DNA from: Cyanobium sp. FGCU6
GTDB lineage: Bacteria; Cyanobacteriota; Cyanobacteriia; PCC-6307; Cyanobiaceae
Assembly (NCBI GenBank): GCA_024958655.1
Contig: JANWUR010000003.1
Coordinates: 186,001 to 250,000 of the forward strand
Length of the DNA: 64,000 bases
Reading direction: 5' to 3'
Under the pieces are notes generated by a model, which did not search any database, was not told where the DNA came from, and saw nothing but the letters and a program-made list of their open reading frames with translations. A program made the position numbers and the translations under genes. This document shows positions 1-64,000 of this stretch, piece after piece. Each line of letters opens with the position of its first letter. Within the stretch, counting starts at the first letter, position 1.

Positions 1-905
1 CGCTCTGCCCTCAATCCACCGCGGCCATCCACCAAGCTCGGATCGAGCAGCTCCACCAGCGAGGCGAAGTGCGGATCGAAGCCATCGTGCGGGGTTGCCG
101 TCAGCAGAAGGAGCCCATCACAGCGCGAGGCCAGCACCTCGGCCAGGCGCCGCCGCCTGGAGTCCTCCCAGTCGCCGCTGCTGCCCAGCCGCACGCAGTG
201 GTGCGCCTCATCGAGGATCACCAGATCCCACACGGTGCGCTCCAGCTCCTGCAGCACCTTCTCCTGCTTGGCGAAGTCCACCGAGGTGAGGCAGAAGGAA
301 ACGTGATCGAAGGGATTGGCTCCCAGCACCAGTTCGCGGCGACGCTCCTGGAGCTCCCCCGCGCTGCGAACGGTCTCAAAGCGCAGCCCGAAGCGTTCCC
401 GCATCTCCCGCTGCCACTGCTCCAGCAACGGGCCGGCCGGCGACACGATCAGAATCCGGTGAGCCCGGCGGCGGGCGATCAGCTCCGCCATCACCAGGCC
501 CGCCTCAATCGTCTTGCCCAGGCCCACACCGTCGGCCAGCAGCAGCCGTGGGCGGCTCATCCGCAGGGCACGCATCACCGGCACCAGCTGGTAAGGCGCG
601 ATGTCGAGCCGCCCGGGTTGCACCGCCAGCAAGGCCGATGGGCCTAGCGACTGCTCCAGCAGAAAGGCGTCATGGAACAGCTGCCACTGGCGCAGCCGGC
701 CAGCGCGGCGCGGATCGAAGTCGGTGGTGATCGGTCGGATCGCCTCGAACGGATGGAGCAGGTCCACCTCCATCCCCTGCAGGTCTCCCTGCAGACAGCG
801 CAGCCGGTAGCGCTGCTGCTCGCCGGCAGGCTCGGTCTGGACCACCTCCCAGGCCAGGCCGCGAGCCTCCACTTGGGTGCCAGGCAAGACCAGGGTCAAG
901 AGCAA
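1..905 (-). CDS. SNF2/DEAH-family helicase, N-terminal part (runs off left edge)
   Basis: Read on the minus strand, an open frame runs from about 905 to the window edge. It shows an N-terminal region of about 130 residues, then Walker A (GVGLGKT followed by [10 protein letters not shown]), a Walker B of DEAH type (VILDEAHH) and motif III-like TATPHDG, so it is an ATP-dependent DNA or RNA translocase of the SNF2 superfamily. An in-frame stop at 924-926 limits the start; TTG codons at 905 and 899 are the only nearby candidates and neither has a clear ribosome binding site. The C-terminal half is outside the window. The layout (long N-terminal segment before Walker A) recalls the DrmD helicase of DISARM, but no other DISARM gene is visible, so this is only a suggestion. 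Confidence 0.85.
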
Positions 906-1271
906 ATCAGCAGCACTCTGAGGCTAGGACCGGCTTGTGGCAGTTAGTCACTGTGAGGCGACCAACATTTCGCCCCCACCCCAGCGCCCTGCAGGGATCA
1001 AGGTCAGCCAGAAATAATCCAGTTGCTGAATCTATGCGCTACACGCATAGTTTTGTACTTCAGCGGCAATGCCTCAGGCTGAGCAGTCCTTGGCCAGGCC
1101 CTTTGCAGCAGCGGCAGTGAGGGGTGGTTGGCCACTGGGCCGGCGCACACCCACCGGATCCCTCGGCCAGTCCTCACGCCGCGTCAAGGATCGGGCCATG
1201 CGCCCCAGGGGGGCGTCCTTGCCACAGCGCTGCGGCCGGCCGGTGGGGGTGGGGTTCTCCGCCGTCCCCAG
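906..1271. other. Intergenic region between divergent helicase and sigma-factor genes
   Basis: No convincing gene. It should hold the divergent promoters of the helicase (minus) and the sigma factor (plus). It contains one clear inverted repeat, annotated separately at 1032-1054. Open frames across 1069-1271 are low-complexity GC-rich frames without family features. Confidence 0.5.
1032..1054. promoter_or_regulatory. Perfect 7-bp hairpin followed by T4
   Basis: CTATGCG and CGCATAG flank a 5-base loop (CTACA) and are followed by TTTT. It lies in a divergent intergenic region where no plus-strand gene needs terminating, so an operator or attenuator is as likely as a terminator. Confidence 0.4.
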
Positions 1272-1901
1272 ATGGCTTCCCTCGCATCCCCCTCCCGCCG
1301 CAAGCAGCAGCCCCCAGCTCTCAGCCGTTCTGCCCTCAAGGCCCGCAATGCCCTGGTATTGGAGCACCTGCCTCTGGCTGATGCCATCGCCTCAGCCACC
1401 GCCCGTCGCCTTTTCCCGCTGGTGGAGCGGGAGGATCTGATCCAGGTGGCCCGCGAGGCCCTGGTCCGCTCCGCTCCCCGTTGCAGGGCAGGCGAGCCCG
1501 CTGGGCCCTATCTGCGCCGCTGCATCACCGGGGCCCTGCAGCACCACCTGCGCGATCGGGTGCGGCTGGTGCGCATCTCCCGCCGCGAGCACGAGAAGGG
1601 CAGCTGCCCGCTCGGCCACATCAGCCTCGATGCCACAGCCGATGGCGAGCCCTGCATGCTCGATCAGCTGGCAGCGCCAGAGGCCGAGCCGGCCATCAGC
1701 GAGGCCATGCATGGCCTGGCGCTGGAGCAGCTGGTGGAGCAGCTGCCGGCAGCCCAGGCCACGGCCCTGCGGCTCACCGTCCTCGAGGGCCTGTCGCTTC
1801 GGCAGGCGGCCACGCAGCTGGAGATCAGCTGCATGTCCGTGCAGCGGGCCCAGAAGAAGGCCATCGCAGCCCTGCGGCAGCAGCTCGCTGGAGGGGGCTG
1901 A
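1272..1901 (+). CDS. Sigma-70-family RNA polymerase sigma factor (phage-cluster associated)
   Basis: 209 residues counted from the ATG at 1272; the frame is open further upstream to 1128 but that part is low-complexity. The N-terminal third contains a region-2-like segment (LVEREDLIQVAREALVRSA, matching the family pattern EDLiQvg..aLi.A), a basic middle part, and a C-terminal region 4 helix-turn-helix (LRLTVLEGLSLRQAATQL, then MSVQRAQKKAIAALR). It should recruit core RNA polymerase to a dedicated promoter set. It is divergent from the helicase and convergent with the fibre genes. A second sigma-like gene lies at 62476-63123 on the other side of the virion genes, so the pair may drive the structural cluster. 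Function is clear; the regulon is inferred. Confidence 0.85.
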   Translation: MASLASPSRRKQQPPALSRSALKARNALVLEHLPLADAIASATARRLFPLVEREDLIQVAREALVRSAPRCRAGEPAGPYLRRCITGALQHHLRDRVRLVRISRREHEKGSCPLGHISLDATADGEPCMLDQLAAPEAEPAISEAMHGLALEQLVEQLPAAQATALRLTVLEGLSLRQAATQLEISCMSVQRAQKKAIAALRQQLAGGG

Positions 1902-1919
1902 GGCCCCTTGGCTCCGCTC

Positions 1920-2114
1920 TCAGCTCTGCTCGAACACCAGGGTGGAGAGCGGCCACCAGCCGCTGCCGCCTTCGTCGTAGGCCAGCTCCACCAGCGGATC
2001 GCTGTCGCTGAATTCGGTCGCCACGTTCAGCAAGGTGGCACCGGTCTCCGGGCTGATCCGATCGCGCCAGCAACGCGATCCAACGGCAGGCATGGGTGCA
2101 GAGGTTGTGCTCAT
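1920..2114 (-). CDS. Small hypothetical protein at the end of the fibre operon
   Basis: 64 residues with no family recognised. It starts 3 bases after the stop of the beta-propeller gene, so it is probably the last gene of the same minus-strand transcript. Sequence is moderately acidic with several aromatic residues near the C-terminus (GWWPLSTLVFEQ). A small fibre accessory or chaperone protein is possible but unproven. Confidence 0.55.
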   Translation of the reverse strand: MSTTSAPMPAVGSRCWRDRISPETGATLLNVATEFSDSDPLVELAYDEGGSGWWPLSTLVFEQS

Positions 2115-2117
2115 GGC

Positions 2118-3167
2118 TCAGGGGCTCACCATCACCCGATTGCCAGTGCCGCTGTTGCTCACGGCTGCGAACTGACTGCGCTGGGGTGACCAGCAGATCG
2201 ATCGCCAGCCGGTACTGGCTGGGGTGCTGCGCAAGGTCCAGCTGATGCCATCGGCGCTGGTCATGATCCGGTTGCCGCTGCCGCTGGTGGCAACGGCCAC
2301 CAGCAGCTCACGCTGCGGTGCCCAGCAGAGGGCGTTCCAGGCGATATCCGCTGCGGATGTCCGGCTCGTCCAGGTGATGCCATCAGCGGAGGTCATCACC
2401 CGGTTGCCCGTGCCGCTGCTGCTCAACGCCACCAGCAGGCCGAGCTCCGCTGCCCAGCAGATGGCCACCCAGTTGTTGTTGGTGGCCGAGGTCCGCAGGG
2501 TCCAGCTGCGGCCATCGGCTGAGGTCATCACCCGCTGGCTACCGCCGGTGCTGCTCACGGCCACGAACAGCTCCAGCTGCGGTGCCCAGATCACCGATCG
2601 CCAAACCTGATCGACAGCAGCAGGGCCGGCCGTCCACTGGCTGCCATCGCTGCTGCTCATTACCCGGTTGCCCGTGCCGCTGCCGGCGACGGCCACCAGC
2701 AAACCCAGCTCGGCAGACCAACAGATGGAGGTCCAGCTGTTGTCCACCGGCGTCTGCCGCAGGGTCCAGCTGCGGCCATCCCTTGATGTCATCACCCTGC
2801 TGCCGGTGCCGCTGTTGCTCACGGCGACAAACAGCCCCAGCTCGGCTGCCCAGCAGAGCGCCACCCAGTTCTGGTCTGCGGCCGCTGGTTGGACGCTCCA
2901 GCGGATGCCATCGCTGGAGGTCATCACCCGGTTGCCGCTGCCGGTGCCGGCTACAGCCGCGTACAGCCCCAGCTCGGGCGACCAGCACACCGACTCCCAG
3001 CTGTTGTCCGCCGCCGAGCGAACGGTCGACCAGAGGATGCCGCTGCTGCCCAGCACCGCCGGCGTGCCCAGCTGCTCCGCCAGTGCCGCGACAGGCAGCT
3101 GATAGCTGCCGGCCTCAGGGCCAGCAGGGCGGGTGATCGCCAGCAGGTCGCTTGGTTGGAGCGTCAT
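2118..3167 (-). CDS. Seven-repeat beta-propeller protein, probable virion fibre or host-binding protein
   Basis: 349 residues: a leader of about 40 residues followed by seven near-identical 44-residue repeats filling residues 41-349. Each repeat carries SxDGxxW, a central CW(A/S)xELGL and an exit motif GTGNRVMTS. The DG..W-type strands and the count of seven suggest a closed seven-bladed propeller that binds a receptor or glycan. Its ATG overlaps the stop of the upstream fibre-like gene by one base, so the two are co-translated. Repetition at DNA level (132 bp per unit) offers scope for expansion, contraction and gene conversion. Virion assignment comes from neighbourhood, not from a recognised phage family. 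Confidence 0.75.
   Translation of the reverse strand: MTLQPSDLLAITRPAGPEAGSYQLPVAALAEQLGTPAVLGSSGILWSTVRSAADNSWESVCWSPELGLYAAVAGTGSGNRVMTSSDGIRWSVQPAAADQNWVALCWAAELGLFVAVSNSGTGSRVMTSRDGRSWTLRQTPVDNSWTSICWSAELGLLVAVAGSGTGNRVMSSSDGSQWTAGPAAVDQVWRSVIWAPQLELFVAVSSTGGSQRVMTSADGRSWTLRTSATNNNWVAICWAAELGLLVALSSSGTGNRVMTSADGITWTSRTSAADIAWNALCWAPQRELLVAVATSGSGNRIMTSADGISWTLRSTPASTGWRSICWSPQRSQFAAVSNSGTGNRVMVSP
2121..3047 (-). repeat. Seven tandem 132-bp coding repeats
   Basis: In-frame tandem repeat within the propeller gene, unit 132 bp (44 codons), seven units with no spacer. Units differ mostly in the segment after SxDGxxW and are conserved in the CW..ELGL and GTGNRVM segments. Confidence 0.85.
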
Positions 3168-3844
3168 CAGGGCAAGGCGGGCAGGGTGCTGATGTCCAGC
3201 GGCATGTAGTCGCCGGCGGGCTGAGCGGTGGCCATAGCCGCCTTGAGGGCGGCGGCATCCACAGCCGCGCCCTCGCTGCCGGCGGTGAGGTCGTCGCCGC
3301 TGGCCAGCCGCAACACACCGGCAGCCGTGGTGGTGGCGGGCTCAACGCTGAGCAGCGGCTGGGCCGGATCGCTCTCGTCGATGCTCACAGGAGCAGCCAC
3401 CTGGATGCGGATCACACCCGCACCATCGGGGCCCAACGCGGCGTTGGCACTCCAGCTGGTTCCGTCAAACAGCAGCAGGTCACCCTGGGCGATCTCCGCT
3501 CCGGCGAGGCCGCTCCAGCTATCCAGGGAAACACCGGAGGCGCTCGACAGGTAGACGTCTCCGACTGCGGCATCGGCCGGGGCCTCAGCCGTGGTGGGGT
3601 CGATCGCACCCCGGTAGTGCAGGGCGCCGGGGATGGCGGCGTGCAGGGTGCCATCGGCGTCCACCGATAGGTTGGTGCCGGGCTTGATCGCCCCGATCGC
3701 CGCCGCGGTGGCGGGGGTGAGCATGAACGCTTTGACCTCGTCGGCAGTGGCCCGGTAGGGCGTGCTGCCGCGCTGCACCAGCAGCAGGTCGGTGGGCTGG
3801 GGCAAAGCGCGGGAGGTGGAGCGGGTTGCGGTGCTGGTGGCCAT
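3167..3844 (-). CDS. Phage-type tail-fibre or minor structural protein
   Basis: 225 residues from the ATG at 3844 (the frame is open to 3856). The N-terminus has a segment (PTDLLLVQRGSTPYRATADE) like those opening cyanophage fibre proteins, then an Ala/Gly/Asp-rich body with a vertebra-like piece (YLSSASGVSLDSWSGLAG.EI..GDLLLFDGTSW) and a part ATTTAAGVLRLASGDDLTAGSE that resembles the repeat preceding many fibre C-termini. It overlaps the propeller gene by one base, and together they probably form the distal fibre. The assignment rests on composition, these motifs and context. Confidence 0.7.
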   Translation of the reverse strand: MATSTATRSTSRALPQPTDLLLVQRGSTPYRATADEVKAFMLTPATAAAIGAIKPGTNLSVDADGTLHAAIPGALHYRGAIDPTTAEAPADAAVGDVYLSSASGVSLDSWSGLAGAEIAQGDLLLFDGTSWSANAALGPDGAGVIRIQVAAPVSIDESDPAQPLLSVEPATTTAAGVLRLASGDDLTAGSEGAAVDAAALKAAMATAQPAGDYMPLDISTLPALP

Positions 3845-3898
3845 CGGGATCAGCAAGGCGAAAGAGAAGGGGAAGAGGAATGCAACTGGCCCAAGCGA

Positions 3899-4141
3899 TC
3901 AGGGCGGCAGGGCGCTGAGCAGGCGCAGGTCCAGAGCGAGCACCACCACCCCATCGCCAGCGGTCACGCTCACCAGCGGCGCCAGGGCCTGCACTGCGCT
4001 GACACCCCCGGACGGGGGTGGTTCAGGGGTGCCGCCGTCCTGCAGCTGGGCCTGTCCCAGAAAGATCAGTCCCTGGGGCTGGCTGCTGCTGCGGCACTGG
4101 GCAGCCAGGGCCGCCAGCACGGCGGGATCGGGGGTGGCCAT
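3899..4141 (-). CDS. Small structural-cluster protein, unknown
   Basis: 80 residues, Ala/Leu/Pro-rich, with no recognised domain. It begins MATPDPAVLAALAAQ and lies in line with the virion genes, about 55 bases before the fibre gene. Short proteins at this position are often fibre-attachment or head-tail accessory proteins. Coding is supported by operon context and reading-frame continuity only. Confidence 0.5.
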   Translation of the reverse strand: MATPDPAVLAALAAQCRSSSQPQGLIFLGQAQLQDGGTPEPPPSGGVSAVQALAPLVSVTAGDGVVVLALDLRLLSALPP

Positions 4142-4218
4142 CGGCGCCGCGGCGCTGCTGTTCAGCTGTTACCAGGCCCCAGCCAGGAATCCGCTGGCTG
4201 GGGAGCAGCTGGCCGAAA

Positions 4219-4956
4219 TCAGAGCAGGGCATCGCCCAGCTCCAGGGCGGCCAGATCGGCGGCATTGTTGATGCCCTCGTTGCTGCCGCTGGCAGTGCCC
4301 GATGCACTGGCCTGGGCCTCCAGCGCCATCGCCTGCTCCACGAGTTCGGCCTTGGTCTGGCTGCCATCCAGCTCCACGCCGTAGACGGTGGAGCAGAACT
4401 CCACGATCTGGGCCTTGGTCATGGCCTGGAAGTCGGTGGGCTGTGAGGCCAGCAGAGCCTCCCCACCGCCTGCGTCGTCGCCCATGGCACCGCCAGTGGC
4501 GGTTTCAGTGGCGGGCTCCGGTTCAGTGGTGGCGGCCAACTCCGGCTCCAGGGGGGGCTCGAGGGCTGGTTCGAGGACGGGCTCGGCCTCTGGTTCGCCA
4601 TCTGGGCCTGCTTCCTGAACAGGCTCTGGTTGCTCGAGCTCGGGCACCGGCGGCTCCGGCTCTGGTGCGGCCGCGTCCGGCTGCAGCTGCCAGCCCAGCG
4701 CCTGCCAGCCGGCCAGGTGCACCGGCCAGATCGAGCGGGTCACACCGTCCTTGCTGATCAGCAGCTGACTGGGCGGCAACCAGCTGCCGTCACGGCCATC
4801 GACGCCGGGATCCGGCGTCACGACCAGCCGCTGCTCCGGGCCGCCCAGCGGCACCGGGGTGGAGGCGGGGTTGTTGCTGTCGAGGGGCTGGAGCAGTTCC
4901 AGAGGCAGGGCCTCAGCACCGGCCGCCAGGGTGAGGGAGTCGAGTGGGTTGCTCAT
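4219..4956 (-). CDS. Acidic Pro/Glu-rich structural-cluster protein with C-terminal HeH/SAP-like helix pair
   Basis: 245 residues from the ATG at 4956, preceded by GAGG at a suitable distance; an in-frame GTG at 4965 is the alternative. Residues 1-85 look folded, about 85-150 are a low-complexity linker of Glu, Pro and Ala, and the C-terminus has MTKAQIVEFCSTVYG then TKAELVEQA, the pattern of HeH/LEM or Rho-N helix-extended-helix domains found at the ends of phage head proteins. It follows the decoration-like gene closely (stop and start about 10 bases apart). It may be a capsid-associated nucleic-acid-binding or neck protein. Confidence 0.65.
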   Translation of the reverse strand: MSNPLDSLTLAAGAEALPLELLQPLDSNNPASTPVPLGGPEQRLVVTPDPGVDGRDGSWLPPSQLLISKDGVTRSIWPVHLAGWQALGWQLQPDAAAPEPEPPVPELEQPEPVQEAGPDGEPEAEPVLEPALEPPLEPELAATTEPEPATETATGGAMGDDAGGGEALLASQPTDFQAMTKAQIVEFCSTVYGVELDGSQTKAELVEQAMALEAQASASGTASGSNEGINNAADLAALELGDALL

Positions 4957-4966
4957 GGCGCTCACC

Positions 4967-5401
4967 TCACAGCCCCTGATTGGCGGTGAGCGCCACCGTC
5001 ATCCCCACCGGTGAGGCCGGGGAGACGACAGCGCGCGCCAGGCGCAGGCAGGGCGGCGTGATCAGCTCGCTGTCGGCTGGGTTGATCAGCAGGGCAGCGC
5101 CGCTGATGATCGCCTCCACCTTGCCGCCAGCAGCGGGGATGGCGACGGCAGCAGCCGTGATCCAGCTGCCGGCGGTGCCATCGGCCAGCAGCGGTGCCAG
5201 CTCCAGCGTCACCGTCACCGCCTCGCTGTGACCGGGGTGGGAGGCGACGAGCACAAAGGAGCTGGTGGCATCGAGGTCGGTGCCGAGGTTCACCACATCG
5301 CCGCTGCTGCGGCTGTGTTCGTAGCAGTCGGTAGCCGAGTGGTTAATCCAGCCGACGAGCACCGTCTGGGCATCGAGCAGCCGGGTGGCTTGGGTGGTCA
5401 T
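4967..5401 (-). CDS. Phage head decoration-like protein
   Basis: 144 residues, mostly predicted beta strands, small hydrophobics and Gly/Thr, with no membrane segment. Directly downstream of the major capsid gene (67 bases) and upstream of the acidic protein, the usual place for a head decoration or stabilisation protein. No signature motif was identified, so the call rests on order and composition. Confidence 0.6.
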   Translation of the reverse strand: MTTQATRLLDAQTVLVGWINHSATDCYEHSRSSGDVVNLGTDLDATSSFVLVASHPGHSEAVTVTLELAPLLADGTAGSWITAAAVAIPAAGGKVEAIISGAALLINPADSELITPPCLRLARAVVSPASPVGMTVALTANQGL

Positions 5402-5467
5402 GGATTGGGCTCCTATGAATAATGAATGAGTGGTTCTGGGCAGTCCTCCGGGGGGTGGGGCTGGCGC

Positions 5468-6376
5468 TCAGGGCAGCACCAGCGGCATGGGAGCGACGTT
5501 GAACAGGCGGGCAGCGGCCTTGCGGTTGCACACCGCAAAGCCCACGTACCAATCCACCCGCGTGCGGAACACCGGTGCGTCATGCACCTCCCCGAAGTCC
5601 CGCACCGAGATGCCGTAGCGCCCCTCGAACGGGCCCTGCAGACCGCAGACCGCCGCATCACCCAGCACGCAGCAGTAGATGGAGGTGGTGTCTCCCGGTT
5701 CGTCGTAGCCGAGCACGGCATTGCCCTCGGCGTCTTCCTCCACCAGCAGGATCTCGATCCCCTCGAAATAGTGCCGCCCGTCGATCACCTCGTAGAGGTC
5801 GCCGCCGGCCTGGCGGGAGGCGGTGCTGATCTGGCGGCGGGCGGCCTTGCTGGCGATCAGCACCTTGTCGCCGCCGTAGCCGATCACGCTGTCGGTCAAC
5901 GCCTCCAGCGCCAGCAGGTTGAGGGTGCTGCCGCCGTTGTCGATCGTCTGGTCCTCGCCCGGCACCAGGCGCTTGCTCAGCCCGTTGAACGCCCGCGGGT
6001 CAAAGGTGTCGTCGCCGTTGATGATCGCCGCCTCCAAAGTGAGGCGCATCGAGCGCACCTTCATCTCGGTCTGGGCAGCGCGGGCCTCGGGGCCCTGCAG
6101 GTCCACGATCGAGCGGTCCACATCCAGATCGCCCCCGAACAGGTGCACGAACTCCGAATCGGAGTTGATGACGCCGTAGCTCTGGCGGTAGCCCTCGTTG
6201 ACGGCCCGAAAACCCACGCGGGGGAGTTTCGTTTCCGCCGGGAAGCTCAGCGAGCCACCCACGAGGTTGCGGAAGGGCAGGCGGCGCAGCAGCTCCCCCT
6301 CCCCAAAGGTCTTGAGCACCGCCAGCTGCTCAGCACGGCGGGCGTATTTCTGCGCCTCGATCAAGGTCAGGCCCAA
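5468..6376 (-). CDS. Phage major capsid protein
   Basis: About 302 residues from a TTG at 6376, which has GGGAG seven bases upstream; GTG at 6382 is another candidate and the frame stays open to 6508. The N-terminal helix (LIEAQKYARRAEQ) is followed by features typical of this capsid family: LLRRLPFRNLVGGSLSF, a conserved VGFRAVNEGY, LFGGDLDVDRSIVDLQG, and AIINGDD..DPRAFNGLSKRL. It heads the minus-strand set capsid, decoration, acidic protein, fibres. In related phages a scaffold gene would lie directly upstream, but here the scaffold-like gene is about 45 kb away at 51190-52140. Confidence 0.9.
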   Translation of the reverse strand: MGLTLIEAQKYARRAEQLAVLKTFGEGELLRRLPFRNLVGGSLSFPAETKLPRVGFRAVNEGYRQSYGVINSDSEFVHLFGGDLDVDRSIVDLQGPEARAAQTEMKVRSMRLTLEAAIINGDDTFDPRAFNGLSKRLVPGEDQTIDNGGSTLNLLALEALTDSVIGYGGDKVLIASKAARRQISTASRQAGGDLYEVIDGRHYFEGIEILLVEEDAEGNAVLGYDEPGDTTSIYCCVLGDAAVCGLQGPFEGRYGISVRDFGEVHDAPVFRTRVDWYVGFAVCNRKAAARLFNVAPMPLVLP

Positions 6377-6638
6377 GGGCACGCTCCCGGGGCCTGGCCC
6401 CAGTGACAACAGCTCCTGTTGCCAGGTGACCCACGCCCCAAACCACCGAGGAGACAGAACCGTGGTGGCCCAGCTCCTGGTGGATCGGCTACGCGCAGCC
6501 CTCCTCATGGTCCGGGCGGCCTCAAGGGCTGACGCGAGTCAGCCGGACTGGTGCGTTGGCTGCGCTGCGCTCCGCCTTGCAGAGGGGGCTGCCCCTTGAC
6601 CCCGCCCGGCCTGCTTCGGGGTCTTCGCTACGCCTCCC

Positions 6639-6839
6639 ATGGCTTCCGCATCCCGGATCCGCACCTTCCAGCTCCTGAGCTCCCGCACCCTGGAGCTGCT
6701 CTGGGAAGAGGCATCGGCCCACCGCCCCGCTCCTCTGGAGCGGCTGGAGCAGCTCTGCGCTGATCTGCTCTTTGAGCGCCAGGTGGCCACGCCAGCTTCG
6801 GTGCCCGTCTGGTGCCCCGAGAGCGAGCTGCCCTTCTGA
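6639..6839 (+). CDS. Small hypothetical protein
   Basis: 66 residues with an amphipathic helical pattern (LLSSRTLELLWEEA, LERLEQLCADLLFE). Plus strand, divergent from the capsid gene, and followed 96 bases later by the L,D-transpeptidase. No family is recognised. Codon use resembles its neighbours, which supports coding. Confidence 0.5.
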   Translation: MASASRIRTFQLLSSRTLELLWEEASAHRPAPLERLEQLCADLLFERQVATPASVPVWCPESELPF

Positions 6840-6935
6840 GGGGGCGGCCCCGGCTGCGGCTGGGGCGCTCTCTTTGTGCCCGCAGCCGGCGTCCCAAAGC
6901 CAGCACTGGCAACAGGGCTCAGCAGCACCACGCCC

Positions 6936-7679
6936 ATGGCCAGCCCCATGACCCCCGAGCGGTTCCAGGACCGCTTTGAAGCCTTTCGCGGTGAACCCCA
7001 GCAGGTTTCAGGCGTCTGGACCCTCCATGCCGCAATCACGGCGCTGCCCGGCAGCGAGGCCGTGCTCAATGAGCAGGCCCCCTGGGCGCTCACCTTCAGC
7101 CAGAAACCCGCTGCGCCCCCGGCACCAGCAGGCCCCAGCGGCGGCCTCGATCCCCGCGGATCAGAAGAGGCCGGCATGGCCGGCCCCCAAAAGGCTGCCC
7201 CTGTCCAGCCCGGCGACACCTACCTGCTGGTGAACGACCGCGACCAGGACATGGAGGCCTACGACCACAGCGGCCAGTTCCTTTGGAAGATCCCCTGCCT
7301 GGCCCGCGGCCAAGGCGCCGATACCGACTGGACCCAGACCAGCACCGATACGCCACCTGGGCTCTACCGGCTCGGCCAGCTCTACGCGGACTACGAGCAG
7401 AACCCCAACCCGCCCTGCTCCGACACCGCCATGGCCTACGGCTGGTACTCCTTCGACATGGAGGAGCTGGAGGGCCAGGAGAAGAAGGTTGGCCGGGCCG
7501 GGATCATGCTCCACGGCGGTGGATCGGCCTGCGGCTGGCCCGGTGCCTGGGCAGCGCAGCAGCCCCTGCACCCCACCCTCGGTTGCGTTCGCCTGCATAA
7601 CGCCGATCTGCGCGACAAGGTGCTGCCCCTCTACCGCCAGGGCACCGTCTATGTGGGGGTGTTCCAGGAAAAAAAGTGA
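6936..7679 (+). CDS. L,D-transpeptidase (YkuD domain) protein, possible lysis or cell-wall enzyme
   Basis: 247 residues from the ATG at 6936 (the frame is open to 6876). An N-terminal region of about 90 residues precedes a YkuD domain: strand DTYLLVNDRDQDMEAYD, a PPGLYRLG turn, MLHGGG and the catalytic signature HPTLGCVRLHN, in which the Cys is the nucleophile and the first His and Arg are conserved. These enzymes make or cut 3-3 peptidoglycan links in the periplasm. No signal peptide is obvious, which suits delivery by lysis or a virion. The small membrane protein just downstream could act as the matching holin. Confidence 0.85.
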   Translation: MASPMTPERFQDRFEAFRGEPQQVSGVWTLHAAITALPGSEAVLNEQAPWALTFSQKPAAPPAPAGPSGGLDPRGSEEAGMAGPQKAAPVQPGDTYLLVNDRDQDMEAYDHSGQFLWKIPCLARGQGADTDWTQTSTDTPPGLYRLGQLYADYEQNPNPPCSDTAMAYGWYSFDMEELEGQEKKVGRAGIMLHGGGSACGWPGAWAAQQPLHPTLGCVRLHNADLRDKVLPLYRQGTVYVGVFQEKK

Positions 7680-7730
7680 CGGCGGCTCTGGTGCCGCCAG
7701 CTGGGGCCTGATCGCAGGGGAGGAGCACCA

Positions 7731-7997
7731 ATGCAAACCAACCCAGCACCCCGGCCGCCCAAGCCGCCGTTCGACCGGGAGCGGTTTGTCTTCAAGATCC
7801 TGGCGGTGGTGATCGGCACGCAGCTGCTGATCTATTCGCTCGCCGCCGGGGTCTGCGGCCAGCGGGCGCTGGAGGGGCGTTCGATCGGCCAGATCTGCCC
7901 CGGCACGCTGGAGCAGCTGCAGGGCGGCTTTGATTCCACCCTCAAGCTGCTGCTGGCGCTGCTGGGTGGAGCAGCGCTGTCGCGGATGGATCGGTGA
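7731..7997 (+). CDS. Small two-helix membrane protein, holin-like
   Basis: 88 residues. A Pro-rich basic N-terminus is followed by a hydrophobic segment (about 22-45, ILAVVIGTQLLIYSLAAGV) and a second one (about 69-83, LKLLLALLGGAAL). A strong ribosome binding site (GGGGAGGAG) precedes the ATG. Lying 51 bases downstream of the L,D-transpeptidase, it fits a holin-endolysin style cassette, but small membrane proteins cannot be assigned securely. Confidence 0.65.
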   Translation: MQTNPAPRPPKPPFDRERFVFKILAVVIGTQLLIYSLAAGVCGQRALEGRSIGQICPGTLEQLQGGFDSTLKLLLALLGGAALSRMDR

Positions 7998-8531
7998 GAA
8001 CCTCTATCAATAGAGAATGGACATACTTCGCCATCGAGACACTGGAACCCGTTGGATTACCAGCGTTCTGTTGCTAGTAATACAGCATACTCACCTGAGC
8101 ACTTGGATCGATACTGCCCCATGGATGCAGCCAAGCGTGCATCAGACCGAGGCGAGTCTGTTCGGAGACCAGGCATTGATAATGGATCGAAATTGATAGC
8201 GGCAGACACATGGACTTGATTAGGTTTGGCCAGAGTGATCGAGCGGTGCCTTTATGAATACCGGTTGAGCAACAGTGGAATACCAGCTACACAGAGGCAG
8301 CCAACGCGCTGGAGTGAACGCATGGCGCTGGCTCCATTCATGCGTCAGCGCGATGCGTGCTATAACGAATATCAGGTTAAGTTGAGCCATTAGGCACAAG
8401 CTCTCAGCAGCAAGTCTGAAATGTTCAATTTGATACGGTTTGGTTGGGCTTACGGGTGGCTCGATCCTGGGCTGTCAAGGCGGCCAAGGTGATGGCTCCT
8501 CCTCAAACAGGCCGTGTCCTCACTTCTGTAC
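7998..8531. other. Gene-poor, lower-GC intergenic stretch
   Basis: About 530 bases visibly richer in A/T than both sides, with no open frame showing coding character. It marks the left edge of the defence island. No terminator, tRNA or att-like duplication was recognised. Confidence 0.5.
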
Positions 8532-8690
8532 ATGAACGAAACTGTTGCCCTGCTGGTGCGGTTGCTGTTCTGGATTGCCATTGTATTCAGCAGCCTGCCC
8601 CTCATGGCACGGATGTACTGCTACTGGCTTGGGCAGTCCCTTGCGGGTGATTTCGCACGTGAATGTCGTCGCCGCAACCTGATTGCTTAA
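8532..8690 (+). CDS. Possible 52-residue single-span membrane protein
   Basis: The frame ATG at 8532 to TAA at 8688-8690 encodes a hydrophobic N-terminal half (ALLVRLLFWIAIVFSSLPL) and a Cys/Arg-rich C-terminus (ARECRRRNLIA). It lies just upstream of the P-loop/WYL gene on the same strand. It has no recognised homology; the clean membrane-span pattern is the only support. Confidence 0.4.
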   Translation: MNETVALLVRLLFWIAIVFSSLPLMARMYCYWLGQSLAGDFARECRRRNLIA

Positions 8691-8772
8691 GGGAGTGCCC
8701 GGCAGGAGGCCGGGCTCGATACCACCAGAGGAATAAGTAACCCTCCACACATCTCATTTGACCAAAACCCCC

Positions 8773-10941
8773 ATGTCGCATCTCCGCTGTCATCTGCTGA
8801 TCGGCCCCCCGGCCAGCGGCAAAACCACTGTGGCGCTGGCCCTCCAGGAGTTGCTGGCCAGGTCCGGTCCGCAACCTGTGGTGCTCTCTACCGATGCCAT
8901 CCGCGAGGAGCTGTATGGCGACCCTGCCACACAAGGGCCCTGGCATGAGATCCAAGCCGTGCTTGTCGATCGTCTGATGCAGGCGGTGGAAAGTGAAGTG
9001 CCGGTGATTGTCGATGCCACCCACGCCCGCCGGGCCTGGCGGCTGGCAATGACTCAGGCTCTCGAGCTTCCCAGGCAGGTGGAATGGGTGGGTTGGTGGC
9101 TGACCACCCCGCTCGAGACCTGCCAGCAGTGGAATCAGGCAAGACCCATACCAGTTCCTGACACAGTCATCGAGCAGTACCACAGTGCTCTTCAAGATTC
9201 ATCATTTGGCCCGGAGAATGATGAAGGCTTTGCAGTGCTGAACACTTTCGATCCATCTGCGTTGCCGCAGGATCGGCTGCTGCCGAGGCTGCATGGTGTG
9301 CTGACGTCCCAAGCCATAAAAATCAGTCATGCAAGGAATCGGACCAGCACCTATGAGCTCCATGCCTACTCAAGGCTGTTGGATCTAGAAAGACTATTTT
9401 ATTTGATTAGCCTTCTAAGTCGCTTCCCTGGACTGGAGGCATCAGACGAGCAAACTGAGAAGGATCTTCTGAAACTCTGCAATCCTCTACCGATCAGTGA
9501 GGATCTCGCAGAGCGCGCCACCTCATTCATTCGCTTTTACGGCGAGTGTTACGCCGATACTGAAGCTTTGCGCAATGACTTGACCTGGCTCACTGAGCAA
9601 GGATTTACGGAAGGGATAGCTATTCGAACGGGTCTATGTGTCCCAGATGCTGATCATCGCGTAGAGAGTTGCTTGGGCTGTCGCCCCTCGTTGGCGAACC
9701 GGGAAACCTTTATCAGAATCATGACTCTTATTCGTCATGTGCTGCAGAATCCGCTGGACCATCCACGTGAACCGCAACAGGGGAACGATAGGACGCCACC
9801 TCTCTATGCCCATCTTTTGGAGCAACTTGTGGGTATACCTGGTTCATATCAGGCAACCTGGACTGACACACTTCATAAAGATCTGAAGTTGATCAGGAGG
9901 TATGGATTATTTCAAGCAAAGCCTGCCCGCCATGGATACACAGTCGGCACGGCAATACTCACCAAACCTCAGCTATTGGAATTGTTTGTCCTAGTGCGGC
10001 AAGCTGCTGAACGTTTGCAGGATCCTTCAGCTCAGGATCTGAAAGAAGAGTTTACCAAACGTCTTAAATGGGCGGGTTATCCTATAGACGATATCAAGCC
10101 AGTACGAGATTATGCAATCCGAGCAATGGTGAGTCGAGATCATGTGCCAACGGGTTCGTTGGCTGTAGAAACTGAATCAGCAAAGCTGGAAGAAGCAATT
10201 GTTGAGGGCTATCCAGTTTTGTTGGAACAGTACCAAGATGCAGCACTTTTCGAGGGTCAGCTGCCGGCTGTAAATGCCTTCAGGGTTTGGCCCCTGCAAC
10301 TCTTATTTCACAATATAGGCTGGTATCTCGCCTACGAGACATTTACAATCAATGGAGAACCCGGCCTGATCAAAACCCAGCGCGTTGATCGCCTACAGCT
10401 AGTGAGCGTAGAACGCGCTCTAAACCTCAGGCATTCTCCCGAACAGCGAGTTACTTCCATCGAGAGACTGGAGAAATTGCTTGAGTATTGTGGCGGTATT
10501 TTCTTTGGCAGCGAGATTGAAGATCAGCTGAGTCTCTGCAGTGATAATCTGGAGACAAGACGCAGTCAGCTCAGCACAATCCGGTTTCGCTGTACGGAAA
10601 AGATTTTTAAATTTGTCCGCGAAGGTGTGCAGCGTTTTCCGATCGAATGCACTCGCCTGTCTACGCATCTGCCAACGGATACGTGGAGGCATCGTCCGAA
10701 CATCCAGGCGACGCTCGAGCCACAAGCTGGCATGAGCCACCCCTATCCAGTGGAATTCGATGTACCTCACTGGATCATCGGTTACGGTCGCGAGGATGGA
10801 GACGTAGATCTCAAGCGCTGGCTGTTCGGCTTCGACGGTGGCATTGTGATCGAGGAGCCCTTTGTATTGAAGGATCGTCGGATCTGGTCTGCTGAGCAGG
10901 TTCTCTTAGCCCATCGACAGACTATGGCTTCAGCGGATTGA
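8773..10941 (+). CDS. P-loop kinase-like (AAA_33 type) and WYL-domain fusion protein, CRISPR-associated
   Basis: 722 residues from the ATG at 8773 (a TTG lies at 8758). The chosen start gives the same M-x5-H spacing before the P-loop as the two paralogues at 30806-32230 and 38084-39148. N-terminal P-loop: LIGPPASGKTT, then LSTDAIREELYGD and VIVDATHARRAWR, the pattern of polynucleotide-kinase-like AAA_33 NTPases. Next comes a family motif EWVGWWLTTPLETCQQWN and ELHAYSRLLDLERL. The C-terminal third holds a WYL module (VWPLQLLFHNIGWYLAYETF, then RVDRLQLV), a ligand-sensing fold common in CRISPR and defence regulators. No helix-turn-helix is evident. It may sense nucleotides or RNA ends and control or trigger the neighbouring system. 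Confidence 0.8.
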   Translation: MSHLRCHLLIGPPASGKTTVALALQELLARSGPQPVVLSTDAIREELYGDPATQGPWHEIQAVLVDRLMQAVESEVPVIVDATHARRAWRLAMTQALELPRQVEWVGWWLTTPLETCQQWNQARPIPVPDTVIEQYHSALQDSSFGPENDEGFAVLNTFDPSALPQDRLLPRLHGVLTSQAIKISHARNRTSTYELHAYSRLLDLERLFYLISLLSRFPGLEASDEQTEKDLLKLCNPLPISEDLAERATSFIRFYGECYADTEALRNDLTWLTEQGFTEGIAIRTGLCVPDADHRVESCLGCRPSLANRETFIRIMTLIRHVLQNPLDHPREPQQGNDRTPPLYAHLLEQLVGIPGSYQATWTDTLHKDLKLIRRYGLFQAKPARHGYTVGTAILTKPQLLELFVLVRQAAERLQDPSAQDLKEEFTKRLKWAGYPIDDIKPVRDYAIRAMVSRDHVPTGSLAVETESAKLEEAIVEGYPVLLEQYQDAALFEGQLPAVNAFRVWPLQLLFHNIGWYLAYETFTINGEPGLIKTQRVDRLQLVSVERALNLRHSPEQRVTSIERLEKLLEYCGGIFFGSEIEDQLSLCSDNLETRRSQLSTIRFRCTEKIFKFVREGVQRFPIECTRLSTHLPTDTWRHRPNIQATLEPQAGMSHPYPVEFDVPHWIIGYGREDGDVDLKRWLFGFDGGIVIEEPFVLKDRRIWSAEQVLLAHRQTMASAD

Positions 10942-10950
10942 AGATTGAAG

Positions 10951-11127
10951 ATGTGGCGCTGGCTCGCGGCTTATCGATGGCTGAACCTGGGACAGCCCCC
11001 AACCTGTGTGTCGCCCTGCCACGGCTGCCAGCATCAGGACGATTGCACCACCGAGGGGATGCTGCTTCCACTGCTGTGGAATCAAGCACTGGGATTCAAC
11101 CTCCGCCCATGGCATGGCCTCTGCTAG
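10951..11127 (+). CDS. Small Cys-rich protein downstream of the P-loop/WYL gene
   Basis: 58 residues from the ATG at 10951. It contains CVSPCHGCQHQDDC, four clustered cysteines plus two histidines, a plausible zinc or iron-sulfur site. It starts 9 bases after the P-loop/WYL stop, so it is probably co-transcribed. No family is recognised. Confidence 0.5.
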   Translation: MWRWLAAYRWLNLGQPPTCVSPCHGCQHQDDCTTEGMLLPLLWNQALGFNLRPWHGLC

Positions 11128-11222
11128 CGCCAGTGGTGCTGCATCCCTTCACGCACACCTGGCCGTGAGGCCTCTGACAGCGATCGACAGGCATACGAAT
11201 GTCGGGGAGCAACAGCCGTTCA

Positions 11223-11849
11223 TCAGGAGATGCGCGGTCTGGGATTCATTGCGTTGGCTTCGACCTTCCGTTTCAGCCAATACTCAGTTTCGCGGGCAAG
11301 CCAGCCAGTAGAATTGCTACATTGCAGGATGCTAAGGAGCAAGTCAGATTCAAAGTTCACAGGGCTTGGCATCAGATTCATCAGAAAGTCTTCAGTGATA
11401 GGATTAGGAGGTTTCTGATCCCTGATCAGATTGCGTGGATACACCCACCACCTTTTGAAGCGCTTGTCGGTGGCATAGCTATGCGGCAGTATTGCCGAGT
11501 CAAGCAGAGTTTCAATTCTGCAGTCGTCCATCTGCACGATCATCTCAGGATCATTCAGTGGCGGGTCAAAGTGGCCGCCGATTAGCCAGGCAGTGAAGGC
11601 AGTGCTGCGGTAGAGGTAAAGATCCTTCTCTTCGGCAAGCTCAGGGCTGATTTTCTGGCCCAAACGGTCGAGATTCTCCACGATTGCCAGTGCCTCATAG
11701 TATGTGTGATACACACCCAGGTTTTCCAGGCTTCTGTCGGAGCTTTTGGGCCTATCGGGTTGACGATCGAGCTGAATCCAAAGATCTAGCAGCATCTTTG
11801 ATTTCGTGGCTGCTGAGAAGCTGAAATGGCGTATGTCATCCAGTTGCAT
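11223..11849 (-). CDS. Hypothetical protein, unknown function
   Basis: 208 residues from the ATG at 11849 (the frame is open to 11945). Soluble, mixed helix and strand, with a stretch YYEALAIVENLDRL and a Trp/Tyr-rich centre. No domain is recognised. It lies between the P-loop/WYL gene and a patch of decayed gene fragments. It is less GC-rich than the phage genes, like the other defence-island genes nearby. Confidence 0.55.
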   Translation of the reverse strand: MQLDDIRHFSFSAATKSKMLLDLWIQLDRQPDRPKSSDRSLENLGVYHTYYEALAIVENLDRLGQKISPELAEEKDLYLYRSTAFTAWLIGGHFDPPLNDPEMIVQMDDCRIETLLDSAILPHSYATDKRFKRWWVYPRNLIRDQKPPNPITEDFLMNLMPSPVNFESDLLLSILQCSNSTGWLARETEYWLKRKVEANAMNPRPRIS

Positions 11850-11955
11850 GGCCAACTCTAGGGATGTGGAAGTTTGTGGGGAGTGGTGTTCGCGTGCCAC
11901 GAGCTGTACACGATCACCAGGCCGCCTCCAGGGTAGCCATGCCAAGCATGGGTAA

Positions 11956-12081
11956 GCCCATGTAGCGATAATTCACCATGTCGCCTGCGTACGGCGCTGA
12001 TGGATTGATCCAATCATCCCCAACGATCGACACCAGCAAACCAGGGTTGAGGAGAAGACTCGCCGTGATCTCCCACTGGTT
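11956..12081 (-). pseudogene. Fragment of the secreted-protein family found at 36666-37343
   Basis: In the minus frame 12240-11914 the translation at 12081-11956 contains WEITASLLLNPGLLVSI and DDWINPSAPYAGDMVNYRYMG. It matches the C-terminal part of the intact protein at 36666-37343 (CEITAEVRLSPGVLVSI, DYWINPTAPYAGDMVNNRYMG). Sequence on both sides does not align, and no full-length gene remains. This is direct evidence that the module at 36.6-39.1 kb once existed here too. Confidence 0.75.
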
Positions 12082-12227
12082 TCCAGATTGCCAGGCACAG
12101 GGCTTTGGCCTTGTGAATGAGCCAATGGAACTTCTCGCCACGCTGATAGGCACTAATGAAATGAGCTGGAGCCGCGTGTGCATTCCCGGCTGAGGAGAGG
12201 AGGGCTGGATCCCCGGCGACTGCCAGA

Positions 12228-12314
12228 GGAGTCGTGCCACATCTTGATGTTGATGAGGCGCTCTATGGCTTTCCGCTCAGTTTCCAGATGGAGAACATTG
12301 CTGCGCTGCAATAA
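12228..12314 (+). pseudogene. Fragment of the protein-kinase-fold gene found at 37374-38087
   Basis: Plus-strand frame from 12228 to a stop at 12312-12314 reads GVVPHLDVDEALYGFPLSFQ followed by MEN. This matches GVVPLIDVDEGLYGYPLSFQ followed by MEK in the intact kinase-like protein. Only about 28 codons survive. It points away from the secreted-protein fragment beside it, the reverse of the arrangement at the intact locus, so the locus was rearranged as well as truncated. Confidence 0.75.
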
Positions 12315-12630
12315 CCTGCAGGTCTATATGGGTGAGGGCGCACAACAAGGACCCCTTCAATGGACACCGCTAGTGCCGCGACACCATCTGGGCTGGAAAA
12401 GTTACTGACGGCTGCGGGTTCTTGCGGGATGGCTACCCCATCTATCGTGATGGGCTGGATGGCTGCCAGGTACAGAGCAAATTGGCCATCAAAGGCACTC
12501 TCTCCGCAGAACGGCAACCCCCGTGCTCTCAGCATGAGGCGATTATCACCATGGCCTGACAACAGGCCATGGGTGTTCCGTGGGAAGTTGCTGTTAATTG
12601 CTGACCAACAAAGAGCGGCTGCGGCGCCGC
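12315..12630. other. Decayed or non-coding stretch
   Basis: No supported gene. A plus-strand frame around 12400-12560 encodes DGCGFLRDGYPIYRDGLDGC and may be another remnant, but it has no start and no identified relative. Confidence 0.35.
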
Positions 12631-14481
12631 TCAGGGCCTGCGCCCGCTGCCGCTGAAGCCATGGGGCGTTACCCGCGCCTGGTCGGCCACACTGAGATCG
12701 GCCCAGTAGCGCTTCACCTTGTTGGCCAGGTAGGCGTAGTCGATTTCGCCGGTGACACTGCTGCGCTGGATGAACAGGTCGACCAACCGCTCGAAGTACT
12801 GCTCACGGGCCAGGCGCCGCACCTGGCTGTCCCCGTTCTGAATGAGATGGGCCAGGGTCTGGAATTCGGGGTTGAGCTTGTCGATCTCCGACAGCTTCAC
12901 CCCATCCTTCTGCGGCCGCTGGTCACGGTGTTCACGCGCTTCCAGCTCACGGAAGTGTTCCGCCATCTCATCGGGCAGCTGCCGCTGCAGCTCGGTGAGC
13001 AGTTCGCCCCGGTGCTGGCCGCAGAGTTCGGAGAACGACATCTTCGTCTCATCCTTGAGCGAGTAGTGCAGCAGCAACAGGAAGGCCCCGCCACTGGTAC
13101 CGATGGAGATCCACATCATCAACAGGCTGAGGGTCAGATCGCTGCGGCTCTCGGCCGGCGGAGACCAGAAGAAGCTCCAGGCAGCGCCGAACGCCTTCAG
13201 GCTGTCCTTCATTTCCACCGTGCCATCCGCACGGCTGCGGAAGTGTTCTTCGAACACCTGCGGCTGGCTGGTGCGCAGGAATGCCGCCGCGCTGGGCGCC
13301 TCCTGCAGCCCCTTCTCCAGGGTTTCCAGCTGCTGCGATTCGTTCGCAATCTTGCGCTCCAGGTCGGCCTTGTTGGCGGCCGCGCGGTCGCAGATTGGCC
13401 AACGCTCCCGCGGCCAGTTCTGCAGCACCCAACGCGGCTGATTGGAGGGGGCCACCCGGCGGTCCTGCCAGAGCCCGTAGGTCTCCACCGAGAGCTGTTG
13501 GTAGGCCGGGTTGTTGACCCCCACCTCCTTGAGTTGCTTCACATTGGTTTCACAGGCCTGCAGGTCCGCCAGAAGCAGGGCGTTGTTGGCGGGATCGCGC
13601 CAGGTGGCGAGCCGCTGGCGGCGCCGCTCAAAGTCGACCGCCACCAGCTCCGCAGCGCGGTGATTCACCACCCTGGGCTGGCCATTGAACAGAAAGATGC
13701 CGACACCGGTGGTGAGCGACTGGAAGGTGGAGATCCCCGCGAAGATCAGCATGGACACCACGGCGGTGCCATTGCTCTTGAGGCGATTCACCATGCCGCT
13801 GCCGCTGCGGTTCGCCACCTGCAGCAGGAACAACGAAAAGGCCGTGGCCACCACCCCACCCATTGGCGTCGACTGGAAGACGAACCTGAACAACCCCTGC
13901 GAGCCGAAGAAATCGAGCAGGGTGCTAATCGACAGCATCTGAGCCGGCAGGTGAGCCTGGTCGCGCACTTCCTTGGTCACGGCCTGATTGCCGTGCAGGC
14001 TCTCGCCGAGAGTCAAGAGCCCACTGGCGCCGATGATGCGCCGCAGCCAGCGCTTCGACTGCCTGGGGGTGGTCGACTGGTCAAACAGGTGCTGACCAGC
14101 CTGGGCCACCAGGTCCTGGCTGGTGCCGCTGGTTTCCAGGAAACGCACCAGGGCGAGGGCGGTGCCAGGCTGGCCCGAGGTGCCAACAGCAGCGGGCCGT
14201 TCACCAACAGTGCGGCGGATCACCGGCGGGGTGTGGCGCTGCTGGGGCGCCCTTGCCGTCTCGACCCTGGTGGCAGGAGTGGGAGCAAAGCCCCTGGCCA
14301 CGCGGTCGGTGACCACCCAGCGGCCATCCAACTGCTGAATGCTGCGAATCGGCCGGATCGTATCGTGATTCACGTGCTTGTCCTGCGCCGCAGGTGCAGC
14401 AGGATCGTTCAGCGGGGCCTGCGGGCGGAAGCCGTTGAAGCCGTTCGTGCCGTTGGTGTTGCCGGAGTGGAGGTTGGTCAT
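12631..14481 (-). CDS. Large membrane protein downstream of the type III effector operon, unknown
   Basis: 616 residues from the ATG at 14481 (the frame is open to 14508). A disordered N-terminus of about 100 residues is followed by predicted membrane segments near residues 190-220 (VVATAFSLFLLQVA) and 235-260 (VVSMLIFAGISTF), a soluble, coiled-coil-rich middle domain (about 270-450), another hydrophobic span (LTLSLLMMWISIGTSGGAFLLLL) and a charged C-terminal domain. It lies 108 bases after the CARF-HEPN gene on the same strand, so it may be the last gene of the cmr operon. No CARF or nuclease motif was seen. A membrane effector or anchor for the type III response is a reasonable hypothesis; no family is recognised. 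Confidence 0.7.
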   Translation of the reverse strand: MTNLHSGNTNGTNGFNGFRPQAPLNDPAAPAAQDKHVNHDTIRPIRSIQQLDGRWVVTDRVARGFAPTPATRVETARAPQQRHTPPVIRRTVGERPAAVGTSGQPGTALALVRFLETSGTSQDLVAQAGQHLFDQSTTPRQSKRWLRRIIGASGLLTLGESLHGNQAVTKEVRDQAHLPAQMLSISTLLDFFGSQGLFRFVFQSTPMGGVVATAFSLFLLQVANRSGSGMVNRLKSNGTAVVSMLIFAGISTFQSLTTGVGIFLFNGQPRVVNHRAAELVAVDFERRRQRLATWRDPANNALLLADLQACETNVKQLKEVGVNNPAYQQLSVETYGLWQDRRVAPSNQPRWVLQNWPRERWPICDRAAANKADLERKIANESQQLETLEKGLQEAPSAAAFLRTSQPQVFEEHFRSRADGTVEMKDSLKAFGAAWSFFWSPPAESRSDLTLSLLMMWISIGTSGGAFLLLLHYSLKDETKMSFSELCGQHRGELLTELQRQLPDEMAEHFRELEAREHRDQRPQKDGVKLSEIDKLNPEFQTLAHLIQNGDSQVRRLAREQYFERLVDLFIQRSSVTGEIDYAYLANKVKRYWADLSVADQARVTPHGFSGSGRRP

Positions 14482-14589
14482 CGGAGGGCTGGATTGACGA
14501 TGCACCAACCATGCCGAAGGATCCCCGATCTCTCCCCTCAGCCCGTGAGAGCGACCAGACAGTTCGTGGTGTTACAAATGGTGATTGGC

Positions 14590-15984
14590 TTACGGGCCTG
14601 CCACTGAGGGAGCCCCAATGCGCGTCAGCACTGGCTGGGTCTCGGATCCAAATAGCTGTTGGCATACAGGCAGGGCCAGCAGCTTGCGCCCGGGCAGTTG
14701 GTGGGGCGGTGGTCCCTGCTGGAAGCCAGGTTGGTCGAGGATTTCATTCACGAAGTAGCTGATGTCGCGCTGCAGCGCAGTCCACTCCGCTTCCGTCAGC
14801 GGATTGAAGCCATGGGCCAGCAGGGATCGGTTGCGTGCCTTCAGCAGGCGGAAGAACTGGCCTTTGCGTCGTTTGAAGATGCCTCCAAGACCCGCATCGC
14901 CGCGGCGCTCCAGCCAGTTGTAGAGGGCGGTGACGCCGTCACCGGCGGCAGTGACCTGGGTGCCGTCGAGGAGAAAGCAGTGATCCCGTTCCCATCGGCT
15001 CTCGGGTGAGAGCTTGAGTTCCAGGCTCACGTAGGTCTGGGCGAGCAGTTCCAGCGCCCGGTACAGCCGGGAGACGGCATCGTCATAACGACCACGTCTG
15101 CCGCGGCGCTCGGCGCTGAGCAGCAGATCCTGCACCAGCTCGTAACCCGTGATGCCATCTTCCGGCGGCACCCCATCCATGCAGCCCCGGGCCTGCACCA
15201 CCCTCTGCCACCAGGCCAGCAGATCGGGCGGCAGCGCCTCAGGGGGCAACGCCTCAGCTGCGGCGAGGGCCTCTTCCCACTGGAACTGATCCCAGCGCTC
15301 CAGGGTTTCGCAGATCGCCTGCAGCAACTTGGCTTGGTCTGCTGTTTCGACGGAGATGCGCTGGGCCTGGGCCTGGAGGAACCGCTGCACCAACTGAGCT
15401 GCCTCGCCATAGTTCTGCAGGCTGAGCACCGGCAACAACTGGGCATGCAGCTGGGAGGTGGCGTGAAGCGGAGCAATCTCCATCAACCGGGTGGACTCGC
15501 TCTGATCGATCTTCTCGAGGTTGGTGCGCGGCCCGCTCACCACACCCACATCGAGGCCGAGCTGCACACAGGCCATGGCCAAGGCGGCACTCATGCTCTT
15601 GGTGCCGCCTGTGTAATCGCCGCGGATTCGCTCCTGAAAGCGGTTGCTGCGCAACTGCAGGATGTGGTCACGGATGCGCTGGAAGGCATCGGCGAGGTCA
15701 TCGGGATCGGGGATGCCGATCAGATGCCGTTGGGGGTTGAAGTCGCTGATGCCCAGTTGCACCAGCAGGTTGGCACCCACCTCCTGCCGCCCGTCTGGCA
15801 GGTAGTGCAAGCAGGGAAAGCCTTCACCGGTTACCTGCTCCACACTCGGTTTCGGGCAGGGCGCTACCGAGCAGATGAACACCACCTCCAGGGGCTGCTC
15901 GGGCTGTTCGCGCCGCAGAGCCTGGACGGCAAAAATAATGGGATCGGGGCTGCCCCCCACGGTGACGAGGAGGATGTGGGTCAT
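14590..15984 (-). CDS. CARF-HEPN CRISPR ancillary ribonuclease (TIGR02710-like, Csm6/Csx1 type)
   Basis: 464 residues from the ATG at 15984, which overlaps the stop of the cmr6/cmr1 gene (ATGA). The N-terminal CARF domain has the loop VTVGGSPDPII (8-18) and the conserved GDYTGGTKSMSAA (122-134) that contact cyclic oligoadenylate. The C-terminal HEPN domain carries R386-SLLA-H391 (also R384 six residues before the His), the active-site pattern of these RNases. Cas10 of the adjacent operon makes the activator; binding would switch on non-specific RNA cleavage in the cytoplasm. Translational coupling to the Cmr genes indicates co-expression. Confidence 0.88.
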   Translation of the reverse strand: MTHILLVTVGGSPDPIIFAVQALRREQPEQPLEVVFICSVAPCPKPSVEQVTGEGFPCLHYLPDGRQEVGANLLVQLGISDFNPQRHLIGIPDPDDLADAFQRIRDHILQLRSNRFQERIRGDYTGGTKSMSAALAMACVQLGLDVGVVSGPRTNLEKIDQSESTRLMEIAPLHATSQLHAQLLPVLSLQNYGEAAQLVQRFLQAQAQRISVETADQAKLLQAICETLERWDQFQWEEALAAAEALPPEALPPDLLAWWQRVVQARGCMDGVPPEDGITGYELVQDLLLSAERRGRRGRYDDAVSRLYRALELLAQTYVSLELKLSPESRWERDHCFLLDGTQVTAAGDGVTALYNWLERRGDAGLGGIFKRRKGQFFRLLKARNRSLLAHGFNPLTEAEWTALQRDISYFVNEILDQPGFQQGPPPHQLPGRKLLALPVCQQLFGSETQPVLTRIGAPSVAGP

Positions 15985-17990
15985 GGCTGCGACCAAACCA
16001 GTCTTGTGAAACCAGCGCCCCCACCCCGATCCAGCAATGCCACGAGCTGCTTATGTTGCTCGCGAAGCTGGGTATTGGCATTCAGCGAGCAGCCATGCAG
16101 CACCAGGGATTCGAGATAAGCGCCCGCATGAGCTGCAATCGACACATCCCCACGGGGAGCGCTGGAAGCCTGCCGGGCTGGTGAGGGGCGCGACATGGCA
16201 CCGCCAGCGGGCCTGGACGTGGGATTGGCCGGCCGAGATGTGGCACCACCCGGCCTGGACATCGGTGAAGCAGGGCGGGAAACAGGTGAAGTTGACTGCC
16301 TGCCACCTTGCTCCCGCAGAGGAAGCAGTCGATTCCAGATCAGGCCCACCTGATTCACCTTGCCTGCCAGTTCGCTCTTGCGCAGATCCCTGGCATCCCG
16401 CCTGGGCTCCCCTTCTCTGGGCTCGTGAAACCAATGAACCGCTTCCGCATCGCTCGGATCTTTGGCTCTGCGAATCCAGATGCTCATCTGGCCTGGATCA
16501 ATCAGCTCACGCCAGCGGGCGGAGCCACCGGATCTTTGCCCAGTGGCCGCCAACCATCGGCCTGCCACATTGCGTGACTTCTGCAGCAACTGAATCAGAT
16601 CAGCCGAAGACTGCACATCAATCCAACCCGGCAGGTTCTCCGGCTCCCGCCACTGCCAGTGGCAACCGATCGGGGTTTTGCCGTAATCGGGCAGAAAGAT
16701 CCGGTGATCCGGGCGTCGCCAGCTCTTGCCAAAGCCGCCCAGCGACATGGTGATTCCATGGAGGGCTGCCAGCAATTCCGCTGCCAACGCTTCATCCTCG
16801 CCCTTGCGACAACGCCGCATGCAGCGCCACTGCAGGCGGCCTGAGGTGGCATAGATCGGTTGCTCCCAGCTACCGCGACCAGAGGAGCCCAGCTCCGAAT
16901 GGGTATCTGTGTAGGCGGTGGCGAGCAGGCCCACATTCTGACCTTCCTCGCGGCTGAGAGAGCCAAACAGGCGCCCTACAGCTTCCCGCGCAACTCTTTC
17001 ATCGGCGAGGGCTCCAAAGAGGCGCAGCGCCATGCCGCGGATGGCAGCCCTGAACATCGTGGGTCTGAATTCCGGCGTGAGATCAAGCAACTTGGCGGCA
17101 GGACCCTGCCCTTCCAGCGCACACTCGAAGATCACATCACCGCTGAGCCTACCACTGCTGCCGTAACCCACGCAGGTGCGGCCGCCGATTCCCTGACGGA
17201 GGGCGGTTTTCAGGGTCGTTTCAATCTCCTGCCACTCACTCTCAGAGATAGAGGGATCGGTGCTGCTCAGGCCGATCATCAACCGTGGCTTGTGCAGGCT
17301 CACCACTCCGAAAGCGCCACCGCTCTTGCCTCTGCCGATGCCCACCTGCCACTCCTGCTGAGGATGGGCCAGATCCAGCAGGCCTGCCGTCCAGCCAGCG
17401 TCAGCGGGCCAGGCCCCATGGAAACGAAGGATTCCTGGTCTTAGATTTTTATCGCCACAGTCACTGCCACACCAACGCTGCAGCGACTCCTGCGGGCAGG
17501 CACGACGAAACAGCCCCTTGATGCCGCTGCCTGGAATCATCGGCCAGCCTCCGGCACCGATCACCGGGCGAATCACACCTTCATCCACCCCACTGTTGCT
17601 GATCAGCCGCCAGTCGATCGGTGCCTCAATGATCTTCAGGCCATGGGTGCCGAAAGGCATGCGTCCATCCACTCGCTCCACCCATTCGTCGATCCAGGCC
17701 TGAATGTCGGAGCGCCATCCAGGTGGCGGATCCTTCGGCTTGTTGATGTATTGGCGTTGGCAGCGCCCTGGCGTCTGCGCCCGGAATTCCATCGGTACAC
17801 GCCTGGCCGTATCAACCGGTATCACTTCAGGCATGACGGGCTGCGGCAGGGAATCAAACAGAGACCCCCGCGCACTGGGGGGTGGCGTGGGCAGAGCGCG
17901 ATTCGATCCCACGGAAGCAGCAGGAGAAGAGGAGACTGGCTGGGGAGCAGGTCCCTTCGGGAACTGCTTCTTGCGCTTGTTCTTTCCCAT
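15981..17990 (-). CDS. Cmr6-Cmr1 fusion RAMP protein of the type III-B complex
   Basis: 669 residues from the ATG at 17990, about twice the size of a normal Cmr6. After a basic, Pro/Ser-rich N-terminus of about 65 residues, the first RAMP unit has the PMIPGSGIKGLFRR motif (around residue 150) and a Gly-rich loop GIGGRTCVGYGSSG. The second half has FRPTMFRAAIRGMALRLFG, EAVGRLFGSL and GGFGKSWRRPDHR, the pattern of Cmr1. No separate cmr1 exists in the operon, which supports a fusion. The C-terminus contains a Ser/Arg/Pro repeat linker (SRPASPMSRPG type) and a final small domain. Role: caps the crRNA 3' end of the Cmr complex. Confidence 0.8.
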   Translation of the reverse strand: MGKNKRKKQFPKGPAPQPVSSSPAASVGSNRALPTPPPSARGSLFDSLPQPVMPEVIPVDTARRVPMEFRAQTPGRCQRQYINKPKDPPPGWRSDIQAWIDEWVERVDGRMPFGTHGLKIIEAPIDWRLISNSGVDEGVIRPVIGAGGWPMIPGSGIKGLFRRACPQESLQRWCGSDCGDKNLRPGILRFHGAWPADAGWTAGLLDLAHPQQEWQVGIGRGKSGGAFGVVSLHKPRLMIGLSSTDPSISESEWQEIETTLKTALRQGIGGRTCVGYGSSGRLSGDVIFECALEGQGPAAKLLDLTPEFRPTMFRAAIRGMALRLFGALADERVAREAVGRLFGSLSREEGQNVGLLATAYTDTHSELGSSGRGSWEQPIYATSGRLQWRCMRRCRKGEDEALAAELLAALHGITMSLGGFGKSWRRPDHRIFLPDYGKTPIGCHWQWREPENLPGWIDVQSSADLIQLLQKSRNVAGRWLAATGQRSGGSARWRELIDPGQMSIWIRRAKDPSDAEAVHWFHEPREGEPRRDARDLRKSELAGKVNQVGLIWNRLLPLREQGGRQSTSPVSRPASPMSRPGGATSRPANPTSRPAGGAMSRPSPARQASSAPRGDVSIAAHAGAYLESLVLHGCSLNANTQLREQHKQLVALLDRGGGAGFTRLVWSQP

Positions 17991-18406
17991 CAGCCGCCGG
18001 CTCCCTTGGAGGTTTTGAGCCGCTGGGTCCACCACACCACGGCATCGCACAGGTTGGTAAGAACCGCCAGGGCTGCCTGCTGGTCCTGGGCTGGCAGATT
18101 CCAGAGATGTTCCGCCACCGACTGGATCTGACGTTCGTCATCGCTGTTGCTGCGCATCGTGGCAGGCAAAGACAGGCCGGCCTTCTGAAGAACAGCAGCC
18201 AGGGCGTGCCAGACATCGGCCACAAAGGCTGCCTTGGCCTGCTCCTTGCCCGCGAGTCGAAGATGCTCTCCCCAGAAGCGCTCCAGCCCATAAGCACAGG
18301 TAGCACGCATTTTGTGGGCCTGGTTGAGGCTGTCGGGATCTCGCTGACGTGCCTTAAGCACAATCTCCTGAGCGAGCTGATCAAGGTCGTAGGGTCGCCA
18401 AGCCAT
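17990..18406 (-). CDS. cmr5: Cmr5, small subunit of the type III-B complex
   Basis: 138 residues, all-helical, of the usual Cmr5 size. It includes the family-like N-terminal MAWRPYDLDQLAQEIV and the central YGLERFWGEHLRLAGKEQA. It lies exactly between cmr4 and cmr6 with overlapping ends. Cmr5 stacks along the crRNA-target duplex in the complex. Assigned by size, helical content and operon position. Confidence 0.8.
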   Translation of the reverse strand: MAWRPYDLDQLAQEIVLKARQRDPDSLNQAHKMRATCAYGLERFWGEHLRLAGKEQAKAAFVADVWHALAAVLQKAGLSLPATMRSNSDDERQIQSVAEHLWNLPAQDQQAALAVLTNLCDAVVWWTQRLKTSKGAGG

Positions 18407-19245
18407 CAGCGCACCTCCTGGCCCACAGGGGCGGCAAGGGTGACTTCGCAGCGACCGAAGCCGACGCTTTCCAATCCTCCGAAATAGAGCTCTTCAGCAT
18501 CCTTGCTGCCTAATGGCTTCCAATCGCTGGCCTTCTCCGGCTTCAGCGCCAGGGGGAACACCAGCACACTGCCCTCCGGCAGGGCTTCCACGTTGAAGAA
18601 GGCGCCACCATCCACCTTCTTCTCCTGATCATCGAGTTTCACCCGGCTCTGGCGATAGAGAGCCATGTCGTGGATCAGCCCGATGTCAGCGTCATCGACC
18701 ACCACCAACCGATCCGCAGGGATTTCATCCTCCAGGGCCTCAGGGATCCAGTCCTGCAGGTCATCGCTGGGTTTCACCTCAAGAAAACCAAGATTGAAGA
18801 ACAGGGTGATGCCCTTCTCCCCCTTACGCCCCTTGAGTTTGGAGCTGCAGGTGTAGGGCTTCGGGATAGCACGGCTAAGGCTGTCTGGATCCACGATCGC
18901 CGCATATCGCCGCAGCAGCCGCGGACAACTCACCCACACCACAGGTTGTCCAGGGCAGAACACCGGCAGCCAGACGAGAGAGGCATATTCGAACTTCACC
19001 CTGCCTTCGCTGATGTCATCGGTTCCGGCACCGGCTTCGCTGCCATACCAGTGGTTGCATTTATTTGATGCAATACGGCGCATCTCCGCTCGGAAGCGAC
19101 CGCGGATCGAGCTGCCGGGGATGATGCCGGTCTGGGTGTAGGCATCGCGGAAAATCAAGTTGAGATTGCCGGCTTCCTCGCCGGCGGAGGCGCCCACATG
19201 CAGCGGGGCGAGGGTGCGGATCAGGCCGTATCGGCGTTCGTACAT
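18406..19245 (-). CDS. cmr4: Cmr4, backbone RAMP subunit of the type III-B complex
   Basis: 279 residues from the ATG at 19245; the frame is open upstream to 19512 but overlaps cmr3 in another frame. Features: LAPLHVGAS near residue 15, RDAYTQTGIIPGSSIRGRFR (the conserved RAMP loop) and a Gly-rich C-terminal GGLESVGFGRCEV. Cmr4 normally cuts target RNA every six bases using one Asp just before this loop (family pattern G.VD.P..R). Here the aligned segment reads GNLNLIFRD, so that Asp seems to be replaced by Leu. By eye this looks like a catalytically dead backbone, a point that needs a structural alignment. Confidence 0.85.
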   Translation of the reverse strand: MYERRYGLIRTLAPLHVGASAGEEAGNLNLIFRDAYTQTGIIPGSSIRGRFRAEMRRIASNKCNHWYGSEAGAGTDDISEGRVKFEYASLVWLPVFCPGQPVVWVSCPRLLRRYAAIVDPDSLSRAIPKPYTCSSKLKGRKGEKGITLFFNLGFLEVKPSDDLQDWIPEALEDEIPADRLVVVDDADIGLIHDMALYRQSRVKLDDQEKKVDGGAFFNVEALPEGSVLVFPLALKPEKASDWKPLGSKDAEELYFGGLESVGFGRCEVTLAAPVGQEVR

Positions 19246-19312
19246 CGGCTGGTTGGGGCGTGGGTGGGTATGGTCTGGCCGCAGAGCTGGCCTCGAAGGG
19301 GGCCGGGGAGCG

Positions 19313-20410
19313 TCAGGGTGGCGAGTGAAGGGGCAGGGCGAGGGCCGTGCCCAGGTGCTTGAAGGAGAAGCCCTCCTTTGGGAACCAGTCCTCAATCCAC
19401 TGGCTCCAGGGCTCAAGGGGATCACCAGCGACCTGGTAGCACGTGCCGGCGGGCACGGCCCAACGGCCGCGGGAGAGCCGTCGTTTTTTTGCGATGCCGT
19501 TGGGCGCGGCATCGGCGCGACCAGCCCCGAGCCGATGGCGCCAAGGCCGGGCCTTCTCGGTGAGGATGCCGGGAGGTTGGCCGTTGTGGTGCCAGGGAAA
19601 CATCCCGCCGTTCTGCCCGGTGGTGATCGGTTCGCGTCGCGAGAGCCTGGGCCCGCCCCAGAGGCCCGGTGTGATCAGGGCGAACGGTGCCGTAAGCGGC
19701 TGGTTGAGCAGGTGTTTCAGTAGTGGGGGGATCTCCTTGATGCGCAGCTGCACCAGATGGCCCTCCCCCCCGAAGCGATACACGCCATCGGCAACGGAGT
19801 GGCTGCTGAGGTAGGCGAGGCAGACCCCTGGCTTCAGAGCGATTCCGTACTCCAGAAAAAGGGCCCCATCGCCGGCACTGACCCGTTCATCGTCTTTCAG
19901 CCGGGGGTGCAGATGGGAGACGGCTCGCCAGGGGTTGTCGTGGATGGCGATCTCCTCCTCCTTTCCCACCTTGGCCCAGTCGCTGAGGGCGATCCAGCCG
20001 CCGCTTGGCGCCTTGCGCGGGGGTTCATCTTGATCGGCGGGTTGCCAGCCATCCGGGACGTACTCGCCGTTGCCCTCGGTCCAAACCAGCCGCCGCCGAC
20101 TGACACGCGGGCCACCGTCCTCCTGTTCCTGCAGGAGAGTGAAGGGCGCCGGCAGCATCAGGCCCTGCTCCGGATCGAGCCAGAACGGCCCGGCGGTGTT
20201 GAGCAGGCTGAACCCATCGGCAGACCTCACTTCCTCGGGGTCGAGCACGCTGTTCAACAGTCCGGCCAGGGCCGGAGAATCCGGCGGGAAGTGCTCGGAG
20301 GCGCGGCCGGTGAGCGCGGCGGGCGAGAGCAGGCGGCCACTTGCGCCATAGAGCAGCCCGAGCGGCTCCAGCAGGATCAGATGGTGAAAGTGGGTAGGGA
20401 CGGCTGTCAT
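19313..20410 (-). CDS. cmr3: Cmr3, RAMP subunit binding the crRNA 5' tag
   Basis: 365 residues from the ATG at 20410, whose ATGA overlaps the cmr2 stop. N-terminal LILLEPLGLLYG is the typical Cmr3/Csm4-like opening strand. There follow a central FTLLQEQEDGG region and Gly-rich loops (GVYRFGGEGHLVQL, TPGLWGG). Length is normal for Cmr3. It partners Cas10 at the foot of the complex. Confidence 0.85.
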   Translation of the reverse strand: MTAVPTHFHHLILLEPLGLLYGASGRLLSPAALTGRASEHFPPDSPALAGLLNSVLDPEEVRSADGFSLLNTAGPFWLDPEQGLMLPAPFTLLQEQEDGGPRVSRRRLVWTEGNGEYVPDGWQPADQDEPPRKAPSGGWIALSDWAKVGKEEEIAIHDNPWRAVSHLHPRLKDDERVSAGDGALFLEYGIALKPGVCLAYLSSHSVADGVYRFGGEGHLVQLRIKEIPPLLKHLLNQPLTAPFALITPGLWGGPRLSRREPITTGQNGGMFPWHHNGQPPGILTEKARPWRHRLGAGRADAAPNGIAKKRRLSRGRWAVPAGTCYQVAGDPLEPWSQWIEDWFPKEGFSFKHLGTALALPLHSPP

Positions 20411-22248
20411 GGCTGCACTCCCAGCGAGAACGCGGAGCGTTGCTTCTCCAGGCCCGCCATCACCCGCCCCAGATCCCAGAGCCACTGGTCGAATCGACGT
20501 CCCTTCTCCGGCGTAGCGAAGCTGGCGCGATAGGTGGGCCGTGCTGCAGGAGCTTCCTGCTGTGCGCCAGCGGTTGTGGCGGCCTGGCCTGGTTTCTCCG
20601 GTTCATCCGGAAGCTGGCAGCCGGGGAAGTAGGCGCTCCAGAGTGTGCGGGCCGTGCGGAGGCAGGACTGCTCAGCCGCTGCCCTGGCTGCTGGGTCGTC
20701 AGGCAGATAAGCGAGTGCCTGGCGACTCTGCAGCCACTGCAGATCTTCCACCAGATGACGCCAGTTGGGGGGTTTGCCATCGCGGGATGCCTTCCGTGAA
20801 CGACCTTCGCGATCGGTGTAATGGCTGCGGATCGGCTCAAGCCAGCTCCAGGGGCAGGTCCACTCCAAATAATTGCCATTGGCGTACACCAGCCGAAGAG
20901 CGAAGCGGTTCTTGCCGCGGCCCTTGGCGCTGGCTTCTGCTTCGCGGGCATGCTGCAGCGCTTCCCGCTGGGGCACACTGGTGTCAGACCAGGCCAGCCC
21001 CATCGAAACAGTGAGCTGTGGGTTGCCGCTCGAGTCCGGTTGGGAAGCCTTGGCCCAGAGCTTCTGATAGATCTCGATCCAGCTCCAGAGATGGTCGGCG
21101 GTGAGATCCTCCAGGCCGGGCTCGGATTCATGCAGAGCACCGAACAGATCATCGCCGCCGGCATAGACCACCGTGGCATGTTTCGGCATTGCTAGGGGTA
21201 CAGCTCTGTAAAGACCTTTTGCCCAGTCCAGCATTGGTCCGGTGAACTGACGCAGGGCCTCCTCTTCGCTGCTCAGCTTGGCCAGAGATTCGAGATGACC
21301 ACCAATGCCATCCCCGTCAGCCATGAACCAGATAATAGATTCAGGGGCATCACTATGGAACCAGAACCCTAAATCTAGGTCGTGATCAGAGTCATCATCA
21401 GGATAATCAGCTGTTTGGATGTCCAGAAAGTCATCCAAGTCAATTGCATCATCGCCCCTGTTTCTGAGTCGTTGAAATCGCTCCGGCAAGAGATTTCTAT
21501 CTTTCAATTCATATATTGTATAAGGCTTGTCGCCAGGGGCGAGAGCCCATTTCATCACTTCTGGATAAGTGATCAAGCGCTTCACCAGTTCGGTCAGGGA
21601 GATTTCTTCGTTATCGCCAGCAAAGGGGTCGCCTAGATGCTGGCTTCCACGCAACGACCGCAGAAAGTCCCGAGCCTCCTTCTGGATCAATCCGGGAGGC
21701 AGGGTCCGCGGATCCTGCTTGGCTCCCATCGTGGGGCGAACCACCGCTTCTACGGAAGAGAGGGTGGAGCTTTCGCCGGTCCAGTTGGGGATCGTCCAGT
21801 TGCGCTGCTGCTTGGTGATCGCCAGCACCTTGCGCGCCTCCTGAATCGTGGCGCCCTGGCCGTGGAACATCTCCCAGGAATGGAGCTCGCAGGCCTTCCA
21901 GCTGCTGTGCCAGTCGAAGACAATGGTCTTCAGCTCAGGCTGTGATGAGAAATATTTCTCAATCCAGGTGCGGCACTCCTTGAGCACCTTTCCCCAGCAA
22001 CGAAGCAGCGCCGCCTCTGCGCGCTGTCTGCTGTAGTCGCCCTTGATCACGAGCACGTTGGGCACGCCCCGCGATCCCTTCACATTCGCTGGACTCACGA
22101 TCTCCAGGCTCAGAGACTCGGCATCCAGCTTCTGAGCGCAGGCGAGGTGAGAGATCAACAGGGAGCTGCCGTACAGGTCCCGCAGCTTGCGGGAGGCCAT
22201 GATGAAGCCCTGCACCGGCGCGAAGGTGACGGCTGTGTAGGTGGTCAT
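20407..22248 (-). CDS. cmr2: Cmr2/Cas10, cyclic-oligoadenylate synthase subunit, lacking the HD domain
   Basis: 613 residues. It begins directly with the first palm-like domain (TYTAVTFAPVQGFI, SRKLRDLYGSS), so the N-terminal HD nuclease present in many Cas10 proteins is missing. The catalytic palm has MADGDGIGGHLE (309-320) and YAGGDDLFG (362-370), giving the two metal-binding sites needed to make cyclic oligoadenylates from ATP after target RNA binding. The C-terminal helical domain is complete. It is the first gene of the minus-strand operon cmr2-3-4-5-6/1-CARF-HEPN and divergent from the Card1-like gene. The likely output is signalling, with no DNase activity. Confidence 0.93.
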   Translation of the reverse strand: MTTYTAVTFAPVQGFIMASRKLRDLYGSSLLISHLACAQKLDAESLSLEIVSPANVKGSRGVPNVLVIKGDYSRQRAEAALLRCWGKVLKECRTWIEKYFSSQPELKTIVFDWHSSWKACELHSWEMFHGQGATIQEARKVLAITKQQRNWTIPNWTGESSTLSSVEAVVRPTMGAKQDPRTLPPGLIQKEARDFLRSLRGSQHLGDPFAGDNEEISLTELVKRLITYPEVMKWALAPGDKPYTIYELKDRNLLPERFQRLRNRGDDAIDLDDFLDIQTADYPDDDSDHDLDLGFWFHSDAPESIIWFMADGDGIGGHLESLAKLSSEEEALRQFTGPMLDWAKGLYRAVPLAMPKHATVVYAGGDDLFGALHESEPGLEDLTADHLWSWIEIYQKLWAKASQPDSSGNPQLTVSMGLAWSDTSVPQREALQHAREAEASAKGRGKNRFALRLVYANGNYLEWTCPWSWLEPIRSHYTDREGRSRKASRDGKPPNWRHLVEDLQWLQSRQALAYLPDDPAARAAAEQSCLRTARTLWSAYFPGCQLPDEPEKPGQAATTAGAQQEAPAARPTYRASFATPEKGRRFDQWLWDLGRVMAGLEKQRSAFSLGVQP

Positions 22249-22484
22249 CTCTTCTGTCTAGCGCCAGCCAGGGCAGGGCACCAACAGAGAACCAGATTAA
22301 GAAACAATGAAGAAGTGGTCGGCCCTCCGCTATGCGCTGGCTGCATGCCTGGTCAGCACTCAGGTATCGACAGTTACCAAAGCCATTCCTTGATGCTCTC
22401 GCTAGGTTCAAGTCACCACTAACTAGCCATCTGATCCCTCACTCGTTGGCCTGCCGACCCACGATTTCAGGCATCTTCTCATCA

Positions 22485-22607
22485 ATGGATCTCGAGCGAC
22501 CTATCCCAAGCCTGCAGGGCATCGATCAGAGCAATGTGGAAGCTCTCGAGCAGGAACTGGCTGAGCATCTCCGTGCTGCAGAGGCAGCTGCAAGTAATGC
22601 CAGCTGA
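22485..22607 (+). CDS. Possible small acidic helical protein
   Basis: 40 residues, ATG at 22485. Composition is strongly helical and acidic (VEALEQELAEHLRAAEAAA). It lies 38 bases before the Card1-like gene on the same strand and may be its leader gene or an antitoxin-like partner. No other support. Confidence 0.3.
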   Translation: MDLERPIPSLQGIDQSNVEALEQELAEHLRAAEAAASNAS

Positions 22608-22645
22608 TTCGTGCATGCCATTTCCATGATGTTTTCGAGTACCTG

Positions 22646-23731
22646 ATGACCAGCCTTCTCGTCGGAATGGTGGGCATGGCTCCGGCCAGCATCGTTCTCA
22701 GCGCACGGGCGTTTCAGCCGCAACGCATCCTGCTCGTCCACAGCGAGGTCACCGAAACCATCGCCCGCATCGTTCAGGAGCAGCTGGGGGGTGATGTCAG
22801 GGTCCTGTGCGTGGACGCCAACCGGTTGGAGGCCATCAGCGTGGCCGTGGCTGAGGCCCTCGAGTCACTGCAGGAGATCACCCATCTGATCGTGGACATC
22901 ACCGGCGGGACGAAGGCCATGTCGATCGGGCTATGGGAGGGTACCCGCGGCCTGCTCAGTGACCATGGAGATCTCCGGCGCACGACCGTGTATCTCACCC
23001 GCGAAGGTGCGTTATTGCAGGCCGAAAGCGGGCAGCCTGTAGCCGTAGCCGACAATGTTGCCATCGCTCCTGAGGAGGTGATCCGCTGGAACCGGCCTGC
23101 CGCGCAGGTCACCACCAACTGGAGTGGAACCCCTGATGAGGTGGGGGAAGCAGCGCGTCGGCGACGGCGGGTGTGGCAGCAGCTGGCCAAAGCGTTGACA
23201 GCAGGCCGGTGGCGGCCTAACGTTACTCGTCCGCAGCGTCGATTCATTCCCTGGGTCATGCTGGCCTCTCTGCCAGAGGGATTCCTGGCCCTGGAGAACG
23301 GAACCATTGAGGTGCCGCTGGAACATCTTCAGCACAATGTCTGGCTGGAGGAGCTGGCACTGCTGGAAGTGGCCGATGCCGTGAAGAAGCTGCCGGGTGT
23401 GCGCCTGGCTCTCGGTGCCACCGTGCGCGGAGTGGATGCCGGCAACGTTGAATTTGATCTGGTGGCCACACGCGGCACCCGCATCCTGGTGGTGGAAGCC
23501 AAGACGGTCACCACGGGAGCAGGAGCCGATCTGTCGAAGAAGGCAGCCCACGTCACATCCATGCTGGGTCCGACCGCCAAGTTGTTGGCCTTTGTGCCCA
23601 AGGTGTTCGGCAGCAAGCCACCGGCGGAACAGGCACGGAACGACATCCAGGGCAACCTGGGCCGCAACGGCCATGTGTGCCGCACCATTGCCGATCTGGG
23701 CGAGCAGGCCCGGGCCATTCTCGGCGGCTGA
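22646..23731 (+). CDS. Card1/Can2-like CARF nuclease (CRISPR ancillary effector)
   Basis: 361 residues. The N-terminal CARF half (about 1-145) holds a first strand MTSLLVGMVG, a loop HSEVTE and the ligand-binding DITGGTKAMSIG (84-95). The C-terminal half is a PD-(D/E)XK nuclease: E235 in NVWLEEL, D271 in VEFDLV and E284-A-K286 in VVEAK. This matches the DUF1887 (Card1/Can2) family, which binds cyclic tetra-adenylate and cuts DNA and/or RNA. It is divergent from cmr2 and ends 78 bases before the leader of array 1, so it sits between the effector operon and its array. Metal-dependent nicking is expected from the family; substrate choice cannot be read from sequence. Confidence 0.88.
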   Translation: MTSLLVGMVGMAPASIVLSARAFQPQRILLVHSEVTETIARIVQEQLGGDVRVLCVDANRLEAISVAVAEALESLQEITHLIVDITGGTKAMSIGLWEGTRGLLSDHGDLRRTTVYLTREGALLQAESGQPVAVADNVAIAPEEVIRWNRPAAQVTTNWSGTPDEVGEAARRRRRVWQQLAKALTAGRWRPNVTRPQRRFIPWVMLASLPEGFLALENGTIEVPLEHLQHNVWLEELALLEVADAVKKLPGVRLALGATVRGVDAGNVEFDLVATRGTRILVVEAKTVTTGAGADLSKKAAHVTSMLGPTAKLLAFVPKVFGSKPPAEQARNDIQGNLGRNGHVCRTIADLGEQARAILGG

Positions 23732-23808
23732 TCACCACTACATCAGCAGTCCCAGCACCCCTGCGCGGCCACCGCTAGGAAGGGCTGGTGTTGCAGTGCC
23801 TTTCCACT

Positions 23809-24006
23809 TGCCCTTTGCCGTTTCCGCGCACCCCCCTGCCGATCGCCCAGAACCCCAGTGTTTGCGTCGATCGGCGCGCGGCCTTGCAGCGCAACGGATC
23901 TCAGCGTTTTCCACAGGCTTGACAGACCCGGCTGGCGCTGCCAAGGTAGGGGGGTGCGCAAACGGCCTTCGGATCGCTTGCCGCGCAGGCCCTCTCGGGG
24001 GCCACC
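23809..24006 (+). promoter_or_regulatory. CRISPR leader 1
   Basis: About 198 bp, nearly identical to the leaders of arrays 2 and 4 and homologous to that of array 3. It holds a promoter-like pair, TTGACA (23919-23924) and CAAGGT (23942-23947), 17 bases apart, reading into the array. The end abutting the first repeat (GCAGGCCCTCTCGGGGGCC) is conserved in all four leaders and can form a short hairpin, so it is a candidate leader-anchoring site for spacer integration. Confidence 0.8.
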
Positions 24007-25491
24007 GTCACCACTCGTTGGTGACACCTATTGATTGGAAACAATTACGATCGTTCATTGCCTTCTGTTCAGGGTGATATATCACCGTCACCACTCGTTG
24101 GTGACACCTATTGATTGGAAACCCAGCGCATCCACTGGTCGAATGTCCTCAGAAGCTGCTTTGGTCACCACTCGTTGGTGACACCTTTTGATTGGAAACC
24201 AGCTGTGTTTTGCCGTTTTGAAGCTCGTCCATCGAGGGGGTCACCACTCGTTGGTGACACCTATTGATTGGAAACGTGAAACGGTATCCCGTGACAAAAG
24301 GCAGGAGGGCCTGTCACCACTCGCTGGTGACACCTATTGATTGGAAACCCTCGCGGAGAGGAGTTGGAGAGGATCATCTGGAGCTCATGCTCCAGATGTG
24401 TCACCACTCGTTGGTGACACCTATTGATTGGAAACACCCGTGTGGGGATTTTTGTGGTGAGGCTTTTTGCTTTTAGTCACCACTCGTTGGTGACACCTAT
24501 TGATTGGCAACTATGCCCTAATATATTCAGGTGAATCTACTGTCACACTAGTCACCACTCGCTGGTGACACCTATTGATTGGAAACTGCACTCTCGTGCA
24601 AGGGCTTTTGCTTCATCAAAAGAGAGGGTCACCACTCGTTGGTGACTCCTATTGATTGGAAACTGCCTATAGGTTTTTTAGGGATTAGTACCTATAGAGG
24701 GTCACCACTCGTTGGTGACACCTATTGATTGGAAACGCAGTTGCTCTACCCGCCCAAAGCGCCGATGAGAGAGTCACCACTCGTTGGTGACACCTATTGA
24801 TTGGAAACGCCTCGTTGGCGGTTGTAGGGATAAGATTCCCGACGAAGTCACCACTCGTTGGTGACACCTATTGATTGGAAACGCGATCACCTCATCCCAG
24901 GTGGAGGTGAATGGAGTTCCCTCGATGTCACCACTCGTTGGTGACACCTATTGATTGGAAACCAGCTTTGGCTGCTGGAGAGTTGTCCGTATAGTTTGGA
25001 GGTGTCACCAACGAGTGGTGACACCTATTGATTGGAAACAGCTGAGTGTATTGGCGGAGTCAAAGACGGCAGGATACCAGCCGTCACCACTCGTTGGTGA
25101 CACCTATTGATTGGAAACCCCGAACGAGGAGGACCGGCAAGAACCACCTTCTTGTTTGTCACCACTCGTTGGTGACACCTATTGATTGGAAACGAGCTTA
25201 CCAAGGTGAGCCCCACGGTACCCGCTCCAGCTGTCACCACTCGTTGGTGACACCTATTGATTGGAAACCACATGCAAGTGCCGTCTTTACTGACTAGCGA
25301 TCCCTTAAGTCACCACTCGTTGGTGAAACCTATTGATTGGAAACTGGAAAGTCTCTACTCGCGTGGAAGTGAGACTGTTTGTCACCACTCGTTGGTGACA
25401 CATATCGATTAGCAACTTCAGCCAGTGGCTATGTAGGCGTCATGGACGAGCTCGTATCACCACTCATTGTTGGCCCCGATTGATTGCAAGC
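24007..25491 (+). CRISPR. CRISPR array 1 (20 repeats, 19 spacers)
   Basis: Repeat length is 36 bp. The 5' part is a perfect hairpin, GTCACCA-CTCGT-TGGTGAC. The 3' part is single-stranded ACCTATTGATTGGAAAC. Repeats start at 24007, 24087, 24164, 24240, 24313, 24400, 24476, 24551, 24628, 24701, 24773, 24847, 24927, 25004, 25083, 25158, 25233, 25309, 25381 and 25456. Spacers are 36-51 bp. The last two or three repeats are degenerate (trailer end), so the leader is on the left. The repeat at 25004 has its hairpin loop inverted. It lies downstream of the Card1-like gene. Confidence 0.97.
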
Positions 25492-25515
25492 CCCTCCACT
25501 GAGGGGCTTTTCTTG
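25491..25515 (+). terminator. Rho-independent terminator after array 1
   Basis: CCCCTC and GAGGGG pair across a CACT loop, followed by cTTTTCTT. It directly follows the last degenerate repeat and would end the pre-crRNA. Confidence 0.75.
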
Positions 25516-25532
25516 TCCGCCAGCCCACCGGC

Positions 25533-25769
25533 ATGTCAGGCCCCAGTGCCGTCAGCGCTTGCAGCCAGGATCGCTGCAGACCTCAACTCTCAGCGACTTT
25601 GAGTGCCGCCCTCCAAGCCGTGGTTCCATTCACACCACCCATCACCAGCACGGCCGGGCAGCAGCCACAGCCCATGGCCACAGCTGCGGTTTGGTCGTTC
25701 CCACGAGAGCGCCTTGGCGATCGCCGCACCGCCGGCAGTCTGGAGGTTGCCGACGAGGACACCCGATGA
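25533..25769 (+). CDS. Possible small protein translationally coupled to the E2-like gene
   Basis: 78-residue frame whose TGA overlaps the ATG of the E2-like gene (ATGA at 25766-25769), the usual sign of coupling. No ubiquitin-like or other fold is recognised and there is no C-terminal Gly-Gly. It ends SLEVADEDTR. Competing frames over the same DNA make coding uncertain. If real, its place suggests a substrate or adaptor of the conjugation operon. Confidence 0.35.
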   Translation: MSGPSAVSACSQDRCRPQLSATLSAALQAVVPFTPPITSTAGQQPQPMATAAVWSFPRERLGDRRTAGSLEVADEDTR

Positions 25770-26410
25770 CTCTCCCCCCCAAGGATGCCGCCGCGGTGCG
25801 GCGCCAAGAGCTTGCCGCCCAGTTGCTGCGTGGTGAGCCGGTGATGGTCACCCAGCAGGGTGCCATCCAGCCAGCCAGCGCGCATACCAACAACGAGGTG
25901 GCGATCACCGTGCCCGAGGGCAAGCTCGCCGCTCCCTCCCTCTACTGGTATGAGCGCGATGCCGAGCTGTTCCAGGCGGAACAGGAGGCGATGCAGCACT
26001 TCTTTCCTGGCTTTCGTGCCGATCGCCTCGCCGACGGGCGCATGTCGTGGCTGGGTTCGCTGGCCAGCGGCGTGCCGGGCAGCAGCCGCATCTGGCATCT
26101 CCAGGTGGTCTATGACCACGACCATCCCCACAACAACAGCTGGGGCGGTTCGATCCATGTATTTCCGGTGGAACCCGATCTCATGGCCATCCAGCAGCAG
26201 CTGGGTGAACCGATCCCCCACACCCTCCACCAGGACGGCAGCGGTGCGCTGAGCATCTGCACCGTGGAGAAACAGGCCTTTCGCCATGGCCGCGACCACT
26301 CCAGTACGGCCGCCAGCAGCCTGGCCTGGGCGGCCAAGTGGATCGCTGCCTTCGAGCTCTGGATGCTGGGTGAACTCAGCACCAGCGACTTTGCCGGCCA
26401 TCGCATCTGA
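25766..26410 (+). CDS. Prokaryotic E2-like (UBC-fold) protein
   Basis: 214 residues. The C-terminal part matches bacterial E2 families: strands IWHLQVVYDHDHPH and SIHVFPVEPDL, then LHQDGSGALSIC165, with Cys165 in the position of the E2 catalytic Cys, followed by the terminal helix WAAKWIAAFELW. It opens an operon E2-JAB-E1-small membrane protein with 4 bases to the next gene. A role in transferring a ubiquitin-like protein is inferred from the fold and from having E1 and deconjugase neighbours. Confidence 0.78.
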   Translation: MTLPPKDAAAVRRQELAAQLLRGEPVMVTQQGAIQPASAHTNNEVAITVPEGKLAAPSLYWYERDAELFQAEQEAMQHFFPGFRADRLADGRMSWLGSLASGVPGSSRIWHLQVVYDHDHPHNNSWGGSIHVFPVEPDLMAIQQQLGEPIPHTLHQDGSGALSICTVEKQAFRHGRDHSSTAASSLAWAAKWIAAFELWMLGELSTSDFAGHRI

Positions 26411-26414
26411 TCCC

Positions 26415-27284
26415 ATGCGCATTCCGTTCCTGCCCCAAACCACTGCACCGGAGGTGATCGTGTCCAAGCGGGCCCATGCCGCGATCGTGGCCGAAACGCT
26501 CGAGCAGCATCCCAATGAAACCGGTGGCATCCTGCTGGGCCACCGCATCAACGGCCTCTGGCATGTGATCGAGGCGATCGATCCCGGCCCTGCCGCCCGC
26601 TTCTCGGCAACCACCTTCGAATACGACACGCCCTATGTGAATCACCTGGCCCGCAAGATGGCCGCCCGCTACCAGCGGCCACTGGCGCTGATCGGCCTGT
26701 GGCATCGCCATCCCGGCAGCTACGACCGCTTCTCCCCAGAAGACGACATCACCAACCGCCGCTATGCCGAGCAGTGCCCCGATGGGGCGATCTCCTGCCT
26801 GGTGAATCTCGATCCCCACTTCCGCATCACCGCCTATCACGTGCCGCCTGATCTGCGCTATCGCCGGCTGCGTCTGCACCGTGGCGACGGCTCCATTCCC
26901 CCCGCCCTGCGCGAACTGCGCCACAGCAGCTGCCTGCATCCTGATGCCCTGGAGGATCGCCGCCAGCAGCATCTGCTCCGTGCCCTGCTCCACCCCGGCG
27001 CGGGCGACCCGCCGGCAGAACCGCTGCCGCCCGAGCTGGCCGCACTGATGCCTGAGCTGCTGGCCCTGCTGGACGACCAGCAGCGCTACGCCTACGGCCT
27101 GCGGGTGCAGTGTCCGCGGCTGATCGCCGCCCTGGTGGAGCGTGGCGGGCGCCGCCAGCGGCGGCTGCAGCTGGAGCTTGCTGAAGGCGGCGCGGTGGTG
27201 ATCCAGGCCGATGACGGGCATCAGCCGATGCCGTTTCACGCCGAGCAGCTGCGCCGCTGGCTGGGGGGAGCGGACCATGACTGA
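26415..27284 (+). CDS. JAB/MPN (JAMM) metalloprotease, deubiquitinase-like
   Basis: 289 residues. The N-terminal JAB domain has all JAMM zinc and catalytic residues: E35 in NETGGILLG, then H97-R-H99-P and S107-P-E-D110. The C-terminal extension of about 170 residues is Leu/Arg-rich and unassigned. In bacterial ubiquitin-like systems JAB proteins process the modifier precursor or remove it from targets. The gene overlaps the E1 gene by 8 bases. Confidence 0.88.
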   Translation: MRIPFLPQTTAPEVIVSKRAHAAIVAETLEQHPNETGGILLGHRINGLWHVIEAIDPGPAARFSATTFEYDTPYVNHLARKMAARYQRPLALIGLWHRHPGSYDRFSPEDDITNRRYAEQCPDGAISCLVNLDPHFRITAYHVPPDLRYRRLRLHRGDGSIPPALRELRHSSCLHPDALEDRRQQHLLRALLHPGAGDPPAEPLPPELAALMPELLALLDDQQRYAYGLRVQCPRLIAALVERGGRRQRRLQLELAEGGAVVIQADDGHQPMPFHAEQLRRWLGGADHD

Positions 27285-28410
27285 GCCCACCACCACCACC
27301 ATCTGGTACCCAAGCGATCTGGGGCAGCGGGCCGATGGCAGTCCCCTCTACGGCTACCACCATCCCGACACCGCCCAGGTGGTGGTGACAGGCACCGAAA
27401 AACAGGATGGCCAGCAGCCGGCGATGGCATTGCTCGGCTGGCTGGAGCCGGCAGACAGCCACCACGCCACCCCCACGGCCAGCCTGCTGGTGCAACGCGC
27501 CGGTGCTGAGCTGCGGTTCTCGATGCAGGGACAGCCCTGCCGGGGCGAGGCCTACAGCCTGGAGGCCGATCTCTTCTCCCGCCATGCCGGCCTGTTGGAG
27601 AGCAGCCTGCTGCAGGATTGCAGTGTGATCGTCTGCGGCTGCGGATCGGTGGGCAGCCTGGCTGCCCTCGATCTGGCCCGCAGCGGCGTGGGCCGGTTCC
27701 TGCTGATCGATCCCGACCTGCTCGCCATCGAGAACCTCTGCCGTCACCAGTGCGGCCTGGCGGATGTGGGTCGGCGCAAGGTGGCGGCAGTGGCCGATCG
27801 CATCCGCCAGATCAATCCCCGCGCCCAGGTGCAGAGCCATGCCCTGCCGCTGGAGCAGCTCGATCCTGCAGTGGTGGCCAGCTTTGCGGGGGGCCACACG
27901 CTGATGCTCGCCTGCGCCGACAGCCGCCGCGCCGATCGCCATGCCGCCAGGCTGGCGGCGGCGCTGCACCTGCCCTTCCTTGCGATCGGGCTGTGGGAGC
28001 GGGCCTTCGCCGGGGAGATCTTCTACAGCCATCCCGGCACGCCGATGCCCTGCTACGGCTGTGCCTTTGACGGCCTGAGCGAGGGGCTGACCGCCAGGCC
28101 CGAACCGGCGCGTTTCTACAGCAACGAAACGGAGCTGGAGAAACTCAACTTCCAGCCCGGCATCGCGATCGACATCAGCTTCGTGACCCAGATCGGCCTC
28201 AAGCTCGCCATCGACCTGCTCAACCTCTCCAACCCCCAGCATGTGCCGCGGCTGCTGGGGCACCTCAGCCAGTTCACGCTGGTGTGCAACAGCAACGACC
28301 CCCGGCTCGGTGGTGAGCGGGCTGAGATCTTCTCCCATCCGTTGCAGGTCACCACCTCAGTTGCGGTGAGCTACGGCCCCCACCGTCCTCCCTGCCGCTG
28401 GAGTGAGTGA
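27277..28410 (+). CDS. ThiF-family E1-like adenylyltransferase
   Basis: 377 residues. An N-terminal domain of about 110 residues precedes a ThiF/E1 Rossmann domain: GCGSVGS at 121-127, LLIDPD at 142-147, ENLCRHQ with the conserved Arg, K168 and LACADS at 211-216. A PCYGC motif (258-262) may bind metal or supply a reactive Cys. Such enzymes adenylate the C-terminus of a ubiquitin-like or sulfur-carrier protein. No modifier with a Gly-Gly tail is visible next to it, so the substrate may be encoded elsewhere or be unusual. Confidence 0.88.
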   Translation: MTEPTTTTIWYPSDLGQRADGSPLYGYHHPDTAQVVVTGTEKQDGQQPAMALLGWLEPADSHHATPTASLLVQRAGAELRFSMQGQPCRGEAYSLEADLFSRHAGLLESSLLQDCSVIVCGCGSVGSLAALDLARSGVGRFLLIDPDLLAIENLCRHQCGLADVGRRKVAAVADRIRQINPRAQVQSHALPLEQLDPAVVASFAGGHTLMLACADSRRADRHAARLAAALHLPFLAIGLWERAFAGEIFYSHPGTPMPCYGCAFDGLSEGLTARPEPARFYSNETELEKLNFQPGIAIDISFVTQIGLKLAIDLLNLSNPQHVPRLLGHLSQFTLVCNSNDPRLGGERAEIFSHPLQVTTSVAVSYGPHRPPCRWSE

Positions 28411-28673
28411 ACACCGCCATGCCCTTCAACCACAAGGGAGAATTCATCCGCTCAAGTCGCCCGGCAGCGCCTCAGCCTGGCGTTCAGCCACGCCCTGCTC
28501 CCCAGCCCATCCCCGCCACCTGGCTGGAAAACCTGATGCGCCGCAGGAACCTGATCCAAGCGCTGAAGATCCTGGGCTGGGTTGCTCTGGCGGCTGTGGT
28601 GATCTCGTTTCTGGTGACCTTCTGGGTTTGGATCCTGATCGCCATCATCTTGGTCAGTGCCGCTCAGTCGTAG
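28407..28673 (+). CDS. Small C-terminally anchored membrane protein of the E2-JAB-E1 operon
   Basis: 88 residues from a GTG overlapping the E1 stop, or 84 residues from the ATG at 28419. A Pro-rich, basic N-terminus (residues 1-50) is followed by one or two membrane spans (ILGWVALAAVVISFLVTFWV, ILIAIILV). It might be the modifier's target or anchor. No family is recognised. Confidence 0.6.
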   Translation: MNTAMPFNHKGEFIRSSRPAAPQPGVQPRPAPQPIPATWLENLMRRRNLIQALKILGWVALAAVVISFLVTFWVWILIAIILVSAAQS

Positions 28674-28878
28674 TGCCGCACGCGGGGCAGTACAACCCAC
28701 GAGGGCGCTGAGATCTTGGCCCGGTGGGGCCAGTCGCCCTTCCCCATTTGAGTGCACCCCTGCTTGCTAATCTTTGCGACATCTGGCCTGCTTCAGATCA
28801 GATGGATACTTCAGCCGTCTGCATCCTGAGCAGCGTGGAATACATGTTACCTGGTTGAATAAACGATAGGGTGGATGC

Positions 28879-30513
28879 TCAGAAGCAGCCTGCTGCTCCA
28901 TCTTTGCGTGGGTCGGTGCCACCCAGCAAGCAACCGCTGTCTGGATCACGCACGATCAGATGACCGTCTCCGAACGTTGTTCGTGACGAGCCCGTCAGCC
29001 AGGCGGTGTGGTGACCGAGATGGGCAAGTACATCTCCGCAACCTATCGGCAAACCGTCCTCGAGCAGCAAGCTGCAGCCCTGATTTTCATTGTCCAGGCA
29101 AAAGCGTGGCCGCTCTACCAACTCCTGTGGTGAAGCCTCGTCGTCCACCAGTCCACAGATGAATTGAACATGACCCTGAGGCTGCATGTAGCCACCCGTG
29201 ACGCCAACTGTTGCCAGGAGTTGATCACCACGCGTAAGAATGCACGGAATGATCGTGTGATAGGGCCGTTTGCCACCGGCAGCTGCATTGGGATGCCCAG
29301 TCTGCAAGGAAAAACAGGCGCCTCGATTCTGCATCAGGATGCCGTTTGTTGCGATGCCTGTGCCAAAGGACATAAACAGACTGCTCATCAGCGAACAGGC
29401 ATTTCCTTCGCAATCAACCACGGTGTGGTGCACTGTATTGGTGGGACTAAAGGGAACACCCCAGCCCGGCGGTTGCCGGGCTTGCTGTGGGTTGATCAGG
29501 CCTGCCAGTCTGTGTAGATTGGCTGGGGCAAACAGTGCCTTGATCTCCTCATGGTTGGGCCGTTCATCGCCTAAATGCTGTCGTGCTGTCGCAAGTGCTA
29601 TGCGCAATGCTTCCACCTGGAGATGCAACCTCTGTGGGCTGTTCCAGGCGAACTGCTTCAGGTCGAATGACTCCAGAATCGCCAGTGCGTGCAGTGCCAC
29701 GAGTCCTTGCCCATTGGGTGGACATTCCCACACCATCGCATCGCGGTATGGGTGAGCGATGGGAGTACACCACTCAGCTTTGTAGTGAGCCAGATCGCCC
29801 AGCGTCAACAAGCCACCGGACTGCACGACATCGGCAACAATTCGCTCCGCACAGTCTCCTTCATAAAACCAGCGGGCTCCATGGCTGGCAATCCCAGCCA
29901 GAATTCGGCCCAGCGCCGGTAGATATCCTATATTTCCCATAAGGCCATCTACATATTCGGACGCACGCCATTGCGAGAGAGCAGGCATATATTTCTTCCA
30001 CTTCGCCAGGAAAACGGGCTGCACCGCGAATCCATTGCAGGCGTAATGGATTGCATCCGAGAAGAGGCTTTCCCAACCAGCAGAACCGTGGCGCTCATGC
30101 AGTTGACGCCAGCCGTCCACGGCCCCGGGAACGGTGATGCACAGCGGATGCCGTGCATGCGGTGTCTCTGCGACAAAGCATGGCTCAGGGCACTCGCGTG
30201 TTGTCAGCGCTTGCAGCGCATCCAGCGTTAATGCAGCGGGTGCAGGTCCACTTGCATTGAGCGATGAGACGGCCTGTCTTTTGGCGTCGTAATACAACAG
30301 GAAAAGGTCTCCACCAAGGCCGCTGGAGGCAAACTGCGTTACCGCCAGTACGGCATTGCAGGCAATCGCTGCATCGGCAGCATTGCCGCCATTGCGAAGG
30401 ATCGTGATGGCAGCCTGTGTTGCCAACGGATCACATGAAATAACCATGCCTCGCAAGGATCGCGCACCTGAGCGCCGTGAGATGAACTGATAGGGCTCCG
30501 ATCTTGTGGCCAT
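28879..30513 (-). CDS. Gamma-glutamyltransferase-family enzyme
   Basis: 544 residues from the ATG at 30513, which has GAGG upstream (the frame is open to 30585). It shows GMVISCDPLATQAAITIL and NGGNAADAAIACNAVLAV near the N-terminus, SGLGGDLFLLYYD, and the autoprocessing site NTVHHTVVD, where the Thr becomes the nucleophile of the small subunit, followed by a GGK.PYHTIIP segment. The family hydrolyses or transfers gamma-glutamyl groups, normally in the periplasm; no signal peptide is clear here. It is the only metabolic gene of the island and stands alone between the E1 operon and a P-loop gene. Confidence 0.88.
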   Translation of the reverse strand: MATRSEPYQFISRRSGARSLRGMVISCDPLATQAAITILRNGGNAADAAIACNAVLAVTQFASSGLGGDLFLLYYDAKRQAVSSLNASGPAPAALTLDALQALTTRECPEPCFVAETPHARHPLCITVPGAVDGWRQLHERHGSAGWESLFSDAIHYACNGFAVQPVFLAKWKKYMPALSQWRASEYVDGLMGNIGYLPALGRILAGIASHGARWFYEGDCAERIVADVVQSGGLLTLGDLAHYKAEWCTPIAHPYRDAMVWECPPNGQGLVALHALAILESFDLKQFAWNSPQRLHLQVEALRIALATARQHLGDERPNHEEIKALFAPANLHRLAGLINPQQARQPPGWGVPFSPTNTVHHTVVDCEGNACSLMSSLFMSFGTGIATNGILMQNRGACFSLQTGHPNAAAGGKRPYHTIIPCILTRGDQLLATVGVTGGYMQPQGHVQFICGLVDDEASPQELVERPRFCLDNENQGCSLLLEDGLPIGCGDVLAHLGHHTAWLTGSSRTTFGDGHLIVRDPDSGCLLGGTDPRKDGAAGCF

Positions 30514-30805
30514 CGATCCTCGGACTGTCTCTGCAGACACCTTAGCCAGGAATGCAGGCCTGCCAGTACACTTTACTGTCGCCATTTTCCCACATCGCTC
30601 TCTTGGCTCTTTTGTTTGTCGTCTATGTTGATTGCTTGCAGGAATCTTTCGCTCTTGAAGATCGAGGATCTGTTAGTAGTTTTACCGTTATCGTTCATTG
30701 CTCCTTCGTGCCGTTTTATCCATTATCGCGCTTGCCTTCTCATTCGGATTCGCTGCTGGTCTGCGCCGCCGTCGAGACCCGCAACACGCGCGACATGCTG
30801 ATCGA

Positions 30806-32230
30806 TCAATGGCTGATCCCCTCATCTCGAGCCGCCGCAAAGCCTGTCGTCTTTTCGTCTGCAGCGCTCTTGGCACAAATAGATTCCTCCAGGGCGGCCT
30901 GGAACTGTTGTTTGTTGGGCATCGGGATCTGGGGACTCCGGGGATCCTTCGGGAAGATCAGAATCGGCGTGCTCTCATCCTTCGGGGCCGAACGAGCAGC
31001 CAGCGCCAGGTAGCAGCTGCGGTTGGCTTCCAGCTCCCTCCCCTCGGCGGTTCGGATCCGGATCGCCTCGCCATAGGGATTGAAGATCAGATGCAGATCA
31101 GTCGGGCCCTCGCCCAGTGCGGCCTGATTGCACGTCTCGATCGCACGGCTGCGGATCAGTGCCTTGAGATCCTGCAGCGCTTTTCCTTGAATCGTGAGCG
31201 GCTGCACGACACGCTCGAGCCCGTAGCGATCGAGGATGTCCTCCAGCTCCTCACTGTGCTGTGCCGGGATCGTGCCGCCATGCAGAAACTGGCGCAGTTC
31301 CTCCATCACCGCCTGAAACACCTGGGTATCCGCGAGGGGATGCCAGCCACCGCGATGGTTCACGCTGCTCTGCCTTGGTGGCGGAGCCAGGATCGGCGCT
31401 GGCTCGCTTCCATCCTGGTCGTGATGGGCAGGCCAGAGCCCACCCTCGCGGCAGAATTCGCGGTCTGCAGCGAGGGCAAAGCCCGAAGCATCGATCGGCA
31501 GCAGCCATTGGTTGCCATCGGTGTGGGGCCGGTCCCAGATGGCCTGCACCAGGCCATACATCAACCGCTCAAAGTCGGCCGGACAGGAGTAGGCGTGCAG
31601 CTGCAGCTCATCCCGCTTGCCGGCCAGCTCGGCGCAGCGGCCATCGAGCCGGTTGAGTGCCGCATCGATGGCTCTTCGCAGTGTCTTGCTGCCGGCGCCG
31701 CCGCTGATCTGGGAGCGCGTGAGGTCCACAATGCAGGCGAAGCCGTCCTCGATCGAGGGCCTCAGATCGGCATTGCCGAGCAGTGCGGCCAGTTCCGTGA
31801 TCACCCCTTCCTGCCAACGCATCGGCAGCGGCCGGCCAGCATTCCACAGCCGGCAGGTGGCCACGGGAGTATGCAGCCACCAGCCGATCCACTCGATCGG
31901 TCCTGTCTGCTGCAACTGCAGCGGGTATTGCATCCTGAGCTGGGGCGTGCAGGCAGTGGCCTCGAACACCCATGAGAGCTGCTCCGGTTGCTCCAGATCA
32001 CGGCTCGCGGCCGCCACCAGGGCATCAAGATGAAACACCCACTCGTCTTCTCGGCGCAGCACGTTGGCCGCGGTGCGATCATCGTGATCGAACAGCAGAT
32101 CAAACACCGGCGTGATCAGCTGCGCGCGCTGCCCCCGCTGCTGGAGCCGCTCCACCAGGCACGCGGCCACGGCGCTCTTGCCGCTGCTGGGCGGCCCGAA
32201 CACCAGGTGAAAACGCTGCGGCGAGCTCAT
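30806..32230 (-). CDS. CRISPR-adjacent P-loop kinase-like protein, second paralogue
   Basis: 474 residues from the ATG at 32230. Walker A: FGPPSSGKSAV. Further family motifs: FEATACTPQLR, EWIGWWLHTPVATCRLWN and LQLHAYSCPADFERLMYGLV, all in the same order as in the genes at 8773-10941 and 38084-39148. The C-terminal 200 residues contain no WYL domain and resemble nothing recognised; an IFNPYGEAIRIRTAEGRELE segment suggests a beta domain. It is divergent from the leader of array 2, about 150 bases away. Probably a nucleotide or RNA kinase-type NTPase working with the CRISPR unit. Confidence 0.75.
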   Translation of the reverse strand: MSSPQRFHLVFGPPSSGKSAVAACLVERLQQRGQRAQLITPVFDLLFDHDDRTAANVLRREDEWVFHLDALVAAASRDLEQPEQLSWVFEATACTPQLRMQYPLQLQQTGPIEWIGWWLHTPVATCRLWNAGRPLPMRWQEGVITELAALLGNADLRPSIEDGFACIVDLTRSQISGGAGSKTLRRAIDAALNRLDGRCAELAGKRDELQLHAYSCPADFERLMYGLVQAIWDRPHTDGNQWLLPIDASGFALAADREFCREGGLWPAHHDQDGSEPAPILAPPPRQSSVNHRGGWHPLADTQVFQAVMEELRQFLHGGTIPAQHSEELEDILDRYGLERVVQPLTIQGKALQDLKALIRSRAIETCNQAALGEGPTDLHLIFNPYGEAIRIRTAEGRELEANRSCYLALAARSAPKDESTPILIFPKDPRSPQIPMPNKQQFQAALEESICAKSAADEKTTGFAAARDEGISH

Positions 32231-32381
32231 GGAACGTGTTTCATGGCTGGAACATGCCCATCCTGAGCAACCCCTGGCTCTGTGGCGGCAGCTCCCGTGG
32301 GACTGACCAATCTGCAGCACGGCGCCCCTGGATGCAGGGTGGCTGCCTGGTCTGCGATGCGGCTTCAGGCGATCGGCTGGC

Positions 32382-32579
32382 CTGCCCTTTTCCGGTTCCG
32401 CGCACCCCCCGCCGATCGCCCAGAACCCCAGTGTTTGCGTCGATCGGCGCGCGGCCCTGCAGCGCAACGGATCTCAGCGTTTTCCACAGGGTTGACGCCG
32501 CGTGCCGGCGCTGCCAAGGTAGGGGTGTGAGCAAACGGCCTTCGGATCGCTTGCCGCGCAGGCCCTCTCGGGGGCCACC
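32382..32579 (+). promoter_or_regulatory. CRISPR leader 2
   Basis: Nearly identical to leaders 1 and 4. Promoter-like pair TTGACG (32492-32497) and CAAGGT (32515-32520), 17 bases apart. It ends with the shared hairpin-forming block next to the first repeat. Confidence 0.8.
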
Positions 32580-33975
32580 GTCACCACTCGTTGGTGACAC
32601 CTATTGATTGGAAACGATGTCTCCAGACACCTGAGTTGGTGTGGAGGGAAGTGTCACCACTCGTTGGTGACACCTATTGATTGGAAACTTTAAGACCTCA
32701 GTAGCCTCTTGAATAACAGAATCAGGAGTCACCACTCGTTGGTGACACCTATTGATTGGAAACGCCCACTGCTTATAATCTATATTGCAAAAAGGCTGTG
32801 AAAGTCACCACTCGTTGGTGACACCTATTGATTGGAAACTGTTTGAGGCATGATAACCATCCTATGTGGGTACAACAACTTGTCACCACTCGTTGGTGAC
32901 ACCTATTGATTGGAAACGGTTCGAGCGTAAGTTGGGGAGGGGGTGAAGATTCGAGTCACCACTCGTTGGTGACACCTATTGATTGGAAACAAGCTCTTCT
33001 TTTGTCTGTGCTCGCTTAGCAGCCGTGTCACTACTCGTTGGTGACACCTATTGATTGGAAACACCATCGCTGGCAAAAACTGGAGCTGATGGAATAATCA
33101 AGTCACCACTCGTTGGTGACACCTATTGATTGGAAACTACACCTCAGGAGCTGGCTGAGAGACCGCCGGGAGGGTCACCACTCGTTGGTGACACCTATTG
33201 ATTGGAAACGTGGTGAGGGTGAGGGCCGTGGAAGCCAGCAGGATGCGGGCGATGTCACCACTCGTTGGTGACACCTATTGATTGGAAACCCAACTTTTGG
33301 AATCTATATTCCTGAACTGATTTTGTTGTCACCACTCGTTGGTGACACCTATTGATTGGAAACCAGCAGTACACCGGCACTACTTATCAATGAGACCCGA
33401 TGGTCACCACTCGTTGGTGACACCTATTGATTGGAAACACACCCAGCAGTGCTAGGATCGCCATCGCCATGATGGCGACGGTGTCACCACTCGTTGGTGA
33501 CACTTAATTGATTGGAAACCGTGCCAGGCCTTCTTAAGGCTCTCATCCGCATTTCCCCAGTCACCACTCGTTGGTGACACCTATTGATTGGAAACGCCGC
33601 AAGCTCCGCGTCATGATTCACAGTTTCCTGGAACCAAGTCACCACTCGTTGGTGACACCTTTTGATTGGAAACGAGTAGCCTGAGGCTCCTCCGACTTCA
33701 TCCCTCTTGTGTCACCACTCGTTGGTGACACCTATTGATTGGAAACTGATGTAGCTATTAGGGTCTGGCAATGTTGTAAATGGTCTTAGTCACCATTCGT
33801 TGGTGACACCTATTGATTGGAAGCCGTAACAAGCGACCGCGCCGTAGATGTTCGCGATCTCGTCACCACTCGTTGGTGACACCTATTGATTGGAAACTAT
33901 GAAAGTCATTTCAATGTACAGAACAGCAACTCCAACATGGTCACCACTCGTTGTTGACACCTGTTGATTGGAAAC
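32580..33975 (+). CRISPR. CRISPR array 2 (19 repeats, 18 spacers)
   Basis: Same 36-bp repeat as array 1. Repeats start at 32580, 32653, 32728, 32804, 32882, 32955, 33027, 33102, 33174, 33254, 33328, 33403, 33483 (37 bp, one inserted base), 33560, 33638, 33711, 33789, 33862 and 33940. A strongly degenerate extra repeat lies at about 34012-34049, just before cas1 copy A. Leader is on the left, decay on the right. Confidence 0.97.
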
Positions 33976-34171
33976 CAGGGCTTGCGTACTGCTGAGTGGG
34001 CTCACAAGGAAGTCGCCACTCCTTGTTGATGCACACCGATTCCATCAACCCTCCGGGTCACTATCCCCATTCGCGGAGAGTGACCCCCCTTTTTTTCTGC
34101 CAACCTCTGCAGTGGATCGCAGTCCTTGTCCGCCCCTGGGAACCATCAGACGTAGCCCGCCCAGCCACCTG

Positions 34172-35166
34172 ATGCGTTCCCTCTATCTGCTGCGCCCCCA
34201 CGGCACCGCCGGCCTCGACGGCGAGCAGCTGGTGGTGAGCAGCGGCGATCAGGAGCTCGATCGCATGGCTCTTCCGCTGTTGGATCAGATCCTGGTGATG
34301 GGCCACCTGCAGCTCACCACCCAGCTGATCCGCGCCTGCCTGCGGCGCGGCATCCCGATCGCCTACCTCACCAGCGGTGGCCAGTGCCTGGGCCGCTTGC
34401 AGCCGCTGGAGGGCGGCTACCGACCTCGGGCCCGCCGGCAGGCGGAACTGACGGAAGCGCAGCGGTTGGTGGTGGCCCGCACGCTGGTGGCAAGCAAAAT
34501 TGCCAATGGCCGGGTGGTGCTGCAGCGGTTCACGCGCCGGGGTGGCCGGCCTGCGGTGGAAACCAACTTGCGGAGGCTGGCCCAGTTGCAGGCGCTCACG
34601 GCGAAGGCTCCCTGCTCCAACCACCTGCGCGGGCTGGAGGGGGCGGCGGCAGGTCTCTACTTCCGCAGCCTCGGCAATCTGCTGGAGGTCGATGGCTTCG
34701 GGTTTGCGGTGCGCAACCGGCGGCCACCGCGCACACCGTTCGATGCCCTCTGCGGCTTCGGCTATGGAGTGCTGTGGAATGCCCTGCTGCTACGGGTGGA
34801 GTTGCGCGGGCTCGATCCCTACACCGGTGTGCTGCATGTGGGTTCGGCCCGTCATGCGGCGCTGGTGTCGGATCTGATCGAACCGCTGCGCACCTACCTG
34901 GTGGATCCTTTCCACGGACAGCTGATCCGCAGCGGCCAGTTGCGTGCCGAGGAGCATTTCGAACCCAACGCCGGCGGTGTGTATCTCTCTGAGAGCGGCC
35001 GACGCCTGTGGCTGCAGGCCTGGTCGGCCTTCATGGCCGAGCCGATCACTCTCTGCGATGGCAACAGAGCGGGCCGCGCTGGGAACTGCTCGATCAGCTG
35101 GTGCAGAGCTTCGCCCGCTGGGTGGACGACCCTGATCGGCCCCTGCTGGTTCCGCTGCGCCGATGA
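34172..35166 (+). pseudogene. cas1: cas1 copy A, frameshifted near its C-terminus
   Basis: Start ATG at 34172, in the same context as copy B. It is nearly identical in layout to the intact copy at 40140-41132, with the catalytic Glu in GLEGAAA, the His in GVLHVG and the acidic residue in SDLIEPLR all present. After MAEPITLCDG (about 35060) one base is missing. The unshifted frame runs on through cas2, whereas the shifted frame continues QQSGPRWELLDQLVQSF and ends RR-stop at 35164-35166, overlapping the cas2 ATG exactly as in copy B. Length 995 nt is one short of 332 codons. The lesion removes about the last 35 residues; a sequencing error or a tolerated shift is possible. Confidence 0.85.
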
Positions 35167-35444
35167 ACCAGGAGCAGTTCTGGGTGATCGCCTACGACAG
35201 CCCCAGCAACAAGCGCCGCCGCAAGCTGGCCAAGCTGCTGGAGGGCTATGGCGAGCGCCTGCAGTGGAGCGTGTTCGAATGCCGGCTGCGGCCCCACAAG
35301 CTGCGCCGGCTGCGGCAGGGGCTGGAGCGCATCGCCGAACCGGCCGACAGCATCAGGCTCTGGGCGCTGCCCGCACGGGCCGCTGAGCCAGTGCAACTGG
35401 GCAAGGAGGTGGAGCGGCCCGTCTGGCAGGACAGGGTGATCTGA
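35163..35444 (+). CDS. cas2: Cas2 copy A (intact)
   Basis: 93 residues: WVIAYDSPSNKRRRKLAKLL with the conserved Asp after the first strand, then GERLQWSVFECRL. The C-terminus is complete (PVWQDRVI). Its ATG overlaps the (frame-restored) cas1 stop. Cas2 forms the Cas1-Cas2 integrase that adds new spacers. It lies 85 bases upstream of leader 3. Confidence 0.93.
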   Translation: MNQEQFWVIAYDSPSNKRRRKLAKLLEGYGERLQWSVFECRLRPHKLRRLRQGLERIAEPADSIRLWALPARAAEPVQLGKEVERPVWQDRVI

Positions 35445-35528
35445 GCTGGGATCCCCATGAGGGATCGGATCATTCGGGGGGTGCGCGGATGCCCGAGGGG
35501 GACGATCCATTGGCAGCACAGCCCTGGG

Positions 35529-35722
35529 CCGTTTCGATCCGCCGCGCACCCCCCGGCGATCGGCCGAAACCCCAGTGTTGGCTTGATCCTGCGCGCTGCC
35601 CTGCGGCGCAAGGGATCCCGGCGATTTCCCCAGGGTTGACGCCCCGCGAACGGGTGCCCATAGTGGAGGGGTGCGCATCCGGTCTTCGGATCTTTGCCGC
35701 GCAGGCCCTCTCGGGGGCCGCC
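35529..35722 (+). promoter_or_regulatory. CRISPR leader 3 (diverged)
   Basis: Homologous to the other leaders but with many substitutions and small indels. It has the best promoter of the four: TTGACG (35636-35641), 17 bases, CATAGT (35659-35664). The array-proximal block (GCAGGCCCTCTCGGGGGCC) is unchanged, showing which part is under selection. Confidence 0.8.
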
Positions 35723-36357
35723 GTCACCACTCGTTGGTGACATCTATTGATTGGAAACTCAGTCGGTTCTGGCTCGGAGCCCAGTCCGAGGGACGAGGTC
35801 ACCACTCGTTGGTGACATCTATTGATTGGAAACAACCCACCCCAAGTATATTCACAACACATTGATTTTGGGTACGTCACCACTCGTTGGTGACACCTAT
35901 TGATTGGAAACTACTCAGCAAGGAATACGAATAAACAAGTTCCTATCCTGTCACCACTCGTTGGTAACACCTATTGATTGGAAACATGACTTCTTGGAGT
36001 GAAATACAGACATTTGAGTCTCCGTCACCACTCGTTGGTGACACCTATTGATTGGAAACCATTGTGATGTGAAGTTTCCAGGAGATTCCCCGCTGAGGGG
36101 AGTCACCACTCGTTGGTGACACCTATTGATTGGAAACGCCCTCTGCCCCCTACGGAAGGCGAAGAGATTTACCTGTCACCACTCGCTGGTGACACCACTT
36201 GATTGGAAACTTCCCCCTGGAGTCATAGACTTGTTCCCCATAGATTCTGGTCACCACTCGCTGGTGACACCACTTGATTGGAAACACGCAAATTTTTGAA
36301 GCTGTGAGAGAAAGTTCCCCCGTCACCACTCGCTGGTGACACCACTTGATTGGAAAC
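35723..36357 (+). CRISPR. CRISPR array 3 (9 repeats, 8 spacers)
   Basis: Repeats start at 35723, 35798, 35876, 35950, 36024, 36102, 36175, 36250 and 36322. The first two have ACATCTATTG, and the last three share a variant tail, ACCACTTGATTGGAAAC, with a CTCGC loop. A degenerate repeat at 36393-36428 and a scrap near 36463 follow. Leader is on the left, next to cas1-cas2 copy A. Confidence 0.97.
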
Positions 36358-36665
36358 TACACTCCACAAGTCTTGTCACGCACCGTCTTGCCGTTACTAC
36401 TCAGTGGTGGCACCACCTGAATGGAATCCTGAGAGTTTTCATGATTCCAAAAGCGACGGGTCGTCTCACCACACGATGGAAACCAGGAGCCGTTGCCCGG
36501 TAGCGGCGGCTCCCTTCTCCAGAGCAAGGTTGGCGGCTTGGCAGCATTCTTACCAGACGCAGCCAATCAGCCCTGAATGATCGGACTTGTGCAAATCTTT
36601 CCATTCTGGGCATCGATCACCAACTCACCTCTGTAAGGTGTGAGTTGGATGATTGAACGATTGCT
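36358..36665. other. Decayed array 3 tail and intergenic DNA
   Basis: Contains the degenerate repeat at 36393-36428 (GTTACTACTCAGTGGTGG start) and a short repeat-like scrap ending GATGGAAACC near 36484. A short inverted repeat, CTCACC...GGTGTGAG, lies at about 36626-36646. No gene. Confidence 0.5.
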
Positions 36666-37343
36666 GTGTGGCCATTCCGTGAACAGCCGCAACCAGGCCC
36701 ATCCGTGTACGTTCCGCCTCCACATCAGCTTGCATTCACTTTTCTGTTGATCGCTTCGGCAGTGGCTGGCCCTCTGTCACTGCACGCCGCACCGCTGGAT
36801 CCTGCCCAGGTGCCCGTCATCGTGCCATCCCATGCCCGATTCGCGGTGAGCTTCCTGCGGCAGCAACCCGCCGGCTGGAGCTCGCTCACACCCTGGGGCG
36901 AGGCCATCACCACGGCCGGGAGCGAGGGCTTCGTTGAGCTGAAGGCCTGGCGCACCACCTGCCTGGTGGACGGCCAGCGCAGAACCGTGAGCGATGGCCT
37001 GGCGGACATCGGTGGTGGCTACTACCGACTCAACCCTTGGTATCAGGGCGACCTGCAGGCCCGCTACCCCATTCAGACCATCAACGGCGCCGTTCGTCTT
37101 CCCGTCAGCCCGGAACGGGTCAGCCACTGGTGGCTCACCCGGCGACCCTCGATCAGCGGTGCAAGCCAATGCGAGATCACGGCGGAGGTGCGCCTCAGCC
37201 CCGGTGTGCTGGTGTCGATCGGCGGCGATTACTGGATCAACCCCACCGCCCCCTACGCGGGCGACATGGTGAACAACCGCTACATGGGTCGTTCCGCCTG
37301 GCACGACCACATTGGCGGCGACCAGGTGATCGTTTTTCGCTGA
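36666..37343 (+). CDS. Secreted protein of unknown family, partner of the kinase/P-loop module
   Basis: 225 residues from a GTG at 36666; a GTG at 36705 is an alternative start. A signal-peptide-like segment (LAFTFLLIASAVAGPLSLHAA) lies near residues 22-42, followed by a mature part rich in Trp, Gly and Tyr, with GGGYYRLNPWYQGDL and a C-terminal block DYWINPTAPYAGDMVNNRYMG. That block recurs as a fragment at 11956-12081. It is convergent with the kinase-like gene 30 bases away. Export to the periplasm and association with the kinase module are inferred. Confidence 0.7.
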   Translation: MWPFREQPQPGPSVYVPPPHQLAFTFLLIASAVAGPLSLHAAPLDPAQVPVIVPSHARFAVSFLRQQPAGWSSLTPWGEAITTAGSEGFVELKAWRTTCLVDGQRRTVSDGLADIGGGYYRLNPWYQGDLQARYPIQTINGAVRLPVSPERVSHWWLTRRPSISGASQCEITAEVRLSPGVLVSIGGDYWINPTAPYAGDMVNNRYMGRSAWHDHIGGDQVIVFR

Positions 37344-37373
37344 TGATTTGCTGTTGATGGCCACGTTCCACGC

Positions 37374-38087
37374 TCAGGTGCGCAGCTCCCGGCGGAAGTC
37401 AGCCAGCAGGCCATCGAGATCCTGGATGTTCAAGGTGTTGATCCACTCCTGGATGTCGCTGATCAGAAACGCCTTCTCATCGCTGGGGTCGTTGTAGCGG
37501 GGGCGGATCTGGCGCTCGAACCACCGCTGCGATTCAGCCAACACATCCGGTAGCCCGAGGCCATGGGCCAGGGCCTCGAAGGGTTCTTCATCCATCACCG
37601 CAACGCCGAAATCGATAATGTGAGGCTTGAGGCGGAGGCCGCTCTGATCGATGCCGATCACCACATTGCGCACGTGCAGGTCTCCCTGCAACACTCCCGC
37701 CGCCCACACGGCCCGGATGCCGTGGCTGACGCCTTGGAAGATCTCCGCCCACACTTCCCTGGGGATGGGCGTGCGGCTGTGAAACTCCAGCCAGTCCTGC
37801 AGGGTGCCGCCGTTGTTGATCTTTTCCATCTGGAAGCTCAAGGGATAGCCATAGAGCCCCTCATCAACATCGATCAGGGGCACCACACCGGTGCCGCGCA
37901 GGTGTTCGGTGAGGATGAACTCCCGTGCCACCAGCGGTATCTCATCGCGGCGGTCGGATTTCTGCACCACTCCGTCGACGAGCTCTCGCACCAGCGGCAT
38001 CGTGCCCCGGTCGGCCCGGCTGGCGAAGCTGCCCGCCTGGCTCACCTGGTGATACACCTGTAGCGGGGTGAGATCGGTGCTGGTCAT
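37374..38087 (-). CDS. Protein-kinase-fold protein beside the CRISPR arrays
   Basis: 237 residues. The catalytic core is visible: AAGVLQGDLHVRNVVI (HRD-type loop with the catalytic Asp and metal-binding Asn) and KPHIIDFGVAV (DFG). A glycine-rich loop is not obvious, so the N-lobe is short or degenerate. Its ATG overlaps the stop of the upstream P-loop-like gene by four bases, so the two are translated together. A decayed copy lies at 12228-12314. It may phosphorylate a protein or small molecule as a signal or toxin; the substrate is unknown. Confidence 0.75.
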   Translation of the reverse strand: MTSTDLTPLQVYHQVSQAGSFASRADRGTMPLVRELVDGVVQKSDRRDEIPLVAREFILTEHLRGTGVVPLIDVDEGLYGYPLSFQMEKINNGGTLQDWLEFHSRTPIPREVWAEIFQGVSHGIRAVWAAGVLQGDLHVRNVVIGIDQSGLRLKPHIIDFGVAVMDEEPFEALAHGLGLPDVLAESQRWFERQIRPRYNDPSDEKAFLISDIQEWINTLNIQDLDGLLADFRRELRT

Positions 38088-39148
38088 GGTGAGTTCGCCG
38101 TTGCCTCCGACAGAACAACAGGTTGGACAAGCGGGAGCTCATACCGATCGATCAAGGCCTGGAGCTCAGGGCCAAGCGGATGGCCGACCGACTCCGAGTG
38201 CAGGTACAGCCTGAAGTCCTCCATCAGCTTGATGAAGACCCGGGCATCGGAGAATTGATGCCAGCTTCCATGGTGACGCTTGGTGCTTTCCCTGGGCGGC
38301 CGCACAGTGATCGGTACAGGTGGATTCAGACGGCGCAGAATGCGGGTCTGAATCCACTGCCTATCTTCTCGCCGCAGCCATTGCCGCTCTTCATCATGGT
38401 CAGGATAGCCAAGACTGGGGAACTTGATGCGATCCAGATGGCCACTCCAGATCATTTCGATCAGATCTTTCATCAGCCACTCGAAGTCGAGGGGGCGGGA
38501 GTAAGCGTGCAGCTGCAAGGCTTCCTGCTCACCGCCCAAGTCAGCCCGGCGGCTGTCGATGGTGGCAAAACCCTGGTCCACCATCGAAACCCAGTCGTAA
38601 CGCACGGATCCATAAGTCGACACACTGGCATGCTCTGCTGGCTCAATCTTCAGAAGATCTCTGAAGCCTTCCTCTGCCGACGGCAGGGCACGTGGGTCGT
38701 TGATCGCACCGTGAATGCCCTCGATCAATTTGCCTGCCCATGAAAACAGGGCGACACTCCTCCTGTTGTTGTCGTGACATATCTCCAAAGGAGTCTGCAC
38801 CCACCAGCCGAACCATTCGACCGGCCGCGGCCAGTCGAGACGCTGAAGGTAGTTCAGGCGCAGCGCCCTGGTGGCCGCTGTGGCATCGATAATGACAGGG
38901 AAGTTGTCTGCCGCGGTCCGGATCAGATCATCGATATAATTCTCGAAGAAAATCTCCTCCAGAGCCAGATAGTTCTCCGTGCTCAAGGTTTTGGTTTCTG
39001 GCCGATAGTATGCCCACTCCTCAAACTGCAGCAGCCACACCTTTTCGTGCCCCCTGTCCCACAGCTTCTCCCGTAGAGCTTCACCGATCGGTCGCCGGAA
39101 GCTGCAGGGTGGACCAATCAGCAGATGGCAGGGTAAGGGATCGGTCAT
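38084..39148 (-). CDS. P-loop kinase-like protein, third paralogue with degenerate Walker A
   Basis: 354 residues. It aligns with the paralogues at 8773 and 30806: CHLLIGPPCSFRRPIGEAL (the Lys and Ser/Thr of the Walker A are lost), VIIDATAATRALRL, EWFGWWVQTPLEICHDNN and LQLHAYSRPLDFEWLMKDLI. It lacks a WYL domain. The loss of the P-loop with conservation of all other motifs suggests a pseudo-NTPase acting as a regulator or scaffold for the kinase encoded by the overlapping downstream gene. Confidence 0.75.
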   Translation of the reverse strand: MTDPLPCHLLIGPPCSFRRPIGEALREKLWDRGHEKVWLLQFEEWAYYRPETKTLSTENYLALEEIFFENYIDDLIRTAADNFPVIIDATAATRALRLNYLQRLDWPRPVEWFGWWVQTPLEICHDNNRRSVALFSWAGKLIEGIHGAINDPRALPSAEEGFRDLLKIEPAEHASVSTYGSVRYDWVSMVDQGFATIDSRRADLGGEQEALQLHAYSRPLDFEWLMKDLIEMIWSGHLDRIKFPSLGYPDHDEERQWLRREDRQWIQTRILRRLNPPVPITVRPPRESTKRHHGSWHQFSDARVFIKLMEDFRLYLHSESVGHPLGPELQALIDRYELPLVQPVVLSEATANSP

Positions 39149-39438
39149 GGATGCTCAGATGCAGCAGGGATGAATGACAAGCCTTCTGGCTGTTCCCCAG
39201 CAGGGCCATGGTTCTGGTGCGAACAACCAGCTAGATGCCTACCCACCCCGATGCACAGCATATTCCAGGCCAGGGCTTCCGGAAGCCATGCCCCGCCTTC
39301 TCATGGGAATCGTGTGTCGGGCAACGGCGAGCATTATGGTCGCGGCCCGGGACAGGCAGCTCCGATCAACAGGGTTCGGTTGCATGCTTGAGGCGTAGGT
39401 GGTCTGGCCGGCCCTCTCCTGAGGTAGCTGTGCCCACG

Positions 39439-39975
39439 TCACCCCAGCACGAGGGCTCCATCATCGGCGGCGAACTCCACGGCGCGGCGCATGTCGGTGT
39501 AGAGCCGGCCGAACCAGGAGGAAGCCCCCAGCATCTCCATGGCTTTCCCTTCCAGTTCGGCGAAATCAGCCGCGAGGTTGCGGCAGACCGCCGCATTCAG
39601 CACCGTGGTGCTCCCGTGGTGGAAGTAACGGAATTCATGGAACGGGAGGGTATCTCTGGTCTCCACCCACAGGCGCCGGGCCTCCTCGATGGGCAGGTTG
39701 CGCCAGTTGTTATGGAAGGCCGCCCATCGCTCCCAGGCCAGATCGTGTCCAGCCACAACGCCGAGTACTTCCCTCATCCACTCGTAGAAGCCCTCGCTTT
39801 TTCCGCCATAGAACCAGTGTTTCTCGACATACGCGTAGCAGGCTCCGGACTCCAGCCCGGCGACATACTCCGCTCGGGCCTCCGCCAGATAGGGGGCATA
39901 GAAGAAGGGAGTTTCCTCCCCGGGCTTCTCCTCCAGCTTGCGGATGCGGCGGTAGCCCCAGATATCGATTCCCAT
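39439..39975 (-). CDS. Hypothetical protein rich in aromatic residues
   Basis: 178 residues beginning MGIDIWGYRRIRKLEEKPGEE. Many Trp, Tyr, Phe and His residues (WFYGGKSEGFYEWMREVL, FHEFRYFHHGSTT). Soluble, no signal peptide. Looks like a conserved single-domain protein but I do not recognise the family. It lies between the P-loop/kinase module and cas1 copy B, on the opposite strand to cas1. Confidence 0.6.
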   Translation of the reverse strand: MGIDIWGYRRIRKLEEKPGEETPFFYAPYLAEARAEYVAGLESGACYAYVEKHWFYGGKSEGFYEWMREVLGVVAGHDLAWERWAAFHNNWRNLPIEEARRLWVETRDTLPFHEFRYFHHGSTTVLNAAVCRNLAADFAELEGKAMEMLGASSWFGRLYTDMRRAVEFAADDGALVLG

Positions 39976-40139
39976 GGGTTGTCACGGCACGGTTGCCTCG
40001 GTGGCTTGTCCTCAAGGTATCGATGGCGTCGACAGCCCTTCAACAACTCTGTGCGAACGACCAACCCAACCACCATCAGCTGGGCCAGTCCCAAGCAGCC
40101 ACTCCGTGGGAACCCTGAGGAGGCCTCCGGCCTCCACCC

Positions 40140-41132
40140 ATGCGCACGCTCTATCTCCTGCGCCCCCACGGCACCGCCGGCATCGAAGGCGAGCAGCTGG
40201 TGGTGCGCAGCGGGGAGGAGGAGCTTGACCGGATGGGGCTGCCCCTCCTCGATCAGATCCTGGTGGTGGGTCAGATGCAGCTCACCACCCAGCTGATCCG
40301 CGCCTGCCTGCGGCGCGGCATCCCGATCGTCTACCTCAGCAGCAGTGGCCATTGCCTCGGGCGGCTGCAGCCGCTTGAGGGTGGCTATCGCCACCGGGCC
40401 CGCCGCCAGGCCGAACTGCCGCAGGAACGCCGGCTGGCGCTCGCCCGCGCCCTGGTGAGCGGCAAGATCGCCAATAGCCGCGTGGTGCTGCAGCGCTTCA
40501 CGCGGCGCAGCGGACGGCCTGCGGTGGAGAGCTGCCTGCGGCGGTTGGGGCAGCTGCAGACCCTCACCGGCCGTGCCCCCTGCTCCAATCACCTTCGCGG
40601 TCTGGAGGGCTCGGCGGCGTCGCTCTATTTCCGCAGCCTCGGCGGCTTGCTGGAGGACGATGGCTTCGGTTTCGCGGTGCGCAGCCGGCGGCCACCGCTT
40701 ACCCCGTTTGATGCGCTCTGCGGCTTCGGCTATGGCGTGCTCTGGAATGCTTTGCTGCTGCGGGCCGAGCTGCGCGGGCTCGATCCCTACAACGGGGTGC
40801 TGCATGTGGGATCCCCCCGCCATGCGGCGCTGGTGTCGGATCTGATCGAGCCGCTGCGCACCTTCCTGGTGGATCCCTTCCACGGCCAGCTGATCCGCGC
40901 CGGCCAGCTCTCGGCCGCGGAGCATTTCCAGCCCCATGGCGGTGGGGTGTACCTCAACGACGGCGGGCGGCGGCTGTGGCTGCGGGCCTGGTCGGCCTTC
41001 ATGGCCGAACCGATTCAGATCGGGGAGGCCAGCAGCGGCCCCCGCTGGGAGGTGCTCGATGAGCTGGTGAAAAGCTTCGCTGCCGCGGTGGATGATCCCG
41101 ATCGCACCATCAGCGTGCCCCTGCGCCGATGA
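40140..41132 (+). CDS. cas1: Cas1 copy B (intact)
   Basis: 330 residues. Catalytic residues of the Cas1 integrase are present: E156 in LRGLEGSAA, H222 in GVLHVGS and E237 in SDLIEPLR. C-terminus intact (DPDRTISVPLRR). Its TGA overlaps the ATG of cas2 copy B. It is the only complete cas1 in the window and serves, with a Cas2, to insert spacers at the shared leader-repeat junctions of all four arrays. Confidence 0.95.
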   Translation: MRTLYLLRPHGTAGIEGEQLVVRSGEEELDRMGLPLLDQILVVGQMQLTTQLIRACLRRGIPIVYLSSSGHCLGRLQPLEGGYRHRARRQAELPQERRLALARALVSGKIANSRVVLQRFTRRSGRPAVESCLRRLGQLQTLTGRAPCSNHLRGLEGSAASLYFRSLGGLLEDDGFGFAVRSRRPPLTPFDALCGFGYGVLWNALLLRAELRGLDPYNGVLHVGSPRHAALVSDLIEPLRTFLVDPFHGQLIRAGQLSAAEHFQPHGGGVYLNDGGRRLWLRAWSAFMAEPIQIGEASSGPRWEVLDELVKSFAAAVDDPDRTISVPLRR

Positions 41133-41409
41133 GCCAGGAGCGGCTGTGGGTGATCGCCTACGACAGCCCCAGCAACAAGCGCCGCCGCAAGCTGGCCAAA
41201 CTGCTCGAGGGCTACGGCGAGCGGCTGCAGTGGAGCGTTTTCGAATGCCGGCTGCAGCCCCATCAGGTGGCGCGGCTGCGGCAACTGTTGGCACGCATTG
41301 CCACCGCCGACGACAGCGTGCGGATCTGGTCCGTGCCGCCGCGGGCCCCGGCGGCTGAGCAGCTGGGCGGCCGGTGGAGCCCACGCCCTGGGCCGACAAG
41401 GTGATCTGA
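41129..41409 (+). pseudogene. cas2: cas2 copy B, frameshifted in its last codons
   Basis: The unshifted frame gives 91 residues ending GGRWSPRPGPTR at 41404. One base is missing near 41370-41373: shifting frame gives VEPTPWADKVI and a stop at 41407-41409, matching the C-terminus of copy A (VERPVWQDRVI). Total length 281 nt is one short of 94 codons. The core fold and the conserved Asp (WVIAYDSPS) are intact, so the protein could still dimerise, but the C-terminal strand that contacts Cas1 is altered. Confidence 0.85.
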
Positions 41410-41410
41410 G

Positions 41411-42550
41411 TCAGGCCCCTGCCGCGATCGCCTCCGCCAGCGTCACCACCCGCGCCCGTTCATGGAGCCGGTAGCTGCGCTCCCCCGGCGTGATCACGAG
41501 CAGCTCATCGAGCTCCAGATCCGCCAGTGCCTGCCGCATCGAGGCGCTCAGGCGCGGGGCGTCGGCTCGCTTGATCTCCACGCCGAGGCGCCGGCCGCCG
41601 TGGTTCACCAGCAGATCCAGCTCGGCGCCGCCATGGGTGGCCCAGAACCAGGCTCCTTCCGGTCGCCAGCTGGCCAGCAACTGCTCGATCACGAAACCCT
41701 CCCAGGAGGCCCCCAATCGAGGGTGCTGCAGCAGCGCATCGTGGCTGGGGATCTGCAGCAGTTGGTGCAGCAAACCTGTGTCGCGCAAGTAGATCTTGGG
41801 CGCCTTCACCTGGCGTTTCAGGGAATTGACGTGCCAGGGCTGCAGCAGCCGCACCATGAACACGCCGGCAAACAGATCGAGATAGCGGCGGCAGGTGGTC
41901 TGGTTGACGCCGAGGGAGCGGCCCAGTTCGGCGCCGTTCCATAACTGGCCGTGGAAATGGGCAAGCATGGCCCAGAACCGCTGCAGCGTTGCTGCGGGCA
42001 CCCGCACGCCAAGCTGCGGCAGATCGCTCTCCAGCAGCGCGCGGATGAAGTCGCGGCGCCAGATCAGGCTGTCCGCGTCGTTCGAGGCGAGAAAGGAGCG
42101 GGGAAACCCGCCCCGCAGCCAGAGCGTGGAGGCCTGCTCCAGGCCCACTTCGGCCAGCGCAAAACCTTCCATCTCCACGATCTCCAGCCGCCCCGCCAGC
42201 GATTCCGACGACTGCCGCAGCAACGCCGGCGACGCCGAGCCGAGGATCAGGAAACGGGCCGGCTGATCAGCCCGGTCTGCCAGCACCCGCAACAGCGGGA
42301 ACAGCTCCGGCCGCCGCTGCACCTCATCGATCACCACCGTGCCGCGCAGCTCGCCCAGGGCGGTGAGCGGCTGATCGAGCCGGGCCAGGCTGATCGGATC
42401 TTCCAGGTCGAAGTAATTGGCGCTCGCCGCCGGCACCAGCTGGCGGGCCAGGGTGGTTTTGCCGCATTGGCGCGGCCCCAGCACCGCCACCACGGGCGAA
42501 CGGGCGAGGGCCGCCTCAAGGGCCGCCAGGCGGGATGGACGCGGGAGCAT
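41411..42550 (-). CDS. AAA ATPase with DUF4143 domain
   Basis: 379 residues: Walker A LGPRQCGKTTLARQL, Walker B VVIDEVQRRPELFPLL, sensor LGSASP, followed by a DUF4143-type C-terminal nuclease-like region (GASWEGFVIEQLLAS, GGAELDLLVNHGGRRLGVEIK with D and E-x-K of a PD-(D/E)XK-like site). This widespread family is often found in mobile and defence regions. Convergent with cas2 copy B (one base apart) and upstream, on the other strand, of leader 4. Confidence 0.9.
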   Translation of the reverse strand: MLPRPSRLAALEAALARSPVVAVLGPRQCGKTTLARQLVPAASANYFDLEDPISLARLDQPLTALGELRGTVVIDEVQRRPELFPLLRVLADRADQPARFLILGSASPALLRQSSESLAGRLEIVEMEGFALAEVGLEQASTLWLRGGFPRSFLASNDADSLIWRRDFIRALLESDLPQLGVRVPAATLQRFWAMLAHFHGQLWNGAELGRSLGVNQTTCRRYLDLFAGVFMVRLLQPWHVNSLKRQVKAPKIYLRDTGLLHQLLQIPSHDALLQHPRLGASWEGFVIEQLLASWRPEGAWFWATHGGAELDLLVNHGGRRLGVEIKRADAPRLSASMRQALADLELDELLVITPGERSYRLHERARVVTLAEAIAAGA

Positions 42551-42851
42551 GGCGTCACGTTAGCGAGCCTGCTTGAAATCCCTGCAGTAAGCGCAGTATT
42601 TTCAAGGCAAAGGTCTCCTTTCCTCTCTGGCGTCCACTCCGACGCCGGCACCAGAGGCGCACGCCAGCGGATAGACCGGGTCAGCCAGCGTGTGTGCGGC
42701 GTTGCCTTCTGAGGGCACTGCTTGCTGATCAGCCCTCCCACTCCTGCAAGCCCCAGGGATGAGGCAGAGGGCAGCCCCCGGCTGGCTTGCCGGCCGGCTC
42801 GGGGGGTGCGCGATTTGGGCGCTGATGCCCATTCCTTGCTGTGGCTGGCTT
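42551..42851. other. Intergenic region between the DUF4143 gene and leader 4
   Basis: No gene seen. It should hold the promoter of the DUF4143 ATPase. The frames crossing it run into leader 4 and recur in the other leaders, so they are not coding. Confidence 0.5.
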
Positions 42852-43051
42852 CCTGCCCTTTTTCGGTTCCGCGCACCCCCCCGCCGATCGCCCAGAACCC
42901 CAGTGTTTGCGTCGATCGGCGCGCGGCTTTGCAGCGCAACGGATCTCAGCGTTTTCCACAGAGTTGACGAGCCGAGCCGGCGCTGCCAAGGTAGGGAGGT
43001 GCGCAAACGGCCTTCGGATCGCTTGCCGCGCAGGCCCTCTCGGGGGCCACC
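42852..43051 (+). promoter_or_regulatory. CRISPR leader 4
   Basis: Nearly identical to leaders 1 and 2. Promoter-like pair TTGACG (42964-42969) and CAAGGT (42987-42992), 17 bases apart, then the invariant block before the first repeat. Confidence 0.8.
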
Positions 43052-44223
43052 GTCACCACTCGTTGGTGACACCTATTGATTGGAAACCGTGTACCTGCAC
43101 CTCAGGGGTATGCAATGTTCCCTCTGTCACCACTCGTTGGTGACACCTATTGATTGGAAACTCACGCCTATTCGTAAAGCGAGTTACTACAAATGGCATA
43201 ACTGTCACCACTCGTTGGTGACACCTATTGATTGGAAACTGTCTTACCGCCAACACATACCTTTACATCTACATACTGTCACCACTCGTTGGTGACACCT
43301 ATTGATTGGAAACGTATTGCCGCTAATGTCCGTTACGTCCGCTCCGCTATCAGTCACCACTCGTTGGTGACACCTATTGATTGGAAACTCTCCTTCAGAA
43401 ATATCCTCAATACCAAGTACCCACACGTCACCACTCGTTGGTGACACCTATTGATTGGAAACAACAAAACTTTCATCGTTCTAAGGTACAATTTCCCCAT
43501 CACGTCACCACTCGTTGGTGACACCTATTGATTGGAAACCGCACTTGGCGTATTTGGACTGAACCTGAGTCTTGTCGATTGTCACCACTCGTTGGTGACA
43601 CCTATTGATTGGAAACTCTTGATTTTGGTGGGCATCTTTTGAGTTCTCCCATTTGTCACCACTCGTTGGTGACACCTATTGATTGGAAACAAGCGATGAA
43701 TCACCCGAGAGGCAAGGTGTTCAAGAAATCCCGTCACCACTCGTTGGTGACACCTATTGATTGGAAACGGGTGTTTTTAAAAATTATTTTTTGTCAGTAG
43801 ATATTCGTCACCACTCGTTGGTAACACCTATTGATTGGAAACCAGCTAAGACTGGGAGATTTACAGAGAACAGAAATGAAGTCACCACTCGTTGGTGACA
43901 CCTATTGATTGGAAACAGATTGACTTTGAACAGTATTTAGTTCTGCGTTGATGCGGGTCACCACTCGTTGGTGACCCCTATTGATTGGAAACCTGACAAG
44001 GGGGCCAGTAGGCGTCGCAGTCGAGCGATCATGTCACCACTCGTTGGTGACACCTATTGATTGGAAACTTAAGGTCTTGCAGGGTAAACATGATGATAAA
44101 GCGATAAAGTTACCACTCGTTGGTGACACCTATTGATTGGAAACCCATAAATCGCTGAAGTTTCTGAATTCGGGTCATGTGTCCTTAGTCACCACTCGTT
44201 GGTGACACCTATTGATTGGAAGA
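43052..44223 (+). CRISPR. CRISPR array 4 (16 repeats, 15 spacers)
   Basis: Repeats start at 43052, 43126, 43204, 43278, 43353, 43427, 43504, 43581, 43655, 43733, 43807, 43881, 43957, 44033, 44109 and 44188. Most are perfect; the last ends GGAAGA. Spacers are 38-43 bp and many are strikingly AT-rich compared with the genome, as expected for AT-rich phage targets. Leader is on the left. Confidence 0.97.
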
Positions 44224-44477
44224 TGGATTGGAAGCCTTCGCACCGGGATTCACCTCACTCGGCTTCTTGATCAGCTCAACAAGCTGAAATCGCTCCTAAT
44301 TCAGATCAGCCTGATGCAGGAAGCAGGCCCGGAGTTCGTTTACAAGAAAATCAACCAACCGTAGATTCAGGTCTGAAACTTGGGATTGCGTCTGTTGAAG
44401 GCCTTTGGTCAGTCCCACGAGCGTTTTGCCGCAGAGCCTTGAGTGGATCAACCATGGGGCTCTTCGCGTCTGGTGTC
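44224..44477. other. Possible gene remnant behind array 4
   Basis: A plus-strand frame entering from the last repeat and ending at 44360 reads LTRLLDQLNKLKSLLIQISL, then MQEAGPEFVYKKINQP and a stop. It looks like the C-terminus of a lost helical protein, but there is no start codon and no identified relative. The rest carries the first copy of a 20-bp direct repeat (44404-44423). Confidence 0.35.
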
Positions 44478-45001
44478 ATGACCCGCTCCCAACCGCTCGC
44501 CACCCTTCGCGATGTGGTGCACCGCTTCACCGGGGTGATCGATCGCTTCGGCTCCTTCCTCCAGAACGGCGCCACCATCCGCACCCTCTGCCTGCGTGAC
44601 CTGCGCCTCGCCTCCTCCCAGCAGCCCCTCGATCCCGGCCACTGGTGGTTCCCCCACCGTGAGATCTGGTCGCAGGCGGGCATCCGCAGCGGCGACACCG
44701 TGCTGTTCACCGCCAAGGTGCAGCGCTGCACCAAGGGTTGGCAGGATCCCCGCAGCACCTGCAGTGCCAATCCCCGCCGGCAGGTGATGGGCTTCTCGGC
44801 CACACCCCGCTCCGTGGTGGTGGTGCGGCGGCTCGACGACGACCGCCAGCAGCTCGCCGCCCTGGAAACGGCCCTGGCCCAGTGCCAGCGCCACCTCAGC
44901 GAAACCATCCGCGAACACCAGCAGCTCGCCGGCCACTACGCCGCTCTGCTTGAGCGTCATCAGGCCCTGCAGGCGCTGACGTTTGGTCAGTCCCACGGGC
45001 G
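44404..45001 (+). repeat. Direct repeat flanking a duplicated gene
   Basis: TTTGGTCAGTCCCACGAGCG at 44404-44423 recurs with one mismatch at 44982-45001. Each copy lies just upstream of one of two paralogous genes, so the 578-bp unit between them looks like a tandem duplication. Confidence 0.6.
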
Positions 45002-45098
45002 CTTCACCGTCAACCTCACAGCGGCCAGAGCATGTGGGTGTTCCGCTCGGTGCGACCGCCATGACCCGTCCTGTTCCCCTCGCCAGCCTGCGCACTGA
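44478..45098 (+). CDS. Hypothetical protein, truncated tandem paralogue
   Basis: 206 residues from the ATG at 44478 (MTRSQPLATLRD). Residues 1-165 parallel the next gene: DRFGSFLQNG, TLCLRDLRLA, GHWWFPHREIWSQAGIRSGDTVLFTAKVQRCTKG and PRRQV.GF..TPRSVVV, then a coiled coil. The strand-rich first half with GDTVLFTAKV resembles an OB-like barrel. At 44982 it runs into the duplicated upstream sequence of its neighbour and loses the C-terminal membrane segment, so it is probably a truncated duplicate that now ends in a short unrelated tail. Confidence 0.6.
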   Translation: MTRSQPLATLRDVVHRFTGVIDRFGSFLQNGATIRTLCLRDLRLASSQQPLDPGHWWFPHREIWSQAGIRSGDTVLFTAKVQRCTKGWQDPRSTCSANPRRQVMGFSATPRSVVVVRRLDDDRQQLAALETALAQCQRHLSETIREHQQLAGHYAALLERHQALQALTFGQSHGRFTVNLTAARACGCSARCDRHDPSCSPRQPAH

Positions 45099-45789
45099 GG
45101 TGCATCGCTTCTCCGGTGTGGTCGATCGCTTCGGCAGCTGCCCCACCAAGCATGATCAGGCCCAGACCGTCTGCCTGCGCAACCTGCGCCAGGCCGACAA
45201 CGGCCAGCCGCTGGAGCCGAATCACTGGTGGTTCCAGCTCCGCGAGGTCTGGACCCAGGCCGGCATTCGTGTGGGTGACACCGTGCTGTTCACCGCCAAG
45301 GTGCAGCAGGCCACCAAGGGGCGCCACGATCCCCACCAGCATCACCTCGGCAATCCCCGCCGGCAGGTTGTGGGCTTCGCCAGCACGCCCCGCTCGGTGG
45401 TGGTGCTGCGCCGCCGCCAGGGCTATCGCCATGACCTCGTCACGCTGGAGAAGGCCCTGGCCCAGCGCGACACCCACCTGAGCGAGGCACTGCAGGAGAA
45501 GGAGCAGCTCTCCCTGCATTACGCCTCCTTGCTGGAGCAGAAGCTGGGGCTGGAGCAGGAGCTGCAGCAGGGGCAGGCCACCTGCGGGCAGCTGGAGCAG
45601 CAGCTCGCCGACAGCCAGGAGCAGCGCCTGCTGCAGCGCCGCCAACTCGGCCGCCGGCTGGTGGTCACGGCCGCGCTCACCTTCAGCGTCGGTGGCCTCG
45701 GCGGCGCCGGCCTGATGGCGGCACTGCAGCGCAGTGGCCCCGCCAGTCCGCAGCAGGCGGCCATGGTGGCCGAGCCGCCTGCGCGGTGA
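45061..45789 (+). CDS. Hypothetical barrel plus coiled-coil plus membrane-anchor protein
   Basis: 242 residues from the ATG at 45061 (MTRPVPLASLRTEVH). N-terminal strand-rich domain (GDTVLFTAKVQQATKG, RRQVVGFASTPRSVVVLRR), then a long Leu/Gln/Glu coiled coil (about 125-200) and a C-terminal membrane segment (LVVTAALTFSVGGLGGAGLMAAL). Convergent with the ring nuclease gene 4 bases away. No family is recognised. A membrane-tethered sensor or structural protein is possible. Confidence 0.65.
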   Translation: MTRPVPLASLRTEVHRFSGVVDRFGSCPTKHDQAQTVCLRNLRQADNGQPLEPNHWWFQLREVWTQAGIRVGDTVLFTAKVQQATKGRHDPHQHHLGNPRRQVVGFASTPRSVVVLRRRQGYRHDLVTLEKALAQRDTHLSEALQEKEQLSLHYASLLEQKLGLEQELQQGQATCGQLEQQLADSQEQRLLQRRQLGRRLVVTAALTFSVGGLGGAGLMAALQRSGPASPQQAAMVAEPPAR

Positions 45790-45793
45790 CCGC

Positions 45794-46207
45794 TCAGGCC
45801 TCCGGGGTGCTGAGCAGCTCCATCCGCATCCACTCGTAGCCGATCTGCTCGATCTGCTCCTCGGTGAGCAGCACACCCTCCGGGATTCGCCCGCGCAGCT
45901 TGATGCACACGAAGCGGTCCCCCGCCACCGGCTCCACCACCATCCGGTTGGTGATCACCGGCTCAAAGCCGCCGGCCATCCCCGGCAGGTCCTCCAGCAG
46001 CCGGTTGATCAGGCTTGTGGTGTCGGCATGGCCGATGGCTGATACCACCTCAGGCCGCAGGCGCCGCTCCTCCCCTGCCACCGCGGCTTGATAGAGGTCT
46101 TCCTCCACCACCTGCTCGAGGGCCCGGCGACGGTCGCTGTCCACCAGCGTCACCTGCCACATCCCCGGACAGGGCACGATCGTGGTGTTCATCAGATAAG
46201 TGGTCAT
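45794..46207 (-). CDS. DUF1874 ring nuclease (Crn2/AcrIII-1 family)
   Basis: 137 residues. It matches the STIV-B116/DUF1874 fold: N-terminal strand TYLMNTTIVPCPG, the signature SAIGHADTTSLINRLL with His60, and LRGRIPEGVLLTEEQI with Arg107 and Glu110 spaced as the conserved Arg/Glu pair of AcrIII-1. The family degrades cyclic tetra-adenylate very quickly. Viruses use it to defeat type III CRISPR, and some hosts encode it as Crn2 to switch the response off. Here it lies about 1.6 kb beyond array 4 within a host-like island that also contains two CARF effectors, so a host off-switch is likely, although an Acr carried by phage-derived DNA cannot be excluded. Confidence 0.82.
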   Translation of the reverse strand: MTTYLMNTTIVPCPGMWQVTLVDSDRRRALEQVVEEDLYQAAVAGEERRLRPEVVSAIGHADTTSLINRLLEDLPGMAGGFEPVITNRMVVEPVAGDRFVCIKLRGRIPEGVLLTEEQIEQIGYEWMRMELLSTPEA

Positions 46208-46248
46208 CGTTGGGAAGGGGGAGAGATCGTTGCGAGAAGGGGTTTGGT

Positions 46249-46800
46249 TCAGGGGGTGCGCGGTTGCCCCACCCGGAAGCTGTAGCCGCTGGCAGCCGCC
46301 AGACGCTGCGCAAACGCCGTCGCGTCCGCTTGGCTGGAGAAACTGGCCACCTGCACCGCCCCATCGGCCGTTACGTAGGCATCACCGCAGTAGCGGCTGC
46401 GCACCGTTTCCACCGCTTCCGCCGGACCGAGCACCGGCCACCAGCTGCTGCCGCTCACCGGTGGCGAGCCGCAGCTGGATTGCCAGGAAAGCGGCGCCTG
46501 CGCCGCCGGCCGGTTGCTGATCACCGCCGCCAGGATCGCCATGCCGCCGGCCACCGCGATGCCGGCGATCAGAGCGTTCTTCGGTGGAGAGGGAACCGGA
46601 GCAGCCAGTGCTTCGCTCTGGCGAGCGGCGGGAGGTACCAGCCGGGGTTGTGCCTGGGGGAGCGGCTGCTCCGCGGGGATGGCACGCACCGGGGGGCGTT
46701 CGGGCTCCGGCTCCTGCGCCGCATCTGCCACTGGCGGCTTCGACGGCGAATATTTCCCCCGGAAGTGCTCACCCGGGCCGCCACCGTTGCTGAAGGTCAT
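46249..46800 (-). CDS. Single-span membrane protein with SPOR-like C-terminus
   Basis: 183 residues from the ATG at 46800, which overlaps the stop of the upstream membrane gene (ATGA). Pro/Glu-rich N-terminus (about 1-70), one membrane span (ALIAGIAVAGGMAILAAVI), then a short domain with YVTADGAVQVASFSSQADATAFAQRLA, typical of SPOR-like peptidoglycan-binding repeats. Likely an inner-membrane protein reaching into the periplasm. Confidence 0.65.
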   Translation of the reverse strand: MTFSNGGGPGEHFRGKYSPSKPPVADAAQEPEPERPPVRAIPAEQPLPQAQPRLVPPAARQSEALAAPVPSPPKNALIAGIAVAGGMAILAAVISNRPAAQAPLSWQSSCGSPPVSGSSWWPVLGPAEAVETVRSRYCGDAYVTADGAVQVASFSSQADATAFAQRLAAASGYSFRVGQPRTP

Positions 46801-47261
46801 GGCTGCTCCGGCACCTTGTGCAGAAACTCCAACTTGGCGCGATCCACCGCATGGATCATGAAGTAACACTCATCCAGGCTCAGTTTATTGGCCGGTACGT
46901 GCATCTTCCAGCCCCCATTCGATTCGATCACGATCTTGCGCTTGCGGGTGAGGAAATAGATCAGCACCAGCAGCACCCCTATCAGGGCCAGAAAACCGGC
47001 GGCATTGTTGCCCGCACCGTAGGGCTGCTGGGCAACCGCGATAGAGATCAGGAACAGCACCGCCGCGATGATCAGCAGCCTGGGCCACGAAACCGTGCGC
47101 AGACCCATCGAGCCGATCGCCTCCAGCGTGATGCTGTCGAACTGCTGGTCAGGATAAACCTTATAGTGATGACAGACCCGGAAATTGGTGAGCAGCAATG
47201 GCACCTTCGGGCTCTGGAGGTAGATCTCCTCGCCGGGCAGCAGGGTGAAGGAGCCTGACAT
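46797..47261 (-). CDS. Two-span membrane protein with PH-like domain
   Basis: 154 residues. N-terminal strand-rich part (LLPGEEIYLQSPKVPLLLTN) resembles bacterial PH/bPH membrane-associated domains, followed by two membrane spans (LLIIAAVLFLISIAVA and GFLALIGVLLVLIYFL) and a short cytoplasmic tail (KRKIVIESNGGWKMHVPANK) of strand character. Coupled to the SPOR-like gene by a four-base overlap. Confidence 0.65.
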   Translation of the reverse strand: MSGSFTLLPGEEIYLQSPKVPLLLTNFRVCHHYKVYPDQQFDSITLEAIGSMGLRTVSWPRLLIIAAVLFLISIAVAQQPYGAGNNAAGFLALIGVLLVLIYFLTRKRKIVIESNGGWKMHVPANKLSLDECYFMIHAVDRAKLEFLHKVPEQP

Positions 47262-47343
47262 CAGCGCTGGCGATCTACAGCGCGAAGCCTACTCTGCATC
47301 CTGGCGCTACGCTCCAACGGGACGCATACCGCCGTGTGATGGT

Positions 47344-47898
47344 TCATCGCGCCTGCTGAGCCGGCGCGTTACGTTGCCGCAGTTGCTCCAGCTGCCGCTC
47401 CTGCCGTTGCAGCAGTCCGAGGAAGATCCCGATGGTGAGGCCGAGGACCGCAGCCCAGATCAGCGATGTCCAGGCCACCAGGCGCCACGGCTCGTTCCTC
47501 GCCACCGGCAGCAAGGGACGCTGTGGATCCTTCTGCGCCTCCCGGCTCCCATCGGCCAGTCGCTGACGGCATTCCTGCAGACCGCCACCGGCCCAGAACA
47601 GCCCCCAGGCGCGGCGATCGAGCTGCAGCGCCACCCAGCGATGGGGCTGGGCATCGTTGCGGATCAGCTGCGCCGCCCGGGCCAGGGTCCAGCTGCGCCC
47701 CGCCGCCATCGACGGCTGCGCCTCCAGCCGTAGGCCTCCCTGCGCGTCGCCCCCGAAGCCACTGGCCACCTCCAGCGCAAAGACATCAATGATCTGCACC
47801 CGGGCGCCGGGGCCCCGCTGTTCCTCCTCCGGCGACCAGAACACCAGCGCACCGCGTTCCTGCGCGATGCAGCGCTCCATCTGCGTGTTGGTGGGCAT
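47344..47898 (-). CDS. C-terminally membrane-anchored hypothetical protein
   Basis: 184 residues from the ATG at 47898. A soluble domain (about 1-120) with ERGALVFWSPEEE and RAAQLIRNDAQPHRWVALQL is followed by one membrane span near the C-terminus (LVAWTSLIWAAVLGLTIGIFLGLL) and a Gln/Arg coiled tail. It is the first of three consecutive minus-strand membrane genes. Family unknown. Confidence 0.6.
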   Translation of the reverse strand: MPTNTQMERCIAQERGALVFWSPEEEQRGPGARVQIIDVFALEVASGFGGDAQGGLRLEAQPSMAAGRSWTLARAAQLIRNDAQPHRWVALQLDRRAWGLFWAGGGLQECRQRLADGSREAQKDPQRPLLPVARNEPWRLVAWTSLIWAAVLGLTIGIFLGLLQRQERQLEQLRQRNAPAQQAR

Positions 47899-48204
47899 TC
47901 TGATCAACGGCTGACGCGATCGTCCCAGTCTGGCGTCCTCAACCCATGCCGCTGCCACCAAGGCCGCGCATCACAGCACTGCTGATCGTGCAGCCAGAGC
48001 ATGCCGTCTTCACCGGTATCAGGGCGGATGCTGAAGGGCGGATACTGGCTGGATTAGAACTAGAATACAGCGAATGCAGATGGTTCTCTGCAGCATGGGA
48101 CCTCTGCTGAGGCCGGGCCAGCTGAATGCCCCGCTGGCGCAGTGGCGAGAGATCATGAATCTCCAGGCACTCGCCGGGGGCTGTTTCCACCCCCGGAGGT
48201 CCTG

Positions 48205-48900
48205 ATGAGCCAGCCCAACGCAAACGCACTCCCAGCCCACAGCCAGCGCTACATCGATGCCCTCGGCTGGGCGGCTGAGCTGCATCGGCATCAGCAGCGC
48301 AAGGGCAAGGACGTGCCTTACATCTCCCACCTGATCGCCGTCAGCGCCATGGTCTGGGAGGACTGTGGCCAGAGTGACCCGGTGAATCCTGAACGCGCGG
48401 AAGATCTGGCCATCGCCGCCCTGCTCCACGACGCCATCGAGGACTGCGGCGTGAGCGAGGAGCAGATCGCCGCGCGCTTTGGAGAGCCGGTGGCCGCCGT
48501 CGTGGCCGACTGCACCGACACCAACGGCGCGGTGGCCGCAGGCGGCATCAAGGAAGACTGGTTGACGCGCAAGAAGCGCTACATCCAGCACCTGCAGAGC
48601 GCCCCGATCGACTCACTGCTGGTGAGCGCTGCCGACAAGGCCCACAACGCCCGCGACATGGTGCTCGACGCCCGCCGCGACCCAACGATGTGGGGCAAGT
48701 TCAACGCCGGACTGGAGGGCTCCGCCTGGTATCTGCAGAGCCTGCACAACATCTTCAGCCGGCGGCTGGAGAACAGCCGCTCGGTGGTGCTGCTGGGCGA
48801 GTCGGTGCGGGAGATCCTGCACAGCGAGGCTTTCCTCTCCAAGGTGCCAGCGGGCAGCACCCCCGAGCAGTGGGCCGCAGGTTACGTGGATCGGCGATAG
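48205..48900 (+). CDS. HD-domain phosphohydrolase, RelA/SpoT- or MESH1-like
   Basis: 231 residues, ATG at 48205 with GGAGGT ahead. The HD signature is clear: HQQRKGKDVPYISHL, AALLHDAIEDCG (HD pair) and SAADKAHNARDM (DK..N). This arrangement matches guanosine tetraphosphate hydrolases (SpoT hydrolase domain and small MESH1-type enzymes). In phage or defence context such enzymes can also adjust nucleotide signals. It stands alone between membrane genes and small phage-type ORFs. Confidence 0.85.
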   Translation: MSQPNANALPAHSQRYIDALGWAAELHRHQQRKGKDVPYISHLIAVSAMVWEDCGQSDPVNPERAEDLAIAALLHDAIEDCGVSEEQIAARFGEPVAAVVADCTDTNGAVAAGGIKEDWLTRKKRYIQHLQSAPIDSLLVSAADKAHNARDMVLDARRDPTMWGKFNAGLEGSAWYLQSLHNIFSRRLENSRSVVLLGESVREILHSEAFLSKVPAGSTPEQWAAGYVDRR

Positions 48901-48910
48901 CAGGAGCAGC

Positions 48911-49293
48911 TCAAGGCTGGCCGCCCTGCCGGGGGGTAATGCAGGCCTGCACCACCGCCCAGCTGTGCGGCAGGTCTGGATCTGGATTGATGGTCAGCAC
49001 CACCGTGCCGCACGCCGGCTGGGCCTCCTCCCGCTCCGCGGCGATCTTCTGGGCCACCAGGCTGCGGCGCAGCAGCTCGTGCTTCTCCTGCAGGATTTCC
49101 ACCAGGTCCTGCCCGCACCACTGTGTGCCGACCTCCTCTCCACAGGGGTAGCGGCTGAGCAACTCGAGGAACGGCACCGCCTGGATGGCGGGCTGCCGCT
49201 GCCGGTCCCACACCAGGATGCGGTGGGGATCGATGTGGTTGTCATCCCGCAGGCGAGGAACGGCCCATCGAGCAGGGCGCCGAGCAGCTCCAA
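48911..49293 (-). CDS. Hypothetical protein, possibly frameshifted at its N-terminus
   Basis: The C-terminal part (about 115 residues) looks coding: ILVWDRQRQPAIQAVPFLELLSRY, a coiled LVEILQEKHELLRRSL and a terminal strand CGTVVLTINPDPDLP. No start codon lies close in this frame. In the next frame a TTG at 49293 begins ELLGALLDGPFLAC and would join it by a one-base shift near 49250. Either a small frameshift or a longer poorly conserved N-terminus. Family unknown. Confidence 0.4.
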
Positions 49294-49458
49294 GTCTGCA
49301 TCCTGCTACGCCATGGCTTGGGCCCTGAAGACTGATCGCTCCAGTCTGCTGCAGTTTGACGAGGGCTTGCTCCGGGCCTCTCCAGTCTGAGGCCCGCCTG
49401 ACGTCGGGCCTCCGCTGGGATCGGTCCCGTCGCTGCGCCGCTCTCGGCGCCGATTCCC

Positions 49459-49797
49459 ATGGCCACGCTCTCATCTGCGGCTTCTCCGTTCTGCAGGCCG
49501 GAAGAGGATCCGTTCCTGCTGCTGGAGTCCTGCGGCAAGGCGATCGAATCAATCCTGCGGGGCCATGCCGGCCGGCCGCTGCGCCGCACCTGGATTGATC
49601 GGCCCTATGGAGAAGAGGAGATCTCCCGGCTTGAGGAAGAGGTGCTGCCGGCGATCCAGCAATGCCTGGCGCGGGTCGATGAGATCGATAGCGCTCTGGA
49701 GGCAGAGGCCCAGCTGAGCTACCGCCAGCAGGTGGAGGCCGAGGCGGCGTTACGGCGTGGCGGGCTGCAATGCAGTGGGTGCCTGCCGGTCATCTGA
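49459..49797 (+). CDS. Small helical hypothetical protein
   Basis: 112 residues, ATG at 49459. Acidic helical centre (EEEISRLEEEVLPAIQQCLARVDEIDSALEAEA) suggests a coiled coil. No recognised family. Lies among short ORFs close to the scaffold gene and may belong to the phage cluster. Confidence 0.5.
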   Translation: MATLSSAASPFCRPEEDPFLLLESCGKAIESILRGHAGRPLRRTWIDRPYGEEEISRLEEEVLPAIQQCLARVDEIDSALEAEAQLSYRQQVEAEAALRRGGLQCSGCLPVI

Positions 49798-50023
49798 TGC
49801 CGCGGGGGGCCTTGGCCCCCTCTCGGCCTACGCCGTTCCCCCTGTCGCGCCTGCTCGGGATCCGCGGCTCCGGCCAAGGGTGGCCACAGCGCCAGTAGGT
49901 GATAGCCACCAGGGACGGCCCTGCCACCAGCCAGAACGGGACCAATGACCCAGGCCACAGACAAACGCTGGCAAGGGTGCTGCAGAGCGGGCAGCCCGGA
50001 TGCCGCTGCGCGGCAGGCCGCAT
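49790..50023 (-). CDS. Possible small membrane protein
   Basis: About 77 residues from an ATG at 50023. CPLC motif followed by one hydrophobic stretch (LVPFWLVAGPSLVAITY). Weak support; the rest of 49798-50280 shows no other gene. Confidence 0.25.
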   Translation of the reverse strand: MRPAAQRHPGCPLCSTLASVCLWPGSLVPFWLVAGPSLVAITYWRCGHPWPEPRIPSRRDRGNGVGREGAKAPRGIR

Positions 50024-50280
50024 CAGTTCTGACGGTGCCGCTGGGCACTCCTCGATGCCATTGGGCGTGAGGAGCAATTCTGGCCTCGGGCGCGGTGAGA
50101 GCTCAGCACGGATCAGCAGCAGGGCCAGTGGGACGTGGCTGGCGGGGCAGAGCGAAACCCCTCCGCAGCATGCCCCTGCGGCTCGCACTGGCCAGGGCTG
50201 TCGCAAGGCTCGCTGGGCTCGCCCCTGGCCAGTGCTCACCTGCGGGGCGTCTGGTCGGTGTTCTCCGCTCCACCCCAGCC

Positions 50281-50499
50281 ATGGCCATTCCCCAAGGCCC
50301 CGTCTGTGAAGTCCGCCTGCTTGTGGTTCACCGCTATCAGCCCGGCGTCCAGAAGCTCGGCACTGCCCCGCGGCAGGTCGAGTTCTTTGGCCGCCGCGGC
50401 AAGCCCGTCAAGAAGATGCGGCTGATCCCTGCCGAGAAGGCATTCGCCTTTGCCCGCAAGCTGCAGGGCACCCCCGGCTGCACCGTCTCGGTCTGCTGA
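50281..50499 (+). CDS. Small basic hypothetical protein
   Basis: 72 residues, ATG at 50281. Strand-rich (VCEVRLLVVHRYQPG) and basic (FFGRRGKPVKKMRLIPAEKAF). It could be a small nucleic-acid-binding protein. No family is recognised. Confidence 0.45.
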   Translation: MAIPQGPVCEVRLLVVHRYQPGVQKLGTAPRQVEFFGRRGKPVKKMRLIPAEKAFAFARKLQGTPGCTVSVC

Positions 50500-50586
50500 G
50501 CCCCTCGGGCTCTGGCCCGGCTGCCGGTTGGTGGCCGGGCTTTGAGCAGCGGTCCTGGCAAATGGCGGTATCAGCCCATCGAGGCC

Positions 50587-50886
50587 ATGGCCACCCGCAC
50601 CCGCAAAACCGGCACCGGCACCGGCAAGACCAGCAGCAAGCCGCGGCGCAGCTCACGAGGCAGCAGCGCACCAGTGGCTGCTCCCACGCTGCCTGGCATC
50701 AGTGCGGCCGAGCGGCGCAAGCTGGCCCAGGAAGAAGCCCGCTGGCGGGCCGAAAGTGATCTGCGCACCCTGCGGCAGGCAGAAGAGATCCGCCGTGATC
50801 CCGGCCGGCTCAAGCGGGCCGCCACCATGGCCGCCGAGGAGATGAAGGCGTTGCAGGCCGTGCAGGCCATCAGGCGCGGCCGCTGA
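50587..50886 (+). CDS. Small highly basic hypothetical protein
   Basis: 99 residues from the ATG at 50587, with GAGG just upstream. A Thr/Gly/Lys/Arg/Ser-rich disordered N-terminus (RTRKTGTGTGKTSSKPRRSS) is followed by a helical, charged C-terminus (AERRKLAQEEARWRAESDLRTL). Likely DNA- or RNA-binding. Unknown family. Confidence 0.5.
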   Translation: MATRTRKTGTGTGKTSSKPRRSSRGSSAPVAAPTLPGISAAERRKLAQEEARWRAESDLRTLRQAEEIRRDPGRLKRAATMAAEEMKALQAVQAIRRGR

Positions 50887-50893
50887 AGCTCGC

Positions 50894-51169
50894 TCACAAC
50901 CAGTGCCGGTAGCTGCTGCGCTGCAGCCGGGCCCGGGCCTTGGAGCGAGCACTGCCGAACTGGGGGCTGGAGCCATCGCGGCGGCGCCGCACCCAGGTTC
51001 CTTTCCTGATCAGGCGGGCGTCTTGGGGATTGGCACGGCGGGCGGCCACGATCGCCCCATAGCCCTTCTTTTGTCGGCTCTGGGCACGGGAGCGGGCCTG
51101 GCTGGCGCTGGCGGCCGGCACCACCGTCGCGGTGGAGCGGTTGCGCCAGAACACCAGATACCAGGCCAT
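50894..51169 (-). CDS. Small basic protein next to the scaffold gene
   Basis: 91 residues with many Arg and Lys and a start MAWYLVFWRNRS. Same strand as the scaffold gene and 20 bases after it, so probably the same transcript. Could be a small head or DNA-packaging-associated protein. No family is recognised. Confidence 0.45.
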   Translation of the reverse strand: MAWYLVFWRNRSTATVVPAASASQARSRAQSRQKKGYGAIVAARRANPQDARLIRKGTWVRRRRDGSSPQFGSARSKARARLQRSSYRHWL

Positions 51170-51189
51170 CTCGTTCTCCCGGCGGGGTG

Positions 51190-52140
51190 TCAGCGCCGCG
51201 GTGCAGCTGCTCTGGGCGTGGTTCCCTTGACCGCTTCCAGGTAGAGCTCGGCGGTGCTCAGGGTCTGCAGGTTCACCGCTCCCCCGTGCTCGAGGCCCGT
51301 TTCAGGCACCGCAGCGGAATAGAGACCGCTGCGCTGCTGGAACAGGAAGCTGTACACCGGATGGCGCCGCAGCTCCTCCACGTAGTCGCCATCGCTCAGG
51401 GCCACGCCATCAGCGGTGAGGGGCTGGCCCTTGCCGTCCACCGGCAGCAGCCGCTCGCGGCCATCCACCTCCCCCAGCTGGAAGTGGCCGCCGCACAGCG
51501 TCACGAAGGTGTCAAAGAAGGTGCCCCGCTCATCGCCACCGACGCGGCCCTCAGCCTCGGAGAACAGGCGCTCCATCAAGCGCTCCTTGCGCAGGTTCTG
51601 CACCTGGGAGCGGGCCTCGTCCCGTTCCTTTTCGACGCTGCGCACGCGGCGCAGGTTGGCCTCATTGAGCTGGCGTTCGCGCTCGCCCACCTGGCGTTCG
51701 AACTCCTCGCGCTTGCGCTCGGCGTCCTGCAGGCGGGCGTACTCGTCCGGGTTGATCTCCGAGAAGCGCGACAGCTGGGCGCGGGCCTTGCGCAGTTCTT
51801 TTTCGAGCTGGTTGCTGCGGCGGCGCTCGGCCCGCAGGGGATCAGCACTGCTGGGAGCAGCGGCAGGGGGGTCGTCGTTGTCGCTGGGGCTGGAGTCCTG
51901 TGGCAGGGAGAGATCGAGGGTGTCGTCGCCGTCGTCAGCATCCAGACCCGCGTCAGCAGCGCCGTCGCTGTCGAGCAGGTCGGGGTCGGCGGCAGGTTGG
52001 ACAGAGCCAGCAGAGCCCTGGTTGGGCTGTTGCTGGTGCTGGCTGTAGCTCCGCCACGGAGCAGCCAGGGCCAGGGGGGCTGGAGCAGTGCCGCTGTTGG
52101 CGCTGCTGGAATCAGAGGAGAAGAAGGAGGAGGGCATCAC
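51190..52140 (-). CDS. Phage scaffold-like protein
   Basis: 316 residues. An acidic, disordered N-terminus (Asp/Ser/Pro-rich, about 50-105) is followed by a long coiled coil (about 110-190, RRRSNQLEKELRKARAQL, then RKREEFERQVGERERQL) and a C-terminal domain ending in ELYLEAVKGTTPR. This three-part layout is typical of tailed-phage capsid scaffolds, which sit directly before the major capsid gene. Here the capsid gene (5468-6376) is separated from it by about 45 kb of defence DNA. Confidence 0.65.
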   Translation of the reverse strand: MMPSSFFSSDSSSANSGTAPAPLALAAPWRSYSQHQQQPNQGSAGSVQPAADPDLLDSDGAADAGLDADDGDDTLDLSLPQDSSPSDNDDPPAAAPSSADPLRAERRRSNQLEKELRKARAQLSRFSEINPDEYARLQDAERKREEFERQVGERERQLNEANLRRVRSVEKERDEARSQVQNLRKERLMERLFSEAEGRVGGDERGTFFDTFVTLCGGHFQLGEVDGRERLLPVDGKGQPLTADGVALSDGDYVEELRRHPVYSFLFQQRSGLYSAAVPETGLEHGGAVNLQTLSTAELYLEAVKGTTPRAAAPRR

Positions 52141-52142
52141 CC

Positions 52143-52319
52143 ATGACGGCTGTGGTGCTGCGGGCGCCCCGTCAGGGCCGCGCTCGCTTTACCTGTTGCC
52201 AGGCGGTGATCAGACAATGGCCCCTGGTTCTCAAGCAGACAGCCATGGCCTCCGGCATCACGGTCACGTCCAACCCGGATCCGGCGCAGCAGCTGCAGAC
52301 CATGGGCGTGACGAGCTGA
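52143..52319 (+). CDS. Possible small protein divergent from the scaffold gene
   Basis: 58 residues, ATG at 52143 three bases from the scaffold start on the other strand. Ends QQLQTMGVTS. No recognised family; coding is uncertain. Confidence 0.3.
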   Translation: MTAVVLRAPRQGRARFTCCQAVIRQWPLVLKQTAMASGITVTSNPDPAQQLQTMGVTS

Positions 52320-52411
52320 CCCACCTGGGGCTGTGAGGTCAACACAGGGCTCGATGGGTTCGCTGTCAAGCGTCATCCGCTTTTGGTCCTCCGCTGGCGA
52401 CAGAGGAGGGG

Positions 52412-53209
52412 GTGAGCGCCTCCACCCAGAACGAGGTCGTGGCGACTCTGTTGTATCTCTACCGCCGGGTACTGGGCAGTGATGTGGGGAACCTGGGGGG
52501 GGTGATCCGGGCCCGAGGGGGGAAGCACCTCCCCGTGGTGCTCACGGTGGAGGAAGTAAGAGCCGTACTGCGCTATCTCTGAGGAGCAGAGGCCCTGGTG
52601 GCCCAGCTGCTGTATGGCGGGGGCCTGCGACTTATGGAGGCGTTGCGCCTGCGGATCAAGGATGTGGACCTGGAGCAGGGCTGCATCACGACGCTCTGCC
52701 GCAAGGGAGACAAGGACCGGCGCACAGTGCTGTCTTCCAGCCCGGTCAAGGCACTGAATCGGTACACACAGGGCGAAGGGGTGTGAAACCGCTGCGCATA
52801 AGCCGAAGGCTTAAGGCAGAACTCGCATCAGACTGGGGCGCGGTGGAGCTCCCCCGTGCCCTGTAGAGGAAATACCGGAATGCAGTCAGTGAATGGGGCT
52901 GGCAATGGCTGTTTTCCCAAGCCCGCAGCTGGCGGGATCAACGGAAGAACATTGAGGGAAGGCACGATCTGAATCCCAGCCATGTGCAGTGGGGATGAGC
53001 AAACCAGCCACCTGACACACCTTCCGCCATTCATTTGCCATACACATACTGGAGCAGGGTGCCAACATCCGCACGATTCAGGACCTGCTCGGCCACAGCG
53101 ATGTGAAAACCACCATGCCTATACCCATGTGCTGACCAGAAGGGCATCTGGGGTGCAAGGCCCGCAGACCTCTTCTGAGGGAGGGGTGGATCTTCCGCGG
53201 ACCTCGTAA
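52412..53209 (+). pseudogene. Degraded IntI-like tyrosine recombinase
   Basis: Three blocks in successive frames match one integrase. At 52412-52581 the core-binding domain reads VSASTQNEVVATLLYLYRRV and LPVVLTVEEVRAVL, then a stop. At 52598-52786 the start of the catalytic domain reads LLYGGGLRLMEALRLRIKDV with the catalytic Arg. At about 53030-53160 the C-terminal core reads [20 protein letters not shown] followed by YTHVL in another frame, with the second catalytic segment and the Tyr. Stops and shifts between blocks show it is dead. It is of the integron-integrase/XerD type and sits at the edge of the AT-rich peroxidase insert. Confidence 0.85.
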
Positions 53210-53429
53210 CAATCCATGAAGCACCTGGCCAGGCCGGGGAGGCTTTAGCTATGCATGAGATTGCGTTTGGGGGAGAAGTAACGACCGGTAGCGTATGCAA
53301 CAAAAAGCCGGGAACAGGCGGCAGCTTATGCAAACCGCAGAATCACTGCAAGCCGACATCGTTGAATCTTGATAAAGATTTTTTTATCGGTACCCCAATG
53401 CCCTTTCCTTTAACAATGCCGAGAAAGTC

Positions 53430-55088
53430 ATGCCGCTAGCACTTGCCAGCAACTTTGGGCCTATCGATCAAAACGATGCAGTTTACCAAGACTTTCTTGC
53501 GGACTTACAAGGTAACATTTTGAATGGGCATGGCCGCGACAATGCCGTTCATTTTTTTCTTCAGTTTTCACCAGGGAAGGTGAACGAGGTCAAGACTTGG
53601 ATTTCTAATATGGCAGATACAAGAATCACATCTGCCAAGAGCCAGCTTGATGCCTCAGAGCACTATAAGAAGACGAAGGAAGATGCTGGCATATTTGGCC
53701 ATTTTGCTATCACTGCAAGTGGCTACGATTATCTTGGTATTCCAAGGGACAAGCAACCGCATGGGCTCAATCCTAGAAATCGAGATGTGAGCGTACCTGA
53801 TAGCTCAGGCAACTCAGCTCCATTTTATGCTGATAGTTTTCAGGAGGGACTGAAAAGTCGTCAGTTGGTCCTCCTAGATCCACCTGTGGCTACCTGGGAT
53901 GACGGATTCCAAGACCGTATTGATGCATTGATAATCCTCGCCTCAGACAACCCTGCCGATCTTGCAGCTGCTGAACTAGAGGTTCGTCAGCAACTAAAGG
54001 ATAGTGCCTTGATCATAAATGTTGAGACTGGGCTAACTCTAAGGCGAAAGTTTCAGACGACAGTAGGTGGAACAGAGGTACAAAAAGAATTTGGCAACGT
54101 TGTTGAACACTTTGGCTATGCTGATGGCGTCAGTCAGCCAGCCTTTCTAAAAAAACAGCTTGAAGGAGCTACCAGCAACTATTGGAAACATCCTGGTGCT
54201 CCCCTCAATCTCGTCCTGATTGACGATCCTAATGGCAGCAAGAATGTCAGCTTTGGGAGTTTTCTTGTCTTTCGGAAGCTTGAGCAGAATGTAAGAGGGT
54301 TTAAGACAGCAGAAGCTAAGCTTTCTGAATCCCTTGGTCTCCCCAAGGAGTTGGGAGGGGCAATGGCCGTAGGTCGCTATGAAGATGGTACTCCACTCGT
54401 TTTACAGCCCGGTGATGGCGGCTGGGCAGAATCGCACACACCAACGATTCCCAATGATTTTAACTATAATGGCGATCCTGATGGACTTAAATGTCCTTTC
54501 CATGCACATGTTCGAAAGAGCAATCCGCGACTTGAGTCAGTGAATCCCGATGGCCCCTTTGCAAGAACTGAAGCAGAAGAACTCGGCCATCGCATTGCCC
54601 GAAGAGGAATCACATATGGTGGGCCGCTTAGTGCAGCTGATGATTTGGACGATCTACCCGAAAAAGGTGTTGGGTTGCTTTTTATGTGTTACCAGTCTGA
54701 TATCTGGGAGCAATTCGAATTCATTCAACGGTTCTGGTGCAACAACCCCAATTTCCTTGAGCCAGGACAATCAAGAAACTCCAACCCTAACTATGATAAA
54801 ACCGGGCTTGATGCTGTGATTGGGCAGAAGCAAGGCGAAGAAAAAGATCCAGTTATTGGCGAAGCTCCGCAATCACCTCAAAATTGGCCTCAAGAATGGG
54901 GGAAAGCAACAACTAAGCCACCCATTAAGCCAGACAATCAGTTTGGCCAATTTGTAACTCTTAAAGGTGGTGAGTATTTCTTTTCCCCTTCAATTACATT
55001 CTTGAGAAATTTACCAAGCTTGACTTTTACAGTTCAAGAAGAGCCGACAGTGCCTAGTGAAGATGTAGTTCCAGTCGAGACTACCTAA
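53430..55088 (+). CDS. DyP-type heme peroxidase
   Basis: 552 residues. Family marks: FLADLQGNILNGHGR near the start, the distal FGYADGVSQP with the catalytic Asp, and CPFHAHVRKSNPR with the proximal His and Arg, plus a C-terminal GGEYFFSPSI. DyP peroxidases oxidise dyes, phenolics or proteins with hydrogen peroxide. The gene is AT-richer than the rest of the window and uses different codons, indicating recent transfer. The GMC oxidoreductase gene follows 109 bases later on the same strand and could supply peroxide. Confidence 0.9.
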   Translation: MPLALASNFGPIDQNDAVYQDFLADLQGNILNGHGRDNAVHFFLQFSPGKVNEVKTWISNMADTRITSAKSQLDASEHYKKTKEDAGIFGHFAITASGYDYLGIPRDKQPHGLNPRNRDVSVPDSSGNSAPFYADSFQEGLKSRQLVLLDPPVATWDDGFQDRIDALIILASDNPADLAAAELEVRQQLKDSALIINVETGLTLRRKFQTTVGGTEVQKEFGNVVEHFGYADGVSQPAFLKKQLEGATSNYWKHPGAPLNLVLIDDPNGSKNVSFGSFLVFRKLEQNVRGFKTAEAKLSESLGLPKELGGAMAVGRYEDGTPLVLQPGDGGWAESHTPTIPNDFNYNGDPDGLKCPFHAHVRKSNPRLESVNPDGPFARTEAEELGHRIARRGITYGGPLSAADDLDDLPEKGVGLLFMCYQSDIWEQFEFIQRFWCNNPNFLEPGQSRNSNPNYDKTGLDAVIGQKQGEEKDPVIGEAPQSPQNWPQEWGKATTKPPIKPDNQFGQFVTLKGGEYFFSPSITFLRNLPSLTFTVQEEPTVPSEDVVPVETT

Positions 55089-55197
55089 CCCATATCTTCA
55101 AAAGGTTCAGCAGAGTCGATATTTTTTGAAAGATTAAGGTTGCAGTTTTCGCCTTTATGTTGTCTGCCCACTTCAAAACAATTCAAGGAATAGAACA

Positions 55198-57882
55198 ATG
55201 CCTACCCCAGATCAGTTACCTAATCTTGATGAGAGCCAAAGTAATCGCATTGCTGTTCAGCGAACGACGCTGTCTTTAGATGCTTTGGGCCGTTTCGTTT
55301 GCAATCGTCTTGAAGAAGCTCTTGATCCCTCGAAACCAGGGATGCCAACCGACCTTGCAAGCAATGCTGCATCAAACTTTGTTTCTGACTTTGACGCAAT
55401 TGTAATTGGTTCAGGGATGTATGGAGCTTATGCTGCTCAACAACTATATCGGCGAGGTGCGAAAGTCCTTGTTTTGGAGGCCGGACCATTTCTGATCAGC
55501 GAACATTACCAGAACTTAAGTATTCGGGCTTTTGGAGATGGGGGGCTTGCATTTCCAGACGACGAGAATGCGCTAAACCAAACAACAAATTTAGTATGGG
55601 GACAACCTTGGCGAGGAAATCAGATTTTTCGTCGTTTAGCTTATTGTGTAGGTGGTAAATCGCTGTTTTGGGGTGGCTGGGCACCCAAATTTAAAGACGA
55701 TGAACTTGATGGCCCCCTCAAACCTGGGGGCTTACCATGGCCAAAGTTATTTGTCGACTATTATAGATCGCCTGAAGGATACGACAAAACAGCCCTTCAG
55801 ATTGGAGTGTCTGAGTTGTTGCCACAGCCTGGCGGCAACCCATCGATAGCTGAAATATACACTGACTTCTTTAGTAGTGAATCCAATATTCTAAATAAGA
55901 AAATAAGGGAAAAAGCCAAGGCCAAAATAGATGGGACAACATTTTCAGTCTTTCATTCGGATACTCCAGGATCTAGGTTTAACACTTCGGTAGATGGGTT
56001 TGAGCCAGCTCCGATTGCGGTTCAAGCAAATGCACCTGGATCTGGGTTATTTAGTTTTGATAAATTCAGTAGCTTGCCTCTACTTATACAGTCTCAGCGA
56101 GAAGACGCTGCACTTTCTTTGAATTCTGACCAGCGGCGCAGATTATTTATTATTCCCAATGTAAGGGTGCTAGAGCTAAGAACTGTTGCCGAGGGAGCAG
56201 GGAATCGTGTCAGTGAAGTCATCCTCAATGATCGTCCGTCAATTCCTGTCAATGCTAAATGTCAGGTAATCTTAGCCCTCAGCTCGATTGAATCAACAGC
56301 ATTATCTTTAAATTCCTTTGGGGGCATTGCCCCGCTTAACAACCTTATGGGTCGTAATCTGATGGCTCATATACGGAATAACTTTACGGTTAGAATCAAG
56401 AGATCTGTATTGGGATTAGAACCTGATGATCAGCTCCAGGTCACAGCATTTCATATTACATGCAAGGCAAGTACGGGGGGCAGATATCATATTCAATTGT
56501 ACGCCTCATCTACACCAGGCAAAGATGGAGAAAATTATCTTTACAGCATGGTCACGGATACAGATGTTTTACAAGGCCTATTAAATAATCAAGATCCTGA
56601 TTGGGTTGCGCTAACATTTAGAGGTTGTGGAGAGATGCTTGGCCTTCCAGGACTAGATCAACCTCGGGGTGCTAATGGCGCAAGCTATATTGAGCCTAGT
56701 AACGAATTCTTTGATCTAGGTCGCCCTCGTGGACAGGTGAATTTCTTTCAGGAGCCAGATGACAAAAGTGTATTTGATGAAATGGATCAGGCGATTTTTA
56801 ATATCTCCTTGGAATTGGCGAAAGACAAAGACAATGGCGACAAAACTGACGGAAATATTCAATACTGGGTGGATGGTATATGGCAATCCACCAATCCATT
56901 TGCTTTCGGGGAACCCCGGTTTGGAAAGCTTGCCAAAGAACAAGGGGAGAATGGTATCCGTGATGGACTGGGCACAACTTGGCATGAATCAGGAACCCTC
57001 TGGATGGGGGATAATCCAAACACGTCTGTTACCAATCCTTATGGTCAGTTTCATCAAGTTCAAAATGCATGGTGTGTAGATCAAGCAGTTTTTCCAAGAT
57101 GTGGTTCAGTAAACCCTGTTCCGGTTGGACTCACTATTGCCCGCTTTGCTGCTGAGAAAATAACTGAATTGCCGCCTGACGATCCTGGTTTTGAGCCTTT
57201 ATTTAAGTTTCAAAGTGACTCCTCACTTTTGCCTCAGGGATGGAAACATCTCGGACCTGGACAATTCAACCGATTTGGAGATGTTCTTGAGACAAATAAT
57301 GAAGGTATTGGGCTTCTTTACTATGAAGCCGAGGGATTCAAAGACTTTACATTGCGTCTACAATGGCGATCACTGACAATCCAGAACAACTCTGGAGTTT
57401 ACATTCGCCTTCCTGCCGTACTTGTAGATGGTGTATTCCAGCTCAGGGATAAGAATAATATTAATAAAGCTATTAAGACAGGCTATGAGATCCAGATTGA
57501 TGCCACTGGAGATCGTGAGGATGTTACGTTTGCAGGTGTGAAACTGCCTCGAGAATTCTTTAACAAAAATCATATGACGGGGGCAATTTACCCTGTAGAC
57601 GACCCAACAGGTGAAATTTCTCCTTTGCCAAGTCCCAATGGTAGACCCGTAATTCAGTCTGTGCCCTCCCGTAAACTAGAAGAATGGAATGATATGGAAA
57701 TCTTGGTTGGAGGCAATCGCATTCGCGTCATTCTAAATGGGATAGAGGTCTTGGAGGGCGGAGATTATGTGGATATGAATAATGCCTATCCAGAAGGTCT
57801 CATAGCTCTGCAAACCCACTTCAAAGGCAATAGAGTTCAATTCCGGCATCTCCGCATTAAGAATGAGGTACCAACTTTTTAA
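55198..57882 (+). CDS. GMC-type flavin oxidoreductase fused to a DUF1080 (LamG-like) domain
   Basis: 894 residues. The FAD-binding motif is VIGSGMYGAYAAQ with LEAG at about residues 65-100. Later GGKSLFWGGWAPK and a C-terminal oxidoreductase segment with HESGTLWMGDNP and CVDQAVFP.CGSVNPVPVGL carry the active-site His/Asn region of GMC enzymes. The last 220 residues form a DUF1080 domain (GIGLLYYEAEGFKDFTLRLQ, NSGVYIRLP, WNDMEILVGGNRIRVILNG), a concanavalin-like sugar-binding fold. Probably a carbohydrate or alcohol oxidase that makes hydrogen peroxide for the adjacent peroxidase. AT-richer than flanking genes, so part of the same acquired block. Confidence 0.9.
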   Translation: MPTPDQLPNLDESQSNRIAVQRTTLSLDALGRFVCNRLEEALDPSKPGMPTDLASNAASNFVSDFDAIVIGSGMYGAYAAQQLYRRGAKVLVLEAGPFLISEHYQNLSIRAFGDGGLAFPDDENALNQTTNLVWGQPWRGNQIFRRLAYCVGGKSLFWGGWAPKFKDDELDGPLKPGGLPWPKLFVDYYRSPEGYDKTALQIGVSELLPQPGGNPSIAEIYTDFFSSESNILNKKIREKAKAKIDGTTFSVFHSDTPGSRFNTSVDGFEPAPIAVQANAPGSGLFSFDKFSSLPLLIQSQREDAALSLNSDQRRRLFIIPNVRVLELRTVAEGAGNRVSEVILNDRPSIPVNAKCQVILALSSIESTALSLNSFGGIAPLNNLMGRNLMAHIRNNFTVRIKRSVLGLEPDDQLQVTAFHITCKASTGGRYHIQLYASSTPGKDGENYLYSMVTDTDVLQGLLNNQDPDWVALTFRGCGEMLGLPGLDQPRGANGASYIEPSNEFFDLGRPRGQVNFFQEPDDKSVFDEMDQAIFNISLELAKDKDNGDKTDGNIQYWVDGIWQSTNPFAFGEPRFGKLAKEQGENGIRDGLGTTWHESGTLWMGDNPNTSVTNPYGQFHQVQNAWCVDQAVFPRCGSVNPVPVGLTIARFAAEKITELPPDDPGFEPLFKFQSDSSLLPQGWKHLGPGQFNRFGDVLETNNEGIGLLYYEAEGFKDFTLRLQWRSLTIQNNSGVYIRLPAVLVDGVFQLRDKNNINKAIKTGYEIQIDATGDREDVTFAGVKLPREFFNKNHMTGAIYPVDDPTGEISPLPSPNGRPVIQSVPSRKLEEWNDMEILVGGNRIRVILNGIEVLEGGDYVDMNNAYPEGLIALQTHFKGNRVQFRHLRIKNEVPTF

Positions 57883-57985
57883 TGGTGCATTTGCTTTCTT
57901 GATTACACAGCTCGCTCCGCAGCGGGCCTTGTAGCCGACGTCAATCTGGTTGAGGGCGGTCAACTTCATTGTCGGCTGACATCCA

Positions 57986-59173
57986 TCAGTCCGCCAGATC
58001 CTGCAGCTCATCCAACACGGGAGCAGAGCGCCGGGCCGGCAGGTAGATCCACTCCCCCGCCGGCAGTGGCGTTGAGGGTAGATAGCCCGGCACCAGCAGC
58101 CGCGTACCCGGAGGGATGGGCGTGGTGGAGCGATACACGGGCAGCAGCAGGGTGGTCCCAGTCGGCAGCGGTTCCTCGCTGGGCCAGCTGCTCAGTTCTG
58201 GGTTGAACTGGCAGAGCAGGGAGAGGGTGAGGTTCTGCTCGGTCGCCACGCTGCTGAGCGTGTCGCCTTCGGAGGTGTTGTAAGTCTCGCTCTGCTGCAA
58301 CACAGGGTTGAGGCTGCGCAGCTTGCTTTCGGTGGTGCCGTGCCGGCCGGCAAGCACCGCCAGGGAATCGCCATCGGCGGAGGTGATGGTCTGGGTGCTC
58401 TCCAGCTGGGGGTTGATCCGCCGCAAGGTGGCCACGGTGGTGCCGTAGCGCTCGGCGATCAGGTTCAAGGTGTCGCCGCCTCTGAGCACCAGTACGCTGT
58501 GGGGCCTGAGCACCAGCTGGATGGCTTCCCCCAGCAGCGGCTGCACCAGCAGACCGATGCCTCCAGGTCCGTAGTCAGCCCCGAAGTGCTGCACCAGACA
58601 GCCCGCGAACTGGGCCCGGCCGCCGGATGGCAGGCCCCCCTGCGGCTGAAGCAGCGCCAGATCCCCAAGCCACATCACCCCCTGGCAGGGGGCCTGCACC
58701 GTGCCCAGCAGCGCCGGATCCCACGGCAGCGGCGCCTCGTCGCGGAAGCCGGGGGTGGCCCAGTCCAGCTCGGCGGCCAGCCAATCGAAGGTGTTGCTGG
58801 TGCTCACCGGCAGGATCGCCGCGCGACAGAGGTAGCCGCGCAGCAGCACATCTCCCGGGTCAGTGAGAGCGGTGTCGTTGTAGCCGCTGACGATGCCGCT
58901 CTGCTCCAGGAAGCAGTCGATCACGTGGCGGCGAATCGGCATGGGGTTGCGGCTCTCAGGCCGGTCCACCTCAAACAGGCAGAGGCGGGCATTGGCGTAG
59001 GGCTGCAACGCCAGCCCCATGGGCAGAGCCCCATGGGGCGCAGCAACGGGCTGGGCCACCCGGCTGTCGATCGCCGGGGCGGCTGCAGGCAGAGACACCA
59101 GCTGACCCCACAGCGGCGCACCCCGCAGGGGGTTGAGGCCCTGGTTCAGCGGTGAGAGGGGCTGCTCCATCAC
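57986..59173 (-). CDS. Phage-cluster protein with three LysM-like repeats
   Basis: 395 residues. The N-terminal 215 residues are strand-rich and unassigned (PMPIRRHVIDCFLEQSG, PCQGVMWLGDLALL). They are followed by three LysM-like units: VLRGGDTLNLIAERYGTTVA, ADGDSLAVLAGRHGTTESK and SEGDTLSSVATEQNLTLS, each with a trailing (I/L/F)NP(Q/V/E)L. LysM units bind peptidoglycan or chitin. The tail (ERKS-free, Pro/Leu-rich) has PPGTRLLVPGYLPS. Its position after the portal and a small head gene suggests a virion protein contacting the cell wall. Confidence 0.7.
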   Translation of the reverse strand: MMEQPLSPLNQGLNPLRGAPLWGQLVSLPAAAPAIDSRVAQPVAAPHGALPMGLALQPYANARLCLFEVDRPESRNPMPIRRHVIDCFLEQSGIVSGYNDTALTDPGDVLLRGYLCRAAILPVSTSNTFDWLAAELDWATPGFRDEAPLPWDPALLGTVQAPCQGVMWLGDLALLQPQGGLPSGGRAQFAGCLVQHFGADYGPGGIGLLVQPLLGEAIQLVLRPHSVLVLRGGDTLNLIAERYGTTVATLRRINPQLESTQTITSADGDSLAVLAGRHGTTESKLRSLNPVLQQSETYNTSEGDTLSSVATEQNLTLSLLCQFNPELSSWPSEEPLPTGTTLLLPVYRSTTPIPPGTRLLVPGYLPSTPLPAGEWIYLPARRSAPVLDELQDLAD

Positions 59174-59671
59174 TCAGCTCCGCACCAGCGATCCCCGGAA
59201 GGAGTCGGGGTTGCACTGGCGCCAGTTCTGCAGCCGCGGCAGCAACAGCGCCAGCTGGCCGATGTGCTGGCTGCGCTGTTTCCCCAGCACCACCGCTGGT
59301 GAGGGGCCTGCGGGGTCCCACTCGCTCTCGGTTTCCTCGAGCAGCAGCTCGGTGGCGTACTCCACCACCGCCAACTTGCTCAGCGGCAGCGGGTTAGGCA
59401 CAACGCCACCGGCCACGCCCTTGCGCCGGCTGCGCACCGGGCTGTTCACCTCCGCCGGCGTCAGTGCGGCCAGCTGCTCATTCAGCGCCGCGATGGCATC
59501 GAGATGGCCCTGGGCCGTGCACACCCCGGTGGAGTAGTGGGTCTGCAGCTGAGCCATCTCCCTGTTCAGGGCCGCCAGAGCAGCAGGGGTGACGGGGATG
59601 GAGAGGGCGATGCGCAGGGCCTCGGCATCGCCGGCGCGCCAGGTGCAGGTCTTGGTGGAGGAGATGGTCAT
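59174..59671 (-). CDS. Phage-cluster head or connector protein, unknown
   Basis: 165 residues from the ATG at 59671. N-terminal TISSTKTCTWRAGDAEALRIA, a helical centre (AALAALNREMAQLQTHYSTG) and a C-terminal strand-poor tail. It abuts the LysM-repeat gene (one base) and overlaps the portal frame region slightly upstream, so all three share one transcript. Position is that of a head-completion or connector protein. Confidence 0.6.
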   Translation of the reverse strand: MTISSTKTCTWRAGDAEALRIALSIPVTPAALAALNREMAQLQTHYSTGVCTAQGHLDAIAALNEQLAALTPAEVNSPVRSRRKGVAGGVVPNPLPLSKLAVVEYATELLLEETESEWDPAGPSPAVVLGKQRSQHIGQLALLLPRLQNWRQCNPDSFRGSLVRS

Positions 59672-59687
59672 GCCCTCCCTTGCCAGC

Positions 59688-61316
59688 TCAGCTGCCGCTG
59701 CCTCCATTGGGCTCACCCAGCCCCAGCTGCTGCCGCAGCTCGGTCGCGTCGATCACTCCGCGTTCATGCAGCACCAGCCATTCCTGCACCGACGGCTCGG
59801 GTTTGCGCGGTGGCTGCGGCGGCACCAGCGGGCAGATCTCCACCGTGCAGCCCGGTTCATCGGAAAGCTTCTCGCCAGTGAGCCGGGTCCACTGCAGCAG
59901 AAGGGTGCTGAGCATTGAGCGCTTCTGACCAGCCAGCGACTGCAGCACCGCAAAGCTCTGGCCGGCGGTAAGCGAAATCTCCAGCTCGGTGCGGGCGGGC
60001 CCATGGCCGCCGGCCGGGATCAGGGCATCGCGGCGCATCGCCTCCTCCAGCTGCAGCAGATAGGCCCGGTGCTCCGCCAGAGAGCGGGCCTCGATTTCGA
60101 CCCACTGGAACGTGGCCCCCTCGGGCAGGTCCATGAAGGAGGAGGTGGAGAGCACCAGGCGTTGCGGGCGCTGGCCATCTGCGCCACCGGTAGAACAACC
60201 AGAGCCGAGGGCGCCATCGCTGCGGCGAAAGCCGTAGGCATCCACCAGGCCCGTGCGCACACCCACCGGCAGGGCCGTGCGTGACAAAAGATCCTCGTAT
60301 TCGCTGCGACAGCGGTAGTGGTTGAGGTACAGGTGGGCCAAGCCCAGATGGGGCAGATCGCCCTCGCCAAAGGCGGTGCCATCCACTGAGTACCAGAGGG
60401 CCGGTAGGTCAAAGCGCTGCGGCATCCGCTCCGGCTCACCCACCGGCACCACGTCGTAGCCATCGACGGCGCCGGGGTTAGTGTTGGCCTGCCAGCTGCG
60501 CAGCATCAGGCCGTCATCGCTGACCGAGAGGCTGCGGTAGATCCAGGCCTGTGGATCCGGTACCAGGCCGCCGTGGGCGTCGATCACCACAGTGGGCACG
60601 GCTGCATTGCCACTGGCAAAACGGGGCGGCAGGGCCAGACGGCGCGGTTCCCGCCAGACGATCTCCACCGGGGCCGACGCCGTAGCCGCACTGGCGGTAT
60701 CGGTGGGTAGGCGCCAGTTGAGCAGATCCCCCCGGGGCACCAGCTGCAGCCGCGGCAGGGAGAGCCGGTCCCCCTTGGCGAGGGCCTCCAGCCGGTCCCC
60801 TTCTGAGGGCCAGCGGTGCTGGGGCGGCAGCTGCAGGATCAGGCAGCCACCATCCCGCAGGGTGAGCAGGTCAGCCAGGAACAGGAACACCCCCAGGTCG
60901 GTGCCCTGGCCATCCACATCGGTGGCCACTCGAGTCAGGGAGTCAGGCCGCTCCTGCCAGGCCAGCCGCGACAGCATCCCGGCGTAGGTGCGCAGGGCAT
61001 CGCGGTAGAAGCCGGCGGGCCGGGCCGCTTCCAGTCGCTTGACGTAACAGGTCTCAGGTTCTTCTATGCCGCGGGGCAAGTAGACCGGCCGGCGGCTGGT
61101 GCCATCAGGGAGCTCCAGCAGGGTCCAGCAGTCGTAGACCAGCTGCAGGCGGTCCCTCAGGCCGGAGAGGGTGGGGTGCTCCAGCCAGGGGGGCTGCCCC
61201 TGCGGCGCTGGTGGGGAGGAGGGGTTGCTGGGGGTGGTTGTCCTGCGGCGGCGGGTGGTGGGCACTGGCTGTTGCTTGTGGTCACTGCTCTTGCCAGTGG
61301 CAGCAATGGACTGCAA
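59688..61316 (-). CDS. Phage portal protein (DUF4055-like)
   Basis: 542 residues. After a disordered N-terminus: LSGLRDRLQLVYDCWTLLEL, YLPRGIEEPETCYVKRLEAA, GFYRDALRTYAGMLSRL, a core with LHLGLAHLYLNHYRCRSEYE-type helix, and a C-terminal helical wing (EHRAYLLQLEEAMRRDALIP). These resemble DUF4055 portal proteins that form the dodecameric DNA gate of the capsid. Next gene towards the terminase is the sigma-like factor, after a 1.1-kb gap. Confidence 0.82.
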   Translation of the reverse strand: MQSIAATGKSSDHKQQPVPTTRRRRTTTPSNPSSPPAPQGQPPWLEHPTLSGLRDRLQLVYDCWTLLELPDGTSRRPVYLPRGIEEPETCYVKRLEAARPAGFYRDALRTYAGMLSRLAWQERPDSLTRVATDVDGQGTDLGVFLFLADLLTLRDGGCLILQLPPQHRWPSEGDRLEALAKGDRLSLPRLQLVPRGDLLNWRLPTDTASAATASAPVEIVWREPRRLALPPRFASGNAAVPTVVIDAHGGLVPDPQAWIYRSLSVSDDGLMLRSWQANTNPGAVDGYDVVPVGEPERMPQRFDLPALWYSVDGTAFGEGDLPHLGLAHLYLNHYRCRSEYEDLLSRTALPVGVRTGLVDAYGFRRSDGALGSGCSTGGADGQRPQRLVLSTSSFMDLPEGATFQWVEIEARSLAEHRAYLLQLEEAMRRDALIPAGGHGPARTELEISLTAGQSFAVLQSLAGQKRSMLSTLLLQWTRLTGEKLSDEPGCTVEICPLVPPQPPRKPEPSVQEWLVLHERGVIDATELRQQLGLGEPNGGSGS

Positions 61317-61904
61317 GAAGGGCCATGCAGGATCTGCATGGTTTCGGTCAGAGCATCAGGGCAAGCAGGACGCCCAGACCGCAAGGCCTGGGTGCTTATA
61401 TAGGTCCGCTGAAGAACCAGGCGTGATGGGCTCCCTGTCTGGGATTTACTGTCACCCTGGGGGTCTAGGCTTCAACTCGTAATGACGTCGGGTTCTTATG
61501 CGGAGCACGAAGAGCCAGGCTGTTTCTTAGTGAGGGTCGGCCCATTTAGTATTCGATGTGGCAGCGATGATTTCGCGAGTCTTGCATCCGGTTTCCCACT
61601 CCAATGCACGGCCAAGGCTGCTGCTGAGGCCGTTGTAGCTTGATCCCTAATCAAGCAGGAAATTGGAACCAAGCCCTCACGGGGCTATCAGCACGTTGGC
61701 AGTAGAGCAATAGTGATATTGACCCACTGTGAAGAATAGATGCTGCTCAAGCTTATATGTAGAATTTGGGCTGACGAGACAAGGGAAGGTCTGGACAATT
61801 GCCCTGAGAGAAAAATGGTCGCAAGTCAGGGACATGAGTCGCGCGCCTCAGCGCCTTCGAATACCTGGGTTGTCCAGAACTTCACAAGGTGAGCAGTTTA
61901 AATC
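61317..61904. other. Gene-free stretch upstream of the portal gene
   Basis: About 590 bases without a supported gene, less GC-rich than the virion genes. It should hold the promoter of the portal operon. No hairpin, repeat or tRNA stands out. Confidence 0.5.
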
Positions 61905-62189
61905 TTAGCCTGTACATGCGCAATAAAGATTTCCATTTCTATCTCTAGCAGGAAAACAGACCTCTCCCGAAGATCCGCATGATGTGCCATCGGTGTCACA
62001 AACTGGAAGGCCGAGCTCAAATCTAACAGAGCCGCAGGTGCCTGCAAGGACACCAAGATCCTCGGCTTGGATTGCTGTTATGATTATGGCATCGTCGGTT
62101 TCTTCAATACGGAACGCGTCAGCAACAAACTTCAGGGGCTTATTGTTTGGATTGAAGTTTTCAGAAGTGATTTTAGTTAGTTCGGACAT
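61905..62189 (-). CDS. Small Cys-rich protein, RiPP-precursor-like
   Basis: 94 residues from the ATG at 62189 (the frame is open to 62237). N-terminal 50 residues are charged and strand/helix mixed (LTKITSENFNPNNKPLKFVA, IEETDDAIIITAI). The C-terminal 45 hold six cysteines with many Gly, Thr and Ser (GTCGSVRFELG, GTSCGSSGEVC, YCACTG). The leader-plus-Cys-rich-core layout resembles a ribosomal peptide precursor, but no modifying enzyme is nearby. AT-richer than its flanks. A metal-binding protein is the main alternative. Confidence 0.5.
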   Translation of the reverse strand: MSELTKITSENFNPNNKPLKFVADAFRIEETDDAIIITAIQAEDLGVLAGTCGSVRFELGLPVCDTDGTSCGSSGEVCFPARDRNGNLYCACTG

Positions 62190-62475
62190 TGACACATCGA
62201 GGATTGAGCAGGATAATATTACGCAGAGCCGGCGCAAAGGGGAAGCGTCGTTGCGAATCTTTAGAAGAACAGAAGAACTATCTACATAAGCTTGAGCCTG
62301 CGAGCCATGCCAGGGCAGTTCGGCGGTTGCTTGGAGATTATGCGTGCTTCGAACAAGCCCTTGGAGCGCACAGGCCCCCTAACATTCTCAGTTGCGTCAT
62401 CGCCATTCACCTGAGCAGCCGCCGAGAGCTTTCTTTCGCCACAAAGCCTCATTGTGGCCAAGTGATGTCTGCGTT

Positions 62476-63123
62476 TCACTCAAGAAGAAAAGCAACCACC
62501 CGTACTGAGCATGCATCAACGATCTGAATCCACTGTGCGCGGCTCATTCCTATTCGCTCCAGCATCTCCTCCACACCTACTCCTGAGGACAGCAACCGCT
62601 GCCCCCGCGCATGAATCTCCCGCCAGGTGGGCGGCACCTTGAGCAGGAAGCCGTTGTCCCGCAGGAAGTGGGTGATCTCTCCATTGGCATAGGTGCGCCC
62701 ATAAGGACGGAATGGGCCACGTGAGGGGTCATACCGCCGCGCTGCCTTGATCAGCCCGATCATTGCCAACTGCAGCAGATCTTCCTTGGGGTGAATGGTG
62801 CGGCGAGCGAAGTTGCCGGCAATCTTCTCCGCCAAGTCCCGATGCTGCAACGCCAGGGCATCGGCAGCGGCGTGGGGCCGCACTGGCCGCTGCCGCCGGG
62901 GCCTGCAACGCGTGGGCTGCTGACCCTGGGCTCTGGGGTGGTGACGCTCCGGTTCCTGCAGGTTGATCACCAGCTGCTCTGCCCGTGCATGGCACGCCGG
63001 CCGGCGGTAGCGCCGTTGCCGCAGCATCCGCGCCGCACCAGAAGGGGTTCCGACCAGCACCACCATCAGCGGCTGGCTGAGCTGCACCGCCCCGGCTGCC
63101 GGTCTTGCTCGCGCTGACACCAT
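62476..63123 (-). CDS. Sigma-70-like factor, region 2-3 only
   Basis: 215 residues from the ATG at 63123 (the frame is open to 63204). A basic N-terminus precedes sigma region 2: DLAEKIAGNFARRTIHPKED, LLQLAMIGLIKAARRYDPSRG and FRPYGRTYANGEITHFLRDN, then region 3 (KVPPTWREIHARGQRLL, VEEMLERIGMS). It ends about where region 4 should begin, so the -35-binding domain is missing or supplied by another protein. Eight bases from the terminase gene on the same strand, it is part of the virion operon and could direct its late transcription. Confidence 0.82.
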   Translation of the reverse strand: MVSARARPAAGAVQLSQPLMVVLVGTPSGAARMLRQRRYRRPACHARAEQLVINLQEPERHHPRAQGQQPTRCRPRRQRPVRPHAAADALALQHRDLAEKIAGNFARRTIHPKEDLLQLAMIGLIKAARRYDPSRGPFRPYGRTYANGEITHFLRDNGFLLKVPPTWREIHARGQRLLSSGVGVEEMLERIGMSRAQWIQIVDACSVRVVAFLLE

Positions 63124-63131
63124 CGGCGCCC

Positions 63132-64000
63132 TCACCGGCTCACCAGCAGCGGCGTCACCACCGGCTGGATGCCCTGGGCCTTCCAGTAGCGACCTTCCAG
63201 CCACAGCGCGCCATGGCAGAAGGCATCCACCAGGTCCTTGCTGCCCTTGGGGAAGCGGATCGATTCCTCCACCAGCGGCTGGGCGCGGTGGTGGAAGCGG
63301 ATCTGCCCGGCCTCCACCAGGGGGGCGACGGCATGGGCGCGGGTTTCCTTGCTGCCGCGGGCGGTGATCGGCAGCATCCCCGGCACCCTGCGCCGCAGCG
63401 TCTGCAGCACCGCCGGGCCATTGGCGGCGTCCTCGATCAGCACGGCATTCGGCCTGAGGCCCTGCTGCTCCAGCGCCTGCAGGCAGCCCAGCAGGAAGCG
63501 GATCACCTCCGGCAGGCCAAAGCGGTGTCGGGCGGCCCAGAGCACCTCAATCTCCAGCTCCTTTGGCCCCGATGGGCCCTGAGATTCACCCGATCGGGGG
63601 ATGGCAGCGCGAGCCGGCGGTGCCAGCAGGCCAGCCAGGCAGAAGCCGCAGTAGTCGCTCTCCGCCTCCCCCTTGAAACTCAGATCACACGAGAGGGCCA
63701 GCAGGGCGTAGTGGCGCTGGCTGCCCTGCTCGCGGGGGAAGGGAGGCCGGATCCACTGGCTCAGGAAGATTGAGCCCGATGCCGGGCTGGGCCGCTGCTG
63801 GTACAGCGCTGCCCACCAGTAGGCACCAAGGCGGGCCCTGATCTTGAGCAGTTCCGGCAGGGGGAACCGCTCCGGGCAGAGGGCTTCGCCCACCTGTCGC
63901 CAGTCGGGGATCAGGGTGCAGGTGGGTGGCAGATGGGGCCGTTCGGCTGGGTCCTCGGCGATGGCCGGCAGGTCGAGCAAGGTCCAGTGCTGCGGTGCCT
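63132..64000 (-). CDS. Phage terminase large subunit, C-terminal part (runs off right edge)
   Basis: About 290 residues are inside the window and the frame is open at the right edge. It includes RLGAYWWAALYQQRPSP, the link between ATPase and nuclease domains, then the RNase-H-like nuclease domain: LALSCDLSFKG with the first catalytic Asp, VLIEDAANGPAV with the second, and KGSKDLVDAFCHGALWL with the third acidic site. Terminase cuts and pumps DNA into the capsid through the portal. Its presence with portal, scaffold and capsid genes identifies the virion cluster. Confidence 0.88.
   Translation of the reverse strand, partial: APQHWTLLDLPAIAEDPAERPHLPPTCTLIPDWRQVGEALCPERFPLPELLKIRARLGAYWWAALYQQRPSPASGSIFLSQWIRPPFPREQGSQRHYALLALSCDLSFKGEAESDYCGFCLAGLLAPPARAAIPRSGESQGPSGPKELEIEVLWAARHRFGLPEVIRFLLGCLQALEQQGLRPNAVLIEDAANGPAVLQTLRRRVPGMLPITARGSKETRAHAVAPLVEAGQIRFHHRAQPLVEESIRFPKGSKDLVDAFCHGALWLEGRYWKAQGIQPVVTPLLVSR

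What the first reader, a model, noticed from the sequence alone, without database searches (positions are those of the whole stretch)
18406..22248. Type III-B complex that may signal but not cut
Cas10 starts at the first palm and has no HD nuclease. Cmr4 appears to have Leu where the catalytic Asp lies before the R(D/E)x(2)T loop (GNLNLIFRD against G.VD.P..R). The cyclase site (DGD, GGDD) is intact. If both nucleases are missing, immunity must depend on the CARF effectors, and target RNA cleavage could not end signalling, which would raise the need for a ring nuclease.
Basis: partly seen in the sequence, partly recalled or inferred. Interest (0 to 1): 0.72.

Follow-up and report, generated by a model that had tools for sequence, protein, structure and literature searches.

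The report
CRISPR sensor that signals without cutting
A bacterial RNA-sensing immune complex found across cyanobacteria appears to have lost both of its own cutting sites and to work only by raising a chemical alarm that switches on separate nucleases, a state that resembles a mutation reported to be unobtainable or toxic in two laboratory microbes.

Summary
The window carries a complete type III-B operon: cas10, cmr3, cmr4, cmr5 and a Cmr6-Cmr1 fusion. Its Cas10 has no HD domain and an intact cyclase. Its Cmr4 lacks the catalytic Asp. Profile alignments place Asn29 at that site, not Leu; this is the same change as the D26N mutation that abolishes target RNA cleavage in Pyrococcus.
It is not particular to this genome. 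In 111 of 111 deduplicated relatives, all cyanobacterial, the Asn is invariant. All 99 Cas10 proteins checked keep GGDD, and none has room for an HD domain. The sister group, which includes the Synechocystis III-Bv system, also lacks the Asp but mostly keeps an HD domain.
Of 72 loci with adequate flanks, 57 carry a CARF effector and one more carries NucC/SAVED.
Best reading (0.66): a signalling-only III-B lineage that cuts target RNA slowly or not at all. Residual cutting, by Cmr4 or by an invariant Asp/Arg pair in the Cmr6-like domain, is not excluded. No activity was measured here.

The parts
20407..22248 (-). cas10 (cmr2), 613 aa, no HD domain, palm1 at the N-terminus
   Evidence: PADLOC Cas10b PDLC02051 E 1.6e-121 over residues 1-596; Pfam Cmr2_N from residue 5 and Cas10-Cmr2_palm2
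21148..21159 (-). GGDD cyclase motif, residues 364-367 of Cas10
   Evidence: GGDD present in 99 of 99 family Cas10 proteins
21310..21318 (-). DGD motif, residues 311-313 of Cas10
19313..20485 (-). cmr3 (ORF; true start probably a little downstream of 20485)
   Evidence: Pfam Cas_Cmr3 E 9e-9, PADLOC Cmr3
18406..19245 (-). cmr4, 279 aa (family-conserved start MYERRYG)
   Evidence: TIGR02580 E 8e-22, below its curated cut-off; AlphaFold2 model Z 22.1 to P. furiosus Cmr4 4w8w
19159..19161 (-). codon AAC for Asn29, at the position of the catalytic Asp (D26 in P. furiosus)
   Evidence: alignments; 111 of 111 Asn; codon
19174..19176 (-). codon GAA for Glu24, invariant acid in the same loop, candidate substitute
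   Evidence: 111 of 111; codon
17990..18406 (-). cmr5
   Evidence: PADLOC PDLC01476 E 1e-52
15981..17990 (-). cmr6-cmr1 fusion, 669 aa from the ATG at 17990
   Evidence: PADLOC Cmr6 PDLC01212 E 1.5e-158; model: N-terminal part matches Cmr6 3x1l_H (Z 10.6), C-terminal part matches Cmr1 9l7c_A (Z 21.8)
17583..17585 (-). codon GAT for Asp136 of the Cmr6-like domain, five residues before Arg141; invariant in the 24-sequence sample
14590..15996 (-). CARF-HEPN effector (Csx1/Csm6 type, TIGR02710), with RSLLAH matching the HEPN pattern
   Evidence: TIGR02710 E 6e-37 over cut-off; PADLOC CARF1--CARF_HEPN E 3e-81; motif
22646..23731 (+). divergent CARF-PD-(D/E)xK (Card1/Can2-like) effector
   Evidence: PADLOC CARF4--CARF_PDDEXK E 2e-15; weak Pfam CARF_Card1 and Card1_endonuc
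12631..14508 (-). C3a124 family gene, type III-associated, unknown function, co-directional with the operon
   Evidence: PADLOC C3a124 E 5e-37
24007..25416 (+). CRISPR array 1, 19 repeats
32580..33975 (+). CRISPR arrays 2 and 3, 12 and 6 repeats
35723..36357 (+). CRISPR array 4, 9 repeats
43052..44223 (+). CRISPR array 5, 16 repeats

Best explanation
This is a member of a cyanobacterial type III-B lineage that works as a sensor and alarm and cuts little or nothing itself. The crRNA-guided complex (Cas10, Cmr3, several Cmr4, Cmr5, a Cmr6-Cmr1 fusion) binds a matching transcript, and the Cas10 palm domains make a cyclic oligoadenylate. CARF effectors (here a CARF-HEPN RNase and a CARF-PD-(D/E)xK nuclease) bind it and do the damage. 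The Cmr4 backbone carries Asn where the metal-binding Asp belongs, so target RNA is held uncut, or cut very slowly. Signalling would then end when RNA leaves, when effectors shred it, or when the CARF proteins degrade their own activator. Shown here: gene content, missing HD domain, the Asp-to-Asn state and its fixation, intact cyclase motifs, effector association, and the domain make-up of the fusion (from a predicted model). Inferred: absence of cutting, the signal molecule, crRNA processing and the way signalling ends.
For: The Asp is absent in 111 of 111 deduplicated relatives and Asn29 is invariant, while 13 of 14 conventional Cmr4 proteins keep Asp. D26N in P. furiosus Cmr4 abolishes target RNA cleavage but leaves DNase activity (PMC7192623); D26A in V. 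metoecus also abolishes cleavage (PMC8682760). GGDD is kept in 99 of 99 Cas10 proteins, and at most 66 residues precede the palm1 motif in the 95 where the motif was found. 57 of 72 well-flanked loci have a CARF effector cluster, and L107 has NucC and SAVED. The window's genome has no other convincing Cas10. The loop is under strong constraint rather than decaying.
Against: In the B. fragilis complex the Cmr4 D27A variant still cleaves, only more slowly (PMC10600005). An invariant Glu24 lies in the same loop, and the model leaves that loop undefined (residues 17-31 under pLDDT 50). His16, of the proposed centre H15/D26/E227, is retained. The Cmr6-like domain has an invariant Asp/Arg pair spaced as in Csm3. 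14 of 72 well-flanked loci have no recognised effector nearby. Nothing was assayed.
Confidence: 0.66

Rival explanations
1. Cmr4 still cuts, slowly. Either Asn29 supports weak metal binding and the RNA 2'-OH does the chemistry, or the invariant Glu24 (or another loop acid) takes the place of the missing Asp.
For: B. fragilis Cmr4 D27A cleaves more slowly rather than not at all. Glu24 is 111 of 111 invariant, and the sister group also keeps an acid just upstream of the conserved Gly. The proposed mechanism is RNA-assisted (PMC11026444).
Against: D26N abolishes cleavage in P. furiosus and D26A in V. metoecus. By profile alignment Glu24 lies about five residues upstream of the catalytic position. 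The model cannot place it.
Confidence: 0.2
2. Cutting has moved to the end of the complex. The Cmr6-like domain of the fusion carries Asp136 and Arg141 spaced as in Csm3 (D then R five residues later), giving one cut near the crRNA 3' end that ends signalling.
For: Asp and Arg are invariant in the 24-sequence sample; 85 of 87 readable family members have the Asp. The N-terminal domain matches Csm3 chains at Z about 9.
Against: The conventional Cmr6 proteins read here (Thermus, Vibrio) and DtCmr Cmr6 have Glu at about the same place, yet D26N in Cmr4 alone abolishes cleavage in P. furiosus, so an acid there is probably not sufficient. A structural role is more likely.
Confidence: 0.09
3. The complex acts mainly by binding transcripts, as RNA silencing without cutting, and signalling is secondary.
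For: 14 of 72 well-flanked loci show no recognised effector. A Microcystis III-B complex gave about 10-fold T4 protection in E. coli without Csx1 (PMC11855584).
Against: Cyclase motifs are kept in 99 of 99 Cas10 proteins. The Microcystis system was picked for its longer Cas10, so it is probably the HD-bearing sister type; its family was not determined here.
Confidence: 0.05

Closest known systems
Subtype III-Bv, Synechocystis sp. PCC 6803 CRISPR3 (pSYSA, sll7090-sll7087)
   Same: Order cas10-cmr3-cmr4-cmr5-large Cmr6/Cmr1-like protein; Cmr4 also lacks the Asp (EGNLLGIARE); repeats end in the same 13 nt, ATTGATTGGAAAC, reported as its crRNA tag
   Different: Its Cas10 is about 980 aa with an N-terminal LLHDP motif; Cmr4 is only about 31% identical to the window's
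Vibrio metoecus VmeCmr with NucC (PMC8682760)
   Same: Type III-B, Cas10 without HD, immunity through nucleotide signalling, very slow target RNA cutting
   Different: Cmr4 keeps its catalytic Asp (D26) and cuts at 6-nt spacing; the effector is NucC
[quoted passage not shown]
   Same: Cas7 catalytic Asp not conserved
   Different: They keep an apparently active HD and have a dead cyclase, the reverse of this system
P. furiosus Cmr4 D26N and S. islandicus Cmr4-alpha D27A mutants (PMC7192623, PMC9368842)
   Same: Same residue lost
   Different: Laboratory mutants that could not be obtained or caused cell dormancy or death while the Cas10 activities were intact; here the state is fixed in nature

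Membership tests
Type III-B CRISPR-Cas (Cmr) | Cas10/Cmr2 with palm domains | tested here: met
   PDLC02051 E 1.6e-121; Cmr2_N and palm2 domains
Type III-B CRISPR-Cas (Cmr) | Cmr4-type Cas7 backbone | tested here: met
   TIGR02580 E 8e-22, just under its curated cut-off (78.3 against 87 bits); Z 22.1 to 4w8w
Type III-B CRISPR-Cas (Cmr) | Cmr1, Cmr3, Cmr5 and Cmr6 subunits | tested here: met
   Cmr3 and Cmr5 by HMM; Cmr6 and Cmr1 as one fused protein
Type III-B CRISPR-Cas (Cmr) | Catalytic Asp in Cmr4 (common, not required for classification) | tested here: not met
   Asn29; 111 of 111 relatives without Asp
Subtype III-Bv (Synechocystis CRISPR3 type) | Gene order and a large Cmr6/Cmr1-like protein | tested here: met
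Subtype III-Bv (Synechocystis CRISPR3 type) | Repeat with 13-nt tag ATTGATTGGAAAC | tested here: met
   tag from PMC3575380
Subtype III-Bv (Synechocystis CRISPR3 type) | crRNA maturation by RNase E, without Cas6 | tested here: inconclusive
   No PF10040 Cas6 match in the genome, but other Cas6 models were not tried and processing cannot be tested here
Subtype III-Bv (Synechocystis CRISPR3 type) | Large Cas10 of about 1000 aa with an N-terminal domain | tested here: not met
   613 aa, palm1 at the N-terminus; in the Cmr4 tree this family is separate from the III-Bv type
Signalling-only type III complex | No HD nuclease | tested here: met
Signalling-only type III complex | No target RNA cleavage | not testable with these tools
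   Needs a biochemical assay
Signalling-only type III complex | Cyclase motif and a CARF/SAVED/NucC effector | tested here: met

The most novel reading that the evidence does not exclude
A whole lineage of natural type III-B complexes has swapped its backbone nuclease for a fixed RNA-holding Asn loop, so that each target RNA gives a long-lived signal, and ends that signal by a route not yet described (RNA release, effector self-limitation, or a single cut by the Cmr6-Cmr1 fusion) instead of target cleavage.
Probability: 0.3. Interest if true: 0.82.

Novelty: new variant of a known kind. Interest (0 to 1): 0.63.

Why it matters
Target RNA cleavage is held to be the off-switch of type III signalling (PMC6053304). 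In P. furiosus the D26N strain could not be made unless effectors were also disabled (PMC7192623), and in S. islandicus D27A causes autoimmunity and cell death (PMC9368842). Here the same change is fixed across cyanobacteria with the cyclase intact and effectors beside it. That makes a direct question testable: how does a type III system avoid runaway signalling without cutting its trigger? If these complexes truly do not cut, they are also natural high-gain RNA sensors, of use for detection.

Tried and rejected
1. A structural placement of the loop: the AlphaFold2 model is confident overall (pTM 0.80) but residues 17-31 are under pLDDT 50, so an acid cannot be placed at the catalytic site or excluded from it.
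2. An HD domain in frame upstream of cas10: rejected; the open frame extends only three codons.
3. Another type III complex in the genome supplying RNase: only one convincing Cas10; the two further palm2 matches are partial and lie in 814- and 335-aa frames, taken to be GGDEF-like proteins and not verified.
4. Ring nucleases: Csx3-AAA in 7 of 72 neighbourhoods, one further Csx3 match among 121 small neighbours, Crn1 in 0 of 38 genomes. No Csx15, Csx16, Csx20 or Crn2 appeared among the families listed, but those lists show only 25 families and some neighbours were left out, so their absence is not established.
6. My first regex count of the loop motif failed because it was written wrongly; redone.
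7. Literature: no paper found in the held library that reports loss of the Cmr4 Asp in cyanobacterial III-B; most subscription papers, including the main III-Bv paper (Behler 2018), are not held.

Full report
What is there. The minus strand from 22248 down to 15981 encodes a type III-B operon: cas10, cmr3, cmr4, cmr5 and a large Cmr6-like protein. It is followed by a CARF-HEPN effector (14590-15996) and a C3a124-family gene (12631-14508), and preceded, divergently, by a CARF-PD-(D/E)xK protein (22646-23731). Five arrays with 62 repeats and 57 different spacers lie at 24-44 kb on the plus strand. The AlphaFold2 model of the large protein aligns with Cmr6 in its N-terminal part (Z 10.6) and with Cmr1 in its C-terminal part (Z 21.8). 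All six Cmr subunits are therefore present, two of them fused.

Cas10. The protein begins at palm1: Cmr2_N matches from residue 5, and the open frame extends only three codons upstream. DGD and GGDD are intact. In 99 relatives GGDD is always present, and in the 95 where the palm1 motif was found at most 66 residues precede it, too few for an HD domain (general knowledge: about 200 residues).

Cmr4. The 368-aa ORF starts too far upstream; relatives share the start MYERRYG, so the gene is 18406-19245. The catalytic loop of conventional Cmr4 reads G-x-(I/V)-D-x-P-(I/V)-x-R; here it reads G-N-L-N-L-I-F-R-D, one residue shorter. phmmer against solved Cmr4 chains, a family profile against the same chains and a profile-profile comparison with 11 conventional Cmr4 all pair Asn29 with the catalytic Asp. 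Either way the residue is not acidic. Asp-to-Asn at this position is the D26N mutation that abolishes target RNA cleavage by the P. furiosus complex while leaving its DNase active (PMC7192623); D26A in V. metoecus also abolishes it (PMC8682760). In B. fragilis, however, D27A only slows cleavage (PMC10600005), so loss of the Asp is not proof of zero activity.

How widespread. A search of 386 genomes of the phylum with the Cas10 model and one scan of genome contigs with the Cmr4 alignment gave 118 Cmr4 frames, 111 after removal of duplicates; all 80 loci from the contig scan are cyanobacterial. None has the Asp, and Asn29 is 111 of 111, as are Asn27, Glu24, Phe32, Arg33 and Asp34. One pattern used in the contig scan contains the loop itself, so that set is biased towards it; but the loci were collected through Cas10 without reference to Cmr4, and all 35 Cmr4 aligned (the window among them) agree. 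Strict conservation of the loop speaks against decay and for a retained role, presumably in holding target RNA.

Relatives. Two further cyanobacterial groups exist. Group 2 includes Synechocystis PCC 6803 CRISPR3, the III-Bv system; its Cmr4 loop (EGNLxGIARE) also lacks the Asp (14 of 14), and its Cas10 proteins have 166-264 residues before palm1, with an LLHD motif in 9 of 14. Group 3 (4 loci) has Asp or Glu shifted by one place, and an HD motif in all four. Of 14 Cmr4 on the conventional side 13 keep the Asp. In the tree all three cyanobacterial groups lie on one side of a fully supported branch. The simplest reading is one loss of the Asp position in the cyanobacterial lineage, then loss of the HD domain in the window's family. 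The root is not fixed and some branches are long, so the order is inferred. The window's repeats end in the same 13 nt, ATTGATTGGAAAC, that form the crRNA tag of Synechocystis CRISPR3 (PMC3575380). No PF10040 Cas6 was found in the genome, in keeping with RNase E processing as in III-Bv, but not shown.

Effectors and the off-switch. Among 72 loci with at least 5 kb on each side, 57 have a CARF effector cluster within 9 kb, and one more (L107) has NucC and SAVED proteins. This supports immunity through signalling. Known stand-alone ring nucleases are not enriched: Csx3-AAA near 7 of 72 loci, Crn1 in 0 of 38 genomes, no Csx3 match in the window's own genome. A published survey found a ring nuclease in 39% of loci with a cA4 effector (PMC12409355), counting more families than I could. 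So either effectors limit themselves, or RNA release is fast, or the off-switch is unknown.

Rivals. Glu24 could act as a relocated acid. It is invariant, but by profile alignment it lies about five residues upstream of the catalytic position, and the model does not define the loop. The Cmr6-like domain carries an invariant Asp136 and Arg141 with the Asp-to-Arg spacing of Csm3. The conventional Cmr6 proteins read here have Glu at about that place, and cutting is nonetheless abolished in P. furiosus Cmr4 D26N, so this is a weaker possibility.

Verdict. A real, clade-wide, double loss of nuclease sites in a type III-B complex with an intact cyclase: a new variant of a known kind. That it does not cut is the likeliest reading but has not been tested.

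Noticed in passing
34181-35026 and 40149-40994: Two cas1 copies (about 80-84% identical DNA, 5966 nt apart), plus a third at G000:C13:116329-117168; suggests a duplicated array-plus-cas1 unit
   Followed up: partly
23791-24042, 32364-32615, 42836-43087: Three copies of a roughly 250-nt leader-like sequence (84-92% identical), each directly before an array
   Followed up: no
26286-28410: JAB protease-like gene overlapping a ThiF/E1-like gene, next to array 1, resembling the E1/JAB parts of CBASS-type ubiquitin-like modules; a ThiF-family cluster also lies near 6 other loci of this family
   Followed up: partly
8758-10941: AAA_33 kinase-like protein with a C-terminal WYL-like region; a similar AAA-WYL gene lies near 34 of 72 loci of this family, mostly divergent from the operon, so it may be the regulator
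   Followed up: partly
L206 (Microcystis aeruginosa NIES-2481) and PMC11855584: The Microcystis study assumes that Cmr4 cuts with Asp residues, but the sister group with the large Cas10, including the NIES-2481 Cmr4, has no Asp at that site
   Followed up: partly
L197-L200, Cmr4 loop: A third cyanobacterial III-B group whose loop has Asp or Glu shifted by one position (GNILDIVRE); whether it cuts is an open comparison
   Followed up: no
L203 (G018, same phylum, other class): Another Cmr4-like protein without the Asp (GALKNPLLRE), outside the cyanobacterial III-B clade
   Followed up: no
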